A stretch of 64,000 nucleotides of DNA from Crossiella cryophila (GTDB lineage: Bacteria; Actinomycetota; Actinomycetes; Mycobacteriales; Pseudonocardiaceae). A model generated the notes under the pieces. That model was not told where the DNA came from. It searched no databases and saw only the letters and a program-made list of their open reading frames with translations. Below, in pieces: positions 1 through 64,000 of the stretch. The translations under genes and the position numbers were made by a program. The DNA lies in the NCBI RefSeq assembly GCF_014204915.1, contig NZ_JACHMH010000001.1, positions 4,675,501 through 4,739,500 on the forward strand, written 5' to 3'. Every line of letters begins with the position of its first letter. Position 1 is the stretch's first letter.

Positions 1-786
1 CAGACCACCTTCTTCGACGACTTCACCGGCGGGGCGCTGGACCGGAACAAGTGGCGGGTGCAGCGCACCGGCGCGACCTTCAACCCGGTCAACGGCGAGG
101 CGCAGGCCTATGTGGACGCACCGGAGAACATCTCGGTCAGCAACGGGCTGCTGGAACTGACCGCGAAGTGGAAGCCGGGGTTCACCACGCCCAACGGCGG
201 CAAGTTCGACTTCACCTCCGGCCGGATCGACACCAACACCAAGCACGACTTCACCTACGGCCGGGTCAGTGCCAGGGTCCGGATGCCGGTGGGTGACGGG
301 TACTGGCCGGCGTTCTGGCTGCTGGGGTCCAATGTGGACGATCCGAATGTGGGCTGGCCCGCCAGTGGCGAGACCGACATCCTGGAGAACATCGGCTACC
401 GCGACTGGGTCAGCGCGGCACTGCACGGGCCGGGTTACTCCGCCGACGGCAACATCGGCCGGACCGAGTACTTCCCCGGCGGCGGCAGCGCGGACCAGTG
501 GCACGTCTACTCGGCCGAGTGGACCCCGCAGTACATCGCGTTCTTCCTGGACGGCCGGGAGTACCACCGCACCACCCGCGATTTCGTGGAGTCCGTGCGC
601 GGGCAGTGGGTCTTCGACCAGAACCAGTACGTGATCCTGAACTTCGCGCTCGGCGGCGCCTACCCGGCCGGGCACAACAAGGTCACCCAGCCCTACTGGG
701 GCCTGCCGCAGTCCAGTGTGGACAGAGTGCGGGACGGCGTGATCCGCACCGAGATCGACTGGGTCCGGGTCGAACAACGACGTTGA
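1..786 (+). CDS. Secreted glycoside hydrolase family 16 (partial, N-terminus outside window)
   Basis: The reading frame is open from base 1, so the start and any signal peptide lie to the left; about 261 residues remain. The stretch GETDILENIG matches the GH16 active-site signature E-x-D-x-x-E, where the first Glu is the nucleophile and the last the acid/base. Flanking aromatic-rich strands (YWPAFWLLG before it, YVILNFALGG after it) are the usual beta-jelly-roll elements of laminarinase-like members. By family knowledge it would cleave beta-1,3 or beta-1,3/1,4 glucans outside the cell; the exact substrate cannot be read from this fragment. A strong hairpin follows the stop codon. An internal GTG at 58 is not the true start because homologous sequence continues upstream. 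Confidence 0.88.
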   Translation, partial: QTTFFDDFTGGALDRNKWRVQRTGATFNPVNGEAQAYVDAPENISVSNGLLELTAKWKPGFTTPNGGKFDFTSGRIDTNTKHDFTYGRVSARVRMPVGDGYWPAFWLLGSNVDDPNVGWPASGETDILENIGYRDWVSAALHGPGYSADGNIGRTEYFPGGGSADQWHVYSAEWTPQYIAFFLDGREYHRTTRDFVESVRGQWVFDQNQYVILNFALGGAYPAGHNKVTQPYWGLPQSSVDRVRDGVIRTEIDWVRVEQRR

Positions 787-796
787 CCCGGACCGA

Positions 797-834
797 GGCG
801 GGCGGGCGACGCCCCTGCGCGTCGCCCGCCCGCC
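797..834. terminator. Bidirectional hairpin terminator
   Basis: Inverted repeat with 16-bp perfect arms (797-812 and 819-834) and a 6-base loop, lying between two converging genes. No T-tract follows, as is common for hairpin terminators in high-G+C actinobacteria. Confidence 0.75.
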
Positions 835-839
835 GCCGG

Positions 840-1130
840 TCACCGGGTCGGGGGAACCGGGACCGGGTGCCAGTCCGCGTCGCGGAGCTGGAACACCTCG
901 CCGGCCAGGCCGTGACTGATCCGTCCGGCCGGGTCGGCGGTCCCGGTGGCCTGTTGGACCTCGACCACCCCGGTCACCTCCACGACCAGCCCGGTGGCCA
1001 GGCCCCAGTCCGGCAGCCCGGTCACGTACACCGGTGGTTCTCCGTCGCGGAGGAGCACCGCGCCGGCGTGCGCGTTACCGGCGGTGCCGCGGAGGCGGAC
1101 GATCTTCCCGGCCTGCTCGGCGAGGTTCAT
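840..1130 (-). CDS. Small protein coupled to transglutaminase gene, beta-rich, function unknown
   Basis: A 96-residue protein starting MNLAEQAGKIV. Its ATG overlaps the stop codon of the transglutaminase gene (ATGA), so the two are probably translationally coupled. The body alternates short hydrophobic strands (KIVRLRGTAG, GAVLLRDGEPPVYV, LVVEVTGVVEV, EVFQLRDADW), suggesting a small OB-like beta barrel. It has no signal peptide or membrane segment, so it would stay in the cytosol unless carried out. I do not recognise the family. The reading frame extends 41 codons further upstream inside the transglutaminase gene, but that part has no start signal and looks like a shadow. A role as partner, chaperone or inhibitor of the transglutaminase is only a guess from coupling. 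Confidence 0.65.
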   Translation of the reverse strand: MNLAEQAGKIVRLRGTAGNAHAGAVLLRDGEPPVYVTGLPDWGLATGLVVEVTGVVEVQQATGTADPAGRISHGLAGEVFQLRDADWHPVPVPPTR

Positions 1131-1933
1131 CAGACCTTCTTCGCGAATGCCACGGTGAACACCTGGCGGTCGAAATCCAGCAGATCGCGTGAATAGTAGT
1201 CGAAAGTGCTCTGATAGACCTTCATGCCCGGTTCGGCGTGGTTCGCGTGCCACCAGTTGCGAGTGTTCTCGTCATACCAGCCGTAGTCGAAGTTGACATA
1301 TCCGGGGCGGGCGACATAACGGTAGCTGTTCATGTCGACCTGGCCGCGGGCATTCGCCCGGTACATCTTCTCGGCGAACTCGTCGGTCCAGTTCGGGTTC
1401 TGCTTCGAGTAGAACCGCTTGGAGAAGATGGCCGCGGTCAGCTCACCGGTGTTCAGGTCGGCGGGCAGTGCGCGCTGCACGTTCTCCAGCTTGCTCAGCA
1501 GCGGGTGGCTGCGCACCGCGGCGGCGTACTGGGCGGCGCTGGGCTTGGACTTGATGATCTCGTTCAGCGCGGCCTGGACCTCGCGGGCCTTGCCGAAGGT
1601 GCCGAAGGACAGGCCGAGCGGCGGGTTGCCGACATCGCCGCGCTCCAGGTTGACCACGGTGACACCAATGCAGCCGCGGGCGAGGTTCTCGCGTTCGTCG
1701 GCGGTCATCGGGCGGCCGTGGTAGGTCTCCCAGGCCTTGATGTAGTCGGCGACCTTCCAGGTCTTGGATTCGACACCCGGCCGCAGCGGCGGGGCGATCG
1801 GCAGGCCGACGATGGACACCGCGGCGGCGGTGCTGGGGGCTGGCGCCGCGGTGGCGGCGGCCGCGCCGGGAATGAGCAGACCCAGACCGAGTGCGGCGGT
1901 GGTCAGGGTGCGGATGAGTACGGAATTTCTCAC
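1130..1933 (-). CDS. Secreted microbial transglutaminase (protein-glutamine gamma-glutamyltransferase)
   Basis: The 267-residue product resembles the calcium-independent Streptomyces transglutaminase, which crosslinks Gln to Lys in proteins outside the cell. The catalytic triad can be placed: Cys88 in RGCIGVT (compare YGCVGVT), Asp216 in VNFDYGWY and His229 in WWHANH. AIFSKRFYSKQ and MKVYQSTF are further shared blocks. A signal peptide (TLTTAALGLGLLIPGAAA) is followed by only a short stretch before the catalytic domain, so any pro-region is much shorter than the Streptomyces one. I chose GTG at 1933; a TTG at 1957 would add 8 residues, and neither has a good ribosome binding site. The family identification comes from motif comparison by eye, not a search. 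It is transcribed toward its small coupled partner. Confidence 0.85.
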   Translation of the reverse strand: MRNSVLIRTLTTAALGLGLLIPGAAAATAAPAPSTAAAVSIVGLPIAPPLRPGVESKTWKVADYIKAWETYHGRPMTADERENLARGCIGVTVVNLERGDVGNPPLGLSFGTFGKAREVQAALNEIIKSKPSAAQYAAAVRSHPLLSKLENVQRALPADLNTGELTAAIFSKRFYSKQNPNWTDEFAEKMYRANARGQVDMNSYRYVARPGYVNFDYGWYDENTRNWWHANHAEPGMKVYQSTFDYYSRDLLDFDRQVFTVAFAKKV

Positions 1934-2072
1934 GGCTCGAAAGCTAGGAATTCGCAACGATTGCCGTCAAACGGTTGTGACGGCGCTCATGTGTTTTTTC
2001 CCGAATGGAGCAGGGAACAACGTTTGCGCTCATTTCGGACAGCGTGCGTTACAGCCCGAATAGCGATTCAGC

Positions 2073-2684
2073 TCACTCGCCGGAAAGGGTGCCGGGACTG
2101 GTGATGGCAGCCAGTGCCATTCGGCGCAGCAGGCCGGCCATCGCGGCCCGGTCCAGGTGCGCGCTGTGCGGGGTGGAGTTGAGCAGGCCGAACACCGCGT
2201 GCGCGGCGGCGCGGGCCGCCGGTTCGTCGTCCAGGTCGGGCACCGCCTGCATGATGACCCGGACCCACATCTCCACGTAGCGGCGTTGCAGGGCGCGGAC
2301 CTGGCGGCGGTCGCCCTCGGCCAGGTTGCCCAGGTTGCGCTCGTGCACGGTGATCAGCGCCCGGTTGTCCAGGGCGAAGTCCAGCTGCCAGTCGACCAGG
2401 GCGTTCAGCGCGGAGATCGGGTCGGGGGCGGTGGCCGCGCGGGACCCGCCGCCGTCGAGGAGCTTCTGGCTGATGTCCAGGAGCATCTCCCCGAGCATGG
2501 CGTCCTTGCTGCGGAAATGCCGGTACACGCCGGGGCCGCTGATGCCGACGGCGGAGCCGATGTCGTCGATGCCGACGCCGTGGAAGCCGTGCCGGGCGAA
2601 GAGTTCGGCGGCCGCGGCCAGGAGCTGTTCCCTGCGGGTCGGCCCACTCTGCCGGGTGGCTGCACTCGACGTCATGAGGGTCAT
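2073..2684 (-). CDS. TetR-family regulator of the adjacent acyl-CoA operon
   Basis: A 203-residue protein with an N-terminal TetR helix-turn-helix (REQLLAAAAELFARHGFHGV ... ISGPGVYRHFRSKDAML, about residues 19-65) and a helical ligand-binding C-terminus. It is divergent from the carboxylase operon at 2770, with an 85-bp gap holding two palindromic sites. The same arrangement, a TetR gene divergent from accD1-accA1-fadE, is known in mycobacteria (the Rv2506 region), where the operon serves leucine breakdown. I infer that it represses the operon and itself, released by an acyl-CoA. An ATG three codons inside the called start (2675) is an alternative. Confidence 0.88.
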   Translation of the reverse strand: MTLMTSSAATRQSGPTRREQLLAAAAELFARHGFHGVGIDDIGSAVGISGPGVYRHFRSKDAMLGEMLLDISQKLLDGGGSRAATAPDPISALNALVDWQLDFALDNRALITVHERNLGNLAEGDRRQVRALQRRYVEMWVRVIMQAVPDLDDEPAARAAAHAVFGLLNSTPHSAHLDRAAMAGLLRRMALAAITSPGTLSGE

Positions 2685-2697
2685 ACTAGCGCCGGAG

Positions 2698-2744
2698 GTT
2701 AGCGAGCGTTAACATCATGGCAGACCGTGTTAACGGCCGTTAAC
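2698..2744. promoter_or_regulatory. Paired palindromic operators in the TetR/accD1 divergent promoter region
   Basis: A perfect 16-bp palindrome GTTAACGGCCGTTAAC lies at 2729-2744 and a related imperfect copy GTTAGCGAGCGTTAAC at 2698-2713. Their starts are 31 bp apart, about three helical turns, so two dimers would bind the same DNA face. The position between the regulator and the operon fits TetR operators for both genes. Binding by this TetR is inferred. Confidence 0.7.
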
Positions 2745-2769
2745 TTTCAATGAGGAGAGTCCGGGCGAC

Positions 2770-4377
2770 ATGGATGTCCTGCGCAGCGCTGCCGACCCGA
2801 CGGCGGAGAGCTTCAAGCGCGCCGTCGAGGAGCACACCGCGCTGTCCGCCGACCTGCGCGACCAGCTCTCCCAGGCCCGCCAAGGCGGTCCGGAGCGGGC
2901 CAGGCAGCGGCACGTCGAACGCGGCAAACTGCTGCCCCGGGACCGGGTGGACGCGCTGGTCGACCCCGGTTCGCCGTTCCTGGAGCTGTCCCCGCTGGCC
3001 GCGCACGGCATGTACGACGGCGAGGCCCCGGCGGCCGGGATCATCACCGGCGTCGGCCGGGTCTCCGGGCGCGAATGCGTGATCGTGGCCAACGACGCCA
3101 CCGTCAAGGGCGGCACCTACTACCCGATGACGGTCAAGAAGCACCTGCGCGCCCAGGAAGTGGCGCTGCACAACAACCTGCCGTGCGTGTACCTGGTCGA
3201 CTCCGGCGGCGCGTTCCTGCCCCGCCAGGACGAGGTCTTCCCCGACCGCGAGCACTTCGGCCGGATCTTCTACAACCAGGCCACCATGTCCGCCCGCGGC
3301 ATCCCGCAGATCGCCGCCGTGCTCGGCTCCTGCACCGCCGGTGGCGCCTACGTGCCCGCGATGAGCGATGAAGCGGTGATCGTGCGCAACCAGGGCACGA
3401 TCTTCCTCGGCGGCCCGCCGCTGGTGAAGGCGGCCACCGGCGAGGTGGTCACCGCCGAGGAACTGGGCGGCGGCGACCTGCACTCGCGCACCTCGGGGGT
3501 CACCGACCACCTGGCCGAGGACGACGCGCACGCGCTGCAGATCGTCCGGTCCATTGTGGACACCCTCGGCCCTCGCCAGCCCAAGCCGTGGCGGATCGAG
3601 CCGAGCGAGGAGCCCCTGGCCGATCCCTCGGAGCTGTACGGCGTGGTGCCGGTGGACAGCCGAACCCCGTACGACGTGCGCGAGGTGATCTCCCGGATCG
3701 TGGACGGCAGCAAGTTCCACGAGTTCAAGCGGGAGTACGGACAGACCCTGGTCACCGGGTTCGCCCGGATCCACGGCCACCCGGTGGGCATCGTGGCCAA
3801 CAACGGCATCCTCTTCGGCGAGTCCGCGGTCAAGGGCGCGCACTTCATCCAGCTCTGCGACCAGCGGCAGACCCCGCTGGTGTTCCTGCAGAACATCTCC
3901 GGCTTCATGGTCGGCCGCGAGTACGAGGCCGGCGGCATCGCCAAGCACGGCGCGAAGATGGTCACCGCGGTGGCCTGCGCGCGGGTGCCCAAGTTCACCA
4001 TGATCATCGGCGGTTCGTTCGGCGCCGGCAACTACTCGATGTGCGGCCGGGCCTACTCGCCGCGGTTCCTGTGGATGTGGCCGAACGCGCGGATCTCGGT
4101 GATGGGCGGCGAACAGGCCGCCTCGGTGCTGGCCACCGTGCGCCGGGACCAGTTCGAGGCCAAGGGCCAGGACTGGCCTGCCGCGGACGAGCAGGCGTTC
4201 AAGGACCCGATCCGCGCCCAGTACGAGGACCAGGGTCACCCCTACTACTCGACCGCCCGCCTCTGGGACGACGGCGTGATCGACCCCGCCGACACCCGCA
4301 CCGTGCTCGGACTCGCCCTCTCCGCCGCCGCCAACGCGCCGATCGAGCCTGTCGGCTACGGCGTTTTCCGAATGTGA
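2770..4377 (+). CDS. accD1: Acyl-CoA carboxylase carboxyltransferase (beta) subunit, methylcrotonyl-CoA type
   Basis: The 535-residue product is a full-length biotin-dependent carboxyltransferase: an N-terminal domain with [17 protein letters not shown] and a C-terminal domain with the oxyanion-hole segments ([18 protein letters not shown] and [13 protein letters not shown]). It transfers carboxyl from biotin to the acyl-CoA. GYEAGGI-type sequence and the head-to-tail link to accA1 and an acyl-CoA dehydrogenase match the leucine degradation operon (3-methylcrotonyl-CoA carboxylase) rather than the acetyl/propionyl-CoA enzymes. Only 11 bases separate it from accA1. GAGGAG lies 12 to 17 bases ahead of the ATG. 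Substrate assignment is from context and remains an inference. Confidence 0.93.
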
Positions 4378-4388
4378 GGCAGTTGACC

Positions 4389-6383
4389 ATGTTCGACACC
4401 GTCCTGGTCGCCAACCGCGGCGAGATCGCGGTCCGGGTGATCGACACGTTGCGGCGCATGGGCATTCGCTCGGTCGCGGTCTACAGCGACGCCGACGCCC
4501 AGGCCCGGCACGTGCGCGAGGCCGACGTGGCCGTGCGCATCGGCCCGGCCGCCGCGCGGGACAGCTACCTGTCCATCGAGCGGATCATCAACGCCGCCAG
4601 GGAAACCGGGGCGCAGGCCGTGCACCCCGGCTACGGCTTCCTGGCCGAGAACACCGCCTTCGCCACCGCCTGCGCCGAGGCCGGACTGGTCTTCGTCGGC
4701 CCGCCGCCCGCCGCGATCGAGGCGATGGGCGACAAGATCCGGGCCAAGCAGACCGTGTCCGCCGCCGGGGTCCCGGTGGTGCCCGGCCGCAGCGAACCCG
4801 GCCTGACCGATGAGGACCTGATCGAGGCCGCCGGCGAGGTCGGATTCCCGGTGCTGCTCAAGCCTTCCGCCGGTGGTGGCGGCAAGGGCATGCGCCTGGT
4901 GACCGAGTACGCCGGGCTGGCCGAGGCGATCGCGGGTGCACGGCGGGAGGCCAGCGGGTCCTTCGGTGACGACACGCTGCTGCTGGAACGGTTCGTGCAG
5001 CGGCCCCGGCACATCGAGATCCAGGTGCTGGCCGACACCCACGGCACCGTGCTGCACCTGGGCGAACGCGAGTGCAGCCTGCAACGGCGGCACCAGAAGA
5101 TCGTCGAAGAGGCCCCCTCTCCGTTGCTGGACGAGGAAACCCGGCAGAAGATGGGCGCCGCGGCGGCCGAGGCCGCGCGGTCGGTGGGCTACACCGGCGC
5201 GGGCACCGTGGAGTTCATCCTCTCCGCGGACGCCCCCGACGAGTTCTTCTTCATGGAGATGAACACCCGGCTCCAGGTCGAGCACCCGGTCACCGAACTG
5301 GTCACCGGACTGGACCTGGTCGAATGGCAGCTGCGGGTGGCCGCGGGGGAGAAGCTGGAGTTCGCCCAGTCCGACATCGCGCTCACCGGGCACGCCGTCG
5401 AGGCCCGCATCTACGCCGAGGACCCTTCTCGGGGGTTCCTGCCCACCGGTGGCACCGTGCTGGTGCTGCGTGAGCCGGACGACCGGGTGCGGGTGGATTC
5501 CGCGCTGCTGCCCGGCAGCGCGGTCGGCAGCGACTACGACCCCATGCTGGCCAAGTACATCGCGCACGGCCGCGACCGCGCCGAGGCCATCCGCCGGCTG
5601 CGCGACGCACTGGCCAACTCGGTGCTGCTGGGCGTCACCACCAACATCCCGTTCCTGCTCGCCCTGCTGGCCGATGAGGATGTCGCCGCCGGACGCCTGG
5701 ACACCGGTCTGGTGGAACGGAAACTGGACAAGCTCACCGCCACCGAGGTGCCGGAGAAGGTGTACGCGGCGGTGGCGCTGGAACGGCTGCTGGCCCTGGA
5801 ACCCCAGGGCTCGGCCGATCCGTGGGATGTGCCCGGCGGCTGGCGGATCGGCGAACCGGCCTGGGCGAGCTGGCAGGTCGAGACCGGCGGCCGCGAGGCC
5901 GTCGAGGTCAAGATCCGGGGCAGGGCAAGGGATGCCGAGATCGTCATCGGCGACGGCGAACCCGAGCGGGCCAGCGCCTCGGCACGTGTCGCCGCCGACG
6001 GCGCGATCGAACTGACCCTGGCCCACCGCGGTCGCACCACCCGGTTCACCGCTGTCCGAAGTGGACACACCTGCTGGCTCACCGCCGACGGCGAGACCTA
6101 CCAGGTCACCGAGACCGAACGACTGGCCGCGGCCCGGCACGAGGCGCCCGGCGCCGCGGGCGGCCCGGTCACCAGCCCGATGCCCGGCACCGTGCTGGTG
6201 GTGAAGGTCGCCCAGGACGAGACCGTCACCGCCGGTCAGCCACTGATCATCGTCGAGGCCATGAAGATGGAGCACACCATCACCGCCCCGGTGGACGGCC
6301 TCGTCAGCGAACTACGGGTCAAGCCCGGCCAACAGGTCGGTCTGGACCAGGTCCTTGCCGTCGTGACTCCCCAGGAGGGATGA
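4389..6383 (+). CDS. accA1: Acyl-CoA carboxylase alpha subunit (biotin carboxylase plus biotin carrier)
   Basis: The 664-residue protein begins [17 protein letters not shown], the standard biotin carboxylase N-terminus. The ATP-grasp glycine loop [11 protein letters not shown] is near residue 160, the catalytic region [14 protein letters not shown] near 295, and the C-terminal biotinyl domain has the lysine in EAMKMEHT. A central linker of about 130 residues is the BT-like region that binds the beta subunit. It carboxylates its own biotin using ATP and bicarbonate. The frame is open for 800 bases upstream inside accD1, but the ATG at 4389 is fixed by homology. It is followed after one base by the dehydrogenase gene. 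Confidence 0.95.
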
Positions 6384-6384
6384 G

Positions 6385-7533
6385 ATGTTCGAGCAGCTCA
6401 GCGAGGAGTACGAGGCGCTGCGCAAGACCGTGGCCGAGTTCGCCCGCGACGAGGTGGCTCCGGTCATCGGGGAGTTCTACGAGAACTGCGAGTTCCCGTA
6501 CGAGATCGTGCGCAAGATGGGGCAGATGGGCCTGTTCGGCCTGCCCTTCCCCGAGGAGCACGGCGGCATGGGCGGCGACTACTTCGCGCTCTGCCTGGCC
6601 CTGGAGGAACTCGCCAGGGTCGACTCCTCGGTGGCGATCACCCTGGAGGCTGGGGTTTCCCTTGGCGCCATGCCGATCCACCGCTTCGGCAGCCCGGAGC
6701 AGAAGGCGGAGTGGCTGCCCAGGCTGTGCGCGGCCGAGCAGCTCGGCGCCTTCGGCCTGACCGAACCCGGCAGCGGCTCGGACGCCTCCGGCATGCGCAC
6801 CACCGCCAAGCTGGACGGCGACGAGTGGGTGATCAACGGCAGCAAGGCGTTCATCACCAACTCCGGCACCACCATCACCGGCTTCGTCACCGTGGCCGCG
6901 GTCACCGGCAAGAAACCCGATGGCCGCAAGGAGATCTCCACCATCATCGTGCCCTCGGGCACCCCCGGCTTCACCGTGTCCAAGAAGTACTCCAAGGTCG
7001 GCTGGAACGCCAGCGACACCCACGAACTGTCCTTTGTGGACGTCCGGGTGCCCGCGGCCAACCTGCTCGGCGAACGCGGCCGCGGCTACGCCCAGTTCCT
7101 GCAGACCCTGGACGAGGGCCGGATCGCCATCGCCGCGCTGTCGGTGGGCCTGGCCCAGGGCTGCGTGGACGAGTCGGTGCGCTACGCCGGTGAGCGGGAG
7201 GCCTTCGGCCAGAAGATCGGCGAGTACCAGGCCATCCAGTTCAAGATCGCCGACATGGAGGCCCGCGCGCACACCGCCCGGCTGGCCTACCACCACGCCG
7301 CGGCCAAGATGCTGCGCGGTGAGCCGTTCAAGAAGGAAGCGGCCATCGCCAAACTGGTCGCCTCCAACGCCGCCATGGACAACGCCCGCGACGCCACCCA
7401 GGTCTTCGGCGGCTACGGCTTCATGAACGAGTACCCGGTCGGCCGCTTCTACCGCGACGCCAAGATCCTGGAGATCGGCGAGGGCACCAGCGAGGTCCAG
7501 CGCATGCTCATCGCCCGCCAGCTCGGCCTGTAA
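6385..7533 (+). CDS. Acyl-CoA dehydrogenase (FadE), leucine-catabolism context
   Basis: The 382-residue flavoprotein has the acyl-CoA dehydrogenase signatures GAFGLTEPGSGSDASG (FAD/substrate binding) and, near the C-terminus, QVFGGYGFMNEYPVGRFYRD. The catalytic base is at the medium-chain type position, Glu in IGEGTSEVQR, not the internal position used by human isovaleryl-CoA dehydrogenase. Its order after accD1-accA1 matches mycobacterial fadE19, which takes branched short-chain acyl-CoAs. It oxidises the alpha-beta bond, making the substrate for the carboxylase beside it. It is the last gene of the operon and converges with the next gene after 10 bases. Confidence 0.93.
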   Translation: MFEQLSEEYEALRKTVAEFARDEVAPVIGEFYENCEFPYEIVRKMGQMGLFGLPFPEEHGGMGGDYFALCLALEELARVDSSVAITLEAGVSLGAMPIHRFGSPEQKAEWLPRLCAAEQLGAFGLTEPGSGSDASGMRTTAKLDGDEWVINGSKAFITNSGTTITGFVTVAAVTGKKPDGRKEISTIIVPSGTPGFTVSKKYSKVGWNASDTHELSFVDVRVPAANLLGERGRGYAQFLQTLDEGRIAIAALSVGLAQGCVDESVRYAGEREAFGQKIGEYQAIQFKIADMEARAHTARLAYHHAAAKMLRGEPFKKEAAIAKLVASNAAMDNARDATQVFGGYGFMNEYPVGRFYRDAKILEIGEGTSEVQRMLIARQLGL

Positions 7534-7543
7534 CCCCGGCGGG

Positions 7544-8350
7544 TCAGCCCGCCACGGGCCCGACGGCGTCGGCCACACCCAGGCAGGCGCCGTCCCGGAA
7601 GACACCGAGTTCGTAGTGCGCGGACTCGGTGTCGGCCTGGACCGTGAGCCCGATCTCGTAGTCGCCGGGGTAGGTGACCTCGCCGAGGTACTGGATCCGG
7701 TAGGACCACGGCGGCAGGTCCGGCGGCACCGCGCCACCCGTCCCGGCGGTGTGCGCGGTGAACGCGGCCACGGCCTCGTCGTACCAGGTGGCCAGGGCGT
7801 TGAAGTTGACGTGCTGGTTGGAGTCGACGTCCCCGATCCGGGAGCGCAGCGGGGCCCAGTACGAGTAGTGGCCGCGCTGGAGTCGTTCCGGCCCAGGTCG
7901 GGCGGGTGCGGGTGATCCCGTGTCGGGCAGCTGCAGCTCGGTGAGGTCGGCGATCAGCTCCTCGGGCAGCTGGAGTGGCCCCGACCTGTCGGCCAGCACC
8001 ACCGAGGCGCCGCCACTGCCCACCCGCCTGCCCCCGGCCACGATCACCTGCTCGAAGGTGAACGAGGACCGCCCGACCCGGCGAATCCCGGTGTGCACCT
8101 GCACCCGGGCGCCGGTCGGCCCGGCCGGACCGAGCCGGGTGACCTCCTGGCCGACCAGCAGGATGGCGAACGGCCCGAACCCACCGGTGGCGACAAGTCG
8201 TTCGAAACCGGGCATTCGCAGCCGGATCCGGGCGTCCTCCAGCCAGCGCGCCATCCCGATCGTGCTCGCCGAACCGTCGCGACCAAGATCGCCCTGCCGT
8301 ACCCGGACGTCCACCTGGGCGCGGAAATCACCATCGTCGAGAGAAGTCAT
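7544..8350 (-). CDS. Double-hotdog thioesterase-like protein
   Basis: The 268-residue protein contains two hotdog-like halves. The first has ASTIGMARWLEDARIRLRM (about residues 28-46); the second has RSRIGDVDSNQHVNFNALAT (about 170-190), the D-x-N-x-H-V-N motif of 4HBT thioesterases. It probably hydrolyses or binds an acyl-CoA or acyl-ACP in the cytosol. Its ATG overlaps the stop of the ECF sigma gene (ATGA), so production should follow that of the sigma factor. The frame stays open far upstream inside the sigma gene, but this is only a shadow. Substrate unknown. Confidence 0.8.
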   Translation of the reverse strand: MTSLDDGDFRAQVDVRVRQGDLGRDGSASTIGMARWLEDARIRLRMPGFERLVATGGFGPFAILLVGQEVTRLGPAGPTGARVQVHTGIRRVGRSSFTFEQVIVAGGRRVGSGGASVVLADRSGPLQLPEELIADLTELQLPDTGSPAPARPGPERLQRGHYSYWAPLRSRIGDVDSNQHVNFNALATWYDEAVAAFTAHTAGTGGAVPPDLPPWSYRIQYLGEVTYPGDYEIGLTVQADTESAHYELGVFRDGACLGVADAVGPVAG

Positions 8351-9387
8351 CCAGACCGACCATAGGCCGAAGTCTCCGCCGCTGCCAGGTCGGCGAAGGC
8401 CGTTGGCAGATTGAAGACACCGAGCACGGCCGCGCTGGGGAAGGCGGTGATCGCCGCGATCCGCCCGTCCCGCACCGTGAGCACGTCCACCGCGACCAGC
8501 CGATGCCCCTCGCCCCGGTCCATATAGGCCGCGAACGCGAGTTGTCCGTTGCACCGCACCGGAATCCGCCGCCAGGACTCCCGCAGCACCACCCCGGTGA
8601 GGAAGGCGATGACATCGGCCCGCCCGTCGAACCAGAACGGCATCGGCGGCATGGTGAACCGCACATCCTCGGCCAGCAACGCGACCATGGCGTCCACATC
8701 GGAGCGTTGCAAGGCGCCGATGAACGCTGCCAGCAGTTCCCGCTGCCCCGCGTCCCCCAACTCGGCCAGTTCGGCCCGCTGCGATCTCGGCTGCTCCCGC
8801 ACGGTCGCCCTGGCCCGCTGCAACGCCGAGTTCACCGAGGCCACCGAGGTGTCCAGGGTCGCCGCCACCTCCGCCGCGCTGAAGGCGAGCACCTCGCGCA
8901 GGATCAGCACTGCCCGCTGGTTGGCCGGAAGGTGTTGCAGCGCAACGAGAAACGCCAGCTCGACGCTCTCCCGCAGCTCGTAGCCCGCGGCCGGGTCCAG
9001 GGCGAGGAGGTGGTCGGGGCAGGGTTCCAGCCAGATCGGTTCGGTGACCGGGCCGGTGATCTCCACGTCGGGGGAGGCCGGGGGGCCGTAGTCGTCGGTG
9101 AGGATGCGGCGCGGGCGCCTGCGGATCTGGTCGAGGCAGACGTTGGTGGCGATCCGGTAGAGCCAGCCCTTGAGCGAGGCGCGCCCCTCGAACCCGGTGA
9201 TTCCCTTCCACGCCTTGACGAAGGCGTCCTGCACGGCGTCCTCGGCGTCGTGGGTGGAGCCGAGCATGCGGTAGCAGTAGGCGTAGAGCTGGGCGCGGTA
9301 GGGGGAGACCAGGCGCCCGAAAGCGTCCTGATCGTCCTGTTGCGCCGCGGCCAGCAGCTCGGGTTCGACGGCGCTGGGTTCCGGCAT
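8347..9387 (-). CDS. ECF sigma factor with C-terminal SnoaL-like domain
   Basis: The 346-residue protein has a sigma-70 region 2 (AFGRLVSPYRAQLYAYCYRM ... DAEDAVQDAFVKAWKGI), a spacer with the subgroup mark LEPCPDHLL, region 4 (LPANQRAVLILREVLAFSAA ... SVNSALQRARATV) and a C-terminal domain of about 130 residues that looks SnoaL/NTF2-like. This is the architecture of the SigG/SigJ-like ECF groups, in which the C-terminal domain replaces a separate anti-sigma factor. No anti-sigma gene is next to it. I use ATG at 9387; a TTG at 9417 would add ten residues. It is divergent from the TenA-like gene and coupled to the hotdog gene. Confidence 0.88.
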   Translation of the reverse strand: MPEPSAVEPELLAAAQQDDQDAFGRLVSPYRAQLYAYCYRMLGSTHDAEDAVQDAFVKAWKGITGFEGRASLKGWLYRIATNVCLDQIRRRPRRILTDDYGPPASPDVEITGPVTEPIWLEPCPDHLLALDPAAGYELRESVELAFLVALQHLPANQRAVLILREVLAFSAAEVAATLDTSVASVNSALQRARATVREQPRSQRAELAELGDAGQRELLAAFIGALQRSDVDAMVALLAEDVRFTMPPMPFWFDGRADVIAFLTGVVLRESWRRIPVRCNGQLAFAAYMDRGEGHRLVAVDVLTVRDGRIAAITAFPSAAVLGVFNLPTAFADLAAAETSAYGRSG

Positions 9388-9470
9388 GCGCGTGAAGCTA
9401 CCGCCCCGCACCGACAAAGCGGGCTAGGCTGCCCGCGTCACAGCGGTTTCACGCAGGAAGTCAGAGGCGA

Positions 9471-10130
9471 ATGAGTCCAACCGCGCAGGAGACGTTGGCC
9501 GGTCTACGCGATGTGCTCGGGCACGCCGACGGGGAGAACCGGCTGGTGCCGCGGATCGCCGCGGGTGAGGCGCCCGTCGCGGTGTTCGCGGCGCTGGCCG
9601 GGGAGCAGTACCGGGTGATCAGCAGTGACTGGCGCAGTCTGCTGCACCTGGCGGCGCGGGCGGAGACGCCGGCGGCCAAGCAGTACTTCGCCACCATGGC
9701 CGCGGGCGAGGGCATCGCGCTGGAGCGGGTTGTCGACTTCGCGGCGGCGGCGGGGCTGGATGAGGACGGGCTGCGGGACTATCAGCCGTTGCCGGGGTGT
9801 CAGGCCTATCCGTCGTACCTGGCTTGGCTGGCGTTGAACGGGGACATCACCTCGGTGATCCTGGCGCTCAACGTCAACTTCGGCGCCTGGGGCGAGTACT
9901 GCGGGACCGTGTCACGAGCGCTGGAGAGCCACTACGGGTTCAGCGAGGCGGGGCGCGGGTTCTTCGACTTCTTCGCCGCGCCGGCGCCGCAGCTCCTGGA
10001 GCTGGCCATGGACGCGGTGCGGGCGGGGCTTGAAGCCGGGGACTCGGTGCATGCCGCGCACGGGTACGGGCGGCTGTTGCAGGCCTATGAGTTGTCCTTC
10101 TGGAACAGCCTGGACGATCACGTCCGGTAG
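9471..10130 (+). CDS. TenA/PqqC-like (heme-oxygenase fold) protein
   Basis: A 219-residue all-helical protein. Its layout fits the TenA/THI-4/PqqC superfamily: EQYRVISSDWRSLLHLAARA early, a central PLPGCQAYPSYLAWLALNGD, and an acidic-aromatic helix AWGEYCGTVSRALESHYGF. Classical TenA hydrolyses aminopyrimidines in thiamine salvage, but the active-site Cys cannot be placed with confidence, and many such proteins in actinobacteria act in unrelated pathways. No thiamine genes are nearby. It overlaps the end of the convergent GGDEF/HD-GYP gene by 13 bases. Confidence 0.7.
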   Translation: MSPTAQETLAGLRDVLGHADGENRLVPRIAAGEAPVAVFAALAGEQYRVISSDWRSLLHLAARAETPAAKQYFATMAAGEGIALERVVDFAAAAGLDEDGLRDYQPLPGCQAYPSYLAWLALNGDITSVILALNVNFGAWGEYCGTVSRALESHYGFSEAGRGFFDFFAAPAPQLLELAMDAVRAGLEAGDSVHAAHGYGRLLQAYELSFWNSLDDHVR

Positions 10131-12235
10131 CTGCGGTCCTGGGCTTCCTCGGTGGCGGGGCGGATCGGGCGCAGCGTGCCCACCGCTCCGCGCCGCTGGA
10201 GCTTGAGGAACGCGGCCACCACGTCCGGGTCGAACTGGGTGCCGCTGCCCAGCCGCAGTTCCTGGATCGCCTGCCGGGCCAGCAAAGCCCGCTGGTACGG
10301 GCGGTCCGAGCACATCGCCGCCCAGGCGTCGCAGACCGCGATGATCCGGGCCTCGATCCGGATGTCGGTGCCGGAGAGGCCCTGGGGGTAGCCGCTGCCG
10401 TCGTAGCGTTCGTGGTGCTGGCGGATGATGTCGGCGATGACCTCGAAGTCGGGCACCATCGCGGCCAGCCGGTAGCCGTGGTCGGGGTGCTGGCGCATCA
10501 GCTCCCACTCGGCCTCGTCCAGCCTGCCCGGTTTGGTCAGCACCTCCGGCGGCACCACGATCTTGCCGATGTCGTGCAGCCGTCCGCCCAGCCCGGCCTG
10601 GTGCGCGGCCTCCGGACCCAGCTTCATCACCTCGGCGACCTCGCGGGCCCACCGGCTGATCGCCCGGCTGTGCTCCTGACCGGCCAGCTTGCCGTCCACC
10701 TCATCGGCCACGTGCCGCAGGTAGTCGACCATGGCCGCGTGATCGGCCATCCGCCCGGCCGGGGGTTCGGGGGCGCGGCCGACCACGATCCGGTCCCGGC
10801 CCTGGGCCTTGGCCGCGTACAGTGCGCGGTCGGCCACCGCGACCAGCTCGCTGGGCTGCTCGCCGTGCAGCGGGAAACAGGCCGTGCCCACCGAGACGGT
10901 GACCGCGATCCAGGTGTCGGCCGAGACGGTGATCGGGCTGCTGGCCACGCAGTGCCGCAGGCGTTCCGCTATCCCTGGCAGCTCGGTGGGGCTGGTGTCG
11001 GGGAACAGCAGCGCGAACTCCTCGCCGCCGTAGCGGGCCACCACGTCCCCGGCCCTGGCGCAGGCGCGCAGCCGGTTGGCGATCTCCACCAGCACGTGGT
11101 CACCCGCCGGGTGCCCGTACCGGTCGTTGATCGACTTGAAGTGGTCGACATCCACGATGAACACGGCCAGGTGCCCGTCCGCGCGTTTCGCCCTGGCGAT
11201 CTCGATCGGCAGGTGCGCCTCGAAGAACCGCCGGGTGTACAGGCCGGTGAGCACGTCGGTGATGGCCAGCCGCCGCTGCGCCGAGACCAGGCCGGCCAGC
11301 CGGGCGATGGTCAGCCCGAACAGCAGCGCGCAGGCCACCGCGATCACCGGCACCCCGGTCATGTCCCCGTGCGCGCTCTGCACCAGCAGCAGCACCGGCG
11401 CGAGCAGCGCGGCCGCGGACAGCACCGCCATCCTGGCCAGGCTCGGCCCGGTGTCGGCGTCCTGGGTGGAGCGTTCGCCGAGCTGGCGCATGGTCGGGTG
11501 CAGGGCCGCGGCGCCCAGGGCCAGGTTGGAGGTCAGCCAGATCGCGTCCAGGTAGTTGCCGGCGGCGTAGCTGCCGTCGAGCTGTTGCAGCACGTAGAGC
11601 GAGTCGGCCGCGAACAACGCCAGCAGGTTGGTGCTCAGCAGGGTGAACGCCGCCGGGCGCCTGCCCCCGCCCATGATCAGCCGGATGGCCACCGCGAGCA
11701 TCGCCAGGTCCATCATCGGGTAGGCCAGCGAGGCCGCCTTGACCAGCAGCGGCGAGTCCAGCCGGGCCCGCGGGCCGATCAGGTACAGCCAGGACATCAT
11801 GCCCGCGCTGACCGAGAGCACGGCCGCGTCCAGCACGCCCGGCATGTCCCGGCCGGGGCTGCGCATCCGGATCAGCAGCAGCAGACCGGCCACCACCAGG
11901 GGGTAGTGCCCGAGGTAGAAGATGTCGGCCACGTTCGGGTAGCTGTGGTCGCGCAGCACGTAGTGCGCCACGTAGAAGCAGATGTCGGCCACCGCGTAGA
12001 CGACCTGGCCCAGCGCGATCAGCGTCCAGGGCCGCAGCGGCCGCGGCCGGTTGCGCCGCACCCCGTACAGGGCGGCCACCGCGGCCGAGGAGGTGATCAG
12101 GCAATACACCACGAACCGGGCGATGCGACCGGTGTCGTCGTTGGGAATCAGGTAGTAGACCCCGACAAAGGCGAGCCCGATGAGCAGGTAGACCAGCCAC
12201 CGGCGATCACCGGCCGGACGACTGCTCACGTCCAT
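10118..12235 (-). CDS. Membrane GGDEF plus HD-GYP cyclic-di-GMP protein
   Basis: The 705-residue protein has about eight or nine hydrophobic segments in the first 320 residues. A GGDEF domain follows with catalytic YGGEEFALLF and, five residues before it, an RxxD inhibitory site (RAGD). The C-terminal HD-GYP domain has HDIGKI for the HD pair and HHERYDGSGYP for the GYP motif. Both synthesis and breakdown of cyclic di-GMP are therefore predicted in a single chain, with all key motifs intact. The N-terminal membrane part probably senses a signal. AGGGGA lies 6 to 11 bases upstream of the ATG. It stands alone. Confidence 0.92.
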   Translation of the reverse strand: MDVSSRPAGDRRWLVYLLIGLAFVGVYYLIPNDDTGRIARFVVYCLITSSAAVAALYGVRRNRPRPLRPWTLIALGQVVYAVADICFYVAHYVLRDHSYPNVADIFYLGHYPLVVAGLLLLIRMRSPGRDMPGVLDAAVLSVSAGMMSWLYLIGPRARLDSPLLVKAASLAYPMMDLAMLAVAIRLIMGGGRRPAAFTLLSTNLLALFAADSLYVLQQLDGSYAAGNYLDAIWLTSNLALGAAALHPTMRQLGERSTQDADTGPSLARMAVLSAAALLAPVLLLVQSAHGDMTGVPVIAVACALLFGLTIARLAGLVSAQRRLAITDVLTGLYTRRFFEAHLPIEIARAKRADGHLAVFIVDVDHFKSINDRYGHPAGDHVLVEIANRLRACARAGDVVARYGGEEFALLFPDTSPTELPGIAERLRHCVASSPITVSADTWIAVTVSVGTACFPLHGEQPSELVAVADRALYAAKAQGRDRIVVGRAPEPPAGRMADHAAMVDYLRHVADEVDGKLAGQEHSRAISRWAREVAEVMKLGPEAAHQAGLGGRLHDIGKIVVPPEVLTKPGRLDEAEWELMRQHPDHGYRLAAMVPDFEVIADIIRQHHERYDGSGYPQGLSGTDIRIEARIIAVCDAWAAMCSDRPYQRALLARQAIQELRLGSGTQFDPDVVAAFLKLQRRGAVGTLRPIRPATEEAQDRSYRT

Positions 12236-12514
12236 GCACGTCCCCTTGCTCGAAACACACCCGCGCGCGCATCATGCCCCACTCACGGCTTGTGTAAAAC
12301 CATTGAACCCCCGGATACCGCCGGACGCACCCGGTCGAAGGTGTGAGATCCGCTCCGCTCGGCCGCGCTCGATCTGCCCGACCTCGTTTCCGCAGGCCCT
12401 GGGCCCGCGTCTGGGCGGAATAGGGAGGGTGGAGGTTGAAAGTAGAACTGATGTCGCTGGGTAAGCCACTAATGGGGGACAACAGTGTGTTACCGGGCTA
12501 TCCGATTGCAGTCA
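12236..12514. other. Intergenic region without a recognised element
   Basis: This 279-bp gap separates the start of the GGDEF gene from the end of the atypical gene to its right. I see no gene, hairpin terminator or repeat. The stretch near 12420-12500 has lower G+C than its surroundings, as does the gene that follows. Confidence 0.4.
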
Positions 12515-13639
12515 CTACTCCCGATCGGCGAGCAGATCCCACGGGTCACCATCCGTGTCGCTTGTTACCAGCACGACCAATCGGCCTGAGATATCCAAGG
12601 CCGTGCCCGGGTTCCCGTCTGTCCGCCGACTGACGCGGTCCACCATCTCGGATTGCTCCCCCGGCGACAAATCCTGGTGGAGGAGACCGAAGGCGAGCCG
12701 TCGATCCGCGCGGCCGAACAGGTCGAGTGGAGCCCATGCGCCGTGGAGGCGTCGTCCTGACACGCGGCGACCCACCGGAGGGGCGGTGGTGAACAGGGTC
12801 TCTTGGACACTGGCCACCTGGCCCTGTGCACGTTCAGCAAGCCATGAGACTGGAGTCCAGTCATCATTGGCGATCCCAACGGGATGATCCTGCCGCCAGG
12901 AATTTTGCTCGACCTGCGACTCGTTGGCCAGCACTCCCACCTTCTGCGACGTGCCGTCTGCGTCCTGTGCGGTGTCGTCAGCCTGGCCGGCTGGCTGACG
13001 TGGCTTGTTGCGAGGAACGAACAGATCCACGGTGATCTCCTGTTCGTTCGCATATGCCCAGCTCATGACGAACGGATGATCCTGGTGGTACTGGGACCAC
13101 CTCAGAAGCTCATCGAGACGTCTCAGATTGGCAGCCAACGCCCTCGACGGCGCCTTCCGGTAACGTCCCCTGGCCTCGCCGGCGAGTCGACGTTTGGGCC
13201 AGCCGAACAGCAGATCTGGCTTGATTCCTGGCTTCCGGTAGGATCTGCCCGGCCCGATCGGCAACGCGTCGAGATGATGCAGGGAGCCCCGGCGATGCCA
13301 ACGGCCGCTGGCCTCCACCGCGGCGGTGAGCATGGCCAGTCCCAGCGACTCCACCACGAAGTGTCGAATGTGATGAGAGCTGGTTCGTGTCACATCCGGA
13401 CGGAGTCGCAGCGGTCCGTCCAGGGGAGTGTCCAAATAGGACAGAAGAATCCGGGCTTCAGGGAAGTAGCTGTCGAACCGGGCTGGGCAGGATGTGGCCA
13501 GTGTGTTGATTCGGACCAGGCGAGCGATGTTGATGTCGATCTTGCGGGTTCGCGGCCTCAGCTCGGCCGAAATTCCTTCTACCCCAACCAGCTTGGGATC
13601 GACGGTCCAGACGAAGTCACGCAAGGTAACCGAGGCCAT
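12515..13639 (-). CDS. Unknown protein with a possible PD-(D/E)XK-like segment, atypical codon use
   Basis: A 374-residue soluble protein, not recognised. It opens MASVTLRDFVWTVDPKLVGV and contains KPDLLFGWPKRRLAGEARGR near residues 140-160. The spacing D-(x)n-E-x-R resembles the core of PD-(D/E)XK nucleases, with the usual Lys replaced by Arg; this is by eye and weak. The C-terminal third is rich in charged and polar residues. Codons such as ATT, GGA, TTG, CGA and CAT are much more frequent than in neighbouring genes, so it may have been acquired recently. It stands alone between the GGDEF gene and the nrd terminator. Confidence 0.6.
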   Translation of the reverse strand: MASVTLRDFVWTVDPKLVGVEGISAELRPRTRKIDINIARLVRINTLATSCPARFDSYFPEARILLSYLDTPLDGPLRLRPDVTRTSSHHIRHFVVESLGLAMLTAAVEASGRWHRRGSLHHLDALPIGPGRSYRKPGIKPDLLFGWPKRRLAGEARGRYRKAPSRALAANLRRLDELLRWSQYHQDHPFVMSWAYANEQEITVDLFVPRNKPRQPAGQADDTAQDADGTSQKVGVLANESQVEQNSWRQDHPVGIANDDWTPVSWLAERAQGQVASVQETLFTTAPPVGRRVSGRRLHGAWAPLDLFGRADRRLAFGLLHQDLSPGEQSEMVDRVSRRTDGNPGTALDISGRLVVLVTSDTDGDPWDLLADRE

Positions 13640-13655
13640 GGCATCAGGTTAGCTG

Positions 13656-13697
13656 CGTGTGGGGTCGCCGCGACCGCAGCCGTGGCGACCCCACACG
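13656..13697 (-). terminator. Hairpin terminator of the nrd operon
   Basis: Perfect 14-bp arms at 13656-13669 and 13684-13697 with a 14-base loop, just downstream of the nrdB stop in the direction of transcription. Confidence 0.75.
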
Positions 13698-13703
13698 ATC
13701 AGG

Positions 13704-14780
13704 TCAGTCCCAGTCGAGCGCGCCACCGGTCTGGTACTCGATGACCCTGGTCTCGAAGAAGTTCTTCTCCTTCTTCAGATCCATCATCTCCGACATCCAC
13801 GGGAACGGGTTGTCCGCCTCCGGGAACACCGGGGTCAGGCCGATCTGGGCGCAGCGCCGGTTGGTGATGAAGTGCATGTACTGCTCGCACAGCTCGGAGT
13901 TGAGGCCGAGCAGGCCGTTGGGCATGGTGTCGCGGCCGTAGGCCACTTCCAGCTCGCAGGCCTCGCGGAGCATGGTGCGGATCTCGGCCTGGAACGCCTC
14001 GGTCCACAGGTGCGGGTTCTCGATCTTGATCTGGTTGATCGCGTCGATGCCGAAGTTCAGGTGGATCGACTCATCGCGCAGGATGTACTGGTACTGCTCG
14101 GCGATGCCGACCATCTTGTTCCGGCGGCCAAGAGACAGGATCTGGGCGAAGCCGGTGTAGAACCACATGCCCTCGAAGACCACGTAGAAGGCGACCAGGT
14201 CCCGCAGGAACGCCTGGTCCTTCTCCGGGGTGCCGGTGCTGAACTCCGGGTCCTCCAGGTTCTGCGTGTACTGCAGCGCCCACGCGGCCTTGTCCGTGAT
14301 GGACGGGACCTCGCGGTACATGTTGAACAGCTCGCCCTCGTCCAGGCCGAGCGATTCGCAGATGTACTGGAAGGTGTGGGTGTGCACGGCCTCCTCGAAG
14401 GCCTGGCGCAGCAGGTACTGGCGGCACTCCGGGTTGGTCAGGTGGCGGTACACCGCGAGCACGATGTTGTTGGCCACCAGGGACTCCGAGGTGGCGAAGA
14501 AGCCCAGGTTGCGCTTGATCGCCCGGCGCTCGTCGTCGGTGAGCCCGGTCGGGGACTTCCACAGGGCGATGTCGGCCTGCATGGAGACCTCGGTGGGCAT
14601 CCAGTGGTTGTTGCAGCCGGCGAGGTACTTGTCCCACGCCCAGTTGTACTTCAGCGGCAGCAGCTGGTTGACGTCGGCGCGACAGTTGATCATCGCCTTG
14701 TCGTCCACGCTGACCCGGCCGCCACTGCGGTCGATCTGGCCGAGGCCGGTGGCGTCCACGGAGGGTTCAAGGGCGGTCAC
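13704..14780 (-). CDS. nrdB: Ribonucleotide reductase small subunit, class Ic-like (Phe at radical Tyr site)
   Basis: The 358-residue R2 protein starts at a GTG overlapping the nrdA stop (GTGA). Metal ligands are visible: Glu99 (ATSESLV), Glu130 and His133 (EEAVHTHTF), a Glu in VFEGMWF and the Glu-His pair of RDESIH. Two positions differ from ordinary class Ia proteins: the ligand equivalent to E. coli Asp84 is Glu99, and the radical Tyr122 equivalent is Phe137. Both changes are the signature of Chlamydia-type class Ic R2 proteins, which use a Mn/Fe cofactor instead of a tyrosyl radical. The codons are clear (GAG at 14484-14486, TTC at 14370-14372 on the reverse strand). With nrdA it makes deoxyribonucleotides. 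The cofactor is inferred. Confidence 0.95.
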
Positions 14781-17611
14781 TGGCAGGCCTCGCAGTCCGG
14801 GTCGGTGATGGAGCAGGCCAGCGCCTCGGCGGCCTGGGCGGCGGCGGGGGAGACCGCGGCCGGGGCGGGCTCGGGCGCCACCAGCACGGGGGAGACGGCG
14901 TTGAGCTTGCCGTCGGTGCCGCGCAGGGTGGACTTCTCCACGTGCGTGGCGCTCTGCGCGCGCAGGTAGTACGTGGTCTTCAGGCCGCGCAGCCAGGCCA
15001 GCTGGTAGAGCGAGTCCAGCTTCTTGCCGCTGGGCTTGGCCATGTAGAGGTTGAGCGACTGGGCCTGGTCGATCCACTTCTGCCGCCGCGCCGCCGCCTC
15101 GATCAGCCATTCGCTGTCCAGCTCGAACGCGGTGGCGTACAAGGACTTCAGCTCGGCCGGGATGCGCTCGATGGCGCCGAGGCTGCCGTCGAAGTACTTC
15201 AGGTCGCCGATCATGACCTCATCCCACAGCCCGCGCTCCTTCAGCTCGCGCACCAGCTGCGGGTTGACCACGGTGAAGTCGCCGGACATGTTCGACTTCA
15301 CGTACAGGTTGCGGTACAGCGGTTCGATCGACTGGTTGACCCCGGTGATGTTGGCGATGGTCGCGGTCGGCGCGATCGCCATCACGTTGGAGTTGCGCAT
15401 GCCGACCTCGACCACGCGCGCCCGCAGCGTGTCCCAGTCCAAAGTGGACGAACGGTCCACCGCGAGGTCGCCTGCCCGGTTGTCGGCCAGGATCTGCACC
15501 GAGTCGATCGGCAGGATCCCCTTGCTCCACAGCGAACCGGGGAAGGACTCGTACGCGCCGCGCTCGGCGGCCAGCTCGGCCGAGGCCGAGATCGCGTAGT
15601 AGGAGATCTCCTCCATGCTGCGGTCGGCGAACTCCACCGCGCCCGGCGAGGCCATCGGCAGGCGCAGCGCGTAGAGCGCGTCCTGGAAGCCCATCAGGCC
15701 AAGGCCGACCGGACGGTGCCGCATGTTGGACCGGCGCGCCTCGGGGATGGTGTAGAAGTTGACGTCGATCACGTTGTCCAGCATGCGGACCGCGGTGCGC
15801 ACGGTCTTCTCCAGCCGGGCGTGGTCGATGCCGTCGGCGGTGATGTGCTGGGCCAGGTTGACCGAGCCGAGGTTGCACACCGCGACCTCGTCGATCGTGG
15901 TGTTCAGGGTGATCTCGGTGCACAGGTTCGAGGAGTGCACCACACCCGAGTGCTGCTGCGGGGAACGCAGGTTGCACGGGTCCTTGAAGGTGATCCACGG
16001 GTGACCGGTCTCGAACAGCATGGTCAGCATGCGCCGCCACAGGTCCTTGGCCTGCACCCGGCGGAACACCCGGATCTCGCCGCGGTCGGCGGCCGCCTCG
16101 TACTCGGCGTACTTGCGGGAGAACTCCAGGCCGTAGGCGTCGTGCAGGTCCGGGACCTCGTCCGGGGAGAACAGCGTCCACTGGCCGTCGGCGCGCACCC
16201 GGCGCAGGAACTCATCCGGCACCCAGTTCGCGGTGTTCATGTCGTGCGTGCGCCGCCGGTCGTCGCCGGTGTTCTTGCGCAGGTCGAGGAATTCCTCGAC
16301 GTCGATGTGCCAGGTCTCCAGGTAGGCGCAGACCGCGCCCTTGCGCTTGCCGCCCTGGTTGACCGCGACCGCCGTGTCGTTGGCGATCTTGAGGAACGGC
16401 ACCACGCCCTGGGACTTGCCGTTGGTGCCCTTGATGTGCGCGCCGATACCGCGCACCGGGGTCCAGTCGTTGCCCAGCCCGCCGGCGTACTTGGACAGCA
16501 GCGCGTTGTTGCTGATGCCGTGGAAGATCCCCTCCAGGTCATCGCCGACCGTGGTGAGGAAGCAGGAGGACAGCTGCGAGCGGGTGGTGCCCGCGTTGAA
16601 CAGCGTGGGGGTGGAGCACATGAAGTCGAAGCTGGAGATCAGGTCGTAGAACTCGATCGCCCGCGCCTCGCGGTCGTCCTCGCGCAGCGCCAGGCCCATG
16701 GCCACCCGCATGAAGAAGGCCTGCGGCAGCTCGTAGCGGACCTCGTCGCTGTGCAACAGGTACCGGTCGTAGAGGGTCTGCATGCCGAGGAACTGGAACT
16801 GCAGGTCGCGGTCGGCGACCAGGGCCGCGCCCAGGCGCTCCAGGTCGAACTTGGCCAGTTCGGTGTCGAGCTGGTCCAGCTCAACGCCGCGGCGGATGAA
16901 CTCGGCGAAGTAGACCGGGTACTGCTCGGTCATCTGCGCGTGGCTGGCCACCCGCTCCTCGCCCGCGAGGAAGCCGAGGGCCTCACCGCGTGCCTTGTCC
17001 AGCAGCAGCCGGGCGCTGACGTAGGAGTAGTTCGGGTCGTTCTCGACCATGGTGCGCGCGGCCATCACCGGCGCCACGCTCAGCTCGGCCGGGCTGATCC
17101 CGTTGTACAGGTTGCGCATGGTCTCGGCGAGCACGGTCTCCGCGGAGACCGCGGTCAGCCCGGCGCAGGACTCCTGGATCACCAGCGCGAGCCGCGCGGT
17201 GTCCAGCGGGGCCAGCGTGCCGTCGGCCTGACGCACCGAGAACTGCGGCGCGGCCTTGGGCGTGGACTCCGCGCGGGCCTTGGTGTGCTCCTCGCGGTAG
17301 AGCACGTAAGCGCGGGCGACCTTCTGGTGCCCGGCCCGCATGAGGGTCAGTTCGACCTGGTCCTGGATCTGCTCGATGTGCAGCGGCCGGTCCGGACCGG
17401 CGTGCCGCAACAGAGCCTGTTCCACCGACTGGGTCAGCTCGGCGATCTGTTCCCGTACGCGCGGCGAGGCGCCGGCGTCGGTGCCCTCCACGGCCAGCCA
17501 GGCCTTGGTCATCGCGACCGAGATCTTGCCCGACTCGAACGGGGACACCGCGCCGTTGCGGCGGATCACCGTGACCGCGCCCGGCGCGATCTCTGGCGAA
17601 TGCACTGACAC
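14777..17611 (-). CDS. nrdA: Ribonucleotide reductase large subunit with two ATP-cone domains
   Basis: The 944-residue R1 protein begins at GTG with [11 protein letters not shown]. An N-terminal ATP cone ([20 protein letters not shown]) is followed by a second cone-like unit ([20 protein letters not shown]), so allosteric control by ATP/dATP is expected. The catalytic barrel has [11 protein letters not shown] (Asn-x-Cys-x-Glu radical residues) and the tail ends in DCEACQ, a Cys pair for thioredoxin-type reduction. It pairs with the class Ic-like nrdB whose start overlaps its stop. A cobalamin riboswitch and an NrdR-like box precede it, so it should be shut off when coenzyme B12 lets a class II reductase do the work. 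Confidence 0.96.
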
Positions 17612-17715
17612 GAAAGCTGCTCCAAAATGTGTGCTGGGCGGACGAGGGCAGCGCCGGGCGACCGAGCACCCGGGTGCGGGTTCGGTTGCCGTCGCTGGGG
17701 AAGCTTGGTGAGGCG

Positions 17716-17757
17716 TTAGCTCTGAGGCTCGCTACAGCTCGCAGGCGATGCGGTCAT
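17716..17757 (-). CDS. Possible 13-residue leader ORF in the nrd 5' region
   Basis: Between riboswitch and nrdA a short frame reads MTASPASCSEPQS. A strong Shine-Dalgarno-like run GAGGAGAG lies about 10 bases upstream of its ATG. It may be part of the expression platform or a chance frame; no conservation data are available to decide. Confidence 0.25.
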   Translation of the reverse strand: MTASPASCSEPQS

Positions 17758-17901
17758 ACAGGTCGTCTCTCCTCGCGAGCGTCGGCGCCGATGGGCCGCG
17801 GAGTCAGAGGCAGGCGAGGGCCGACCGGGGCGCTGGTACGCCGCTCAGTCGTCCGCTCGGCCTTCCCACGAGACCGCGAACCGGGCACACCGTCGGTGCG
17901 C

Positions 17902-18119
17902 CCGCTGACGGCAGGTCTTCGGACTCGTGGGCGTGCCGGCCGAGGCCGGTCTCCTACTGGCCGTCGCTTCCCGGACCGTGGCGTCCAGTGCTGTACCGGC
18001 TCGATCGCTCGGCCGGTGACGGCGGTCGTTCCCACTCACCGCTGCGGGGCAGTCCCGGAGTCGCACCGGGTTCCCTGTTGCCTCACCGGGCGTTTGCGTG
18101 CCCGGTGAACCATCAGCGG
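17902..18119 (-). promoter_or_regulatory. Cobalamin (adenosylcobalamin) riboswitch upstream of nrdAB
   Basis: Read on the minus strand the conserved parts occur in order. The outer stem P1 is formed by CCGCTGA (18113-18119) and TCAGCGG (17902-17908). A hairpin with CACCGGGC and GCCCGGTG follows. The core GGGAACCCGGTGCGACTCC lies at 18057-18075 and CTGCCCCGCAGCGGTGAG at 18035-18052. The B12 box GAGTCCGAAGACCTGCC is at 17910-17926. This is the class known to switch off B12-independent ribonucleotide reductase genes in Streptomyces. About 290 bases of possible expression platform separate it from nrdA. Confidence 0.93.
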
Positions 18120-18124
18120 AACGG

Positions 18125-18169
18125 ATACTACATGTAGGGGTCCCCCGCGCAAGCGCGCCCAATATGGCC
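18125..18169 (-). promoter_or_regulatory. nrd promoter with NrdR-like boxes
   Basis: On the minus strand TTGCGC (18147-18152) and TAGTAT (18125-18130) are separated by 16 bases and would start a transcript right at the riboswitch. CTACATGTAG (18128-18137) matches the core of the NrdR box and overlaps the -10. A degenerate second copy, CAATATGGCC, lies 32 bp away at 18160-18169, the usual spacing of NrdR box pairs. NrdR binding is inferred. Confidence 0.55.
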
Positions 18170-18236
18170 GTGTTTTGCGTGTCGTGCAGACATGACACGA
18201 TGGGGGCTGACCGATCACGGTGCGTGGAGGTGTGTA

Positions 18237-19223
18237 GTGCGGGCATGGCGGGTGCACGAGCTGGGCGAGCCGCGGGATGTGCTCAAGCTGGACGAGGTTC
18301 CGGACCCGGTGGCAGGCCCCGGCCAGCTGCTGGTGAAGGTCCGGGCGACCGCGCTGAACTTCCCGGACGTGCTGATCTGCCGTGGTCAGTACCAGGTTCG
18401 CCCGCCACTGCCGTTCACACCGGGGGTCGAGCTTTGCGGTGAAGTGGTCGCGCTCGGTGAGGGCGCGACCGGCTGGTCGGTCGGCGATCGCGTCATCGCC
18501 ACCCCCGCGCCGCCCAACGGCGGACTTGCCGAATACGTCACAGTCAACGCGAACGAGGTGATCCCGGCGCCGGAGTCCCTCGACGACGCGCAGGCCGCCG
18601 GGTTCCACATCGCCTACCAGACCGGCTGGTTCGGCCTGCGCCGCCGGGCGGAGCTGGCCGAGGGCGAGACCCTGCTCGTGCACGCGGCCGCAGGCGGGGT
18701 CGGCAGCGCGGCCATCCAGCTGGGCAAGGCAGCGGGCGCCACGGTGATCGGCGTGGTCGGCGGCGCGCGCAAGGCCGAGGTGGCCAAGCAGCTGGGCGCG
18801 GACCTGGTGATCGACCGCAAGCAGGAGGACGTGATCGCCACGGTGAAGGAGTTCACCGGCGGCCGCGGCGTGGACGTGGTCTACGACCCGGTCGGCGGCG
18901 ACTCCTTCCGCGCCTCCACCAAGGTCATCGCCTTCGAGGGCCGGATCGTCATCGTCGGCTTCGCCAGCGGCGAGATCCCCAGCGCGGCGATGAACCACGC
19001 CCTGGTCAAGAACTACTCGCTGCTGGGCCTGCACTGGGGCCTGTACACGCACAAGGACCCGGCCTCGGTCCGCCAGGCGAGCCTGGAACTGGCCGCACTG
19101 GCCGATCAGGGCCTGCTCGACCCGCTGGTCGGCGAGCGGCTGCCACTGGCCGAGGCGCCAGCTGGCCTGCAACGACTCGCCGACGGCGACTCCGTCGGCC
19201 GGGTCGTGGTCACGATGGACTGA
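18237..19223 (+). CDS. NADPH:quinone oxidoreductase (zinc-less medium-chain dehydrogenase)
   Basis: The 328-residue protein has the quinone reductase pattern: an N-terminal GroES-like domain (RATALNFPDVLICRGQYQ, PGVELCGEVVALGEG) and a Rossmann domain with HAAAGGVGSAAIQLGKAAGA, the AAxGGVG nucleotide loop. The Cys/His residues that bind zinc in alcohol dehydrogenases are absent. It would reduce quinones or enones using NADPH in the cytosol. I chose GTG at 18237 because GGAGG lies 6 bases upstream; an in-frame ATG at 18192 lies inside the nrd promoter region. Its stop overlaps the start of the LysR gene (TGATG). Confidence 0.88.
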   Translation: MRAWRVHELGEPRDVLKLDEVPDPVAGPGQLLVKVRATALNFPDVLICRGQYQVRPPLPFTPGVELCGEVVALGEGATGWSVGDRVIATPAPPNGGLAEYVTVNANEVIPAPESLDDAQAAGFHIAYQTGWFGLRRRAELAEGETLLVHAAAGGVGSAAIQLGKAAGATVIGVVGGARKAEVAKQLGADLVIDRKQEDVIATVKEFTGGRGVDVVYDPVGGDSFRASTKVIAFEGRIVIVGFASGEIPSAAMNHALVKNYSLLGLHWGLYTHKDPASVRQASLELAALADQGLLDPLVGERLPLAEAPAGLQRLADGDSVGRVVVTMD

Positions 19224-20146
19224 TGGAGTTACGCGAGATCGAGGCTTTCCTGGTGCTGGCCGAGGAACTCCACTTCGGCCGCACCGCGGCTCGCCTGCAC
19301 CTGACCCAGGGGCGGGTGAGCCAGACGATCCGGGCCCTGGAGCGGGAGATCGGCGGCACGCTGTTCGAGCGGACCAGCCGCTCGGTCCGGCTCACCGGGC
19401 TGGGCGAGGAGTTCCTCACCGGCGCCAGGGCCGGGCACGAGCAGCTGCTGAGCACCCTGCGCGCGTGCCAGGTGCTCGCGCGCGGGGTCAACGGCACGCT
19501 GCGGGTGGGTTATCACCCGTCGATGGGCCTGGACTTCGTCACCGGACTGGTGCGGGCCTTCGAGGCCAGGCACCCGCGGTGCGCGATCCGGCTCAACGCC
19601 ACCGAGATCGGCCCGGACCTGCTGCCGGTCTTCGCCGGCGCGCAGGTGGTGCTCACCTGGTCCCCGGGTGACCCGGAACTGTTGCGGGACACCGGACTCG
19701 GCGTCGGACCGGTGCTGGCCAAACATGCACGGGCACTGGTCACCCCGGCCGATCACCCACTGGCCCGCGGCGAGTCCATCTGCGTCGAGGACCTGGCCGG
19801 GCACCTGCTGTGCAACCCCACCAACTCCGCGCCGCCCGCGCACCGGGCCGCCTGGACCCCGGTGGTCACCCCCTCCGGCCGCCCGATCCCACAGACCTCC
19901 GATGACCTGTGCACGCTGACCGGCAAGACCAGCATGCTGGTCGACGACGCGCTGATCCTGGTCGCCCGCGGCATCGGCCTGCACTGCTCGGTGGCCGGGG
20001 TGCTGGACCGGATGCCGTTCCCCGGCCTGGTCGCGGTGCCGATCAGGGACCTGCCGCCGATGCTGGCCGTCCCGGTGTGGCAACAGGACTCGGCCGAGGT
20101 CCGGGCCTTCGTGGACCTGGCCGCCGAGTACTCGCCGATCGATTAG
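19223..20146 (+). CDS. LysR-family transcriptional regulator
   Basis: The 307-residue protein begins with a classical LysR helix-turn-helix: MELREIEAFLVLAEELHFGR, then AARLHLTQGRVSQTIRALER, residues about 1-60. The C-terminal periplasmic-binding-like effector domain follows (TLRVGYHPSMGLDFVTGLVR). Translational overlap with the quinone reductase gene suggests that they form one unit, so the regulator may control the reductase or respond to a quinone-like compound; this is inference. LysR genes are more often divergent from their targets, so it may also act elsewhere. Confidence 0.9.
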   Translation: MELREIEAFLVLAEELHFGRTAARLHLTQGRVSQTIRALEREIGGTLFERTSRSVRLTGLGEEFLTGARAGHEQLLSTLRACQVLARGVNGTLRVGYHPSMGLDFVTGLVRAFEARHPRCAIRLNATEIGPDLLPVFAGAQVVLTWSPGDPELLRDTGLGVGPVLAKHARALVTPADHPLARGESICVEDLAGHLLCNPTNSAPPAHRAAWTPVVTPSGRPIPQTSDDLCTLTGKTSMLVDDALILVARGIGLHCSVAGVLDRMPFPGLVAVPIRDLPPMLAVPVWQQDSAEVRAFVDLAAEYSPID

Positions 20147-20213
20147 CCCGGCTAATCGGAACCATTGATGATCGACTGTTGTTCCGGCTGACCGCCGATC
20201 ACAGACTTCCCCC

Positions 20214-20822
20214 GTGCTCACCAGACTTCTCGCGACCACCGTCGCACTGACCCTGACCCTGCTCGCCTCCTGCGCCTCCGCCCCGGCCAGCCCCGAGGTG
20301 CCCACCCTGGTCCGCAACGGCCTGCCCGGCCCGGCACACCAGCGCCTGCAACCGCTCATCGGTGAGTGGGAGGTGGAGATGCGCACCTTCATCGCCGGCG
20401 GCACCCCGGAGAAACCGTTGGTGGCCAAGGACGTCAAGGGCACCCGCCGCTGGGTGGAGGGCACCGGCGGCCGCCACCTCCAGGAGGAGCTGACCGGCAC
20501 CTTCAACGGCGGCCCGTACTACCGGCTCGGCTGGCTGGCGCACGCGAACATGGCCAAGCAGTACGAGTTCGTCACCATCGACGCGCTCAACGCGGCCATG
20601 ATGAGCTACCACGGCCCCTCCGACAACGGCTCGGCCGAGCTGAACATGACGGGTGAGTTCGTGGACCAGGGCGTGCTGGGCGACGCCTACATCGGCAAGA
20701 CCATCCGGATGCGTACGGTCATCCGGTTCGAGACGCCGGACCGGCAGGTGATCGACCTGCTGTTCACCCCGCCGGGGGAGCCGGAGCGACTGGCCGACCG
20801 CAAGACCTACACCCGCCGCTAG
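20214..20822 (+). CDS. Lipoprotein with DUF1579-like domain
   Basis: The 202-residue product starts at GTG and has a lipoprotein signal (LLATTVALTLTLLASCAS, Cys about residue 20). The mature part begins with HQRLQPLIGEWEVEMRTFIA, resembling the DUF1579 family (GxW in a lipocalin-like beta barrel). It would be anchored on the outer face of the membrane. Function unknown. No clear ribosome binding site precedes the GTG. It overlaps the end of a convergent hypothetical gene by four bases. Confidence 0.72.
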   Translation: MLTRLLATTVALTLTLLASCASAPASPEVPTLVRNGLPGPAHQRLQPLIGEWEVEMRTFIAGGTPEKPLVAKDVKGTRRWVEGTGGRHLQEELTGTFNGGPYYRLGWLAHANMAKQYEFVTIDALNAAMMSYHGPSDNGSAELNMTGEFVDQGVLGDAYIGKTIRMRTVIRFETPDRQVIDLLFTPPGEPERLADRKTYTRR

Positions 20823-21223
20823 CAGATCACGGGGCGGTTGGCGTTGAGGAACTCGAAGCGGCGGGCGAACCAGTGCTGCCGCCACTGGGCGAAGACCGCG
20901 TCGGCCACATCGGTCAGGTGCGCCCCGCGGTCGACCTGGTAGACGACGCACACCCAGCTGGCGTCGAGGTGCACCACCAGGTCGCGTGGCCGCCTGAGGG
21001 CCCGCAGCAGGGTCGCGGCCTGGGGGCCGCGTTCGCCCGCCTCCCCGTCGTCCAGGCAGCGGGCCAGGTCGCCGATCGCCTGGGCGGCGGTGTCGAACAT
21101 CGACCACCGGTACTTCGGCGACGGCGGCCCGGCCGCCCACGGGTGGAAGAACGCCGAGGAACTCCAGCCGGGCCCGAGGCGATCATCGCGCTCTCCCGGG
21201 CTCGGCTCGCGTTCGGTGGGCAT
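20819..21223 (-). CDS. Hypothetical protein
   Basis: A 134-residue soluble protein starting MPTEREPSPGERDD and ending NANRPVIC. A helix-rich middle (TAAQAIGDLARCLDDGE) is followed by a beta stretch (RDLVVHLDASWVCVVYQVDR). I do not recognise it. Upstream GTG at 21259 would lengthen it by 12 residues. Competing minus-strand frames over the same DNA look like shadows because they are rich in Arg/Gly/Pro. It is probably the only real gene here. Confidence 0.5.
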   Translation of the reverse strand: MPTEREPSPGERDDRLGPGWSSSAFFHPWAAGPPSPKYRWSMFDTAAQAIGDLARCLDDGEAGERGPQAATLLRALRRPRDLVVHLDASWVCVVYQVDRGAHLTDVADAVFAQWRQHWFARRFEFLNANRPVIC

Positions 21224-21334
21224 GATGCTGTTGTAGCCGGTGAACGTCGCTGGACTCACCCCCTCATCCCAGGGATGCCGGTCGATGTTGTCGACCTGGT
21301 TCCAGGGACAACCGATCAGGAACCCGGACCGCCG

Positions 21335-22150
21335 CTAGCCGAGCCGGGACAGGTAGGTCATGGTCTCGCCGGGCAGTTCGATCAGCCGGATCGCCCTGCC
21401 CTCGTCCTTGGCGACGTCCACCGCGGCCAGGCCAGCGCTGATCAGCCGCACGGCACGCGGGTCGGGGCCGGTCTCGAAGGGTTGGGGCGCGGTGGATCCG
21501 CGCACCAGCACGGTCCGGCCCGGCGCCCCGATCTCGCCGTCGCGGACCAGGCTCAGCCGGGCCAGGCCGGGCAGGCAGGAGATCGACACCGGCAGGTCGC
21601 CGCGGCCCAGTGGGACCGGAACTCCCGCGCCGCGGCGGAACGTGCCGGTGCGGTTCGGGGTGGTGCCTGCCAGGCAGCGGCCGTCGCCGGTGGTGATCAC
21701 CTCGGGCCAGGTGTCCTCGGTCAGCTGGTCGAGGTCGGGCGCGTGGTAGGTGCGGACGGTGCGGCCGATCCCGAGCAGGCCCTGGTCCAGGGCGGTCGGG
21801 TATTGGGCGGCCGGGACTGTCCTCAGTGGACGGAGGGTTCGGCCGGTGCGGTCCAGTTCCAGCACCTCCGCGCCGAGGCCGTCGTCGAGGCCGGAGAGGA
21901 TCAGGGGGCGGGCGGCGACCGTGAGCAGCGCGGTGTCCAGTGGCCGGTCCGGGGCGGCGGTGCCGGGCAGTCTGGCCAGCGGCAGGGCCTGGGCGGTGGC
22001 GGTGTCCAGGCCGACCAATAGTTTCCGGTCGCCGTCCCGGACCACGACGAACGAGCCTGCCGCGGCCCAGTCGGTGCTCAGCGGGCGGGCGCAACCGGCC
22101 AGCAGCAGCACGGCCAGGCCCAGTGCGGCGATCCGGCGCGTGGTCACCAC
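21335..22150 (-). CDS. Lipoprotein of the MacB-like ABC cluster
   Basis: A 271-residue lipoprotein: signal IAALGLAVLLLAGCARPL, lipobox LAGC with Cys near 20. The mature part is beta-rich with repeated hydrophobic strands (GSFVVVRDGDRKLLVGLDTA, PLILSGLDDGLGAEVLELDR), perhaps a propeller. Its start overlaps the end of the permease gene by 7 bases, so it is the last gene of a leftward operon with ATPase and permease. It could be the extracytoplasmic partner of the transporter. No specific family recognised. Confidence 0.72.
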   Translation of the reverse strand: MVTTRRIAALGLAVLLLAGCARPLSTDWAAAGSFVVVRDGDRKLLVGLDTATAQALPLARLPGTAAPDRPLDTALLTVAARPLILSGLDDGLGAEVLELDRTGRTLRPLRTVPAAQYPTALDQGLLGIGRTVRTYHAPDLDQLTEDTWPEVITTGDGRCLAGTTPNRTGTFRRGAGVPVPLGRGDLPVSISCLPGLARLSLVRDGEIGAPGRTVLVRGSTAPQPFETGPDPRAVRLISAGLAAVDVAKDEGRAIRLIELPGETMTYLSRLG

Positions 22151-23153
22151 TCCCGCAGGGCGCGTTCGGGCGGCAGGGCTGCGGCCCGGATGGCCGGGCG
22201 GAGTGCGCCGAGCAGGGTGCGGCCGCCGAGGCCGGCGGTGGCGGCGGCGACCGCGAGGTTGCCCAGCAGCACGCCCGCCGCCCCGGCGAGCAGCCCGGCG
22301 ATGGCCAGTTCGGTCAGCAGCAGGGCCAGGATCCGGCGGCGGGGGAAGCCGATCGCCTTGAGCACGCCGATCTCCCTGGTCCGGCCGCGCACGAACGAAC
22401 CGGCCAGGGTCAGGCCGGAGAACAGGCTGAACGCCAGCAGCAGGGCCAGTACGAGATAGGCGAAGGTGGACAACAGTTCCAGCGCGGCCGGCACCTCATC
22501 GGCCTGGGCCACCAGCACGTTCGCCGAGGAATATCCTTGCTGGGAAAGGAAGTCCGCCTCGGGCACACCGGCCTTGGCCGCGGCCAGGCGGACCGTCAGC
22601 GCGGGATCGGCGTAGGCCGGATCGTAGAGCCCGGCCACCTGGATCCGCTCGGTGAGCGGCTCGCCCTGCCCTGGGGCGACCTGCCGGGTGGCGGTGACCT
22701 CCAGCCCGGTGCCCTGGATGCGGGCGGGCAGCACGACCTCGTTGTCCCGCAACGGGAAAAGCTCGGGCCGGGTGCTCGCGGTCACCGGCGGTCGCCGCGA
22801 GTCCTGGGGCACGGTGGCGTAGAGCAGCTCGCCGGGCACGGTGTCGGTCTTGATGCCGAAGGCGGCCTGGAGGGTGGGCTCGACCGCGCCGAGATTCTCC
22901 ACTCCGCGCAGCTTGTCGAGGTTTCCGCTGGTCAGGGCCAGGGTGTCGGTTCGTTCGGGTGTGGCGCGCAGTTCGATGGTGCGGAGGGCCGGGCCTTCGG
23001 CGATCCCGGCCCTGGTCCGCTCCGCCGCCCGGCCGACCAGACCGGCGGCGAGCAGGGCGAGCAGACAGCCCAGCACGGTCACCAGGATCAGCGGGGTGAG
23101 GCGGCCGCGGTACTGCCGCAGGTTGCGCCAGGCGATCAGCAGGGTGCGGTGGG

Positions 23154-23157
<4 letters not shown>
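22144..23157 (-). CDS. ABC transporter permease (FtsX/MacB type)
   Basis: The 337-residue protein has one N-terminal membrane helix (LTPLILVTVLGCLLALLAAG), an extracytoplasmic domain of about 180 residues, then three C-terminal helices in an FtsX domain (TFAYLVLALLLAFSLFSGLT ... RTREIGVLKAIGFPRRRILA). The coupling motif REIGVLKAIGF is diagnostic. Such MacB-type transporters use mechanotransmission to export peptides or to signal, instead of moving substrate through the membrane core. It overlaps the ATPase gene by 4 bases (ATGA). Confidence 0.88.
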
Positions 23158-23816
<659 letters not shown>

Positions 23817-23829
23817 AGTTCGCTGCCGA

Positions 23830-24994
23830 TCAGGGGTTGGCGGTCAGCCACAGCGCGTCGGCGGTGGCGGACAGGTCGCGGTCACGGCTCGCGCGATCGC
23901 GGTAGTGGGCGCCGGGATGTTGTTGCGGCGCAACGACTCCACTCCGGCGCGCAGCTCACGCAGGCTGAGCGCGCCCGCTTCCCGCGTCAGCAGTCCGGGC
24001 AGGGTGGCCAGTTCGGCGCGCAGGCGCGGTGGCGCCGCGTCGCTGGTGAGGCCGAGCAGCCGCCAGGCGGTGAGCCGCTCCGCCCGGTTCGTCGGCCGCC
24101 AGTCGGTCAGTCGCGGCAGCGGGAGGTCCGGCGCGAGCCTGATCTGGAGCTGCCGCAGGTTCACCCAGCGCGTGGCGGCCTCCTTGGTGATCTCCGCCGG
24201 CACCGCGCCGGACAGGGCGATCAGCGCGCGCCGGTCCAGGGCGCTGTCGGACTGGCCGGTGGCGCGGCGGGTCAGCGCGGCCTTGGCCAGCGTCGCCGGA
24301 TCCAGTTCGGCCCGTCCCGCCAGTTCGTCGACCCCGGTCACCAGCAGCCGGTCGTCGTCGCCGAGGCCGGCCTGGGCCCGGATCGCGGCCGGGTCGGCCA
24401 GGCCGAGTGCCCTGGTGGCGGCGCGCAGCGTGCACGCCTGATAGGGGTTGGTCAGCTCGGCGGCGCGGGCGTCCAGCCAGCCGGAGATCCGCTGCCGGGT
24501 GGCCTGGTCGACCCGGATGTCGTTGTCGGACAGGACTTCCAGCCCGGCGGCGGTGGTGGCCAGCCTGCTCCAGTCCTCCGCCGCGCCATCCTCGAGGTAG
24601 CCGCCGGGCTGGACCGCGGCGCGGATCCGCTCCGGGTCCGGGGCGCCGGCGGGGACACCGGTGGCATGCCCGATCCGGTTGAGGTACCAGCGGTTCCACA
24701 CCGCCGGGCCGGTCAGCTCGGCCGGGGCACCGCGCCGGGGGCGAGTGCGGGCGGGCGTTGTCCGGCCAGTGCCAGCACCTGGTCGGCGTAGGCCGTCTCG
24801 GACAGGCTGGGCGCGGCCGAGGTGGCCAGGGCTGGGCGGTAGAAGAGCCCGTTGTCCGCGCGCAGCCCTTCGAGCTGGCGGGCGAGCGGGGACAGCGGGG
24901 CAGGCGGGCCGGTGGGCCAGTACAGCGTGGCCAGGGCCACCGCCAGCGCGACCGCCACCGGCAGCCACCTCAGCACCACCGGCCGGCCGGGCAT
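23830..24994 (-). pseudogene. Anchored exported helical protein, interrupted by two frameshifts
   Basis: The coding signal runs through three frames. From ATG 24994 the first frame gives a membrane anchor (LRWLPVAVALAVALATLYWP) and about 90 residues ending at a stop at 24713. The next frame continues naturally with AELTGPAVWNRWYLNRIGHA to near 23900. A third frame gives the end DLSATADALWLTANP at 23830. Each junction needs one missing base; the first lies near a run of four G at 24724-24727. With both restored the length is exactly 389 codons. The protein is alpha-helical, perhaps a toroid of repeats; family unknown. Either the gene is decaying or the sequence has errors. It lies 14 bases before the ABC ATPase gene. 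Confidence 0.6.
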
Positions 24995-24998
24995 CGGC

Positions 24999-25320
24999 TC
25001 AGACCCGCGCGATCGCGCTGCGCGGCGTGCCGTACTTGGGCACGTGCGCCACCGCCTCGGAGTTGGCGCCGATGCCGGTGGCGGTGAAGGTGGCCCTGTT
25101 CTTGATCCAGGCCGCGTTCTTCGGGTTGTTCCCGATCATTTTCGCCGAGGTCTTCCAGTCACCGCAGCCACTCCAGGAGAAGGACTGGATCCACCTCCAG
25201 GCGATTGCCGCCCGGATAGTTCACGGTGCCGGTGTTCTGGTTCGCCATTGCCGACGGTGCGAACAACGTGGCGGCCGCCAGTGTGATGACGCCGAACGCC
25301 ATCGCTTTCCTGAGGTTCAT
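24999..25320 (-). pseudogene. Small exported peptide gene with one frameshift
   Basis: ATG 25320 opens MNLRKAMAFGVITLAAATLF and a signal peptide ending APSAMA, then ANQNTGTVNYPGGN. That frame stops at 25159, but the +1 frame continues with WIQSFSWSGCGDWKTSAKMI and ends KYGTPRSAIARV at 24999. Removing one base near 25190-25240 gives an uninterrupted 106-residue precursor of about 80 mature residues. The next gene starts 5 bases further on. The product is a secreted peptide rich in Lys, Asn and Trp; I do not recognise the family. Adjacent MacB-type transporter genes suggest a bacteriocin-like or signalling role, but this is a guess. Confidence 0.55.
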
Positions 25321-25352
25321 GAATTCAGCATGCGCGCGGTTTCCGGAATCGA

Positions 25353-25988
25353 CTAGGACCGGCATGAGTTCCCGCCGGAGTCCGGACAGGAGCAGCGGCC
25401 GAGTAGCCGGTGCAGCCGCAGACCGACCACCTCGCCGATCACCGCGTGCACCACCTGGTGACTCAGCAGTCCGGGACCGGTCGCAGGCACCGCGCGGCGC
25501 AGGCCGTCCAGTGCGGTGGTGAGTGATTCCGGCTGGAAGCCCAGTGGCGCAAACAGTTCAGCCAGGAAGAGCAGCCCCGCCCGGTACGGCACGCCGATCC
25601 GCTCCAGCCGGGCCACCGCGGTGAGCAGCGCGGACGCCCCCGGCCGCACCCCGTCCCCGGTGATCAGCACGACGCCGTGGTCGACCAGCGGGCGCGCGGC
25701 CGCGCTGCCGGCCCGGTGCAGCCGGTGGAATTCCTGGAGCAGGCCGGTCAGCGGGGTGTGCGCCGCTTCGGCCATGAGTCGCCGGATCGCGGCCAGGTTG
25801 AGGCCCTCTCGCTGGTATTCGGAGATGCGCCGGATCGCGGTGAGGTGTTCGTCACCAAAGCGCAGCCGGCCATTGATCATAGGCACCGGCGGCAGTAATC
25901 CCTTGGTCCGGTACTCCCGAATAGTGCGTTCTGCCACGTTTGCCCGAGTGGTCAGCTCGGAAACCGTGAAAAATCGCATGCCCCGCAT
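25353..25988 (-). CDS. MerR-family transcriptional regulator
   Basis: The 211-residue protein begins MRGMRFFTVSELTTRANVAE, followed by RTIREYRTKGLLPPVP and RLRFGDEHLTAIRRISEYQR: the MerR winged helix, with Y and GLLPP in their standard places. The C-terminal 130 residues form an effector domain I do not recognise; it ends in a Cys/Ser-rich tail (RCSCPDSGGNSCRS). ATG 25988 is chosen because AGGAG lies 8 bases upstream. It is divergent from the polysaccharide lyase gene and lies 32 bases ahead of the exported peptide gene, so it could regulate either. Confidence 0.85.
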   Translation of the reverse strand: MRGMRFFTVSELTTRANVAERTIREYRTKGLLPPVPMINGRLRFGDEHLTAIRRISEYQREGLNLAAIRRLMAEAAHTPLTGLLQEFHRLHRAGSAAARPLVDHGVVLITGDGVRPGASALLTAVARLERIGVPYRAGLLFLAELFAPLGFQPESLTTALDGLRRAVPATGPGLLSHQVVHAVIGEVVGLRLHRLLGRCSCPDSGGNSCRS

Positions 25989-26126
25989 ATGACAATCTCC
26001 TTGCGAACAGCCGCCTCCCCGGCGGGCGGCCCGCGCAGGGAAACATCGCGTTTCGACGATGTCAAATAGTCCCGAGTCCCTGACCTGGCTGTTCACATCC
26101 ATGATCAACGGACTTCGGCAGGGTTC

Positions 26127-26156
26127 TTGACTAAACATCGGATGTGTACCTAGCGT
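26127..26156 (+). promoter_or_regulatory. MerR-type promoter of the polysaccharide lyase gene
   Basis: TTGACT (26127-26132) and TAGCGT (26151-26156) are 18 bases apart, slightly too far for a normal promoter. The dyad ACATCGGATGT (26135-26145) sits in the spacer, as in promoters that MerR proteins activate by twisting DNA. A related inverted repeat ACATCG-N8-CGATGT lies at 26043-26062 on the side of the divergent merR gene. The link to this MerR is inferred. Confidence 0.5.
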
Positions 26157-26194
26157 GTGCTCACCGCCGCGCCGTCTCACTGGAGAGCTGGCAC

Positions 26195-27580
26195 ATGAAG
26201 CAACGAACCGCCATGCTGCTGCCTGTTCTGGCCGCCGCTATCGTCCTCACCCTGCCGTCTGCCGCGACGGCCGGGTCCACCGGCGCCGAAGTGGTGCGGG
26301 TGAACAGCCTGTCCGCCCTGCAGAACGCGCTCAACTCGGCCAAACCGGGCGACCGGATCGAACTGGCCGACGGCAGTTACAACGCCACCGGTGCCATCAC
26401 CGTCCGCCGTTCCGGCACCGCGTCCGCGCCGATCACGGTCAGCGCGGCAAACGTTGGCAAGGCGGTCATCACCGGGTCCACCGGGTTCGCCTTCGACAAC
26501 GTCAGTTACGTGACGCTGAACGGATTCTCCCTGCGGCACGGCGGTTCGCTGTCCGTGCCGACCGGGGCGCACCACATCCGGTTGAGCCGCAACACGATCC
26601 AGTTCGCCGGTGACGGGAACTGGGTCAACATCAACGGAAACGACGTGGAGATCGACCGCAACACCTTCCAGAACCGCAGCACCGCCGGGGTCTTCCTGCA
26701 GATCGCCGGGCCGAGCGACAACGTCGCCAAGCGCACCAAGGTGCACCACAACTACTTCTACAATCACACCTTCGCCGGGGCCAACGGCGGTGAGTCGATC
26801 CGCCTGGGCTTCAGCCACAAGCAGAGCTACTCGGCCAACGCGGTCATCGAGCACAACCTGTTCGAGAAGGCCAACGGCGACCCCGAGGCGATCTCGGTGA
26901 AGGCATCGGACAACACCATCCGGTACAACACCATCCGGGACAGCAAGGGCTACATCGTGCTGCGGCACGGCCACCGCAACCTGGTGGAGGGCAACCTGCT
27001 GCTGGGCAACACCGGCATCCGCTTCCACGGCAACGACCACAAGATCATCAACAACTACGTGGCGGCCACCGGTGGACGCGCGCTGGTCTTCGGCAAGGGC
27101 TCGGAGGCGGACAGCTCGCCGACCAGCACCGGGCACGACCGGCCGGACCGGGTCGTCGTCGCCTACAACACCCTGCTGGGCACCAGCTCGGTGGTGGACA
27201 GCGACGGCGGCGACTTCCTGCCCAAGGACTGCGTGCTGGCCAACAACATCATCGTGGGCAGCTCCGGTTCGCTGGTGAACATGCGCGCCGGGTCCACGGT
27301 CAAGTACGAGGGCAACATCGCCTACGGCGCCGGCGCGGGCATGCCCTCGGGCGGCTACCGCAACGTCGACCCGAAGCTGGTCACCGACGCCAACGGGCTC
27401 AAGCGACTCAGCTCGGGCAGCCCGGCCATCGACGCCGGGGCTGGCAGCTATTCCTTTGTCACCAACGACTTCGACCCGCACGAGCGCAGCGGCAAGCTGG
27501 ACGTGGGCGCGGACGAGTTCGGTGGTTCGGTGGCCCGCAAGCCGCTGCAGAAGGCCGACGTGGGTCCGTCGGCTCCGTGA
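26195..27580 (+). CDS. Secreted polysaccharide lyase family 6-like beta-helix protein
   Basis: The 461-residue protein has a signal peptide (MLLPVLAAAIVLTLPSAATA) and a right-handed beta-helix built of NTIRYN/NLVEGN-type rungs. Catalytic residues of chondroitinase B-like PL6 enzymes are visible: Lys236 in ISVKASDNTI and Arg257 in IVLRHGHRN, with the same 21-residue spacing as the Lys-Arg pair of chondroitinase B. It should cleave a uronic-acid polysaccharide (alginate or a glycosaminoglycan) outside the cell. ATG at 26195 follows GGAGAG. A MerR-like promoter lies upstream and a strong hairpin downstream. Confidence 0.85.
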   Translation: MKQRTAMLLPVLAAAIVLTLPSAATAGSTGAEVVRVNSLSALQNALNSAKPGDRIELADGSYNATGAITVRRSGTASAPITVSAANVGKAVITGSTGFAFDNVSYVTLNGFSLRHGGSLSVPTGAHHIRLSRNTIQFAGDGNWVNINGNDVEIDRNTFQNRSTAGVFLQIAGPSDNVAKRTKVHHNYFYNHTFAGANGGESIRLGFSHKQSYSANAVIEHNLFEKANGDPEAISVKASDNTIRYNTIRDSKGYIVLRHGHRNLVEGNLLLGNTGIRFHGNDHKIINNYVAATGGRALVFGKGSEADSSPTSTGHDRPDRVVVAYNTLLGTSSVVDSDGGDFLPKDCVLANNIIVGSSGSLVNMRAGSTVKYEGNIAYGAGAGMPSGGYRNVDPKLVTDANGLKRLSSGSPAIDAGAGSYSFVTNDFDPHERSGKLDVGADEFGGSVARKPLQKADVGPSAP

Positions 27581-27585
27581 GTCAC

Positions 27586-27619
27586 CCGGTGGGGGTGGGG
27601 CTAGCCCTACCCCCACCGG
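27586..27619. terminator. Hairpin terminator after the lyase gene
   Basis: A 34-bp near-perfect inverted repeat with a single G/T mismatch, made of G and C runs around a CTAG centre, starting 6 bases after the stop codon. Confidence 0.75.
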
Positions 27620-27669
27620 AGGTGGTGACCCGATCGTGCGCGCGCCCGGTGGTCACTACGGTTGCCCGC

Positions 27670-28401
27670 ATGAGGATGTTCAAGGTGGGGGCGGCGCTGC
27701 TCACTGGCGCCGTGCTGTTGTCGGGGTGCTCGCTGGTCGCGCGCAACCGGGAGACCCAGCAGCAGGATTTCGAGCAGAAGGTCACCAAGCTGGAGGTGAC
27801 CCTGTACAGCGGGGACGTCGAGGTCCGGGCCGGTGGGGACGGCAAGGTCAGCGTCACCAGGAAGCTGGAGTGGGCCAGCACCAAGCCCATCGCGCACGAG
27901 GAGTGGTCGGGGGAGACGCTGCGGATCACCCCGCCGACCTGTCCGAACAACTGCGGGATCGACTACGTGATCACCGTGCCCGCCTCGATCGCGGTGCAGC
28001 TCAAGACCAACTCCGGCACGGTCGTGGTCGCCGACGTCAAGGGCGACCTGCGCCTGGAAACCGACTCCGGGGACGTGCGCGCGGACAACCCGGTGGCCGC
28101 GCTGTGGGCGCGCACCGGCTCGGGCAAGGTCACCACCTCCGGCGCGCGTTCGCCCAAGGCCGAGCTGCGCACGGACTCCGGTGACATCGAGGCCGCCTTC
28201 GCCGCCGCGCCGACCACCGTGCTGACCCAGGCCGGCAGCGGCGCCGTCACCATCACGGTGCCCAAGGAGCCCGCCGGATACCAGGTGACCACCAAGGCCG
28301 ACTCGGGCAAGCGGGAGGTCGCGGTCACCCAGGAGGCGGGCAGCCCGCGCACGATCTCCGCGTCCACCGACTCCGGCGACATCACGGTCAAATACGGCTG
28401 A
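27670..28401 (+). CDS. Lipoprotein with DUF4097 adhesin-like beta-helix domain
   Basis: A 243-residue lipoprotein: signal FKVGAALLTGAVLLSGCSLV, lipobox LSGC. The mature region repeats a short beta motif with T/N-D-S-G-D/T: LKTNSGTVVVADVKGDL, LETDSGDVRAD, RTGSGKVTTSG, LRTDSGDIEAA, ADSGKREVAV, STDSGDITVKYG. This is the pattern of the DUF4097 putative adhesin family. The protein is on the outer membrane face; role unknown. ATG 27670 is chosen because earlier in-frame codons run through the terminator hairpin. A bidirectional hairpin follows the gene. Confidence 0.85.
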   Translation: MRMFKVGAALLTGAVLLSGCSLVARNRETQQQDFEQKVTKLEVTLYSGDVEVRAGGDGKVSVTRKLEWASTKPIAHEEWSGETLRITPPTCPNNCGIDYVITVPASIAVQLKTNSGTVVVADVKGDLRLETDSGDVRADNPVAALWARTGSGKVTTSGARSPKAELRTDSGDIEAAFAAAPTTVLTQAGSGAVTITVPKEPAGYQVTTKADSGKREVAVTQEAGSPRTISASTDSGDITVKYG

Positions 28402-28426
28402 GCCAGGTACCGCTGAGGGGGCGTGG

Positions 28427-28462
28427 ACCCGGCGGAGGCGGTGAGGGACGCCTCCGCCGGGT
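28427..28462. terminator. Bidirectional hairpin terminator
   Basis: Perfect 14-bp arms (28427-28440, 28449-28462) with an 8-base loop between two convergent genes. Confidence 0.78.
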
Positions 28463-28472
28463 GCCACCGGGA

Positions 28473-30404
28473 CTACCAGCTCGGGCTGAGCCGGACGTCC
28501 GCGGCCTTCACGAAGAACGCCCGGTGCCCGAAGAACACCTGGTAGTACTTGTCCTTGCCGCGCACCACGGTCCGCGGACCCTCCCAGTTCTGCGCGAAGT
28601 AGTAGTCGGTGGAGACGTTGTGCTCGGCGAGCACGTACTTCTCCCCGGCGCGCATGCTGTACTGCAACGGCGCGATCGGCTGATAGGGCACGCCGGTGCC
28701 TTCGTAGGCGGCTTCCTCCGGGTAGGCCCGGCCGAACACCGGGACCTCGGTCAGGCCGGGGCGCGGGGTGACGGTGTAGCCGGTGCTGTTCACCGCGGTC
28801 GGCTTGGATCGCGGGTTGTGGAACCAGGCTTTCTGGCCCAGGTACCAGATCGCGGTCCACTCGCCGCGCCGTTCGGCCACCGCGAAGCGCTGTCCGGTGT
28901 CCACCCGGCCGCCGTAGTCGCTGACGTGCCGGGTGCTGTTGCTGCCGTCCGGCCGCAGCCCTGGGTCCTTGACCAGTGGGGCGTCCGCGCTGGGTTCGGT
29001 GTGCAGGAACACCGAGGTGGTGCCGCGGACCGGGCAGGGGTCGGCGGGTTTGGCGCTGTCACAGCCGTACATCGCCGGGTGGTGGGTGGCGTAGTCCGGT
29101 TTGATGGTGACGATCCCGGCCCATGGTCCGGTGCTGGTCTGGAAGGGCGCGCCGAGCAGGTCGAAGTAGTGCGCCCAGTCCCAGTAGGGGCCCGGGTCCC
29201 AGTGCATGCCGCGCACGGTGGCCGGGGTGGTGCCGGGCACGTTGTCGTGACCCAGGATGTGCCCGCGGTCCAGGGGGATGTCGTACTTGTGCGCCAGGTA
29301 GCGCACCAGCCGCGCCGAGGAGCGGTACATCGCCTCGGTGTACCAGGTGCCCTTGGCCGCGAAACCCTCGTGCTCCAGGCCGATGGAGTGCGAGTTGATG
29401 TACCAGTTCCCGGCCTGCCAGGCCACGTCCTCGGCCTTGACGTGCTGGGCCACGTGGCCGTCGACCGAGCGCAGGGTGTACTGCCAGCTCACGTACTTCG
29501 GGTTCTGCACCAGCCGCAGCGTGGTGTCGTAGTAGCCCTCGGTGTCGTGCACGATGATGTACTTGATCTTCAGATCGCGCGGCCGGTCGGCCTGGTCGTG
29601 GTTGCCGTAGCTGCCCGGTTTGGTCGGGTCGAAGTGCTCGTACGGGGCCGGAATCCATTCACAGCCCAGGTTCCTCGGGCATTCGGTGGCCGCGGGCTTC
29701 GGCGCGCGCAGGCCGAGACCGTCCACTTGGGACACTCGCGGGCTGATGCCGGGATCGGCGGTCAGCCGGACCCGGTGGCCGTCGTCGGTGACCCGGTCCG
29801 CGCCGGTGCGCAGCAACTCGAACACGTCGTCGGCGAACCGGCGGGCGGTCGCGGTGTCGGTGGCCCCGCTGTACCTGGCCACCGCCCCGTACCAGTCCCC
29901 GGCCGCGCCGCCGCCGCGTAACTCCCGCTGGTACTGTGCCAGCACGGCCGCGCCACCGCGGATGTTGACCGCCGGATCCGAGCGCAACCTCGCCGGTTCG
30001 GCCCCGGTCAGCCGCGCGGCCAGGTCCAGGGTCTGTAGTCCGGCGGGGGAGGCCCCGGCCGGTGCGGGTTCGGGCAGCCGGAGTGGCCGGGCGGTGTCCC
30101 CGCGCGGGTCCTCGGCGCCGTCCCCGTGGTGGGTGTCCGGGGCGACGCCGAGGCCCCGCGCGTCGGTGAGGTGCATGGGCCCGAAGCCCGCACCGCGGCT
30201 CGGTTCCCCCGCGTTGGCATCCCAGCGCGACTGGAGGTACGAGACGCCGAGCAACACACTCGGCGGCACGCCGAACTCGGTGGCGGCGGCCGTGAACGCG
30301 TCCTGCCGGTCCGCCGGAGCGGCGGTCGCGGACACCGGGGTGACAAGCGCGCCGAGAACCGCGAGCGCGGCTCCCAGCGCGAGATGACGCCGGACAACGG
30401 GCAT
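28473..30404 (-). CDS. Secreted N-acetylmuramoyl-L-alanine amidase (Amidase_2)
   Basis: The 643-residue protein has a signal peptide (HLALGAALAVLGALVTPVSA). The N-terminal 220 residues look like a lysozyme/transglycosylase-like helical domain (AATEFGVPPSVLLGVSYLQS). The central Amidase_2/PGRP domain has zinc-binding regions YIIVHDTEGYY and GMHWDPGPYWDW, with HSIGLEHEGF and GHILGHDNVPG between. The C-terminal 200 residues form SH3-like beta repeats, probably for wall binding. It would cut the peptide from muramic acid in peptidoglycan. ATG 30404 is chosen; the open frame upstream is a translation of the repeat array. The two-component system gene ends just upstream of that array. Confidence 0.88.
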   Translation of the reverse strand: MPVVRRHLALGAALAVLGALVTPVSATAAPADRQDAFTAAATEFGVPPSVLLGVSYLQSRWDANAGEPSRGAGFGPMHLTDARGLGVAPDTHHGDGAEDPRGDTARPLRLPEPAPAGASPAGLQTLDLAARLTGAEPARLRSDPAVNIRGGAAVLAQYQRELRGGGAAGDWYGAVARYSGATDTATARRFADDVFELLRTGADRVTDDGHRVRLTADPGISPRVSQVDGLGLRAPKPAATECPRNLGCEWIPAPYEHFDPTKPGSYGNHDQADRPRDLKIKYIIVHDTEGYYDTTLRLVQNPKYVSWQYTLRSVDGHVAQHVKAEDVAWQAGNWYINSHSIGLEHEGFAAKGTWYTEAMYRSSARLVRYLAHKYDIPLDRGHILGHDNVPGTTPATVRGMHWDPGPYWDWAHYFDLLGAPFQTSTGPWAGIVTIKPDYATHHPAMYGCDSAKPADPCPVRGTTSVFLHTEPSADAPLVKDPGLRPDGSNSTRHVSDYGGRVDTGQRFAVAERRGEWTAIWYLGQKAWFHNPRSKPTAVNSTGYTVTPRPGLTEVPVFGRAYPEEAAYEGTGVPYQPIAPLQYSMRAGEKYVLAEHNVSTDYYFAQNWEGPRTVVRGKDKYYQVFFGHRAFFVKAADVRLSPSW

Positions 30405-30477
30405 GTGGACATCTTTCTCACAACGCCCATTGTGTGGCAATAGTCCACAAGGAGTCCGCGACCAACCAAAGCCCCCA

Positions 30478-30620
30478 GTGTTGGCCGTTCTCGTACGGTG
30501 TGTTGGCCGAACTGGACGGTGTGTTGGCCGTTGTGGGCGGTGTGTTGGCCGGAGGGTGTACCAGTTCGGCCAAGACTGTGTACGACAACGGCCAAGACTG
30601 CGTACGAGAACGGCCAACAC
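30478..30620. repeat. Array of seven TTGGCC motifs, 4 direct and 3 inverted, 21-23 bp apart
   Basis: TTGGCC begins on the plus strand at 30481, 30503, 30524 and 30545, and GGCCAA begins at 30568, 30590 and 30612. Most copies are GTGTTGGCCG or TCTTGGCCG. The outer units form a perfect 20-bp inverted repeat (30478-30497 and 30601-30620). Inner units also pair: GGCCGAACTGG (30505-30515) with 30561-30571, and GGCCGTTGT (30526-30534) with 30585-30593. The period of two helical turns places all motifs on one DNA face. It fills the 224-bp gap before the amidase gene and resembles a multi-site operator or iteron set. Confidence 0.85.
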
Positions 30621-30628
30621 GCCGGGGG

Positions 30629-31939
30629 TCAGTTGAAGCGCATGCGCAGCAATGTGCCGCCGCCCTCGGGGGACTCCGCGGAGACGGTCGCGCCGTGGGC
30701 TCGTGCGACCTGGCCGACGATCGCCAGGCCGAGTCCGGAGCCTGGCAGCGAACGGGCCGCGGGGGAGCGGTAGAAGCGCTCGAACACCAGGTCCAGGTCC
30801 GCGGCCGGGATCCCCGGGCCCTGGTCGAGCACCCGCAACTCCTTGTCGTGCAAGGACACCCGCACGATCCCACCGGGTGGGCTGAACTTGCCCGCGTTGT
30901 CCAGCAGGTTGCGCACCGCGCGGGCCAGCCTGCCGGGCTGGCCGGTGATCGCGGTCGGATCCAGGTCCAGGCAGAAGGCGGTGCGTGGCCAGTGGGCGCC
31001 CACCTCGGCGGCCACGTGCTCGACCAACAGGTCCAGGCGGAGTTCCTCGGCCGGGTCGGCGGCTTCCTCGCCGCGGGCCAGTTCGATCAGGTCGGTGACC
31101 AGCCCGGTGAGCCGGGTGGCCTGGGTGTGCAGGGCGGTGAGCACGTCGCCGCGCTGGGTCTGGGTGAGCTGGTCGGCGCGGCGCAGCAGGTCGATGTTGG
31201 CACGCAGGCCGGTCAGCGGGGTACGCAGTTCGTGCGAGGCGTCGGCGACCAGTTGTCGTTGCGCGGCAAGGGCGGCGTCCAGTTCGGCGAGCATGGTGTT
31301 GAACCCGGCGGACAGCCGGGCCAGCTCGTCCGCGCCGTCGACCTCGATGCGGGCCTGGGGATCCCGGTTCGCGGCCACCAGCTCAGCCGCCTCGGTGAGT
31401 GCGGCCACGGGGCGCAAACCGGTGCGCGCCACCAGGTATCCGGCCGCGGCGGCCACCGCGACGCCGACCAGTCCGGCGCCGATGAGTGCCCAGCCGATCC
31501 GGGTGAGGCTGTCGTCGGTGCGGTCCGAGCGCACCGCCACCTGCACCGCCACCCCCTCGGCCAGCGGGGAGGTGAGCATGCGCACCGGGTGGCCGCCGAT
31601 GGTGGCCGCGCTGAAGAAGGCGGTGCGCCTGCCCGCGGCGACCGCGCGGGTCTCCTCGGTGACCGGCAGACCGGCGTCGTCGGTGATCCGCCCGTCCGCG
31701 GTCACCTTCTGCGCGCACGCGGGCGCGGTGATGAACTCGCAGGGGCCGGCGGGGATCCAGGCGTCGAGGGCCACGCGTTTCAGCCGAGTCACCTCCCGCT
31801 GTAAACCCAGGTCGGTCGACCGGTGCAGCTCACCCGCGAACAGCAGGTAGGCGGTCACCGCCATCGCCGTGGATGTCAGCGCGACCGCCAGCGCGCCGGT
31901 GACAGCGATTCTGGCCCGCAACGGCCACCGGCGCCTCAC
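30629..31939 (-). CDS. Sensor histidine kinase (MprB-like)
   Basis: The 436-residue protein has two membrane helices (about 8-33 and 148-170) enclosing an external sensor with two Cys (PCEFITAPACAQ). A HAMP linker follows, then the phosphorylated His in DASHELRTPLTG, and an ATPase domain with N box NLLDNAGKF, G1 DQGPGIP and G2 GSGLGLAIV. It is encoded downstream of, and overlaps (ATGA), the response regulator. Together they resemble the cell-envelope stress pair MprAB. The nearest downstream gene is a cell-wall amidase, a plausible target. Confidence 0.92.
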   Translation of the reverse strand: MRRRWPLRARIAVTGALAVALTSTAMAVTAYLLFAGELHRSTDLGLQREVTRLKRVALDAWIPAGPCEFITAPACAQKVTADGRITDDAGLPVTEETRAVAAGRRTAFFSAATIGGHPVRMLTSPLAEGVAVQVAVRSDRTDDSLTRIGWALIGAGLVGVAVAAAAGYLVARTGLRPVAALTEAAELVAANRDPQARIEVDGADELARLSAGFNTMLAELDAALAAQRQLVADASHELRTPLTGLRANIDLLRRADQLTQTQRGDVLTALHTQATRLTGLVTDLIELARGEEAADPAEELRLDLLVEHVAAEVGAHWPRTAFCLDLDPTAITGQPGRLARAVRNLLDNAGKFSPPGGIVRVSLHDKELRVLDQGPGIPAADLDLVFERFYRSPAARSLPGSGLGLAIVGQVARAHGATVSAESPEGGGTLLRMRFN

Positions 31940-32604
31940 GGATCACCCAGTCGATATCCAAGTCCGCGAATGGTGTGCAGCAACGGGGGCTCGCCAGGCG
32001 TCTCCAGCTTGCCGCGCAGATACCGGATATACACCGCCAGCGAGTTCGCGGTGGACAGTCCGGGACCCCACACCAGCTCGATGATCGACTCCCGCGGCAG
32101 CGCCCGGCCCGCGTTGCGCGCGAGCACCTCCAGCAGGGCGAACTCGGTGCGGCTCAACTCGATCCGCCGGTCCCCGCGCCGCACCAGCCGGGCGGCGGTG
32201 TCCACGATGAGATCCCCGTGTCGCAGGATCGCCGGATCCGCCGGGTAGGCCCTGCGCAGCAGCGCCCGCACCCTGGCCAGCAACTCGTCCAGGTCGAACG
32301 GCTTGACCAGGTAGTCATCGGCCCCGGCGTCCAGCCCGGCGATCCGGTCGCCCACCGTGTCCCTGGCGGTCAGCACCAGGATCGGCGTGCGGTCACCGCT
32401 GGCGCGCAACCGGCGGCACACGGTGAGGCCGTCGGTGAAGGGCATGAGCAGGTCGAGGACCACCGCGTCCGGCCGCCAGTCCGCGATCTCGGCCAGCGCC
32501 AGCCCACCGTCGCCCACCCCGCGCACCTCGTGGCCCGCGGTGCTCAGCGCCAGCTCGACCGCCGTGCGCACGGCATCGTCGTCCTCGGCCACCAGTACCC
32601 GCAT
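31936..32604 (-). CDS. OmpR-family response regulator (MprA-like)
   Basis: The 222-residue protein has a receiver domain with acidic pair EDDD (about 7-10), phosphoacceptor Asp in VVLDLLMPFTDG, the Thr of LVLTARD and the Lys of LVKPFD. The C-terminal winged helix has RTEFALLEVLARNAGRALPR and NSLAVYIRYLRGKL, ending HTIRGLGYRLGDP. ATG 32604 is used; seven codons further upstream are possible. It is the first gene of the pair. OmpR-type regulators often bind repeated sites spaced by one or two helical turns, which makes the TTGGCC array of interest. Confidence 0.93.
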   Translation of the reverse strand: MRVLVAEDDDAVRTAVELALSTAGHEVRGVGDGGLALAEIADWRPDAVVLDLLMPFTDGLTVCRRLRASGDRTPILVLTARDTVGDRIAGLDAGADDYLVKPFDLDELLARVRALLRRAYPADPAILRHGDLIVDTAARLVRRGDRRIELSRTEFALLEVLARNAGRALPRESIIELVWGPGLSTANSLAVYIRYLRGKLETPGEPPLLHTIRGLGYRLGDP

Positions 32605-32669
32605 GATGCCCCCGATGGTAGCCAAGGGATTCTCACCGGACTCTCATTCGCACCCGACATGGTGATCCG

Positions 32670-34508
32670 GTGCGAACATCACGTGAACGAGCCGTGTCCG
32701 TCGGCCTGGCCCTGGCCCTGCTGCTCACCGGATCACCCGCCGTCGCCGAACCCGCCGCCGGCGAGGTGCTGTTCCCGGTGACCGGTGGTGTGCTGCGCCT
32801 GCGTCCGTCCACAATGGAGATCACCGGTCCGGCCCTGGTGTCAGCGGGTGTTGACGGGTTGGGGCCGGTGACCGACCTGCGGCGGGACCGGGACGGCGTG
32901 AGCTGGCAGTACCCCGAGCGCGGCTACCGGGTCCGGGCCGGGGTGCGCGATGGCAGGCTGCGGGTGACCGTCCACGGTGGACGGGACAGCCTGCGCTGGC
33001 CGGTCACCGGCGCCGACCCTGCCACCACCCGGCTGGCCGTGCCGCGCGGCGAGGGCCTGTCCGTGCCGGTCACCGACACCTGGTGGGCCGAGCGGCTGGG
33101 CAGCGTCCCGGTCTCCGGCGGGCTCACGCTGCCGTTCTGGGGCCAGACCGTTGGCGGGCGCGGGGTGAGCTACCTGGTGTCCACCGAGATCGGCACCGAC
33201 CTCGCTGTGTCTACTGTGGACAAACGGTTGCACGCCACCGCCGAACACACCTTCACCGACCGGACCCCGGACTACACCGTCGACTTCGGACTCACCGACG
33301 GCTCCCCGGTGGCCGCCGCCGCGGACTACCGCCGGTTCCTGGCCGCTCGCGGCGGACTCGGCAACCTGCGGGCGAAGATCAAGGCCAATCCCGCCGCGGA
33401 GAAACTGCTCGGCGCGTTGCACGCCTACGGCTGGGGGCAGGCCCGGCAGGTCGAGGGCGTGCGCCGGTTGCGGGAACTCGGCATCGACCGGCTGTGGCTG
33501 GGCTACGACGGCACACCGATGAGCAAGGAGGCGGTCACCGAGGCGCGGCAGGCCGGGTACCTGGTCGGCCCGTACGACTCCTGGGACAACGCCCAGGACC
33601 CGGCCACCGCGGACAACCCCGGCTCGGTCTGGCCGGGCAAGCTCTGGCCGGAAGGCTGTGTGCGCAAGGCCGACGGCACCCCGGAGACCGGGTTCGGCGG
33701 TCGCGGCTGCTACCTCAGCACCGCCGCCCTGCCCGATGAGGTCTACCGGGACCGGGTGCGCGAGTGGACGGCCAACGGCGCGGACAGCTACTTCCTCGAC
33801 GTCGACGCCGCCAGCGAACTCTTCGACGACCACTCGCCTGCTCATCCGATGACCCGGCAACAGGATCGCGCCAACCGCCTGAAGCGGATGGCCTACCTCT
33901 CCGGCGAGCGCCGCCTGGTGCTCGGCTCGGAAACCGCGGCCGGCTGGGCGAACCAGGTCCTCGCCTTCAACCACGGCTCCTCGACGCCGGTCACCAACGC
34001 GCTGTGGAAAGCCCAGCGGGACAAGGCGAACTGGGGTGCCTGGTACCCGGAGGCGGCCCCGTCGTTCTTCTTCAAACCGGTGGAACTCTCCGCCGAGCTG
34101 ACCCGGTTCATGTTCGACCCGGCCGTGCGCGTCCCGCTGTACCAGACCGTGCTGCACGACTCGCTGATCTCCACCGACCGCTGGGAGCTGCCGCTGTCCA
34201 AACTCCCCGCCCTGGCCAAGGACCGCATCCTGCTCGCGCTGCTCTACAACGTCCCGCCGAACCTGGTGCTGGACCAGGGGGAGCTGGACCGGCACGGCGA
34301 GCGGATCGCCGAGCTGCACAAGGTGTTCTCACCCCTGCACAGGCTGGCGGGCACCGAGGCGATGACCGGATTCCGCTGGGTGGACGGCGATCCCAAGGTG
34401 CAGGAGACCGAGTTCGGCAACGGCGTGCTGCGGGTGCGCGCCGACTTCAGCACCGGCTGCGTGCGGACCTCGCGGAGTCAGGAGAAGTACTGCCCGAGCG
34501 CCTGGTGA
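32670..34508 (+). CDS. Secreted glycoside hydrolase-like protein (GH101/DUF5696-like)
   Basis: The 612-residue protein starts at GTG with a signal peptide (VGLALALLLTGSPAVA). A beta-rich first third (about 30-220) is followed by a probable TIM barrel: LGALHAYGWGQARQVEGVRR, LGIDRLWLGYDG, YLVGPYDSWDN and GADSYFLDVDAASELFDDHS. The Asp residues in YFLDVDA fit a nucleophile on strand 4, as in clan members related to endo-alpha-N-acetylgalactosaminidases. Substrate unknown; the family call is tentative. It converges directly with the LacI gene, without spacer, which may regulate sugar use here. Confidence 0.7.
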   Translation: MRTSRERAVSVGLALALLLTGSPAVAEPAAGEVLFPVTGGVLRLRPSTMEITGPALVSAGVDGLGPVTDLRRDRDGVSWQYPERGYRVRAGVRDGRLRVTVHGGRDSLRWPVTGADPATTRLAVPRGEGLSVPVTDTWWAERLGSVPVSGGLTLPFWGQTVGGRGVSYLVSTEIGTDLAVSTVDKRLHATAEHTFTDRTPDYTVDFGLTDGSPVAAAADYRRFLAARGGLGNLRAKIKANPAAEKLLGALHAYGWGQARQVEGVRRLRELGIDRLWLGYDGTPMSKEAVTEARQAGYLVGPYDSWDNAQDPATADNPGSVWPGKLWPEGCVRKADGTPETGFGGRGCYLSTAALPDEVYRDRVREWTANGADSYFLDVDAASELFDDHSPAHPMTRQQDRANRLKRMAYLSGERRLVLGSETAAGWANQVLAFNHGSSTPVTNALWKAQRDKANWGAWYPEAAPSFFFKPVELSAELTRFMFDPAVRVPLYQTVLHDSLISTDRWELPLSKLPALAKDRILLALLYNVPPNLVLDQGELDRHGERIAELHKVFSPLHRLAGTEAMTGFRWVDGDPKVQETEFGNGVLRVRADFSTGCVRTSRSQEKYCPSAW

Positions 34509-35507
34509 TCACGGCGACCCTGGACTCCTGGACGAGCTGCCGCGGGCGATCAGCCGGGCGTCCAGGGTCACCGTGCTGGGTAGTCGCCCCGGATCGGCGA
34601 TCCGGGCCAGCAGCAGCCGGGTGGCCTGCACACCGATCTGGTAGGCGGGCTGGGCCACCACGCTGAGCTGCGGCTCCAGCAACGTCGTCCACGGCGCGTC
34701 GTCGAAGGAGACCAGCCCCAGGTCGATCCCGGCCCGCAGGCCGTGCGCGCGCATCGCGCCCAGCACCCCGACCGCCATCGCGCTGTTGCCCACCAGCAGC
34801 GCGTCCGGCCGCTCCGGCCCGCCCAGCAGCTCCGAGGCCGCCACCTGCGCGCCCGGCGCCCGGTACTCGGCCCGGCGCAGCACCTCCCGGCGGCCGGTGC
34901 CGACCAGGGCGTCCCGGTAGCCCGCGGCGCGGTCATCGGCCGTGGGCACCCCCTCCGGGCCGGTCAGGCAGGCGATCCGCTGGTAGCCCTGTTCGATCAG
35001 GTGCTCGGTGGCCTGGCGGGCGGCCAGGCGGCTGTGCACCAGCACCATGTCGCAGGAGCGGTCCGGCATCCGCCGGTCCACCGCCACCACCGGGGTGCCG
35101 CTGTCGAAGAGCGGGTCCAGGCTGCCGGGCAGCCCCGAGGGCGAGACGATCACGCCGGCCGCGCGCTCGCTCAGCGCCACCTCGACGTAACGCCGCTCCT
35201 TGTCCGCGTTCTCATCGGAATTGCACAGGACCACCTGGAAGCCACCGGCCTGCGCGGTGTCCTCCACCCCGCGGGCGATCGCGGTGAAGAACGGGTTCTC
35301 CACGTCCGAGATGATCAAGGCGAGTACCGCGGTCTCCTGCCTGCGCAGGTTGCGGGCCAGGCCGTTGGGCCGGTACCCGAGTTCCTTCGCCGCCGCCCTG
35401 ACCCGGCTCGCCAGCTCCGGATCCACGGTGGACTTGCCGTTCAACGCCCGCGAGACCGTCGCGGTGGACACCCCTGCCCGTGCGGCTACATCACTGATCG
35501 TCGCCAA
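34509..35507 (-). CDS. LacI-family transcriptional regulator
   Basis: The 332-residue protein has the LacI DNA-binding domain: ATISDVAARAGVSTATVSRA then LNGKSTVDPELASRVRAAAK and ELGYRPNGLARNLR with the hinge. A periplasmic-binding-like sugar domain follows (ALIISDVENPFFTAIARGVE ... GLVSFDDAPWTTLLEPQLSV). The start codon is TTG. It ends against the glycosidase gene, so it may respond to a sugar released by that enzyme. The upstream region has AATCGATT (35588-35595), a possible half of a LacI-type operator centred on CG. Confidence 0.9.
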   Translation of the reverse strand: MATISDVAARAGVSTATVSRALNGKSTVDPELASRVRAAAKELGYRPNGLARNLRRQETAVLALIISDVENPFFTAIARGVEDTAQAGGFQVVLCNSDENADKERRYVEVALSERAAGVIVSPSGLPGSLDPLFDSGTPVVAVDRRMPDRSCDMVLVHSRLAARQATEHLIEQGYQRIACLTGPEGVPTADDRAAGYRDALVGTGRREVLRRAEYRAPGAQVAASELLGGPERPDALLVGNSAMAVGVLGAMRAHGLRAGIDLGLVSFDDAPWTTLLEPQLSVVAQPAYQIGVQATRLLLARIADPGRLPSTVTLDARLIARGSSSRSPGSP

Positions 35508-35716
35508 CTGTCTGACCCCTTGCTGCGCGCTGTCCCCGCGGACACCTTATTGACCCGGCCGCAAATTAAGAAAGAATCTTGGCGAAATCGATTGCGTGCA
35601 CGTTGCGCTTTTCGCCCGGTCGGGCATTGATCCACTCGGTTGACGCGCGCGGTCCAGGCGTGGCGAATCATGCGCATGTCTGCAACCGTGCACTCACGCA
35701 CCGAAGGGAGAGCACC

Positions 35717-36802
35717 GTGGCTCAAGAGGTCCGTGGCGTGATCGCCAGGAGCAAGCAGGCGCCCGTCGAACTGGTGACCATCGTGGTACCGGACCCCGGG
35801 CCGGGCGAGGCCGTGGTGAAGGTGCAGGCGTGCGGGGTCTGCCACACCGACCTGCACTACCGCGAGGGCGGCATCAACGACGAGTTCCCGTTCCTGCTCG
35901 GCCACGAGGCCGCCGGGATCGTCGAGGCGGTCGGCCCCGGCGTCACCGAGGTCGAACCAGGTGACTTCGTGGTGCTGAACTGGCGTGCGGTCTGCGGTCA
36001 GTGCCGGGCGTGCCGGCGCGGGCGGCCCTGGTACTGCTTCAACACCCACAACGCGGCCCAGCCGATGACGCTGACCGATGGCACCCCGCTCAGCCCGGCG
36101 CTGGGCATCGGCGCGTTCGCGGACAAGACCCTGGTCGCCGCCGGTCAGTGCACCAAGGTCGACCCGGAGGCCAGGGCGGCCGCGGTCGGCCTGCTCGGCT
36201 GCGGGGTGATGGCCGGCATCGGCGCGGCCATCAACACCGGCGGCGTCGGGCGCGGCGACTCGGTGGCGGTGATCGGCTGCGGCGGCGTCGGCGACGGCGC
36301 GATCGCCGGATCCGCGCTGGCCGGGGCGCACACCATCATCGCGGTGGACATGGACCCGGCCAAGCTGGAGCTGGCCAGGGGCTTCGGCGCCACCCACGTC
36401 GTCAACGCCAGGGAGACCGACCCGGTCGCCGCGATCCAGGAGCTGACCGGCGGCAACGGCGCGGACGTGGTGATCGACGCGGTCGGCCGCCCGGAGACCT
36501 GGAAGCAGGCTTTCTACGCCCGCGACCTGGCTGGCACCGTGGTGCTGGTCGGCGTGCCCACCCCGGAGATGACCATCGAGATGCCGCTGATCGACTTCTT
36601 CTCCCGCGGCGGCGCGCTCAAGTCCTCCTGGTACGGCGACTGCCTGCCCAGCCGCGACTTCCCCACGCTGGTCGAGCTGTACCGGCAGGGCAAGCTGGAC
36701 CTGGACGCCTTCGTCAGCGAGGAGATCCCGCTGGACGGGGTGGAGGGCGCGTTCGAGAAGATGCACACCGGCGGCGTGCTGCGCTCGGTGGTGGTCTTCT
36801 GA
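35717..36802 (+). CDS. mscR: S-(hydroxymethyl)mycothiol dehydrogenase / nitrosomycothiol reductase
   Basis: The 361-residue zinc alcohol dehydrogenase starts at GTG. Catalytic zinc ligands are in GVCHTDLHY and LLGHEAAG, the structural zinc cluster in [15 protein letters not shown], and the NAD loop in [13 protein letters not shown]. The [20 protein letters not shown] region is characteristic of the mycothiol-dependent formaldehyde dehydrogenase MSCR. It oxidises the formaldehyde-mycothiol adduct and can reduce S-nitrosomycothiol. Its stop overlaps the start of a metallo-hydrolase (TGATG), the usual gene pair in actinobacteria. Confidence 0.92.
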
Positions 36803-37431
36803 TGGCCGTCCGGATCGACCACACGGTCACCTCCGGCACGTTCAGCCTGGACGGGCAGACCTTCGAGGTCGACAACAACGTCTGGGTGCTCGGCGACGAC
36901 GCGGAATGCGTGGTCTTCGACGCCCCGCACGACGTCGAGGCGATCCGCGAGCTGATCGGCGACCGGCGGGTGGCCGCGATCCTGGCCACGCACGCCCACG
37001 ACGACCACATCCGCTACGCCCCGGAGCTGGCCGAGGCCACCGGCGCGCCGATCCTGCTGCACCCGGAGGACCTGCCGGTGTGGGAGCTGACCCACCCGGA
37101 CCGGGAGCCGGACGACGCGCTGCGGGACGGCCAGGTGATCGAGGTCGCCGGGACCGCGGTGCACGTGCTGCACACCCCCGGCCACGCGCCGGGCGCCTGC
37201 TGCTTCCACGTGCCAGAGCTGAACGTGGTCTTCACCGGCGACACCCTGTTCCAGGGCGGACCCGGCGCCACCGGCCGCTCCTTCAGCAGCTTCGACACCA
37301 TCATCGGCTCGATCAGGGACCGGCTGCTGAGCCTGCCGCTGGACACCACCGTGCACACCGGGCACGGCGGCAGCACCACCATCCGGGCCGAGGCGCCCAA
37401 CCTGCAGGAGTGGATCACCCGCGGGCACTGA
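36802..37431 (+). CDS. Metallo-beta-lactamase-fold hydrolase, mycothiol pathway
   Basis: The 209-residue protein has the zinc motif THAHDDHI (HxHxDH), a downstream HTPGHAPGACCFH and FTGDTLFQGGPGATGR, as in glyoxalase II-like enzymes. By coupling to mscR it probably hydrolyses the S-formylmycothiol formed by the dehydrogenase, giving formate and mycothiol. The start ATG overlaps the preceding stop. A strong hairpin ends the operon. Confidence 0.88.
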   Translation: MAVRIDHTVTSGTFSLDGQTFEVDNNVWVLGDDAECVVFDAPHDVEAIRELIGDRRVAAILATHAHDDHIRYAPELAEATGAPILLHPEDLPVWELTHPDREPDDALRDGQVIEVAGTAVHVLHTPGHAPGACCFHVPELNVVFTGDTLFQGGPGATGRSFSSFDTIIGSIRDRLLSLPLDTTVHTGHGGSTTIRAEAPNLQEWITRGH

Positions 37432-37438
37432 CCACCTG

Positions 37439-37477
37439 CGGCGAGGGCTCCCTGGCGGTAGTAGGGAGCCCTCGCCG
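37439..37477. terminator. Bidirectional hairpin terminator
   Basis: Perfect 15-bp arms (37439-37453 and 37463-37477) with a 9-base loop between convergent genes. Confidence 0.8.
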
Positions 37478-37497
37478 AGGTGATCACCCGGTCAACC

Positions 37498-39300
37498 TCA
37501 CCTGGTGATCGTCAGGGCGTAGTCGCTGCTGCCCGACTTGTCACCGCTGGTCGCGGTGATCTTGATGGTGTAGCTGCCTGCCGCGCTGCCGAACCCGGTC
37601 CAGATGAAGGCGGTCGAGGTGCCGCCGTCGGAGACCTGGGCGGGGGAGAAGAACACGCTGGTCCCGGCCGGTGCGCCGGAGGCCGACAGGGTCGCAGCGC
37701 CACCGGTCACGGTGATCTTGGTCTGCAGGAAGCCGCCCGGCCGCGCGCTGCCCGAGGCGGGGGACAGCGAGACGGACAAGGGCGAGCTGCCCGGCTTGCC
37801 CACGGTCAGCGCCACGGTCGCGGTGCGGGTCGCCGACTTCGACTTGCCCGACACGGTCACCTGGTAGCTGCCCTTGGGCGTGCTCGCCGAGGTCGAGATG
37901 GTCAGCTTCGCGCCCTCCCCCGCGGTCACCGAGGACGGGTCGAAGGCCGCGGTGGCGCCCGAGGGCAGGCCGCTCGCGGTGAGTTCGACGGCCTCGGCCT
38001 GGCCCTTGACCACCTTGGTCGTCACGGCCGACTCGGCCGAGCCGCCCGGCTCCTCCACCGTCACCGCGGCCGGGTCCACCGCGACCGAGAAGTCGTTGGT
38101 GACCGGCACGCCGCCGATGAGACCGCTGTAGAGCAACCGGTTCGGCGAACCGGTGCGGATGTCGCTGAGCTTGTCCTTGGTCGAGTCGTTCACCAGCGCG
38201 TCGCGGACCTGCTGGTTGGTCGCCGACGGGTTCTCGTTGAGGTAGAGCGCGGCGACCCCGGCCACGTGCGGCGAGGCCATCGAGGTGCCGCTCATGGTCT
38301 TGGTGCCGGTGTCATCGGTGTGCGAGGCGGACACGGTGTTGGTGCCCGGCGCCCAGATGTCCAGGCAGGAGCCGTGGTTGGAGGAGACGGACTGGCCGTT
38401 CCACACCGCGCGGGCGTCGTTCTGCTGGGTCGCGCCCACGGTCACCGCCTCGGCCACCTTGGCCGGGGTGAAACCGCAGGCGTCCTGCCCGGAGTTGCCG
38501 GCGGCCAGCACGAAGGTCACCCCGGTGCCGATGGCCTTGCGGACCGCGTCCTCCAGGGCCTGGTTGGACCCGGTGCCGCCCAGGCTCATGTTGGCCACCG
38601 CGGGCTTCTTGGCGTTCTTTGCCACCCAGTCGATGCCGCCGATGATCTGCGACCACTGGCCGCTGCCCTGGCAGTTGAGCACCCGCACGCCGACCAGGTT
38701 GACCTTCTTGGCCAGCCCGTACCGGGTGCCGCCGACGGTGCCCGCCACGTGCGTGCCGTGCCCGTGGCAGTCACTGGCGTCGGCGTCGTTGTCGATGAAG
38801 TCGTAGCCGCTCTTGGCCCGCCCGCCGAAGTCCTGGTGCGAGTTGCGGATGCCGGTGTCGAGCACGTAGGCGGTGACCGCGCTGCCGTCGTTGGCGTAGC
38901 TGTACTTCTTGTCCAGCGGCAGGTCCCGCTGGTCGGTGCGGTCCAGGCCCCATTCCGGGTCGTTCTGGGTGTCGGTGGCGTGCGCGAGCCCGTCCTGGGC
39001 CACGTAGTCCACCCGGGGGTCCGCGGCCAGCCGCTTGGCCTGGGTCTCGGTCATGGCGGCGGCGAAGCCGTGCAGGGCGGCGCCGTAGTTGTGCGTGACG
39101 CGGCCGCCGTAGCGGTCGGTGAGCGTGCTCGCCACCGCGGGGCCGTCCTTGAGCACCACGATGTAGCTGCCTGCCACCGCCTCCGGCGTGCTGCGGATCG
39201 TGCCCTCCGCGGGTGCGGCCGCGGCAGGCGCGGCGGCCGCGCCCAGCGCGAGTAACGCGCCCAGCGCGGTCAGGACCGCCGCCCGATTTCCTTGTCGCAT
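37498..39300 (-). CDS. Secreted subtilisin-like serine protease (S8, proteinase K group)
   Basis: The 600-residue precursor has a signal peptide, an I9 inhibitor pro-domain (about 35-105, SYIVVLKDGPAVASTL) and the catalytic domain (about 115-380). The triad is Asp148 (AYVLDTGI), His181 (GHGTHVAGT) and Ser340 (GTSMASPHVAG), with the oxyanion Asn in AAGNSGQ. The domain resembles aqualysin/proteinase K. The C-terminal 210 residues form two immunoglobulin-like beta units rich in Ser, Thr and Gly. It should be a secreted autoprocessed endoprotease. Confidence 0.95.
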   Translation of the reverse strand: MRQGNRAAVLTALGALLALGAAAAPAAAAPAEGTIRSTPEAVAGSYIVVLKDGPAVASTLTDRYGGRVTHNYGAALHGFAAAMTETQAKRLAADPRVDYVAQDGLAHATDTQNDPEWGLDRTDQRDLPLDKKYSYANDGSAVTAYVLDTGIRNSHQDFGGRAKSGYDFIDNDADASDCHGHGTHVAGTVGGTRYGLAKKVNLVGVRVLNCQGSGQWSQIIGGIDWVAKNAKKPAVANMSLGGTGSNQALEDAVRKAIGTGVTFVLAAGNSGQDACGFTPAKVAEAVTVGATQQNDARAVWNGQSVSSNHGSCLDIWAPGTNTVSASHTDDTGTKTMSGTSMASPHVAGVAALYLNENPSATNQQVRDALVNDSTKDKLSDIRTGSPNRLLYSGLIGGVPVTNDFSVAVDPAAVTVEEPGGSAESAVTTKVVKGQAEAVELTASGLPSGATAAFDPSSVTAGEGAKLTISTSASTPKGSYQVTVSGKSKSATRTATVALTVGKPGSSPLSVSLSPASGSARPGGFLQTKITVTGGAATLSASGAPAGTSVFFSPAQVSDGGTSTAFIWTGFGSAAGSYTIKITATSGDKSGSSDYALTITR

Positions 39301-39516
39301 CGTGACTCCTTCGCAGGGGGAGTTGCCCGAGTCACGATCAGCCAGCGGTGTGAGGCGGACAATCAGGGCGGGGATCCGTAGGGGTACCTATCTATTGGGT
39401 TCGCCCCGGGTGTCCCCGGATGTGGTGAAGGCCGGGCCGCGCGCGGAGTTCCCGGCCGGACCGGGCCGCCGGGTCGGTTACCGTGCGGCGCACCGATCCG
39501 GTGCCCCGCGGCGGAG

Positions 39517-41109
39517 GTGAGTGCGATCCAGTTGCTCCTGGTGGTCGTCGGCGCGATCGCGGTCACCGCGTTCGCCAGCCGCAAGGGCAGGCAGCCCGCG
39601 CTGGTCGTGGTGGTGCTCGCCTCGGCGATCTCGTTCATTCCCGGGCTGCCCCGCTTCGAGCTGGCGCCGGAGCTGATCCTGAGCGTGGTGCTGCCGCCGC
39701 TGCTGTACTCCGCGGCGCTGGACTTCTCCTTCGTCAGCTTCGCCCGCAACCTGCGGCCGATCCTGTCCCTTGGCATCGGTCTGGTGGTGGTCTCCACCGC
39801 GGTCACCGGGGTGGTCGCGGCCTGGGCGGTGCCGGGCCTGGCGCTGGTGCCCGCGTTGCTGCTGGGCGCGGTGGTGGCCCCGCCGGACGCGGTGGCTGCG
39901 CTGTCGGTGGGCCGGAAACTGGGGCTGCCGAAGAAACTCATGGCCATCCTGACCGGGGAGAGCCTGGTTAACGACGCCGCCGCGCTGACCCTGTTCACCC
40001 TGGCGGTGGCCGCCGCAACCGGCAAGGACACCCTGTTCGGCAACCCGTTCCTGCTCTTCGGCTACGGCGTGCTGGCAGGCGTGCTGATCGGCCTGGCCCT
40101 CGCGCTGGTGGTGCACTGGACCCGGTCCCGGTTGCGGGACAGCGGACTGGAGACCGCGCTCGGCCTGGTGGTGCCCTTCGCCGCCTACCTGCTCGCCGAG
40201 GAGGTGCACGCCTCCGGGGTGCTCGCGGTGGTGGCGGCCGGGATCGCCTTGGGGCACAACGACGCCAAGGCGTCCTTCGCCACCCGGTTGCAGGGCAGGC
40301 AGGTCTGGCGCAGCCTGGACGTGCTGCTGGAGGCGTTCGTCTTCGCCTACATGGGTTTGCAGTGCAAGTTCGTCTTCGCCGCACTGCCGGCCACCGGCAT
40401 CTCCTGGCAGGGCTTCGTGCTCGGCGCGGCCGCGGTGCTCGCGGTGGTGCTGCTGGTGCGCCCGGTGTGGGTGTTCCTGACCTACGGCCACGGGGTGCTG
40501 CGCGGCCGGATGACCGGCCGGAACTGGCGGCGGGGCAGACGGACCCGCCTGGTGCCGCACCAGCTGCCGTGGCAGTACATGGCGGTGATCTCCTGGACCG
40601 GCATGCGCGGCGTGGTCACCATGGCCGCCGCGGCCGGCGTGCCAGCGGGCCTGCCCGGCCGCGACCTCATCCAGGCCCTGGCCTTCGTCGTCGCGGTCGG
40701 CACCCTGCTCATCCAGGGCCCCACCCTGCCGTTGCTGATCCGCCGCCTGAACCTGGCCGCCCCCGAGGAGGAACGCCGGGCCGAATGGGGTGCGGCCAAG
40801 GCCAGGGACATCGTCCGGGAAGCCGCCCGCGACTCGCTCGGCACGGTCCCCGAGGGCGCCGATCCGGCGGTGTTCGGCCGGTTGCGGGAGAGGTTCACCA
40901 CCGCCCTGGCCGCCAGCCGCGAGTCCGACGAGACCCGGATGACCCCGGCCGAACGCGCACTCCTGCTCACCGTGCGCCAGCAGATGCTCGCCGCCCAGCG
41001 CACCGCACTGGTGCGGGCGCGCAAGGCGGGGGAGCTGCCCGACGACATCGTGCGCGGCGAGTTGGAACGCCTGGACCTGGAGGAGGCCGCGGCGGACGCG
41101 GCGCGTTAG
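39517..41109 (+). CDS. Na+/H+ antiporter, CPA1 family
   Basis: The 530-residue membrane protein has about 12 hydrophobic segments, beginning AIQLLLVVVGAIAVTAFASR. Ion-binding motifs typical of CPA1 are visible: GAVVAPPDAVAALSVGR and GESLVNDAAALTLF, where the ND pair is the cation site. A conserved ISWTGMRGVVTMAAAAGVP lies near residue 360. A hydrophilic C-terminus of about 110 residues may regulate. It exchanges cytosolic Na+ (or K+) for protons. The GTG start follows GGAG closely; the start is not certain. Confidence 0.92.
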   Translation: MSAIQLLLVVVGAIAVTAFASRKGRQPALVVVVLASAISFIPGLPRFELAPELILSVVLPPLLYSAALDFSFVSFARNLRPILSLGIGLVVVSTAVTGVVAAWAVPGLALVPALLLGAVVAPPDAVAALSVGRKLGLPKKLMAILTGESLVNDAAALTLFTLAVAAATGKDTLFGNPFLLFGYGVLAGVLIGLALALVVHWTRSRLRDSGLETALGLVVPFAAYLLAEEVHASGVLAVVAAGIALGHNDAKASFATRLQGRQVWRSLDVLLEAFVFAYMGLQCKFVFAALPATGISWQGFVLGAAAVLAVVLLVRPVWVFLTYGHGVLRGRMTGRNWRRGRRTRLVPHQLPWQYMAVISWTGMRGVVTMAAAAGVPAGLPGRDLIQALAFVVAVGTLLIQGPTLPLLIRRLNLAAPEEERRAEWGAAKARDIVREAARDSLGTVPEGADPAVFGRLRERFTTALAASRESDETRMTPAERALLLTVRQQMLAAQRTALVRARKAGELPDDIVRGELERLDLEEAAADAAR

Positions 41110-41130
41110 CACCCCGGTGCGGATGCCGGG

Positions 41131-41685
41131 CTAGGTGCTCGCGAGCGTGTACCGCGTTTCCAGCACGCCACTGGCGAGGGTTTTCGCGCCCGCGAGCCGG
41201 AGACCGACGTGGCCTGCCGGCAGGTCCATGTCCTGGAAGAGCCGAACCCCGGAGCCGACGATGATCGGCAGGACGCTGACGTTGAACTCGTCCAGCAGGC
41301 CGTTGCCCAGCAGCCAGCGCACCAGAGTGGGGCTGCCAAGGACCAGGATGTCCTTACCGGGCTGCCGCTTGAGCCGCGAGACCTGCTCGCGCAGGTCACC
41401 GCCGAGCACCGTGGTGCCGGGCCAACCGATCTCGGTCAGCGTCGTGGACACGACGTACCTGGTCGTCCCGTCCAGGAAGGCGACCATCGGTGAGTCCGGG
41501 TGCTCGACGCGGAGCGCGTCGTACCCCTGGTAGGAGTGCCTGCCCAGCAGCACGGTGTCGGCTCGGGCGAACCCGGCGGCGATCCCCGCGAACAGTTCCT
41601 CGTCGAAGTAGGCGAACTGCCATTGGTCGTCGGCCCCGACGATGCCGTCCAACGACATGAACAACCCGGTCACGATCTTGCGCAC
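41131..41685 (-). CDS. Dihydrofolate reductase-like (RibD C-terminal) protein
   Basis: A 184-residue protein starting at GTG (VRKIVTGLFMSLDGIV) after a strong GGGGAGGA. Motifs FMSLDGIV, TVLLGRHSYQGYDAL, ILVLGSPTLVRWLL and LLDEFNVSVLPIIVGSG are those of the RibD C-terminal/YyaP-like DHFR-fold family. These reduce various small substrates using NADPH; true folate reduction is not implied. It is the last gene of a leftward run beginning with a LuxR regulator. Confidence 0.85.
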   Translation of the reverse strand: MRKIVTGLFMSLDGIVGADDQWQFAYFDEELFAGIAAGFARADTVLLGRHSYQGYDALRVEHPDSPMVAFLDGTTRYVVSTTLTEIGWPGTTVLGGDLREQVSRLKRQPGKDILVLGSPTLVRWLLGNGLLDEFNVSVLPIIVGSGVRLFQDMDLPAGHVGLRLAGAKTLASGVLETRYTLAST

Positions 41686-41716
41686 GCGGTCCTCCCCGGT
41701 CAGGCCGTCCAGGCAC

Positions 41717-43066
41717 TCAGGACCGGAGCAACCCGTCCCGCCCGGCCACCCCGAGTTTGCGGTACACCTGCGACAGATGCAGCTCAACGGTCCTGGTCAC
41801 CACACCCAGCCGCGCCGCGATCTCCTTGTTGCTCAACCCGGCCCGCACCAGCGCCGCGATCCGCCCCTCCTGCCCGGTCAGCCGGGGCCCCGAGGTCCGG
41901 TGCGCCCACCGGGAGTTCCCGATCAGCCGGGCCGCCTCCCTGGCCGCGGTGAAGGCGTCCTCGGCCGCGAGCCGCTGCCCCCGTGCCGACAGCAACACCC
42001 CGAGGTCATGCCGGACCTGCGCCAGTTCCGCACCACGCACCAGATCCGCGGCCTCGGCGAGCTGGGCGGCGGAGTCCCAGCCGGCCGCGTGCAGGGCCAG
42101 CCCGATCGCCCGCGGACTGCCCCAGCGCCGGGCGGCGACCAGTTCCGCCCTGGCCAGCGAGGTGGCCAGGGGCGCGCGCTGCAACGCGTGCGCGCACAAC
42201 GCGGCCCGCGACCGCCAGGGCAGCACCGCCGGATTGACCACCGCCCACCCGTCCAAGGCCCGCCCGCAGGCGAGGAAGTCCTGATAGGCCAACGAGAACT
42301 GCCCCAGCGCCCGGTACAGCCCGCCCCGGGCGAAGAGCAGCTCGGCCCGGTCCGCCGCACTCGCCAGCCCACCATCCAGGCCGTGGTCCCGGAACAACTC
42401 CCGCGCCCGGTCCAGCTCACCGAGGTCCACCAGCGCCGCCGCCAGCCAGGCCACGGTCAATCCGGCGAACTGCGGGTGCACCCCGTTGCCCAGCAAGGAT
42501 TCCAGTGCCCGCACAGCCTGCCCCGGCGCGCCATTCCAGGTGTCCAGCCGCGCGGTGAGCAATACCAGCGAATCCCGCTGCCGGACCGACCCGGCCCAGC
42601 CCGCGGTCCGCGCCGCCCGGGCGCAGTGCTCCCGCGCCAGGCCCGGCTCCCCGGCGTAGGCCAGCGCCAGCACCGCGTACCAGAAACACCCGGGCTCCGA
42701 CCACGCCGCGGAGTCCAGCACCCGGCCTGCCAGCTCCACGCTGCCCGCCCGGTCCACCCCGCGATTGGCCAGCAGGATCGCCCGCATCGCCAGTTCCCGT
42801 TGCGGCGGCAGTGGTTCCGCCCGGTCCGGGCAGCGCGCCGACCCCGGCCGCGGCCCACCGGCCACATAGGACAGTCCAGCCAGCATCGGCCCGGTCACGG
42901 CCTCCTCGGCCAAGGCCCGGCCCAGCACCTCGGTGACCACCCGGTCCGCCTCGGCCCACCGGCCACCCTCGACCAGCCGCAACCGCAACGCCCGCGCGGA
43001 CTCGACCCATTCCTCCAGCATGGCCGGCCGATCCTCACACGCCCGAGACAGCACCTCAACCCCCAT
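41717..43066 (-). CDS. LuxR-family regulator with helical repeat domain (paralogue 1)
   Basis: The 449-residue protein is mostly helical repeats (TPR-like, about 1-370) and ends with a LuxR DNA-binding domain: LTGQEGRIAALVRAGLSNKE, then IAARLGVVTRTVELHLSQVY and RKLGVAGRDGLLRS. No receiver or ATPase domain is present. It is a clear paralogue of the protein at 44273-45718, with the same order of helices, but lacks that protein's glycine-rich insertion. The start ATG overlaps the end of the upstream gene by 11 bases. Confidence 0.85.
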   Translation of the reverse strand: MGVEVLSRACEDRPAMLEEWVESARALRLRLVEGGRWAEADRVVTEVLGRALAEEAVTGPMLAGLSYVAGGPRPGSARCPDRAEPLPPQRELAMRAILLANRGVDRAGSVELAGRVLDSAAWSEPGCFWYAVLALAYAGEPGLAREHCARAARTAGWAGSVRQRDSLVLLTARLDTWNGAPGQAVRALESLLGNGVHPQFAGLTVAWLAAALVDLGELDRARELFRDHGLDGGLASAADRAELLFARGGLYRALGQFSLAYQDFLACGRALDGWAVVNPAVLPWRSRAALCAHALQRAPLATSLARAELVAARRWGSPRAIGLALHAAGWDSAAQLAEAADLVRGAELAQVRHDLGVLLSARGQRLAAEDAFTAAREAARLIGNSRWAHRTSGPRLTGQEGRIAALVRAGLSNKEIAARLGVVTRTVELHLSQVYRKLGVAGRDGLLRS

Positions 43067-43571
43067 CCGTGACCGATACCGGCGCGCCCAGCAGCGCGTG
43101 CATGGTGAAACCGCCCTCCACCGGCCCGGCCCACCCGGACACCCCGAGGAACCCGCCGTCATCGCGCAGGAACAGATGCCCACCGGCCGCGCCAGGCCGC
43201 TCCAGCAACGAGGCCAGCCAGTCCAGCGCGGCGCTGACCCGGCCGAACGTGGTCAACGCGAAGCACACCGGCCGCACCGAGGCCCGGCCGACCTGGTCGA
43301 GCCGGTGATACCGCCGAGGTCCGGTCGAGTAGCCCGGCGCGCCGTCCAGTCCCCACAACGACCGCGGCTCAGCGGGTTCGGCCCACTGACTGCAGGCCAG
43401 CACCGAGGCACCGTCCACACTGGTCAGACAGGCGACGCCGAGCAGTTGTCCCGGCCACCGCAACCGCCGCCACCGGCGCACACAGTCACCGGCCGCGGCC
43501 TGCTGCCGAGCCTCACCGGTATGCGCCAACTCGAACTGCACCGACCGCACCCCAGGATCACTGATGATCAT
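43056..43571 (-). CDS. Hypothetical protein, possible ABM-like alpha-beta barrel
   Basis: The 171-residue protein begins MIISDPGVRSVQFELAH. Two similar halves can be discerned (RWPGQLLGVACLTSVDGASV with LACSQWAEP, and RPVCFALTTFGRV with LRDDGGFLGVSGWA), suggesting a duplicated ferredoxin-like or antibiotic-monooxygenase-like fold, but this is weak. It lies between the FMN reductase and a LuxR regulator that it overlaps. The start at 43571 lies 8 bases after the reductase stop. Confidence 0.6.
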   Translation of the reverse strand: MIISDPGVRSVQFELAHTGEARQQAAAGDCVRRWRRLRWPGQLLGVACLTSVDGASVLACSQWAEPAEPRSLWGLDGAPGYSTGPRRYHRLDQVGRASVRPVCFALTTFGRVSAALDWLASLLERPGAAGGHLFLRDDGGFLGVSGWAGPVEGGFTMHALLGAPVSVTDGG

Positions 43572-43579
43572 CAAGGCCC

Positions 43580-44173
43580 CTATCCGCCCAGGTAAGGCCG
43601 CATCGCCCGTGCCTCGCGTAACGCCAACGCCCACCACACCAACTCATCGAGCAACGTCCCCAACGCCGCCACCCCACCCCCTTGCTCCCGCGGCCGCCCA
43701 TGCTCGTCAAAGGCCAGCGCCCCACCGGGGAAGCTCACCGTGTCCCGCAACGCGACGGCCCGCAGCTCGGCGAACACCGACCGCAACTGCTCCACCGCCC
43801 GAACCCCACCCCCCAGCCCGCCTCCATGCGAGACGAACCCGACCGGCTTGGCCTGCCAGGGCAACACATGCCAGTCCAGGAAGTTCTTCAGCACCGCCGG
43901 GAAACTGTGGTTGTACTCCGGCGTGACCACCACAAAGGCGTCCGCCTCGGCCAGTCGAGGCGTGGTCTCGGCCAACGTCGCCGCGTCACCGGGCCCCGGA
44001 TCCCAGGTAGGCCCGGCCAAACTCAAGGGAATGGTCGCCAGATCGATCAGATCCAGACTCAACTCGGCCCGGTGCCCGGCCTGCCCACACACCCACTCGG
44101 CGACACTCCGGCTACGACAACCGGCCCGCGCGCTACCCACCAGCACGGCCACCCGAACGAGATCAGGGATCAT
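43580..44173 (-). CDS. NADPH-dependent FMN reductase-like flavoprotein
   Basis: The 197-residue protein has a flavodoxin-like fold: RVAVLVGSARAGCRSRSVAE (phosphate loop) and the family signature TPEYNHSFPAVLKNFLDW near residue 85, followed by KPVGFVSHGGGLGGGV. It would bind FMN and reduce quinones, azo compounds or free flavin. A consensus CRP-type operator lies 43 bases upstream of the ATG. It probably starts a unit that includes the hypothetical gene and the LuxR gene. Confidence 0.9.
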   Translation of the reverse strand: MIPDLVRVAVLVGSARAGCRSRSVAEWVCGQAGHRAELSLDLIDLATIPLSLAGPTWDPGPGDAATLAETTPRLAEADAFVVVTPEYNHSFPAVLKNFLDWHVLPWQAKPVGFVSHGGGLGGGVRAVEQLRSVFAELRAVALRDTVSFPGGALAFDEHGRPREQGGGVAALGTLLDELVWWALALREARAMRPYLGG

Positions 44174-44215
44174 GCCCCCAGTCACCCAGACCCAGCCCAC
44201 CCCAACCCCCGCTGA

Positions 44216-44231
44216 TGTGACCTGGGTCACA
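44216..44231. promoter_or_regulatory. CRP/FNR-type operator upstream of the FMN reductase gene
   Basis: TGTGACCTGGGTCACA is an exact match to TGTGA-N6-TCACA, the consensus of CRP-family regulators such as actinobacterial Crp/GlxR. The dyad extends one base on either side. No crp gene is in the window. Confidence 0.6.
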
Positions 44232-44272
44232 TGGACCCTTCGGTCCAACCGCAACCAGGCCCACGCGGAAGC

Positions 44273-45718
44273 TCAGAACATCGCGGACCGCAACCCATCC
44301 CGCCCGGAAATCCCCAGCTTGCGATAAGCCCGTGACAGGTGAACCTCCACCGTCCGCACGGCCAGCCCCAATCGAGCCGCGATCTCCCGATTGGCCCACC
44401 CATCCCGGGCCAACCGAGCCACCCGCTCCTCCTGCCCGGTCAACACCACCGCGGGCGCCAACTCCCGCAACGCCACCTCCGCCGCCCGAACCCGCCGCCC
44501 GTCCCCGACCAGCTCGGCCAGCCCCCGAGCCTGGGTGAGCCGCTCCCGCGCCCCCGCGATGTCCTGACGAGCGGCCAACCGAACCCCCAGCTCGTACTGC
44601 ACCACGCTCAGTTCATTGCGAGCCCGCGCCACCTCCAGCAGGTCGGCGGCCTCACTCAACAACTCCACCGCATCCACTCCCCACTGCCCCACGCTCCGCC
44701 CCCCAGTCCCGGCACCCCTGCCCTGCCCAGCCCCCACACTCATCCCCGCCATGCCACCCTGCCCAGCCCCCATCCTCATCCCCGCCGCGCCACCCTGCCC
44801 CGTGCCACCACCTCGCCCCGCCCCGTCGCCTGTCCCTACCAAGCCGCCGCCCCGCTCCACCATGTCCCCACCCAGCAGCACGACGCCCCCACCCGTGCCC
44901 CCCACCATCGCGACCGTGGCCAGCGCCGACCCCAGCACCCGCGGCTCACCCCAGCGCAACGCCGCCGCCCACTCCTGCCCCGCCAGCTCCACCGCCAGGC
45001 CCTCCCGCCGAGCCGCCAGCGCGGCCAGCGCCGCCCGGTTGCGCCACGGCACGATCGCCGGATTCGCCACCCCCTGCGCCAGGAACTCCCGCCCGCTGGC
45101 CAGGTAGTCCCGCAACCCCGCCTGCGCCCGCCCCGCCGCTATGTGCACCGCCGCCCGCGCCGCCAGCAGCATCGGCCGGCACGGCGAACGCCACTGCACC
45201 GCCGAGTCGAACTCGTGCTGGGCGAGCAACGCCTCCGCCCGGTCCACCGCCCCCACCCCGACCAGCACCTCGGCCAGCCAGCCCACCGACACCAACCGCA
45301 TCGGCCGCGGCACCACCTCGAGCGCGATCAACTCCTCCAGCTCCGCCCGCGCCCCGCCGAAGTCCCCACGCTGCACCGCGATCCGCGCCCGGACCCGCAA
45401 CATCATCGCCCGCCGCTGCGCCGCCCCGGCCAGCCGAGGATCAACGTCCTCGACCAGCCGTGCGCAGTGCGTGTCGGCTGCGGTCAGTTCCCCGGCGGAG
45501 GTCAGCGTCACCAGGGCCCGCCACACGCACAGTGGATCGTCCCGGCAGGGTGTCGTGGTCAGCGCGGCCTCGGCGAAACGCACCGAATCGGCCCAGTTCC
45601 GCCCCTGCACCATCAGTCCGGTCGCGCGCAAGGCCAGGCAGTCCTGATCGGTGACCGCTCCCGGCCACGGCGCGCCACTGGCCAACTCCCGTGACCGGTC
45701 CCCAGAGTCCGCGCGCAT
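44273..45718 (-). CDS. LuxR-family regulator with glycine-rich repeat insertion (paralogue 2)
   Basis: The 481-residue protein has helical repeats and a C-terminal LuxR domain (LTGQEERVARLARDGWANRE, IAARLGLAVRTVEVHLSRAY). About 70 residues around 275-345 are almost only Gly, Ala, Met, Arg and Gln (GMRMGAGQGGMAGMSVGAGQ) and interrupt the helical domain where paralogue 1 has a plain turn. The DNA under the insertion has a 36-bp tandem repeat starting at 44721, 44757 and (partly) 44793. It is divergent from the GXWXG gene. Function as regulator is likely, target unknown. Confidence 0.82.
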   Translation of the reverse strand: MRADSGDRSRELASGAPWPGAVTDQDCLALRATGLMVQGRNWADSVRFAEAALTTTPCRDDPLCVWRALVTLTSAGELTAADTHCARLVEDVDPRLAGAAQRRAMMLRVRARIAVQRGDFGGARAELEELIALEVVPRPMRLVSVGWLAEVLVGVGAVDRAEALLAQHEFDSAVQWRSPCRPMLLAARAAVHIAAGRAQAGLRDYLASGREFLAQGVANPAIVPWRNRAALAALAARREGLAVELAGQEWAAALRWGEPRVLGSALATVAMVGGTGGGVVLLGGDMVERGGGLVGTGDGAGRGGGTGQGGAAGMRMGAGQGGMAGMSVGAGQGRGAGTGGRSVGQWGVDAVELLSEAADLLEVARARNELSVVQYELGVRLAARQDIAGARERLTQARGLAELVGDGRRVRAAEVALRELAPAVVLTGQEERVARLARDGWANREIAARLGLAVRTVEVHLSRAYRKLGISGRDGLRSAMF

Positions 45719-45793
45719 TCCGCATGATATTCACACCGCAAGATCATCATGGTCGAATGGCACGATCGTGGACGCTCAACCGGAGAGGTCGGG

Positions 45794-46267
45794 ATGACGA
45801 ACATCGAGCGGGCACAGGCCAGGTTCCAGGAGTTGCGGAGCCGTAAGGACAAGGTCACCGCGGCGGAGCTGGACGAGCTGTGGGCGGAGTTGCCGACGGT
45901 GTCCGCCACCGAGATCACCGGCCGCTGGCAGGGCGATGAGTTCGTCACCGGCCACCCACTCAACGGTCAGCTGGCGGTGATCGGCTGGTACGGCAAGGAG
46001 TTCCACTCCCTGACCGACGTCAAGCCCCTGCTCTGCCGAGACGAGAGCGGCGAGCTGTACTCGAATGTGGAGGCGGGCAAGGGCGAGGCAAGCCTGTGGA
46101 ACGTGGAGTTCCGCGGCGAGGTCACCGCCACCATGGTCTACGACGGCCAACCCATCCTCGACCACTTCAAACGGGTGGACCAGCACACCCTGCTCGGCGT
46201 CATGAACGGCAAACAGGTCCTGACCCCCACCGGCGACCACTTCTACTTCTTCCTGGAACGCGCCTGA
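45794..46267 (+). CDS. GXWXG/DUF4334 domain protein
   Basis: The 157-residue protein starts MTNIERAQARFQELR after GGAGAGG. The central ATEITGRWQGDEFVTGHPLN contains the GxWxG signature and the C-terminus RVDQHTLLGVMNGKQVL matches the DUF4334 half. This is the normal architecture and length of the family, which is probably a lipocalin-like small-molecule binder. Its stop overlaps the start of the esterase gene (TGATG), so both are made together. Function unknown. Confidence 0.85.
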   Translation: MTNIERAQARFQELRSRKDKVTAAELDELWAELPTVSATEITGRWQGDEFVTGHPLNGQLAVIGWYGKEFHSLTDVKPLLCRDESGELYSNVEAGKGEASLWNVEFRGEVTATMVYDGQPILDHFKRVDQHTLLGVMNGKQVLTPTGDHFYFFLERA

Positions 46268-47721
46268 TGCGCCGCCGCCTGGCCCTCGCCACAGCGCTCC
46301 TGCTCGCGGTCGCCACCGCAGCCACCGCGGCGGCAGCCCCCACCGCGGCGGCAGCCCCCACCGCCGTGGCAGCCCCCACCGCCGTGGCAGTAGCCGCCCC
46401 CGCCCCAGCGGCCACCGCTTCCACAACCGCCGTCCTCGCGTCAGCAAACTCCGCTCCCGCGACTGCCGCGACTGCCGCCGCCTCCGGCGATGCCGCGCCG
46501 ACAATCGCCGCCGCCCTCCCCTCCGCGTCCGCCCCCGCCCTCTCGGCCGCGACTGCTCCCGCGCCCCCGATCGCCCCTCGCTGGCTGACCTCCTGGGCCC
46601 AGTCCCAGCACACCCTCGCCCCGCAAACCCTGGACAACCAGTCCATCCGCATGATCGCCCACCTCAGTCAGGGCGGCCGGGCGCTGCGTATCCGCGTCCA
46701 GAACGAGTTCGGCACCACCCCGCTGACCGTCAACGCCGCCGCGGCAGGCATCAGCGCGGGCCAGGGCGCGGTAGTCCCCGGCACCACCCGCCCGGTCCGC
46801 TTCAACGCCCGCCCCGCCATCACCATCCCGCCGCACGGCGAGGCATGGAGTGATCCGGTCCCGCTGCCGACCCGCCCTCAGGACGACGTCGCGGTAAGCC
46901 TGTTCGTCAGCGGTCAAACCCGTCCCAGCAGCCACCAAGCCGCCCTGCGCGACAACTACCTGACCCCCGCCGGCAGCGGAAACCGAGTCGCCGACCCCGC
47001 CGCGTACCCGCTGAGAACCGGCTCCACCTACCTGCTCAGCGCGGTGGACGTGCTCACCACCGAGGCCGTCGGCGCGGTCGTGGCCTACGGCAGCTCGGTC
47101 GTCGACGGTCACGGCAGCACGGTCTGCGGCCCCGGTTGCACCGCCAACGGCAACAACCGCCGCTGGACCGACGATCTGGCCCGTCGTACCCAGAGCCTGC
47201 CGCCCGCCGAACGCCTCGCCGTGGCCAACGCGGGCGTCGGTGGCACCACCAGCGCCGCCACCTGTCCGCAGACCCCGCCTCCGCTGGCCGGCCTGGACGC
47301 CCTGGCCCGCCTGGACCGCGACATCCTGTCCCTGCACGGTGTCACCGCGGTGATCTACTACTACGGCACCAACGACCTGGCCTTCGGCTGCCAGTCCCGG
47401 CAGATCCTGGACAGCTACCGGGCGGTCTTCACCCGCCTCCGCGCCGCCGGCCTCAAGATCCACGCGGTCCCGATCACCCCGCGCCCCGGCTATTCACCCC
47501 AGCAGAACCAGTACCGCGCCGAGGTCAACAACTTCGTCCGTGCCGGTGGCAACTGCGCCGGCGCCTGCGACAGCGTGATCGACTTCGATCAGGTCCTGCG
47601 CGACCCGGTCAACCCCAACACCATCCGCGCCGACTACGACAGCGGTGACGGCATCCACGCCAACCAGAAGGGTCATGAAGCCCTGGCTCGTTCGGTCCTC
47701 CTCCCGCTCATCGTGGACTGA
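46267..47721 (+). CDS. Secreted SGNH/GDSL-type esterase with Ala/Pro-rich linker
   Basis: The 484-residue protein has a signal peptide and then about 80 residues of low complexity (repeats of APTAVA-like units). The SGNH hydrolase domain follows: block I is AYGSSVVDGHG (catalytic Ser; the usual GDS is GSS), Gly in NAGVGGTTSA, Asn in YYGTNDLAF and Asp-His in DSGDGIHANQKGH. It would be an extracellular esterase or acetyl esterase. The repeat-rich linker is reflected in near-identical DNA repeats at 46330-46390. Coupled to the GXWXG gene; it overlaps the convergent response regulator gene by 14 bases. Confidence 0.88.
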   Translation: MRRRLALATALLLAVATAATAAAAPTAAAAPTAVAAPTAVAVAAPAPAATASTTAVLASANSAPATAATAAASGDAAPTIAAALPSASAPALSAATAPAPPIAPRWLTSWAQSQHTLAPQTLDNQSIRMIAHLSQGGRALRIRVQNEFGTTPLTVNAAAAGISAGQGAVVPGTTRPVRFNARPAITIPPHGEAWSDPVPLPTRPQDDVAVSLFVSGQTRPSSHQAALRDNYLTPAGSGNRVADPAAYPLRTGSTYLLSAVDVLTTEAVGAVVAYGSSVVDGHGSTVCGPGCTANGNNRRWTDDLARRTQSLPPAERLAVANAGVGGTTSAATCPQTPPPLAGLDALARLDRDILSLHGVTAVIYYYGTNDLAFGCQSRQILDSYRAVFTRLRAAGLKIHAVPITPRPGYSPQQNQYRAEVNNFVRAGGNCAGACDSVIDFDQVLRDPVNPNTIRADYDSGDGIHANQKGHEALARSVLLPLIVD

Positions 47722-48367
47722 TCAATCCGGTCTCGTAGGCCACGATCACCAGCTGAGCCCGATCCCGCGCGTGCAACTTGCTCAGCAACCGCCCGATGTG
47801 CGTCTTCACCGTGGCCAGACTCAACCGCAGGTTCTGACTGAGTTCCACATTGGACAGACCACGGGCGATCAACGCCAACACCTCCCGCTCCCGCTCGGTC
47901 AACCCGTCCAGTTCCAGGGCCGGTGACTGCGCGGGTTCGGGCCGCCGCGCGAACTCCGAGATCAACCGCCGGGTCACACTGGGTGCCAGCAATGCCTCTC
48001 CACTCGCCACCACCTGGATGGCGTTGAGCAGCTCGGCTGGCGGAGTGTCCTTGAGCAGGAACCCACTGGCCCCGGCGCGCAACGCCGCGTAGACGTAGGA
48101 ATCCAGGTCGAAGGTGGTCAGGATCAGCACCCGGGGCACCGGTTCCGGCCCCGAGCACAACACCCGGGTCGCCTCGATCCCATCCATCTCCGGCATCCGT
48201 ACGTCCATCAGCACCAGATCCGGTTTCTCCCGCCGCGCCAGCTCAACCGCGGCAACTCCATCCTCAGCCTCGCCAACCACCTCCAGTCCCGGCGATGAGT
48301 CCACGAGCATCGCAAAACTCCCGCGCACCAACGCCTGATCATCGGCGATCACAACCCGAACACTCAC
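47708..48367 (-). CDS. NarL-family response regulator
   Basis: The 219-residue protein has a receiver domain (VVIADDQALVRGSFAML, phosphoacceptor Asp in VLMDVRMPEMDG, Lys in FLLKDTPP) and a LuxR/NarL helix-turn-helix (LTEREREVLALIARGLSNVE then LSQNLRLSLATVKTHIGRLL). Starts GTG 48367 or 48363. It forms a pair with the DesK-like kinase upstream, but a 184-codon orphan frame lies between the two. Targets may include the divergent ABC genes. Confidence 0.92.
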   Translation of the reverse strand: MSVRVVIADDQALVRGSFAMLVDSSPGLEVVGEAEDGVAAVELARREKPDLVLMDVRMPEMDGIEATRVLCSGPEPVPRVLILTTFDLDSYVYAALRAGASGFLLKDTPPAELLNAIQVVASGEALLAPSVTRRLISEFARRPEPAQSPALELDGLTEREREVLALIARGLSNVELSQNLRLSLATVKTHIGRLLSKLHARDRAQLVIVAYETGLISPR

Positions 48368-48918
48368 ACCGAACCCCCAGCGCCGCCCGGGAACCCGCCC
48401 AGTCGCCACCCACGAGCCCCTGCCAGCAGCCGGGTCGCGCCCACAACCGCGGGCCGATCAAGCACGATCCGACCCGCCGCGGTCGAACCGCCACCCATCT
48501 CCGGCCCGGCCGAGGTGACCTCGCCCGCCGACACCAGGAACACCGCCGCAGAGCCAGCACTCCTCGACCGGCGGACCGTCACTCGCGGAACGCCAACTGT
48601 CCGACGGTCCGCCACCCGACCGTCGTCCAGCACCCGCCGCCCCACCGGTTGTCCGCCCACTGTCGCGAGCCCAGCTGCCGCCCGTCCACCAACCAGTCCG
48701 CGCGTAGTCCGCTTGTGCTCACCGGCTGTCGGACGCCCAGCAGTCCCATGTTCCACGCGCAGCACCTGACCGGCCGCTATCGGGCCAGAATCCGTTGCAC
48801 GGCAAGCAATCGCCCGCCCGATTCCGGTCACCGGACCACCGTCGCCAGCTCGGCTGGTCGTGGCACCGCCTGTGGATGTTGCCCAGCCAACATCCAACCC
48901 CGACTCAAATCCACTCAT
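48364..48918 (-). CDS. Orphan ORF between kinase and response regulator, doubtful
   Basis: A 184-codon frame opening MSGFESGLDVGWATSTGG. Its ATG overlaps the kinase stop (ATGA) and its stop overlaps the regulator start (GTGA), which is how coupled genes look. However, the composition is Gly/Arg/Val/Thr-rich, there is no predicted fold or hydrophobic core, and third positions are far less G/C-biased than in flanking genes. It could be a real but foreign or fast-evolving gene, or a former spacer. No family recognised. Confidence 0.35.
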   Translation of the reverse strand: MSGFESGLDVGWATSTGGATTSRAGDGGPVTGIGRAIACRATDSGPIAAGQVLRVEHGTAGRPTAGEHKRTTRGLVGGRAAAGLATVGGQPVGRRVLDDGRVADRRTVGVPRVTVRRSRSAGSAAVFLVSAGEVTSAGPEMGGGSTAAGRIVLDRPAVVGATRLLAGARGWRLGGFPGGAGGSV

Positions 48919-50030
48919 CCCGCCACACCCACCGGCAACCGCGCGCACACGCCAAACCCGCCGCCCGGCAACCGTCCCGTGCTCAATGTCCCTCCATACG
49001 CCGCAACCCGTTCCCGCATCCCGATCAGCCCGTGCCCACCGCCCGGTTCGCCCGGATTCCGCCGGCCACCTGGATCGGTCACCTCCACCACGACCTCGGT
49101 GTCATCTCCGCGCAGCCGGACCTGACAGTGCCCGGAACCGGAGTGCCGCACCACATTGGTCAACGCCTCCTGCACGATCCGGTACACCGCCTGCTGCACT
49201 CCCTCCGGCAACTCCAGTTCCGCGATATCCAGTTCCACCGTCACTCCGGCCGTCTCGGCCAGGCGCGCCAGTCCGCTCAGCTCGCCAAGTCCATGTAACG
49301 GGCGGAGTACGGCCTCCGCGCCATCGGTCGCGCGCAGCACGCCCAGCATCCGGCGCAGATCCTCCAGTGCCTCGCGGCTGGTCGTCTCGATCACTGCCAA
49401 TGCCGCTCTGGTCTCGTCGGGGTGGGTGTCGGCGAGGTGGTTGGCCACGCCTGCTTTGACCGCGATCAGGCTCATGCTGTGCGCGACGATGTCGTGCAGG
49501 TCGCGCGCGATGCGTAATCGCTCGCCCAGTACCACCCGCTGCTCGCGCTGCTCGGCCAGCCGGGCCTCGTCTCGCTGCCGGTACCGGCTCAGCAGGCCCA
49601 GCGACCACAGCATGATGATCAGCAGCAGCGCGACCACCAACGGTCCTCTGGGGTACCCGTACACTCCGATGGCCGTCGCCAGAGCCATGATCAGCCCGGT
49701 CCAAGACCAGCGGTACGGCGCGACCGCCGCGACCGTGTACAGGACCAGTCCCACGGGGACCATCCCCAGATAGGTTATGTCCAGCAGGGCGGCCGCGACC
49801 GAGAACGAGATGACCGTCGCCAGCGCGCCCCGCGGCCAGCGGCGGCGCAGCGCCACCGGCAGGCCCAGTCCGGCGGCCACCACGCAGGCCAGCCAGACAG
49901 GGCCGGTGTAGGCCGGCAGCGAGTTGCGGTTGAGCGCCAGGGTCGCGGACAGCACGATGATGAACGCCGCCACCACGAGGTCCAACATCAGTAGGTGTGA
50001 GCGCCTGGCGCCACTGTCCACACTGGCCAT
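48915..50030 (-). CDS. DesK-like sensor histidine kinase
   Basis: The 371-residue protein has about five membrane helices in the first 150 residues (LDLVVAAFIIVLSATLAL, PVWLACVVAAGLGLPVAL, GPLVVALLLIIMLWSLGL). The HisKA_3 motif with the phosphorylated His is RIARDLHDIVAHSMSLIAV. The ATPase domain has VQEALTNVVRHSG and GGHGLIGMRERV. ATG 50030 is chosen as the first Met before the membrane region; the open frame upstream is a shadow. This type often senses membrane or antibiotic stress and controls ABC exporters, such as the pair encoded divergently. Confidence 0.92.
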   Translation of the reverse strand: MASVDSGARRSHLLMLDLVVAAFIIVLSATLALNRNSLPAYTGPVWLACVVAAGLGLPVALRRRWPRGALATVISFSVAAALLDITYLGMVPVGLVLYTVAAVAPYRWSWTGLIMALATAIGVYGYPRGPLVVALLLIIMLWSLGLLSRYRQRDEARLAEQREQRVVLGERLRIARDLHDIVAHSMSLIAVKAGVANHLADTHPDETRAALAVIETTSREALEDLRRMLGVLRATDGAEAVLRPLHGLGELSGLARLAETAGVTVELDIAELELPEGVQQAVYRIVQEALTNVVRHSGSGHCQVRLRGDDTEVVVEVTDPGGRRNPGEPGGGHGLIGMRERVAAYGGTLSTGRLPGGGFGVCARLPVGVAG

Positions 50031-50196
50031 TCCCTCACCCTGCCACAGGTCCGCGGCCTTGCAATCGGCCCGAGGTCCGTCATACCCAGGTCTGACGGAG
50101 CGGCCTTTCCGGCCCTCGGACCAGACCACGGTCGGACGCCGAAGTCCAGGCCACGCTCCGATGTCGCCGGCCCTCGAATCCGGAACCGTGGTCGCC

Positions 50197-50931
50197 ATGA
50201 CACACCACCCCACCGCGGTACGAGCCAGCGGCCTTACCAAGACCTACGGAGCAGGCGTGCGGGCGCTCGCCGGCGTCGATGTGGACCTGCACCGCGGCCG
50301 GTTCACCGCGATCATGGGGCCATCCGGCTCCGGCAAATCCACCCTCATGCACTGCGTCGCGGGACTGGACCGGCCCAGCACGGGCCGGGTGTGGATTGGC
50401 GAGACCGAACTGACCGAACTCTCCGACGACGAGCTGACCGTGCTGCGCCGGGACCGGATCGGGTTCGTCTTCCAGGCGTACAACCTGTTACCCACGTTGA
50501 CCGCGCTGGAGAACATCACCCTGCCCTTCGCGCTGGCCGGCCGCCGCCCCGACCCCGAGGTGGTGCGGGCGGTGATCGAGGCGGTGGGCCTGGCCGACCG
50601 GCTGGACCACCGGCCACACCAGCTCTCCGGTGGGCAGCAGCAGCGGGTGGCCTGCGCCCGCGCCCTGGTCACCCACCCCGACGTGGTCTTCGCCGACGAG
50701 CCCACCGGCGCCTTGGACTCGGCCAGTTCGGCGGAGCTGCTCGCTTTCCTGCGCCGCGGCGTCGACGACCTGGGCCGCACCGTCGTCATGGTGACCCACG
50801 ACCCCACCGCCGCGACCTACGCCGACCGCGTGCTGTTCCTGGCCGATGGCCACCTGGTCGGCGAACTGCTCAACCCGACCGCGGACCGGGTGCTGGACCG
50901 GATGAAATCCCTCGAAGGAGTGAACGCCTGA
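50197..50931 (+). CDS. ABC transporter ATP-binding protein (MacB/LolD type)
   Basis: The 244-residue ATPase has Walker A GPSGSGKSTLM, Q-loop VFQAYNLLPTL, signature LSGGQQQRVACARAL, Walker B VVFADEPTGALDS and H-loop MVTHDP. It contains one TTA leucine codon (50488-50490), rare in this G+C context and in streptomycete-like bacteria a sign of bldA-dependent translation. Its stop overlaps the permease start (TGATG). It is divergent from the DesK-like kinase gene. Confidence 0.95.
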   Translation: MTHHPTAVRASGLTKTYGAGVRALAGVDVDLHRGRFTAIMGPSGSGKSTLMHCVAGLDRPSTGRVWIGETELTELSDDELTVLRRDRIGFVFQAYNLLPTLTALENITLPFALAGRRPDPEVVRAVIEAVGLADRLDHRPHQLSGGQQQRVACARALVTHPDVVFADEPTGALDSASSAELLAFLRRGVDDLGRTVVMVTHDPTAATYADRVLFLADGHLVGELLNPTADRVLDRMKSLEGVNA

Positions 50932-53363
50932 TGTGGCGGACAATGCTGCGCGACCTACTGGCGCACAAGGCGCGCGTGGCGATGACCCTGGTCGCGATCA
51001 CCCTCGGCGTCACCGCGGTGGTGGGCGCCTGGGTGGTCAGCGATTCGATCGCGACCACGATCAGCGGCCAGGCCGGTCGCACCGGCGTCGGACTGACCGT
51101 GCGGGCAGACCGGGCGGACACCCGGCTGCCCGAGACCGAACTGGCCCGGCTGGCCGCGCTGCCCGGAGTCACCGCCACCGGTGTGCGCACCGGCCAGGCG
51201 GGACTGCCCGGACCGGACGGCAAACTCGTCCGGACCCGCACACCCCTGGCCCAGACCGGCACCGGCTGGGACAGCACCGACCGCTTCGCCCTGACCGCCG
51301 GACGTCCGCCCGCGGCGCCGGGCGAGGTCGCGCTCAACCGGACCGAGGCCACCCTCGCCGGGCTCGGTGTGGACGCCCGCAGCCGGGTGCTGCTCGCCGG
51401 TGGCAGATGGACCCCGGTCACCGTGGTCGGACTGTACGAGTACCGCACCCTCGGCGAGGGCGACCAGCCGTCCGTAGCCTTCATGCCGGCGGAGGCGGAA
51501 CGACTGCTGGACAAGGGTTTCCAGCGCGTCGAGCTGACCGGTGCCACCCCGGCCACGGTCGCTGGCCCCGGCCGTGAGGTGCGCACCGGGGCGGAACTGG
51601 CCGAGGCCGTCGACGCCGACCGCGCCGAATCCCTCAGCGACCTGCGGATCACGTTGCTGCCCTTCGCTTTCGTGGCACTGATGGTCGGCATGTTCGTCAT
51701 CGCCAACACCTTCGGCATGTTGCTCACCCAGCGCACCCGCCAGCTCGCCCTGCTGCGCGCCGTCGGCGCCCGCCGCGGCCAGGTCCGGCGGACCGTCGTG
51801 CTGGAGGCCACCCTGCTCGGCCTGGTCGGCGGAACCCTCGGCGCCATCAGCGGAATCGCCATCGGCCCACTGATCATTCGCCTGCTGCGCCCGGACGAGC
51901 GGATCGAGTTCACCGTGGGCCCGCTGGCCATCCTGCTCGGCTACGCGGTCGCGGTCGGCACCACCGTGCTCTCCGCCTATGGCCCGGCCCGGCGGGCCGC
52001 CAGGGTGTCCCCGATGGCGGCACTGCGCACCGATCCGATTCCGCCGAGAGCCACTCGCCGTGCTCGCACCCTGGCCGGGGTTGCGCTGCTGGCCATCGCG
52101 GTGGCGGCCGTCATCGCCACCGCGGATCCCAGCGTGGACACCCTGCCCAGGATCATCGCCCTGAGCGCCACCGTGCTCGCGGCGGTGGGCATGCTGTTGT
52201 CGGCGCCGGCCCTGGCCACGCTGGTGCTGCGTCCGCTGAGCAGGTTCGGCGGCCCCGCACTGCGGCTGGGCATCCGCAACGCTGCCGGTGACCCGCGGCG
52301 CACCTCGGCCACGGCCACCGCGATCGCCATCGGCGTTGCCCTGGTGTGCGCCTTCGCCACACTCAGCGCCAGCCTGGCCGACCTGATCGCCTCCACCACC
52401 CGGGCCACCCTGCCCAGCAGCACCACGGTGATCCGCCCGGTCCAGCGCGGCGACGCTGTCCTCGCGCAGATCGATCTGTCCACAGTGGACAAGGTCGCCG
52501 GGGTGAGCAAGGTGTCCACGGTTCGCGAGGCCACGGCCGACATCGCCTATCCCGGCGGGGTCACCCAGCGCCGGATCTCCGCCATCGACCCGGCAGCCTT
52601 CGGCACCGTGCTCACCCCGGAGGTCACCGCCGGTGTCGGCGACCTGAGCCGCGGCGCACTGGTCTCCCGCAATCAGGCCGACATGCTCGGCCTGCGACTG
52701 GGGCAGTCGTTCACCATGACCGTGGACGGGGCGACCATCGCCAGCACCGTCGCCGGGGTGTACGAGGCCACCGAACTCCAGGCCAGCATCTACTTCGACC
52801 AGGCCCAGGCCCCGCCGGGCTTACGAGAGAAGATCACCACCATCTACGCCACCGGCCCCGATCCGGCCGCGGTCCGCACCGCCGTGCACGCCGCGTTCGC
52901 GGACCGTCCGGATGTCACTGTCAGTGACCAGGCTGGTCTGGTGGCCGAGGGCCAGGAGAGCCAGCGGCTGGCGTTCGTGATCATGTACGCCATGTTCGCC
53001 CTGGCCGTGCTGATCTCGCTCTTCGGCGTGGTCAACACCCTGGCACTGGCGGTGCTGGCCCGGGTGCGCGAACTCGGCGTACTGCGCGCCGTCGGCGCCA
53101 CCCAGCGACTACTCCGGGCCGCCATCCGGTGGGAGAGCGTGGTGATCTGCCTGTTCGGCGCGCTCCTGGGCGTCCTGCTGGGTGTCGGTTCCGGCGCGGT
53201 GATGCAGCACGCCATGCTCGGCCAGTCACTGACCGATGTCACGGTCCCGTTCACCGTGGTCATCCTGACCCTGGCCGGTCTGGTGACCGCGGGCGTACTG
53301 GCCGCGATCTGGCCGGCCCGGCACGCCGCCAGGGTGGATCTGCTGACCGCTGTGGCCGCCTGA
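50931..53363 (+). CDS. ABC transporter permease, double FtsX domain
   Basis: The 810-residue protein has the duplicated FtsX architecture: an N-terminal helix (KARVAMTLVAITLGVTAVVG), external domain, three helices with QLALLRAVGARRGQVRRTVV, then a second external domain and another three-helix block with RELGVLRAVGATQRLLRAAI. Such transporters work in antibiotic-peptide resistance or lipoprotein/peptide export. One TTA codon is at 52821-52823. The operon is closed by a hairpin at 53371. Its neighbourhood with a DesK/NarL pair suggests regulation by that system. Confidence 0.93.
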   Translation: MWRTMLRDLLAHKARVAMTLVAITLGVTAVVGAWVVSDSIATTISGQAGRTGVGLTVRADRADTRLPETELARLAALPGVTATGVRTGQAGLPGPDGKLVRTRTPLAQTGTGWDSTDRFALTAGRPPAAPGEVALNRTEATLAGLGVDARSRVLLAGGRWTPVTVVGLYEYRTLGEGDQPSVAFMPAEAERLLDKGFQRVELTGATPATVAGPGREVRTGAELAEAVDADRAESLSDLRITLLPFAFVALMVGMFVIANTFGMLLTQRTRQLALLRAVGARRGQVRRTVVLEATLLGLVGGTLGAISGIAIGPLIIRLLRPDERIEFTVGPLAILLGYAVAVGTTVLSAYGPARRAARVSPMAALRTDPIPPRATRRARTLAGVALLAIAVAAVIATADPSVDTLPRIIALSATVLAAVGMLLSAPALATLVLRPLSRFGGPALRLGIRNAAGDPRRTSATATAIAIGVALVCAFATLSASLADLIASTTRATLPSSTTVIRPVQRGDAVLAQIDLSTVDKVAGVSKVSTVREATADIAYPGGVTQRRISAIDPAAFGTVLTPEVTAGVGDLSRGALVSRNQADMLGLRLGQSFTMTVDGATIASTVAGVYEATELQASIYFDQAQAPPGLREKITTIYATGPDPAAVRTAVHAAFADRPDVTVSDQAGLVAEGQESQRLAFVIMYAMFALAVLISLFGVVNTLALAVLARVRELGVLRAVGATQRLLRAAIRWESVVICLFGALLGVLLGVGSGAVMQHAMLGQSLTDVTVPFTVVILTLAGLVTAGVLAAIWPARHAARVDLLTAVAA

Positions 53364-53370
53364 CCAGGTG

Positions 53371-53403
53371 GAAGGCTCCCGATTCCCGCCCGGGAGCCTT
53401 CCC
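53371..53403 (+). terminator. Hairpin terminator after the ABC operon
   Basis: Perfect 12-bp arms (53371-53382, 53392-53403) with a 9-base loop, 8 bases after the permease stop. Confidence 0.75.
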
Positions 53404-53459
53404 AAGGCCGCCATGCCAAGCTCCTGCGGCAGGACGCGACGACCGGCCAGGAGGCGAAC

Positions 53460-54254
53460 ATGACGGAGCGGCTCGCGGTGGCGGGTGGTCAGGATCTCCC
53501 GGCCGGGCACCACAGCCTGGCCTGGGGAGTGCAGGCGAGCGAGGCGCCCGGCACGCTGCACGTGCTGGCGGTGACCGGCGGTATCACCGTGGGCCCGCGG
53601 GAGGGCAGGGAGATCCTGTTCGGCCGCAACCGACCGGACGTGCACGTCTGCGTCGGCGAGCACGACCGGCGGATCAGCCGTCACCAGGGCGCGCTGACCC
53701 ACCACGGCGACAAGTGGTGGATCAGCACCCTTGGCCGGTTGCCGCTGCGGTTGCCCGGCGCCCGGCTGCTGTTCAACCAGGACGAGCCGATTCCGCTGGC
53801 GGCCGGTTACACCCCGCTGTTCATCCGCGGCTCCAGCGGCCGCGAACACCTACTGGAGGTGCACGTCCGCGCCAAGGACGGTGAGGAACTCCTGACCCAG
53901 CACGGCGCCTCGACCCGTCCGCCCAACACCTGGGCCCTCTCACCCGCCGAGAAGCTGGCCCTGGTCGTCCTCGGGCAGCGCTACCTGCTGCACGAGCTGT
54001 ACCCGAACCCACTGTCCTGGCGGCAGGCCGCTGAGCACCTCAACGAGATCCGGCCCGGGGAGAAGTGGACGCACAAGAAGGTCGAACACCTGATCGTGGG
54101 TGTCCGCGATCGGCTCAGCCGCGGTGGCGTGGCTGGCCTGACCAGAGAGGAGGTCGGCGAACCCATCGGCAACACGCTCAACCACAACCTCATCCGCGAA
54201 CTGATGGAGAACACCACCCTGGTGCCCCCGGACCTCGGCCTGCTGCACGACTGA
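53460..54254 (+). CDS. FHA-domain protein with winged-helix-like C-terminus
   Basis: The 264-residue protein has an FHA domain at about 40-100 (EILFGRNRPDVHVCVGEHDR, RISRHQGAL, HGDKWWISTLGR), with the Arg, Ser and His residues used for phosphothreonine binding. The C-terminal half has LSPAEKLALVVLGQRYLLHE and SWRQAAEHLNEIRPG, compatible with a winged helix. It probably reads Ser/Thr kinase signals and may bind DNA. No kinase gene is nearby. ATG 53460 follows AGGAGG. Confidence 0.85.
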   Translation: MTERLAVAGGQDLPAGHHSLAWGVQASEAPGTLHVLAVTGGITVGPREGREILFGRNRPDVHVCVGEHDRRISRHQGALTHHGDKWWISTLGRLPLRLPGARLLFNQDEPIPLAAGYTPLFIRGSSGREHLLEVHVRAKDGEELLTQHGASTRPPNTWALSPAEKLALVVLGQRYLLHELYPNPLSWRQAAEHLNEIRPGEKWTHKKVEHLIVGVRDRLSRGGVAGLTREEVGEPIGNTLNHNLIRELMENTTLVPPDLGLLHD

Positions 54255-54300
54255 CAGGTTGAGCTGGTGGCGGCGGAGTCCAGCGGCGACGATGTCTGCC

Positions 54301-55269
54301 ATGAGTTTCACCCTGGCGCTGGTTCCACCGCACAACGACGAGACCCTCGGCTGGCCCGCGCGGCTGATCGAGGCCGTGCCCGGTATCCGGGTCCTGCGGC
54401 CGGAGACGGCCGAGGACACCGTGGCCGCGCTGCGGGTGGCGGACGCGGTGTACGGGGCGTTGCCGCCCGAGTTGTTGCGGCACGCTCGGCGGTTGAGCTG
54501 GTTGCAGGCGCCGCAGGCTGGGCCGCCGGTGGGGTTCTATCACCCGGAGTTGATCGCGCATCCGGTGCAGGTGACCAATATGCGGGACACCTACACCGAC
54601 CATGTGGCGGCGCATGCGCTGGCGTTGGTGCTGGCTTTGGCGCGTGGGTTGCCTCGGTATGTGCGTGATCAGGGTGCGGGACGGTGGGCGCCGGACTGGA
54701 CGCCGACCGCGGTGTTGCCGCTGGCCGAGGCGAGTGCGCTGGTGGTCGGGGTTGGCGCACTGGGCAGTGAGATCGGGCGGTTGCTGGCAGCCTTCGGCAC
54801 CCGGGTGATCGGGGTTGATCGGCGGCGGGTTGACCTGCCTGCCGGGTTTGCCGAGGTGCGACCGGTGGGGGAGTTGGACTCCTCGTTGGGGGAGGCGGAT
54901 GTGGTGGTGTTGACCGTGCCGCACACCCCGGAGACCGAGGGATTGGTCGACGCTCGGCGGTTGGCGTTGTTCCGGCCTTCCGCGTACCTGGTCAACATCG
55001 GGCGGGGAGCCACCGTGCGGCTGGACGACCTGGTGTCGGCGTTGGACGCGGGGCGGTTGGCCGGGGCGGCGTTGGATGTGTTCGAGCAGGAGCCGTTGCC
55101 CGCGGGACATCCGTTGTGGCGGCGGGAGGATGTGCTGTTGACCCCGCATGTGGCCGGGGTTGGGCCGCATGCGGACAGCAGGCGGTTCGCGGTGTTGCTG
55201 GAGAACGCGAAGCGCTTCGCGGCCGGGGCGGAGCTGGTGAACCTGGTCGACAAGGCGCAGTGGTCCTAG
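54301..55269 (+). CDS. D-isomer-specific 2-hydroxyacid dehydrogenase
   Basis: The 322-residue protein has the NAD-binding loop VVGVGALGSEIGR and the catalytic residues Arg (NIGRGATVRL), Glu (DVFEQEPLP) and His (LLTPHVAGVG). It should reduce a 2-oxoacid to a D-2-hydroxyacid using NAD(P)H. Codon use (TTG, GTT, GGG) is less G/C-biased than in flanking genes. An alternative ATG lies at 54292; neither has a strong ribosome binding site. Confidence 0.9.
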   Translation: MSFTLALVPPHNDETLGWPARLIEAVPGIRVLRPETAEDTVAALRVADAVYGALPPELLRHARRLSWLQAPQAGPPVGFYHPELIAHPVQVTNMRDTYTDHVAAHALALVLALARGLPRYVRDQGAGRWAPDWTPTAVLPLAEASALVVGVGALGSEIGRLLAAFGTRVIGVDRRRVDLPAGFAEVRPVGELDSSLGEADVVVLTVPHTPETEGLVDARRLALFRPSAYLVNIGRGATVRLDDLVSALDAGRLAGAALDVFEQEPLPAGHPLWRREDVLLTPHVAGVGPHADSRRFAVLLENAKRFAAGAELVNLVDKAQWS

Positions 55270-56249
55270 ACCCGTGGTCCTGGATCCGTGGGTGTGGCGG
55301 GTTGAAGGGGATTGTGAGCCGTGGCTTCGCGGAGGTGGTGGAGCGGCAGCGGGTGGAGAACCTGGTCGAGGGGACGGGTAGTGGGCGTTCGGGTTGAGGA
55401 TCTCGCTGCCTCGCCGCCTCGCCGGGCCGCCGTTTCACCGGGCCGCCGGGTTGCAGGTGGAACAGCAGCTTGGCGGAATAGCCAGGGTGTCAGCAGGGTG
55501 GAGATCGGGCGGGTGAATCCGGAGCGGCGTTGGAGCGGATTGAGCCGTTCGAGTGGTTGATCGAGGGGAGTGGGGCGCACTACCTGGCGTACGCCTTCCA
55601 GTTGTCCTTCGCGAGCCGGTTTCCGCTGAGCACCGGCGGGCCGGGGTTCGCGAGTTGTTCTGAACGCCGCGGTTGCCTGCCGCCGTGGGGCTGCTCGCCC
55701 ACGTGGCCGTCAGTGGGTCCGCGCTCGATTCCGGCGGCCGCGGCTGTCGGTGGGTTCGCACGGGGCGTCGGCGAGGTCGCGGACGGCTTTTCCGCGCACT
55801 GGCCGCTCACCCCCCTGGGGGCATCACTCGGTTTCAGGTCGCGTTGTGTCCGCTGTTGGCTGATCTGGTCGACCCCGTTCGCTCTGGTCGCACGGGATGA
55901 GGTGCTCACCTGGCCGTTTCCGCTGCTGTCGCGTACCCAGCCTGCGCTCGCGTTGTGACAGCCCTACCTCGGTTACACCGACGCCCTGGGGCCGGAGGCC
56001 GGGTGGGAGGGGCTGAGCTGGAGGGCTTCGGGTGGAGGTCCTGGTCGGCTGGGTTGGGGAGTCCATTGTGGACGTTGGGACTAGTCCGTTGGGGTAACCG
56101 GGGGCCTCGCGCGGGATCTCACGAGAACACGTGATGCCTGGGCGCTGTGCTGGAGGCCAGTCTCGTGGTGCCCGTATCGGCCACAGTCGTTACACAGGAG
56201 GCACTCATGGCTGGCAGCTCGGTCCGTATCGGTGCGGGGAGGCGTGCGC
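55270..56249. other. Region without a recognisable gene
   Basis: About 1 kb with only short, low-complexity frames. The best is 55530-55958 (+), with RIEPFEWLIEGSGAHYLAYA at its start, but it soon loses coding character. It may be a decayed gene. The region also holds a perfect GTCCA-N3-TGGAC palindrome (56061-56073) and the TCACG dyad (56119-56134) close to the next gene. Confidence 0.5.
56119..56134. promoter_or_regulatory. TCACG-N6-CGTGA dyad, copy 1
   Basis: TCACGAGAACACGTGA lies 116 bp before the FAD oxidoreductase start. Two close relatives occur at 58218 and 63876. Probably a shared operator; the regulator is unknown. Confidence 0.5.
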
Positions 56250-57368
56250 ATGGCTGAGCACAGGCGGGAACTGGATGTCGCGGTGATCGGCGCCGGGGTG
56301 CTCGGGCTGGCCACCACCGACGCGCTGGTGCGGCGTGGGGTGTCGGTGACCTGCTTTGACGGCAGGACGCCTGGGCATGGGCTCTCCGGCGGGCTGACCC
56401 GGACCTTCCGGCATCGGCATGACAACGAACGCCTGGTCGCGCTGGCGGTGGAGGGGCGGGCCGGGTTCGGGCGGTGGGAGGAACGCCTGGGGCGCAAGCT
56501 GATTGGGTCCGAAGGCGCGGTTTACGCGGGGATGGGGCCCGCTGATGTGGCCGGGATGGTGCGGCATGGGGTGGAGCATCGCTTCGCCGATCCCGGTGAG
56601 GGCGGGGAGGTTTTCCCCGCACTGGCCACTGTGGACGGTCCGTTGCTGGTTGACCCTGGGGCGGGTGCGATCCGGGCCAAGCGCACCATTGACGCGCTGG
56701 TGAGCTGGGTTGGGGATCGGATTGTCAACGCCGATATCCACAGCGTCACCGTGCCCCAGGACGGGCACGGTGTGGAGATCCAGACCACCGAGGCCATCTA
56801 CCGGGCCCGGCATGTGGTGATCTGCGCTGGTACGGCGGTGCCGAAGCTGGCCGCGGGGGTTGGGCTGGAGGTGCCGTTGGAGTCCGCGTTGCACGCCCGG
56901 CCGCACTACCGGGTGCGGGAACCCTTCCGGGGTAAGGCTTTGCCCTGCTGGGTGGACCGCTCGGGGGCGTTCGGGGAGACCGTCTACGGCTCGCCGATCG
57001 GCAATCTGGACACCTATGTGCTCGGCCTGATCGGGCTTGACGTGGATATTCCGTTCGGGCCCAACGGCGCGCTCGCCCCTGGCTCCGGCATGGAGGATCA
57101 TGTGCGCCGGGTCACCGAGTACGTCCGGCGCGCCATGCCTGGGCTGGAACCCACCCCGGTCGGCATCCGGGTGTGTGTGATGACCAAGCTGCCCGCGGGC
57201 TCGGACGCCGTGCACGCCTGGCACACCGACGGGGTCACCGCCGTCGCCGGGCACAACCTGTTCAAGATGGCCCCGGTGCTCGGTGAGTTGCTCGCCGACG
57301 CCGCGATCAAGAACCAGCTGCCGGAGATCCTGGAGCGGGCCGGTGAACACGCCCTCCGCCCCGCCTGA
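56250..57368 (+). CDS. FAD-dependent amine/sarcosine oxidase-like oxidoreductase
   Basis: The 372-residue flavoprotein has the dinucleotide motif VAVIGAGVLGLATTDALVRR at the N-terminus and the DAO/MSOX layout: GGLTRTFRHRHDNERLVALA, a C-terminal GHNLFKMAPVLGELLAD closing the FAD site. RVCVMTKLPAGSD is placed like the Cys that covalently holds FAD in monomeric sarcosine oxidase, so covalent flavin is possible. It should oxidise a secondary or N-methyl amine. ATG 56250 follows GGGGAGG. It overlaps the NmrA gene by 26 bases. Confidence 0.87.
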   Translation: MAEHRRELDVAVIGAGVLGLATTDALVRRGVSVTCFDGRTPGHGLSGGLTRTFRHRHDNERLVALAVEGRAGFGRWEERLGRKLIGSEGAVYAGMGPADVAGMVRHGVEHRFADPGEGGEVFPALATVDGPLLVDPGAGAIRAKRTIDALVSWVGDRIVNADIHSVTVPQDGHGVEIQTTEAIYRARHVVICAGTAVPKLAAGVGLEVPLESALHARPHYRVREPFRGKALPCWVDRSGAFGETVYGSPIGNLDTYVLGLIGLDVDIPFGPNGALAPGSGMEDHVRRVTEYVRRAMPGLEPTPVGIRVCVMTKLPAGSDAVHAWHTDGVTAVAGHNLFKMAPVLGELLADAAIKNQLPEILERAGEHALRPA

Positions 57369-58233
57369 GCTGGCGGTCACCGGCGCCTCCGGGAACATCG
57401 GCCGGGCACTGGTGCGGGAGCTGACCCTGGCCGGACATCGGGTGCGGGCGTTGGTGCGCAAGGGATCCGAGCTGCCGGGGCATCCGCTGGTGCAGCGGGT
57501 CGAGGTGGATCTGGAACGCGGGCAGACCGTGGCCGAGGCGCTGGCCGGGATCCGCTCGCTGTTCCTGCTCACCCCGTTCCACCCGCGCCAGGACCTGGTG
57601 CAGGCCGGACTGGTCGAGGCCGCGGTGCGGGCCGGGGTCGGGCATGTGGTGAAACTGTCCGCACTGGGCGCCGATCCGGCCGCGCCCGCGCTGGTGCACC
57701 GCCAGCACGGACTCGCCGAACAGGCCGTTGCCGAGTCGGGGCTGGGGTACACCCTGTTGCGCCCCAACGCCTTCATGCAGAACACGGTGCAGTGGCTGCC
57801 GACCGTGGCGGCCAAGGACGCCATCATCCTGCCTGCCGGGAACTCCCGGGTCAGCATGGTGGACACCAGGGACATCGCCGCGGTGGCCGCCAGAGCCCTG
57901 ACCGACCCGCTCCGGCACGCCGGTGCGCACGACCTCACCGGGCCGAAGGCGTTGACCTACACCGAAGTCGCCGCCGCACTGTCCACAGTGGCCGGTCGGC
58001 CGATCCGGCACCTGGACGTCACCCCGGAACAGGCCGGCGCGGCCATGCTGGCCAACGGCGTGCCGGAGTGGGCGGTCCGGGCGCGACTGGAGCTGTACGC
58101 CACCTACCGCGCGGGCGAGGCCGAGCTGCTCAGCCCGGCGGTTCGCGAGATCACCGGCCGGGAACCCCGCGACTTCGTTGCCTTCGCGACCGAACTCGCC
58201 GGCGAGTTGCGCCGGGATCACGCGAAGACGTGA
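57343..58233 (+). CDS. NmrA-like NAD(P)-binding protein
   Basis: The 296-residue protein starts at GTG and has the atypical SDR motif VTGASGNIGRALVRELTLAG, then HPLVQRVEVDLERGQTVAEA, LSALGADPAAPALVHRQHGL and YTLLRPNAFMQN. This is the NmrA/HSCARG branch, either a reductase or redox sensor. The start lies inside the preceding gene, showing tight coupling. Its last codons coincide with the second TCACG dyad. Confidence 0.88.
   Translation: MNTPSAPPELAVTGASGNIGRALVRELTLAGHRVRALVRKGSELPGHPLVQRVEVDLERGQTVAEALAGIRSLFLLTPFHPRQDLVQAGLVEAAVRAGVGHVVKLSALGADPAAPALVHRQHGLAEQAVAESGLGYTLLRPNAFMQNTVQWLPTVAAKDAIILPAGNSRVSMVDTRDIAAVAARALTDPLRHAGAHDLTGPKALTYTEVAAALSTVAGRPIRHLDVTPEQAGAAMLANGVPEWAVRARLELYATYRAGEAELLSPAVREITGREPRDFVAFATELAGELRRDHAKT
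58218..58233. promoter_or_regulatory. TCACG-N6-CGTGA dyad, copy 2
   Basis: TCACGCGAAGACGTGA covers the last codons of the NmrA gene and lies 65 bp before the cupin start. Flanking CCGGGA and TCCCGG extend the inverted repeat with a 2-base bulge, so an RNA hairpin is also possible. Confidence 0.5.
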
Positions 58234-58297
58234 TGTCCCGGACCGTCCCGCATGGCCACGCTGTCCACGTCGTCCCGTCCCGAGAGTGAGGATTCGC

Positions 58298-58795
58298 ATG
58301 ACCAGCCAGGTGGAGAAGGAGACGCCGCGAGCGCTGTACGTGCCGCCCGGCGAGGGGCCCAGCGTGTGGGCGTTCAGCGGCGACCGGTACACCGTCAAGG
58401 CGGGCATCGCCGACACCGGCGGCGCGCTCGGCCTGCTGGAGGCCGTGATCCCGCCGCAGAGCGGGCCGCCGCTGCACCTGCACCGCAACGAGGACGAGGC
58501 GTTCTACCTGATCGAGGGCCAGCTCGAGGTGGTGGCCAACGGCCGCCCGATCATCATCGAGCCCGGCTCCTTCATCTACATCCCGCGCGGCTCGCCGCAC
58601 CGGTTCAAGAACGTCGGCGAGACGCACGCCAAGCTGCTGATCTTCTTCGTGCCCAGCGGGTTCGAGGAGTTCTTCCTGGAGGTCGGCATCCCGGTCATCG
58701 ACGGGGAGGAAGCCCCGCCGGAGGAACAGCACGCCGACGACGTGGCCCGCTCCATGCGGATCGCCGCGGACAAGTACGGCATCGAGGCGGTCTGA
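58298..58795 (+). CDS. Cupin-domain protein
   Basis: The 165-residue protein has a single cupin barrel. Metal ligands are in the first motif LHLHRNEDEAFYLIEGQLEV (two His, one Glu) and the second FIYIPRGSPHRFKNVG (one His). It may be an oxygenase, isomerase or binding protein; quercetinase-like members share these motifs. ATG 58298 follows GTGAGG. It may be co-transcribed with the flavoprotein and NmrA genes, although the dyad lies between. A hairpin follows. Confidence 0.87.
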   Translation: MTSQVEKETPRALYVPPGEGPSVWAFSGDRYTVKAGIADTGGALGLLEAVIPPQSGPPLHLHRNEDEAFYLIEGQLEVVANGRPIIIEPGSFIYIPRGSPHRFKNVGETHAKLLIFFVPSGFEEFFLEVGIPVIDGEEAPPEEQHADDVARSMRIAADKYGIEAV

Positions 58796-58821
58796 AGCCA
58801 GTCCGCTCAGCCAACATCGCC

Positions 58822-58854
58822 GGAGGGCGAACCGGGATCACCGGTTCGCCCTCC
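58822..58854. terminator. Bidirectional hairpin terminator
   Basis: Perfect 14-bp arms (58822-58835, 58841-58854) with a 5-base loop between the convergent cupin and TetR genes. Confidence 0.8.
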
Positions 58855-58860
58855 TCGGCG

Positions 58861-59478
58861 TCACACCGGGACTCCGGGCGCGGCCAGCACATCCCAGGCA
58901 CGCATCGCGGCGTCCACGATCGCGGACAGCTCCGCGCGATCGGCACCGCTGCGGGCCTGGATGGACAGGCCCTGCAGCAGGGTGTTGTAGAAGCCGGCCA
59001 GCGCGTCCACATCGGCCTCCAGTGGCACGTCACCGTCGAGCTGGCCGCGGGCCAGGCGCTGGCGCAGCGACTCCTGGGTCTCCCGGCGCAGCTCGGCCAG
59101 GAAGTCGCGCACGCTCTCGCTCTTGGGCGTGTACGTGGTCGCGGCCAGCACGATCATGCAGCCACTGGGCTTGGCCGGATCGGTGTAGGCGAGCACGTTG
59201 ACCCGCAGCACCGCCTCGAAGGCCGCCCTGGCGCTGGGCTCCTCGCGCAACGCGCGGGTGGCCGCCTCGCCCTCGGTCTCGTCGTAGTAGGTCACCGCCT
59301 CCCGGAACAGCTCCTCCTTGGAGCCGAAGGCGGTGTACAGGCTCGAGGAGTTGATGCCCATGGCCGCGCTGAGGTCGTTCAGCGAGGTCCCCTCGTAGCC
59401 GTGCTCCCAGAACACCTCCATCGCGCAACGCAGGGCCGCGGTGCGGTCGAAAGCACGTGGACGGCCTCGTGTGGCCAT
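58861..59478 (-). CDS. TetR-family regulator divergent from SDR gene
   Basis: The 205-residue protein opens [20 protein letters not shown] with the TetR helix-turn-helix continuing [20 protein letters not shown] and [13 protein letters not shown]. The C-terminal domain ([20 protein letters not shown]) is typical of the AcrR subgroup that pairs with oxidoreductases. The gene is divergent from the SDR gene; the 99-bp gap holds a promoter bracketed by direct repeats, the probable operators. It likely represses the SDR gene until a small molecule binds. Confidence 0.92.
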
Positions 59479-59493
59479 GCCCCACCCCTTTCT

Positions 59494-59569
59494 GTAGCGA
59501 TCGACCCAAAAATCCTTGACAGGTCGCTCTCCTGCACGATACCAATTATGTAGTGATCGACCCAGAAAT
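59494..59569 (+). promoter_or_regulatory. SDR promoter bracketed by two 20-bp direct repeats
   Basis: GTAGCGATCGACCCAAAAAT (59494-59513) and GTAGTGATCGACCCAGAAAT (59550-59569) differ at two positions. TTGACA, an exact -35, is at 59516-59521 and TACCAA at 59540-59545 can serve as -10. The repeats thus flank the promoter of the SDR gene, fitting operators of the divergent TetR. Binding is inferred. Confidence 0.65.
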
Positions 59570-59577
59570 GAGGGGAC

Positions 59578-60318
59578 ATGTCGGAACTCGCAGGTAAGGT
59601 GGCCCTGGTCACCGGGGGCAGCCGCGGTATCGGCGCGGCCATCGCCAAGAAGCTCGCGGCCAACGGAGCCGATGTGGCGCTGACCTACGCCAGCGCCGCC
59701 GACCGCGCCCAGGGCGTGGTCGAGGACATCAAGGCCGCGGGCCGCCGCGGTCTGGCCATCGCCGCGGACAGCGCGGACGCCGCGGCCGTGGTGGCCGCGG
59801 TCGAGCAGACCGTCGCGGAGTTCGGCCGGATCGACATCCTGGTCAACAACGCCGGGATCTTCCCCTACGGCACCATCGACGAGGTCACCCTCGAAGAGGT
59901 CGACCGCACCCTGGCCATCCACGCCCGCGCGGCCTACGTGGCCAGCCAGGCCGCGGCCAAGCACATGGAGGCGGGCGGCCGGATCGTCAGCATCGGCAGC
60001 ACGCTCGCCGAGCGGGTGCCCTACCCGGGCGTGGCGCTCTACGCGATGAGCAAGGCCGCGCTGATCGGTTTCACCAAGGGCCTGGCCCGTGACCTGGGCG
60101 AGCGGGACATCACCGTCAACCTGGTGCACCCGGGTTCCACCGACACCGAGATGAACCCGGCCGACGGCCCGCAGGCCGACGACGAGCGCGGCCTGACCGC
60201 GCTGGGCCGCTACGGCCAGCCCGAGGACATCGCGGCCTCGGTCGCGCACCTGGTCGGGCCCGGCGGTCGCAACATCACCGGCTCCGCGATCGTCGTGGAC
60301 GCCGGTTCGAACGCCTGA
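59578..60318 (+). CDS. Short-chain dehydrogenase/reductase
   Basis: The 246-residue classical SDR has the cofactor loop [20 protein letters not shown], the NNAG motif in [12 protein letters not shown], catalytic Ser in [10 protein letters not shown] and YxxxK in [11 protein letters not shown]. It reduces a ketone or oxidises an alcohol using NAD(P)(H). It is controlled by the divergent TetR and ended by a strong terminator. Substrate unknown. Confidence 0.93.
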
Positions 60319-60324
60319 AATCAG

Positions 60325-60367
60325 TCCTGCGCCGGCGTGCCGCTCCGTGCGGCACGCCGCCGCAGGA
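60325..60367 (+). terminator. Rho-independent-type terminator after SDR gene
   Basis: Long hairpin: inner arms of 10 bp (GGCGTGCCGC and GCGGCACGCC) and outer arms TCCTGCG and CGCAGGA, followed by TTTTC. Confidence 0.85.
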
Positions 60368-60440
60368 TTTTCGGTGGTTACCGGTTGGAGGGGTGGGTTT
60401 TATGTCGGGCGCAACCGCGGTGGAAACGGGGAGTAAGCAG

Positions 60441-60758
60441 ATGGCCTGGACGCTTCTGATCGTCGCTGGTCTGTTCGAGATTGTTTTCGCGACCGCGTTG
60501 AAGCAGGCCGAAGGCTTCACGAAGCTGTGGCCGAGCGTAATTGGTATCAGCTGTGCCGCGATCAGCTTTTTCTTGCTCTCGGTCTCGCTGAAAACCTTGC
60601 CTGTCGGTACTGGTTACGCCGTATGGGTGGGAATTGGCGCAGTCGGTGTGGCCCTTGCCGGTATTTTTACCCAGGGCGACTCGGCGTCTCCGTTGCGCTT
60701 CGTGTTCCTCGCTCTGATCGTGGGTGGAATCATCGGCCTGCGGTTCGTCCAGGCGTAG
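60441..60758 (+). CDS. sugE: Small multidrug resistance protein, SugE/Gdx (guanidinium exporter) type
   Basis: The 105-residue protein starts MAWTLLIVAGLFEIVFATAL with four membrane helices and the conserved Glu14. KTLPVGTGYAVWVGIGAVGV and GFTKLWPS match the SugE/Gdx branch rather than EmrE. Family members export guanidinium or quaternary ammonium ions in exchange for protons. ATG 60441 follows GGGGAG; the frame extends 16 codons upstream. I see no guanidine riboswitch upstream. Codon use is lower in G+C than in its neighbours, a sign of transfer. Confidence 0.9.
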   Translation: MAWTLLIVAGLFEIVFATALKQAEGFTKLWPSVIGISCAAISFFLLSVSLKTLPVGTGYAVWVGIGAVGVALAGIFTQGDSASPLRFVFLALIVGGIIGLRFVQA

Positions 60759-61032
60759 CATCCATTCGGGTTAATCTTCGCCCGAAAGGGCAGTCAAGAG
60801 CCCTGCTGGCCTGCGGTTATTGCTCCAAAGGGACCAGTCTCAACAGATTTGACGACTATGATGTTCAGCAATAGTTGAATGCCTCTGGCTTCGACTCATT
60901 AGCACACGGTGACCCCCGCCGGGCTTAGGAAGTTCTACCTGTAGTTGTCTATCAAACCGTGATTGAATGGAGGTGAAAGCGCGGGACCGCCCAGGGTGGG
61001 GCGCGACCCGTGCGCCCTGTCCGGAGGGCGAG

Positions 61033-63843
61033 ATGAGCTGGGGGAATGTGAATATGCAGGCGACCATGACACCGTTAGTGGGCCGAGAATCCGCGCTGGC
61101 CGACCTCCGCCGCGCGCTGTCGAACACAGTGGCGGGCAGCGGTCGCTGTGTTGTCATCGAAGGCTCGGCCGGTATCGGCAAGAGTCGTTTACTCGAAGTC
61201 GTCTCCTCCGATGCTGCCGGTCAGGGCATCTCGGTGGCATTCGGCAGGGCGACCGAGTTGGACAAGGGCGCCCCGCTGACCACACTGCGCGCCCTGCTCA
61301 CCGGCCTACCCGGGCTGGAACGCATCGCCATGCACGATCTGGAACGCAACGCCCTCGGCCTGGTGGACCGGGTGGGCGAGCTGATCGAGAAACACGTGCG
61401 CGACCGGCCGCTGCTGATCGGCCTGGACGACGCGCACTGCTCCGACGAGCTGACCGCCTTCGCCCTGCGCATCCTGGTGCCCGCGCTGAGCACCTCGCCG
61501 GTGCTGTGGCTGCTGGCCCGCCGACCGGCCCCGGTCCGCGGCTACGCCCAGGACGCGCTGGACTGGCTGATCAGCGAGGGCGCGCAACGGCATCACCTGG
61601 GTCCGTTGTGCTGCAACGCGGTGGCCGACCTGTGTGCCAACGTGCTCGGCGCGCACCCCGACGCCAAGGTGCTCGCGCTGGCCGCCAGGGCCGAGGGCAA
61701 CCCGTTCCTGCTGGAGGAACTGCTCATCACCCTGCGCGACACCGGTCAGCTGCTCACCGCCGAGGGCACCGCGACCGTGGTGGGCAACGAACTGACCCCG
61801 CCGTTCCTGTCCGCGGTGGACCACCGGCTGCGCGATCTCTCCAGCGAGGCCCGCAGGCTGCTGGACGCGGGCGCGGTGCTGGGCAGGCCGTTCACCGTGC
61901 ACGAGGTGGCCGCGCTGCTGTGCCGGTCGGCCACCGAGCTGCTGCCGGTGATCAGCGAGGCGGTGGACGCGGGCATCCTGGTGGGCAACGGATCCGAGCT
62001 GACCTTCCGGCACGATCTGATCCGGGAGGCGCTCTACAATCGCTTGCCCGGCCCGGTCCGGATGGCACTGCATCGCGAGGCCGCCTTCATCGTGCTCGGC
62101 GAGGGCCGCTCGCCGGCCGACGCGGTCGAGCACCTGGTGCGCAGCGGGCACAAGGGCGACGCGCAGGCGGTGCTGATCCTGCGGCAGGCCGTCCGCGAGG
62201 TCGCGCCGACCTCGCCGAACACCGCGGCCGACCTGATCCTGCGGATGCTGGACCTCATCGACGAACAACACGCCAGCAGGCCTCAGCTGGTCGGCGACGC
62301 GGTGCGGCTGCTCGCACTGGCCGGGCGGGCCGCCGAGGCGATCCGGCTGGGCGAGTCCTCACTGCGCACGGTGGAGCGCACCGAGGACAAGGTCTCGCTG
62401 CTGCTCGGGCTCTCCGAGGCGCTCTACGCCACGGGGCGCAACTCCAGCGTGGTCGAGTACACCAGCCGCGCGCTGGCCAGGGCGCGCACGCCCAGCCGGG
62501 CTCGGGCCGAACTGCTGGCCATGCAGGCATACCTGCTCATCGACAGCGGGGATCCGCGCAGCGCGGACGCGGTGGCCGCGGAGGCGGTGGCCATCGGTGT
62601 GCAGGCCGGGGAGTACGCGGCGGTGGTGTGCGGCAACAACGCGCGCAGCGTGGTGGCCAGGGTGCACGGGCAGCTGGACGTGGCGCTGACCTATGCCAGG
62701 GAGGCGGTGCGGGTCGCGGACAAGGTCGGCGGCAGCTCCCGCAGCAGGCATCCGCGGCTGTGGCTGGCGGTGGCACTGACCGCCAGCGACCGGTTCGAGG
62801 AGGCCGAGGCCGGGTTCGCCCGCGACCACCAGGACACCGAGGCGGCGGGCACCGCGCTGTCCCAGCCGCACTGGCACTACTACCGGGCCGAACTGCGGCT
62901 GGCCCAGGGTCGCCTGGACGACGCCGCGGTGGAGGCCGAGGCCGGGGTGTTCGTGGCCGAGCAGCTGCGCGCCCAGCCCCTGGCCGTGCCGCTGCTGGCC
63001 ATGCTCGGGCTGATCTCGGTGTACCGGGACGACATGACCATGGCGCGCAGCTACCTCAAACAGGCCGACGGCCTGGTGGACGAGGGCGTCAGCGTGGTGC
63101 CGGAGGACCTGGCCTGGGCGGCGGCCTGCTTCCAGGACGCGGCCGGGCACCAGGAGGCCGCGCTGGAGATCCTGGACGAGCTGAGCGAGGCGCTGCCGGA
63201 ACGACTGCTGCTGTTCACCCGGCACCCGGCCGCCGGCGCGCGACTCATCCGGATGGCCCAGCAGACCGGTGATCACGCCCGCGCCGAACTGGTGGTGCGG
63301 GCCACCAGGAAACTGGCCGAGCGCAACCCGGAGGTGGCCTCGGCCGCCGGTGCCGCCGCACACGCCGAAGGGGTGCTGCGCAACGACATCGGCCTGCTGC
63401 GGGCGGCCGTCGGCGCCTACCGGGCGACCGGGCGGCAGCTCTCCCTGGCCGAGGGCCTGGAGGACCTGGCGCACGCCGAGGACGCGGCCGGGCACCGGGC
63501 CACCGCGGTCGGGCTCATGCAGGAGGCCGCGCAGTACTTCACCGCCTGCGGCGCCAAACGCGATCTGGCCAGGGTGCAGAAAGCCCTGCGGCGACTGGGT
63601 GTCCGGCGCCGGATCGCGGCGAAACCGGTCAAGGGCGGATCCGGCTGGAACAGTCTCACCCAGTCGGAGCTACGGGTGGTCCGGTTGGTGGCCGAGGGTT
63701 TCACCAACCGTGAGGTCGCGGGCAAGCTGTTCCTCTCACCGCACACAGTGGACAGTCACCTGCGGCACAGCTTCGCCAAGCTGGGCGTGACCAGCCGGGT
63801 CGAGCTGACCCGCAAGGCGATGTCGCACGACGAGTCCCGCTAG
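61033..63843 (+). CDS. LAL-type LuxR regulator (large ATP-binding)
   Basis: The 936-residue protein has an AAA-type ATPase domain: Walker A EGSAGIGKSRLLE (about 43-55), Walker B-like LLIGLDDAHCSDEL. Several hundred residues of TPR-like helices follow. The C-terminal LuxR domain is LTQSELRVVRLVAEGFTNRE then VAGKLFLSPHTVDSHLRHSF. This is the LAL family of cluster-situated activators in actinomycetes. Two TTA codons are near the start (residues 15 and 53, at 61075-61077 and 61189-61191), suggesting bldA-type control. ATG 61033 is chosen because GGAGGG is well placed; ATG 60967 is an alternative. Confidence 0.93.
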   Translation: MSWGNVNMQATMTPLVGRESALADLRRALSNTVAGSGRCVVIEGSAGIGKSRLLEVVSSDAAGQGISVAFGRATELDKGAPLTTLRALLTGLPGLERIAMHDLERNALGLVDRVGELIEKHVRDRPLLIGLDDAHCSDELTAFALRILVPALSTSPVLWLLARRPAPVRGYAQDALDWLISEGAQRHHLGPLCCNAVADLCANVLGAHPDAKVLALAARAEGNPFLLEELLITLRDTGQLLTAEGTATVVGNELTPPFLSAVDHRLRDLSSEARRLLDAGAVLGRPFTVHEVAALLCRSATELLPVISEAVDAGILVGNGSELTFRHDLIREALYNRLPGPVRMALHREAAFIVLGEGRSPADAVEHLVRSGHKGDAQAVLILRQAVREVAPTSPNTAADLILRMLDLIDEQHASRPQLVGDAVRLLALAGRAAEAIRLGESSLRTVERTEDKVSLLLGLSEALYATGRNSSVVEYTSRALARARTPSRARAELLAMQAYLLIDSGDPRSADAVAAEAVAIGVQAGEYAAVVCGNNARSVVARVHGQLDVALTYAREAVRVADKVGGSSRSRHPRLWLAVALTASDRFEEAEAGFARDHQDTEAAGTALSQPHWHYYRAELRLAQGRLDDAAVEAEAGVFVAEQLRAQPLAVPLLAMLGLISVYRDDMTMARSYLKQADGLVDEGVSVVPEDLAWAAACFQDAAGHQEAALEILDELSEALPERLLLFTRHPAAGARLIRMAQQTGDHARAELVVRATRKLAERNPEVASAAGAAAHAEGVLRNDIGLLRAAVGAYRATGRQLSLAEGLEDLAHAEDAAGHRATAVGLMQEAAQYFTACGAKRDLARVQKALRRLGVRRRIAAKPVKGGSGWNSLTQSELRVVRLVAEGFTNREVAGKLFLSPHTVDSHLRHSFAKLGVTSRVELTRKAMSHDESR

Positions 63844-63862
63844 TCCATTGTGGACTGTGGGT

Positions 63863-63904
63863 CGCCACGGCAGGATCACGCGAACACGTGATGCTGCCGT
63901 GGCG
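63863..63904. promoter_or_regulatory. Long inverted repeat containing TCACG dyad, copy 3
   Basis: A 42-bp inverted repeat with 18-base arms, a single mismatch and a 6-base centre. Its middle TCACGCGAACACGTGA (63876-63891) matches the two dyads at 56119 and 58218. It lies 20 bp after the LAL stop and 57 bp before the next start, so it could be a terminator, an operator or both. Confidence 0.65.
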
Positions 63905-63960
63905 GCCGCCGAGCACTCTGGGGTCGGTAAGTAGTGGTGTGACTCAGGGAGATTCGCCTT

Positions 63961-64000
63961 ATGAGCAACGCTGTCGGACCGAACTTCCTCACGCTCCAGG
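63961..64000 (+). CDS. Start of next gene, truncated by window edge
   Basis: ATG at 63961 after GGGAGA opens MSNAVGPNFLTLQ and runs off the window. Too short to identify. Position after the LAL gene and the dyad suggests that it is a regulated target of this region. Confidence 0.55.
   Translation, partial: MSNAVGPNFLTLQ

Follow-up and report, generated by a model that had tools for sequence, protein, structure and literature searches.

The nrdAB operon of Crossiella cryophila encodes a class I ribonucleotide reductase (RNR) whose small subunit is, by its sequence, of class Ic (Chlamydia type), and its leader carries a cobalamin riboswitch and a pair of NrdR-type boxes, in a genome that also encodes a B12-dependent class II enzyme, NrdJ. 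We propose that NrdAB is probably an O2-dependent Mn/Fe enzyme held in reserve for B12 shortage, as an alternative to NrdJ. The features lie in a stretch of 64,000 nucleotides (the window):

13704..14780, minus strand: nrdB, class Ic-type R2 (beta) subunit, 358 aa, GTG start
14777..17611, minus strand: nrdA, class I RNR alpha subunit, 944 aa (NF005544, 1654.9 bits; PF02867, PF00317, PF03477)
17716..17757, minus strand: possible leader ORF of 13 codons, MTASPASCSEPQS, lying between the aptamer and nrdA and equipped with a good ribosome-binding site
17893..18129, minus strand: cobalamin riboswitch aptamer in the 5' leader of nrdAB (RF00174, 89.3 bits, full length)
18128..18137, minus strand: palindromic core CTACATGTAG of NrdR box 2, on the 5' edge of the aptamer match
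18160..18169, minus strand: putative NrdR box 1 core GGCCATATTG, weak, with 3 mismatches to the pattern

NrdB has the residues of a class Ic R2 subunit

The window NrdB was aligned (MAFFT) with E. coli NrdB, the Saccharopolyspora erythraea R2 (6y2n) and C. trachomatis R2c (1syy, which we take to be the Chlamydia R2c, its row matching the 4d8f/4m1i group by eye). Of these structures, 4m1i is named in PMC11883743. The residues D84/E115/H118/Y122/E204/E238/H241 of the E. coli protein fall on E99/E130/H133/F137/E203/E237/H240 of the window protein, so that the set of six metal ligands is complete, with Glu (E99) in place of the first-helix Asp and the redox-inert F137 in place of the radical Tyr. 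From the letters alone, the first-pass annotation had read Glu99 for Asp84 and Phe137 for Tyr122 with the remaining ligands intact, counting back 31 residues from Glu130; the alignment confirms this reading, shows neither Asp nor Tyr at the two sites in NrdB, and gives the same spacing of 31 residues for E99-E130 as for D84-E115 in E. coli, so that the count was correct. NrdB is identical to the S. erythraea protein at 297 of 338 positions (88%), to 1syy at 195 of 339 (58%) and to E. coli NrdB at 76 of 326 (23%).

The similarity to the chlamydial protein extends to the relay: W51, Y222 and Y338 of R2c, the last of which we take to be an electron-relay residue, correspond to W60, Y232 and Y349 of the window protein, and F207 is the same residue in both. 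In Chlamydia R2c, Y222 and W51 relay the activation electron (PMC4118035). W60, Y232 and Y349 are kept in all of the 80 closest relatives (the best 80 of at least 566 encoding stretches) and in 29/29 further loci of the family. The Glu/Phe pair is likewise present in 80/80 and 29/29 of these loci, and is thus neither a chance occurrence nor a sequencing error.

A quick maximum-likelihood tree with 142 rows placed every Glu-type R2, Chlamydia included, on one side (127 rows, SH-aLRT 99) and the Asp/Tyr-type proteins with E. coli NrdB on the other, so that the window NrdB groups with R2c and apart from the Tyr-type R2, in a tree that is midpoint-rooted, contains several extreme branch lengths and drew a warning from the program that long branches meet and may join falsely. 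The window clade comprises 112 rows (support 100), and within it 48 proteobacterial and acidobacterial rows form one group (support 99) nested among the actinobacterial rows, which suggests spread between phyla.

The assignment of NrdB to class Ic, as the first-pass annotation had it, is thus supported at the level of sequence by: (i) the ligands, (ii) the Phe in place of Tyr, (iii) W60, Y232 and Y349, (iv) the best PDB matches, (v) the NCBIfam model and (vi) the tree. Other R2 classes were considered and rejected. Class Id does not fit because A103 stands where a conserved Lys is expected, a place that we take to be four residues after the first ligand. This Lys lies close to the metals in class Id proteins (PMC8463856). 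Class Ib does not fit either, since NrdI (PF07972) has no match in the C. cryophila genome, the same model detecting NrdI in E. coli, B. subtilis and L. lactis. That NrdB could be an R2lox oxidase rather than an RNR subunit is suggested by the Phe that R2lox also has at the radical-Tyr site (PMC3824934) and by its four Glu ligands (PMC7239806), yet this reading is vanishingly improbable and is refuted by the sequence: nrdB lies in an operon with nrdA, NrdB keeps both the C-terminal Tyr349, which R2lox has lost, and F207, between the metal sites, where R2lox has Ala (PMC7239806), and the genome encodes elsewhere two other R2-like proteins (L082 and L083) in which Ala replaces F207 and no Tyr aligns with Y349.

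A riboswitch and NrdR-type boxes precede nrdAB

nrdB overlaps nrdA by 4 bases. In addition to an N-terminal ATP cone, NrdA contains both of the domains that are usual for a catalytic subunit. The aptamer upstream of nrdA covers positions 1-189 of the RF00174 model, above the gathering score of 31.5, and is one of seven cobalamin aptamers over threshold in the genome. Box 1 sits 32 bases upstream of box 2, and a box pair with this spacing is found in 15 of the 19 actinobacterial relatives that have the riboswitch (mean of 0.11 and maximum of 2/19 in 200 mononucleotide shuffles); the scan used a pattern that we take to be that of NrdR boxes. The NrdR of S. coelicolor binds a pair of boxes spaced by about three helix turns (PMC9110341). 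The putative regulation of nrdAB by a B12 riboswitch and NrdR boxes is a feature that the first-pass annotation missed.

The peptide of the possible leader ORF is identical in Crossiella sp. L001. At 15 other loci a candidate nrdA start, judged by its ribosome-binding site, occurs at a like distance, 96-158 bases past the aptamer. A scan of 17560-18260 found neither a sigma-70-like promoter nor an intrinsic terminator.

The neighbours of nrdAB that were scanned are a GGDEF/HD protein, a zinc-type dehydrogenase, a LysR regulator and one protein without a Pfam match; the 374-aa reading frame directly downstream of nrdB (12515-13639, minus strand) had no Pfam match at E 0.001. Intein-like insertions occur at one site of the class I NrdA in Nocardiopsis halophila (L031, about 2165-3244) and Actinosynnema sp. 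(L032, about 2317-3444), with weak Hint matches and a LAGLIDADG domain.

nrdAB is the only class I RNR found in the genome

Elsewhere in the genome, a B12-dependent class II nrdJ (NF005122, 1596.9 bits) adjoins nrdR (TIGR00244, 163.2 bits) with a 4-base overlap, and the 16 kb around nrdR-nrdJ contain no cobalamin aptamer over threshold. nrdAB, of class Ic sequence type, is the only class I RNR found in this genome, and the same pattern holds more widely: each of 31 actinobacterial genomes (that of the window and 30 relatives) has exactly one R2 over the cut-off and no second class I R2, the next match scoring at most 31.3 bits on a model that gives about 260 bits to an Asp/Tyr R2. Since there is one R2 per genome, class Ic seems to replace class Ia rather than to accompany it, and since the class Ic protein is the sole class I R2 in 31/31 genomes, the Ia and Ic enzymes seem to fill a single regulatory slot.

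Three weaker R2-like matches were seen in the C. cryophila genome. L082 (G000:C1:1717091-1717837) is R2lox-like and L083 (G000:C1:2399893-2400558) is more distant; Ala takes the F207 position in both, and neither shows a Tyr that aligns with Y349. The third and weak match, L084, does not match the alignment profile.

The Glu/Phe R2 is common in the family

Class Ic R2 appears to be widespread in the family rather than a rarity. The NF005550 cut-off was passed in 165 of the 297 genomes of the family, among them 5/5 of the genus (that of the window included), and the 29 other family loci that were read, the best-scoring among the family matches, all carry Glu/Phe. Placed by score, 31 more family genomes have a best match at E 1e-76 to 1e-84, the range of Asp/Tyr-type proteins. 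L001 (Crossiella sp.) shows 96% identity, and its R2 is identical, in the tree rows, to that of a same-genus genome. The best 80 of the at least 566 encoding stretches come from Actinomycetota, Pseudomonadota and Acidobacteriota. In a phylum-wide spread of 396 genomes, 15 pass the NF005550 cut-off, and the 30 loci taken from that search comprise the window's own, 12 other Glu/Phe, 3 Glu/Leu and 14 Asp/Tyr proteins; the Asp/Tyr group includes a large-genome group (f5/g8) that we infer to be Streptomyces. The Glu/Leu proteins (L100-L102, from genomes G100, G292 and G078 of the same phylum) combine the Glu ligand with Leu at the place of the radical Tyr.

The riboswitch recurs before class Ic operons and is shared with Asp/Tyr operons

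Among the 80 class Ic loci that are the best of at least 566 encoding stretches, an aptamer over threshold on the plus strand precedes nrdA in 59 of 77 loci, from three phyla (12/13, 4/13, 11/14, 9/13, 12/13 and 11/11 by batch), three loci having been left out of the search because their upstream flank was cut; the other 18 of the 77 have none over threshold before nrdA. nrdA lies between the aptamer and nrdB in 59/59, its match beginning 95 to 419 bases past the aptamer. Of the actinobacterial class Ic loci, 11/30 have no riboswitch over threshold before nrdA. Five Amycolatopsis loci (L055, L059, L061, L065 and L079) likewise have no aptamer over threshold at this position; in four of them, L065 being the exception, an aptamer lies downstream of nrdB instead, at a distance of 0.1 to 1.7 kb.

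In the phylum sample, 23 of the 35 top-scoring genomes besides the window's (18/18 and 5/17) have an RF00174 match that exceeds the gathering score and lies within 4 kb upstream of nrdB, on the strand of that gene. By R2 type, these are 10 of 15 genomes with a Glu-type R2, 8 of 14 with a site-checked Asp/Tyr R2 and 5 of 6 genomes taken as Asp/Tyr by score only (G161, G193, G246, G023, G182 and G199). A riboswitch specific to class Ic is thus rejected: because it also precedes Asp/Tyr nrdAB, the switch belongs to the class I operon generally. In G100, one of the genomes with a Glu/Leu R2, the aptamer lies directly before nrdB.

NrdJ itself scores over the model cut-off in 28 of the 30 actinobacterial genomes; in that of L028 it is in pieces and in that of L008, which bears the riboswitch, none was found. 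It was also found in 36 of 46 other genomes, mainly proteobacterial. In this mainly proteobacterial batch NrdJ tracks the riboswitch (34/39 with it vs 2/7 without, Fisher p=0.003, ignoring kinship), but in the actinobacterial genomes it does not (18/19 vs 11/11, L028 counted as present and kinship again ignored). Since NrdJ is present in actinobacteria with or without the riboswitch, the association of the two is not general. Five riboswitch-bearing genomes of the mainly proteobacterial batch (those of L007, L041, L046, L073 and L077) have no whole canonical NrdJ match. In the genomes of L026, L029 and L041 (G739, G741 and G746), a short divergent class II-like RNR match in an open frame of 640-743 aa replaces the canonical NrdJ, and in G703, G711, G718 and G720 (L040, L059, L071 and L030) long insertions in frame, which may be inteins, interrupt the NrdJ matches.

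A proposed role for NrdAB in B12 shortage

In the mechanism that we infer, for the metals, the redox cycle, the direction of riboswitch control and the physiological role alike, NrdB would take up Mn at site 1 and Fe at site 2 independently of NrdI. The metallated protein would react with O2 and then receive one electron via Y232 and W60, reaching a resting Mn(IV)/Fe(III) state. This cofactor, rather than a tyrosyl radical, would draw an electron from the catalytic Cys of NrdA along a relay that includes the C-terminal Y349. NrdAB would be an alternative to the class II NrdJ that depends on O2 and needs no B12. An abundance of adenosylcobalamin would lower nrdAB expression through the leader riboswitch, and when dATP is high, NrdR, encoded beside nrdJ, would repress it. 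Such a scheme has precedents. Adenosylcobalamin acts on the riboswitch of Streptomyces nrdABS, and NrdAB was suggested to serve when adenosylcobalamin is lacking (PMC4991794); for nrdDG and other isozymes, it is an established proposal that a B12 element turns off the enzyme that does without B12 whenever the vitamin is available (PMC545781).

The roles of the two enzymes could be reversed, with NrdAB as the main aerobic RNR and NrdJ as an auxiliary. The actinobacterial class Ic loci without a riboswitch over threshold before nrdA (11/30) would suit such an arrangement, which we consider unlikely here: it is nrdA that follows a full-length aptamer in the window, the 16 kb surrounding nrdJ contain no aptamer over threshold, and the NrdJ of S. 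coelicolor has been described as the primary RNR during vegetative growth (PMC4991794). The metals could also differ from those proposed, the class Ic ligand set holding Fe/Fe or Mn/Mn, given that the first isolated Chlamydia R2c contained di-iron (PMC4118035). Against this, the first-sphere and relay residues that were examined are identical to those of Chlamydia R2c in a protein of 58% identity, and Ala103 occupies the presumed place of the class Id Lys, so that another metal pair appears decidedly improbable.

The first-pass annotation had offered a different reason for the presence of a class Ic enzyme, namely that its metal-based oxidant resists radical scavengers, to the profit of an organism that lives with or makes radical-quenching compounds. 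A hypothesis of this kind has been published for Chlamydia, with a lower sensitivity to certain scavengers, NO among them, and stability towards H2O2 (PMC4118035). However, the claim of resistance is too strong, since hydroxyurea reduces the Chlamydia cofactor (PMC8463856, PMC11883743). The locus lends the idea no support either: the 20 other window proteins scanned with Pfam do not suggest a natural-product cluster for radical quenchers or any other link to scavengers. Moreover, R2 proteins over the model cut-off occur in 165/297 family genomes and recur in alphaproteobacteria and acidobacteria. That class Ic was kept for resistance to scavengers or oxidants which the organism makes or meets is thus quite unlikely, and the B12 riboswitch, the NrdR-type boxes and NrdJ give a better-grounded role, that of a reserve enzyme for B12 shortage.

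Relation to known systems

Three known systems resemble parts of the C. cryophila locus. The S. erythraea R2 (6y2n), an actinomycete R2 with a solved structure (PMC7467353), shares the Glu/Phe pair; the passages on it name neither a class nor metals, and its N-terminus lies outside the compared stretch. C. trachomatis R2c (1syy, 4m1i) shares the ligands, Phe127, W51, Y129, Y222 and Y338, and the window genome also has a class II NrdJ, a B12 riboswitch and NrdR-type boxes, the comparison with Chlamydia covering the R2 protein. The S. coelicolor nrdABS operon shares the layout, with NrdR boxes and a B12 riboswitch before nrdAB and nrdRJ elsewhere (PMC4991794, PMC9110341); unlike in the window, the R2 read in six genomes of group f5/g8, the presumed Streptomyces, is of Asp/Tyr type, with 32-34% identity to the window protein.

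Class Ic R2 proteins in actinomycetes are already known, as sequences of Actinobacteria and Alphaproteobacteria in a clade with the chlamydial R2c (Lundin 2010, cited in PMC3824934) and as Ic-like nodes marked in a published similarity network (PMC8463856), and B12-dependent isozyme switching has already been proposed. What is added here is that the putatively B12-switched isozyme, in C. cryophila as in many other genomes, belongs by its sequence to the class Ic type. The combination of class Ic with a B12 switch was not found in the open-licence literature searched; the class Ic passage in PMC4428469 deals with M. tuberculosis Rv0233 and not with a riboswitch.

It is tempting to generalise, and we lean towards the view that class Ic commonly supplies the B12-repressed backup RNR of Actinomycetota, Alphaproteobacteria and Acidobacteriota, Ia and Ic operons being swapped in a single slot defined by NrdR boxes and a B12 riboswitch. 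If true, ordinary bacteria that lose the cobalt cofactor would turn to a Mn/Fe enzyme for DNA synthesis, which is contrary to the view that places class Ic mainly in pathogens and extremophiles. Through the link between class Ic and the B12 riboswitch, hosts other than Chlamydia become available from strain collections, in which varying B12, cobalt, manganese and iron may reveal what the Mn/Fe cofactor is for. In annotation, an nrdAB operon under a B12 riboswitch should not be equated with class Ia unless the two residues have been checked.

Away from nrdAB, the GC skew is negative (to -0.24) over positions 40001-52000 of the window, and the proteins scanned in this interval include the products of three minus-strand regulator genes, two of LuxR type and one histidine kinase.
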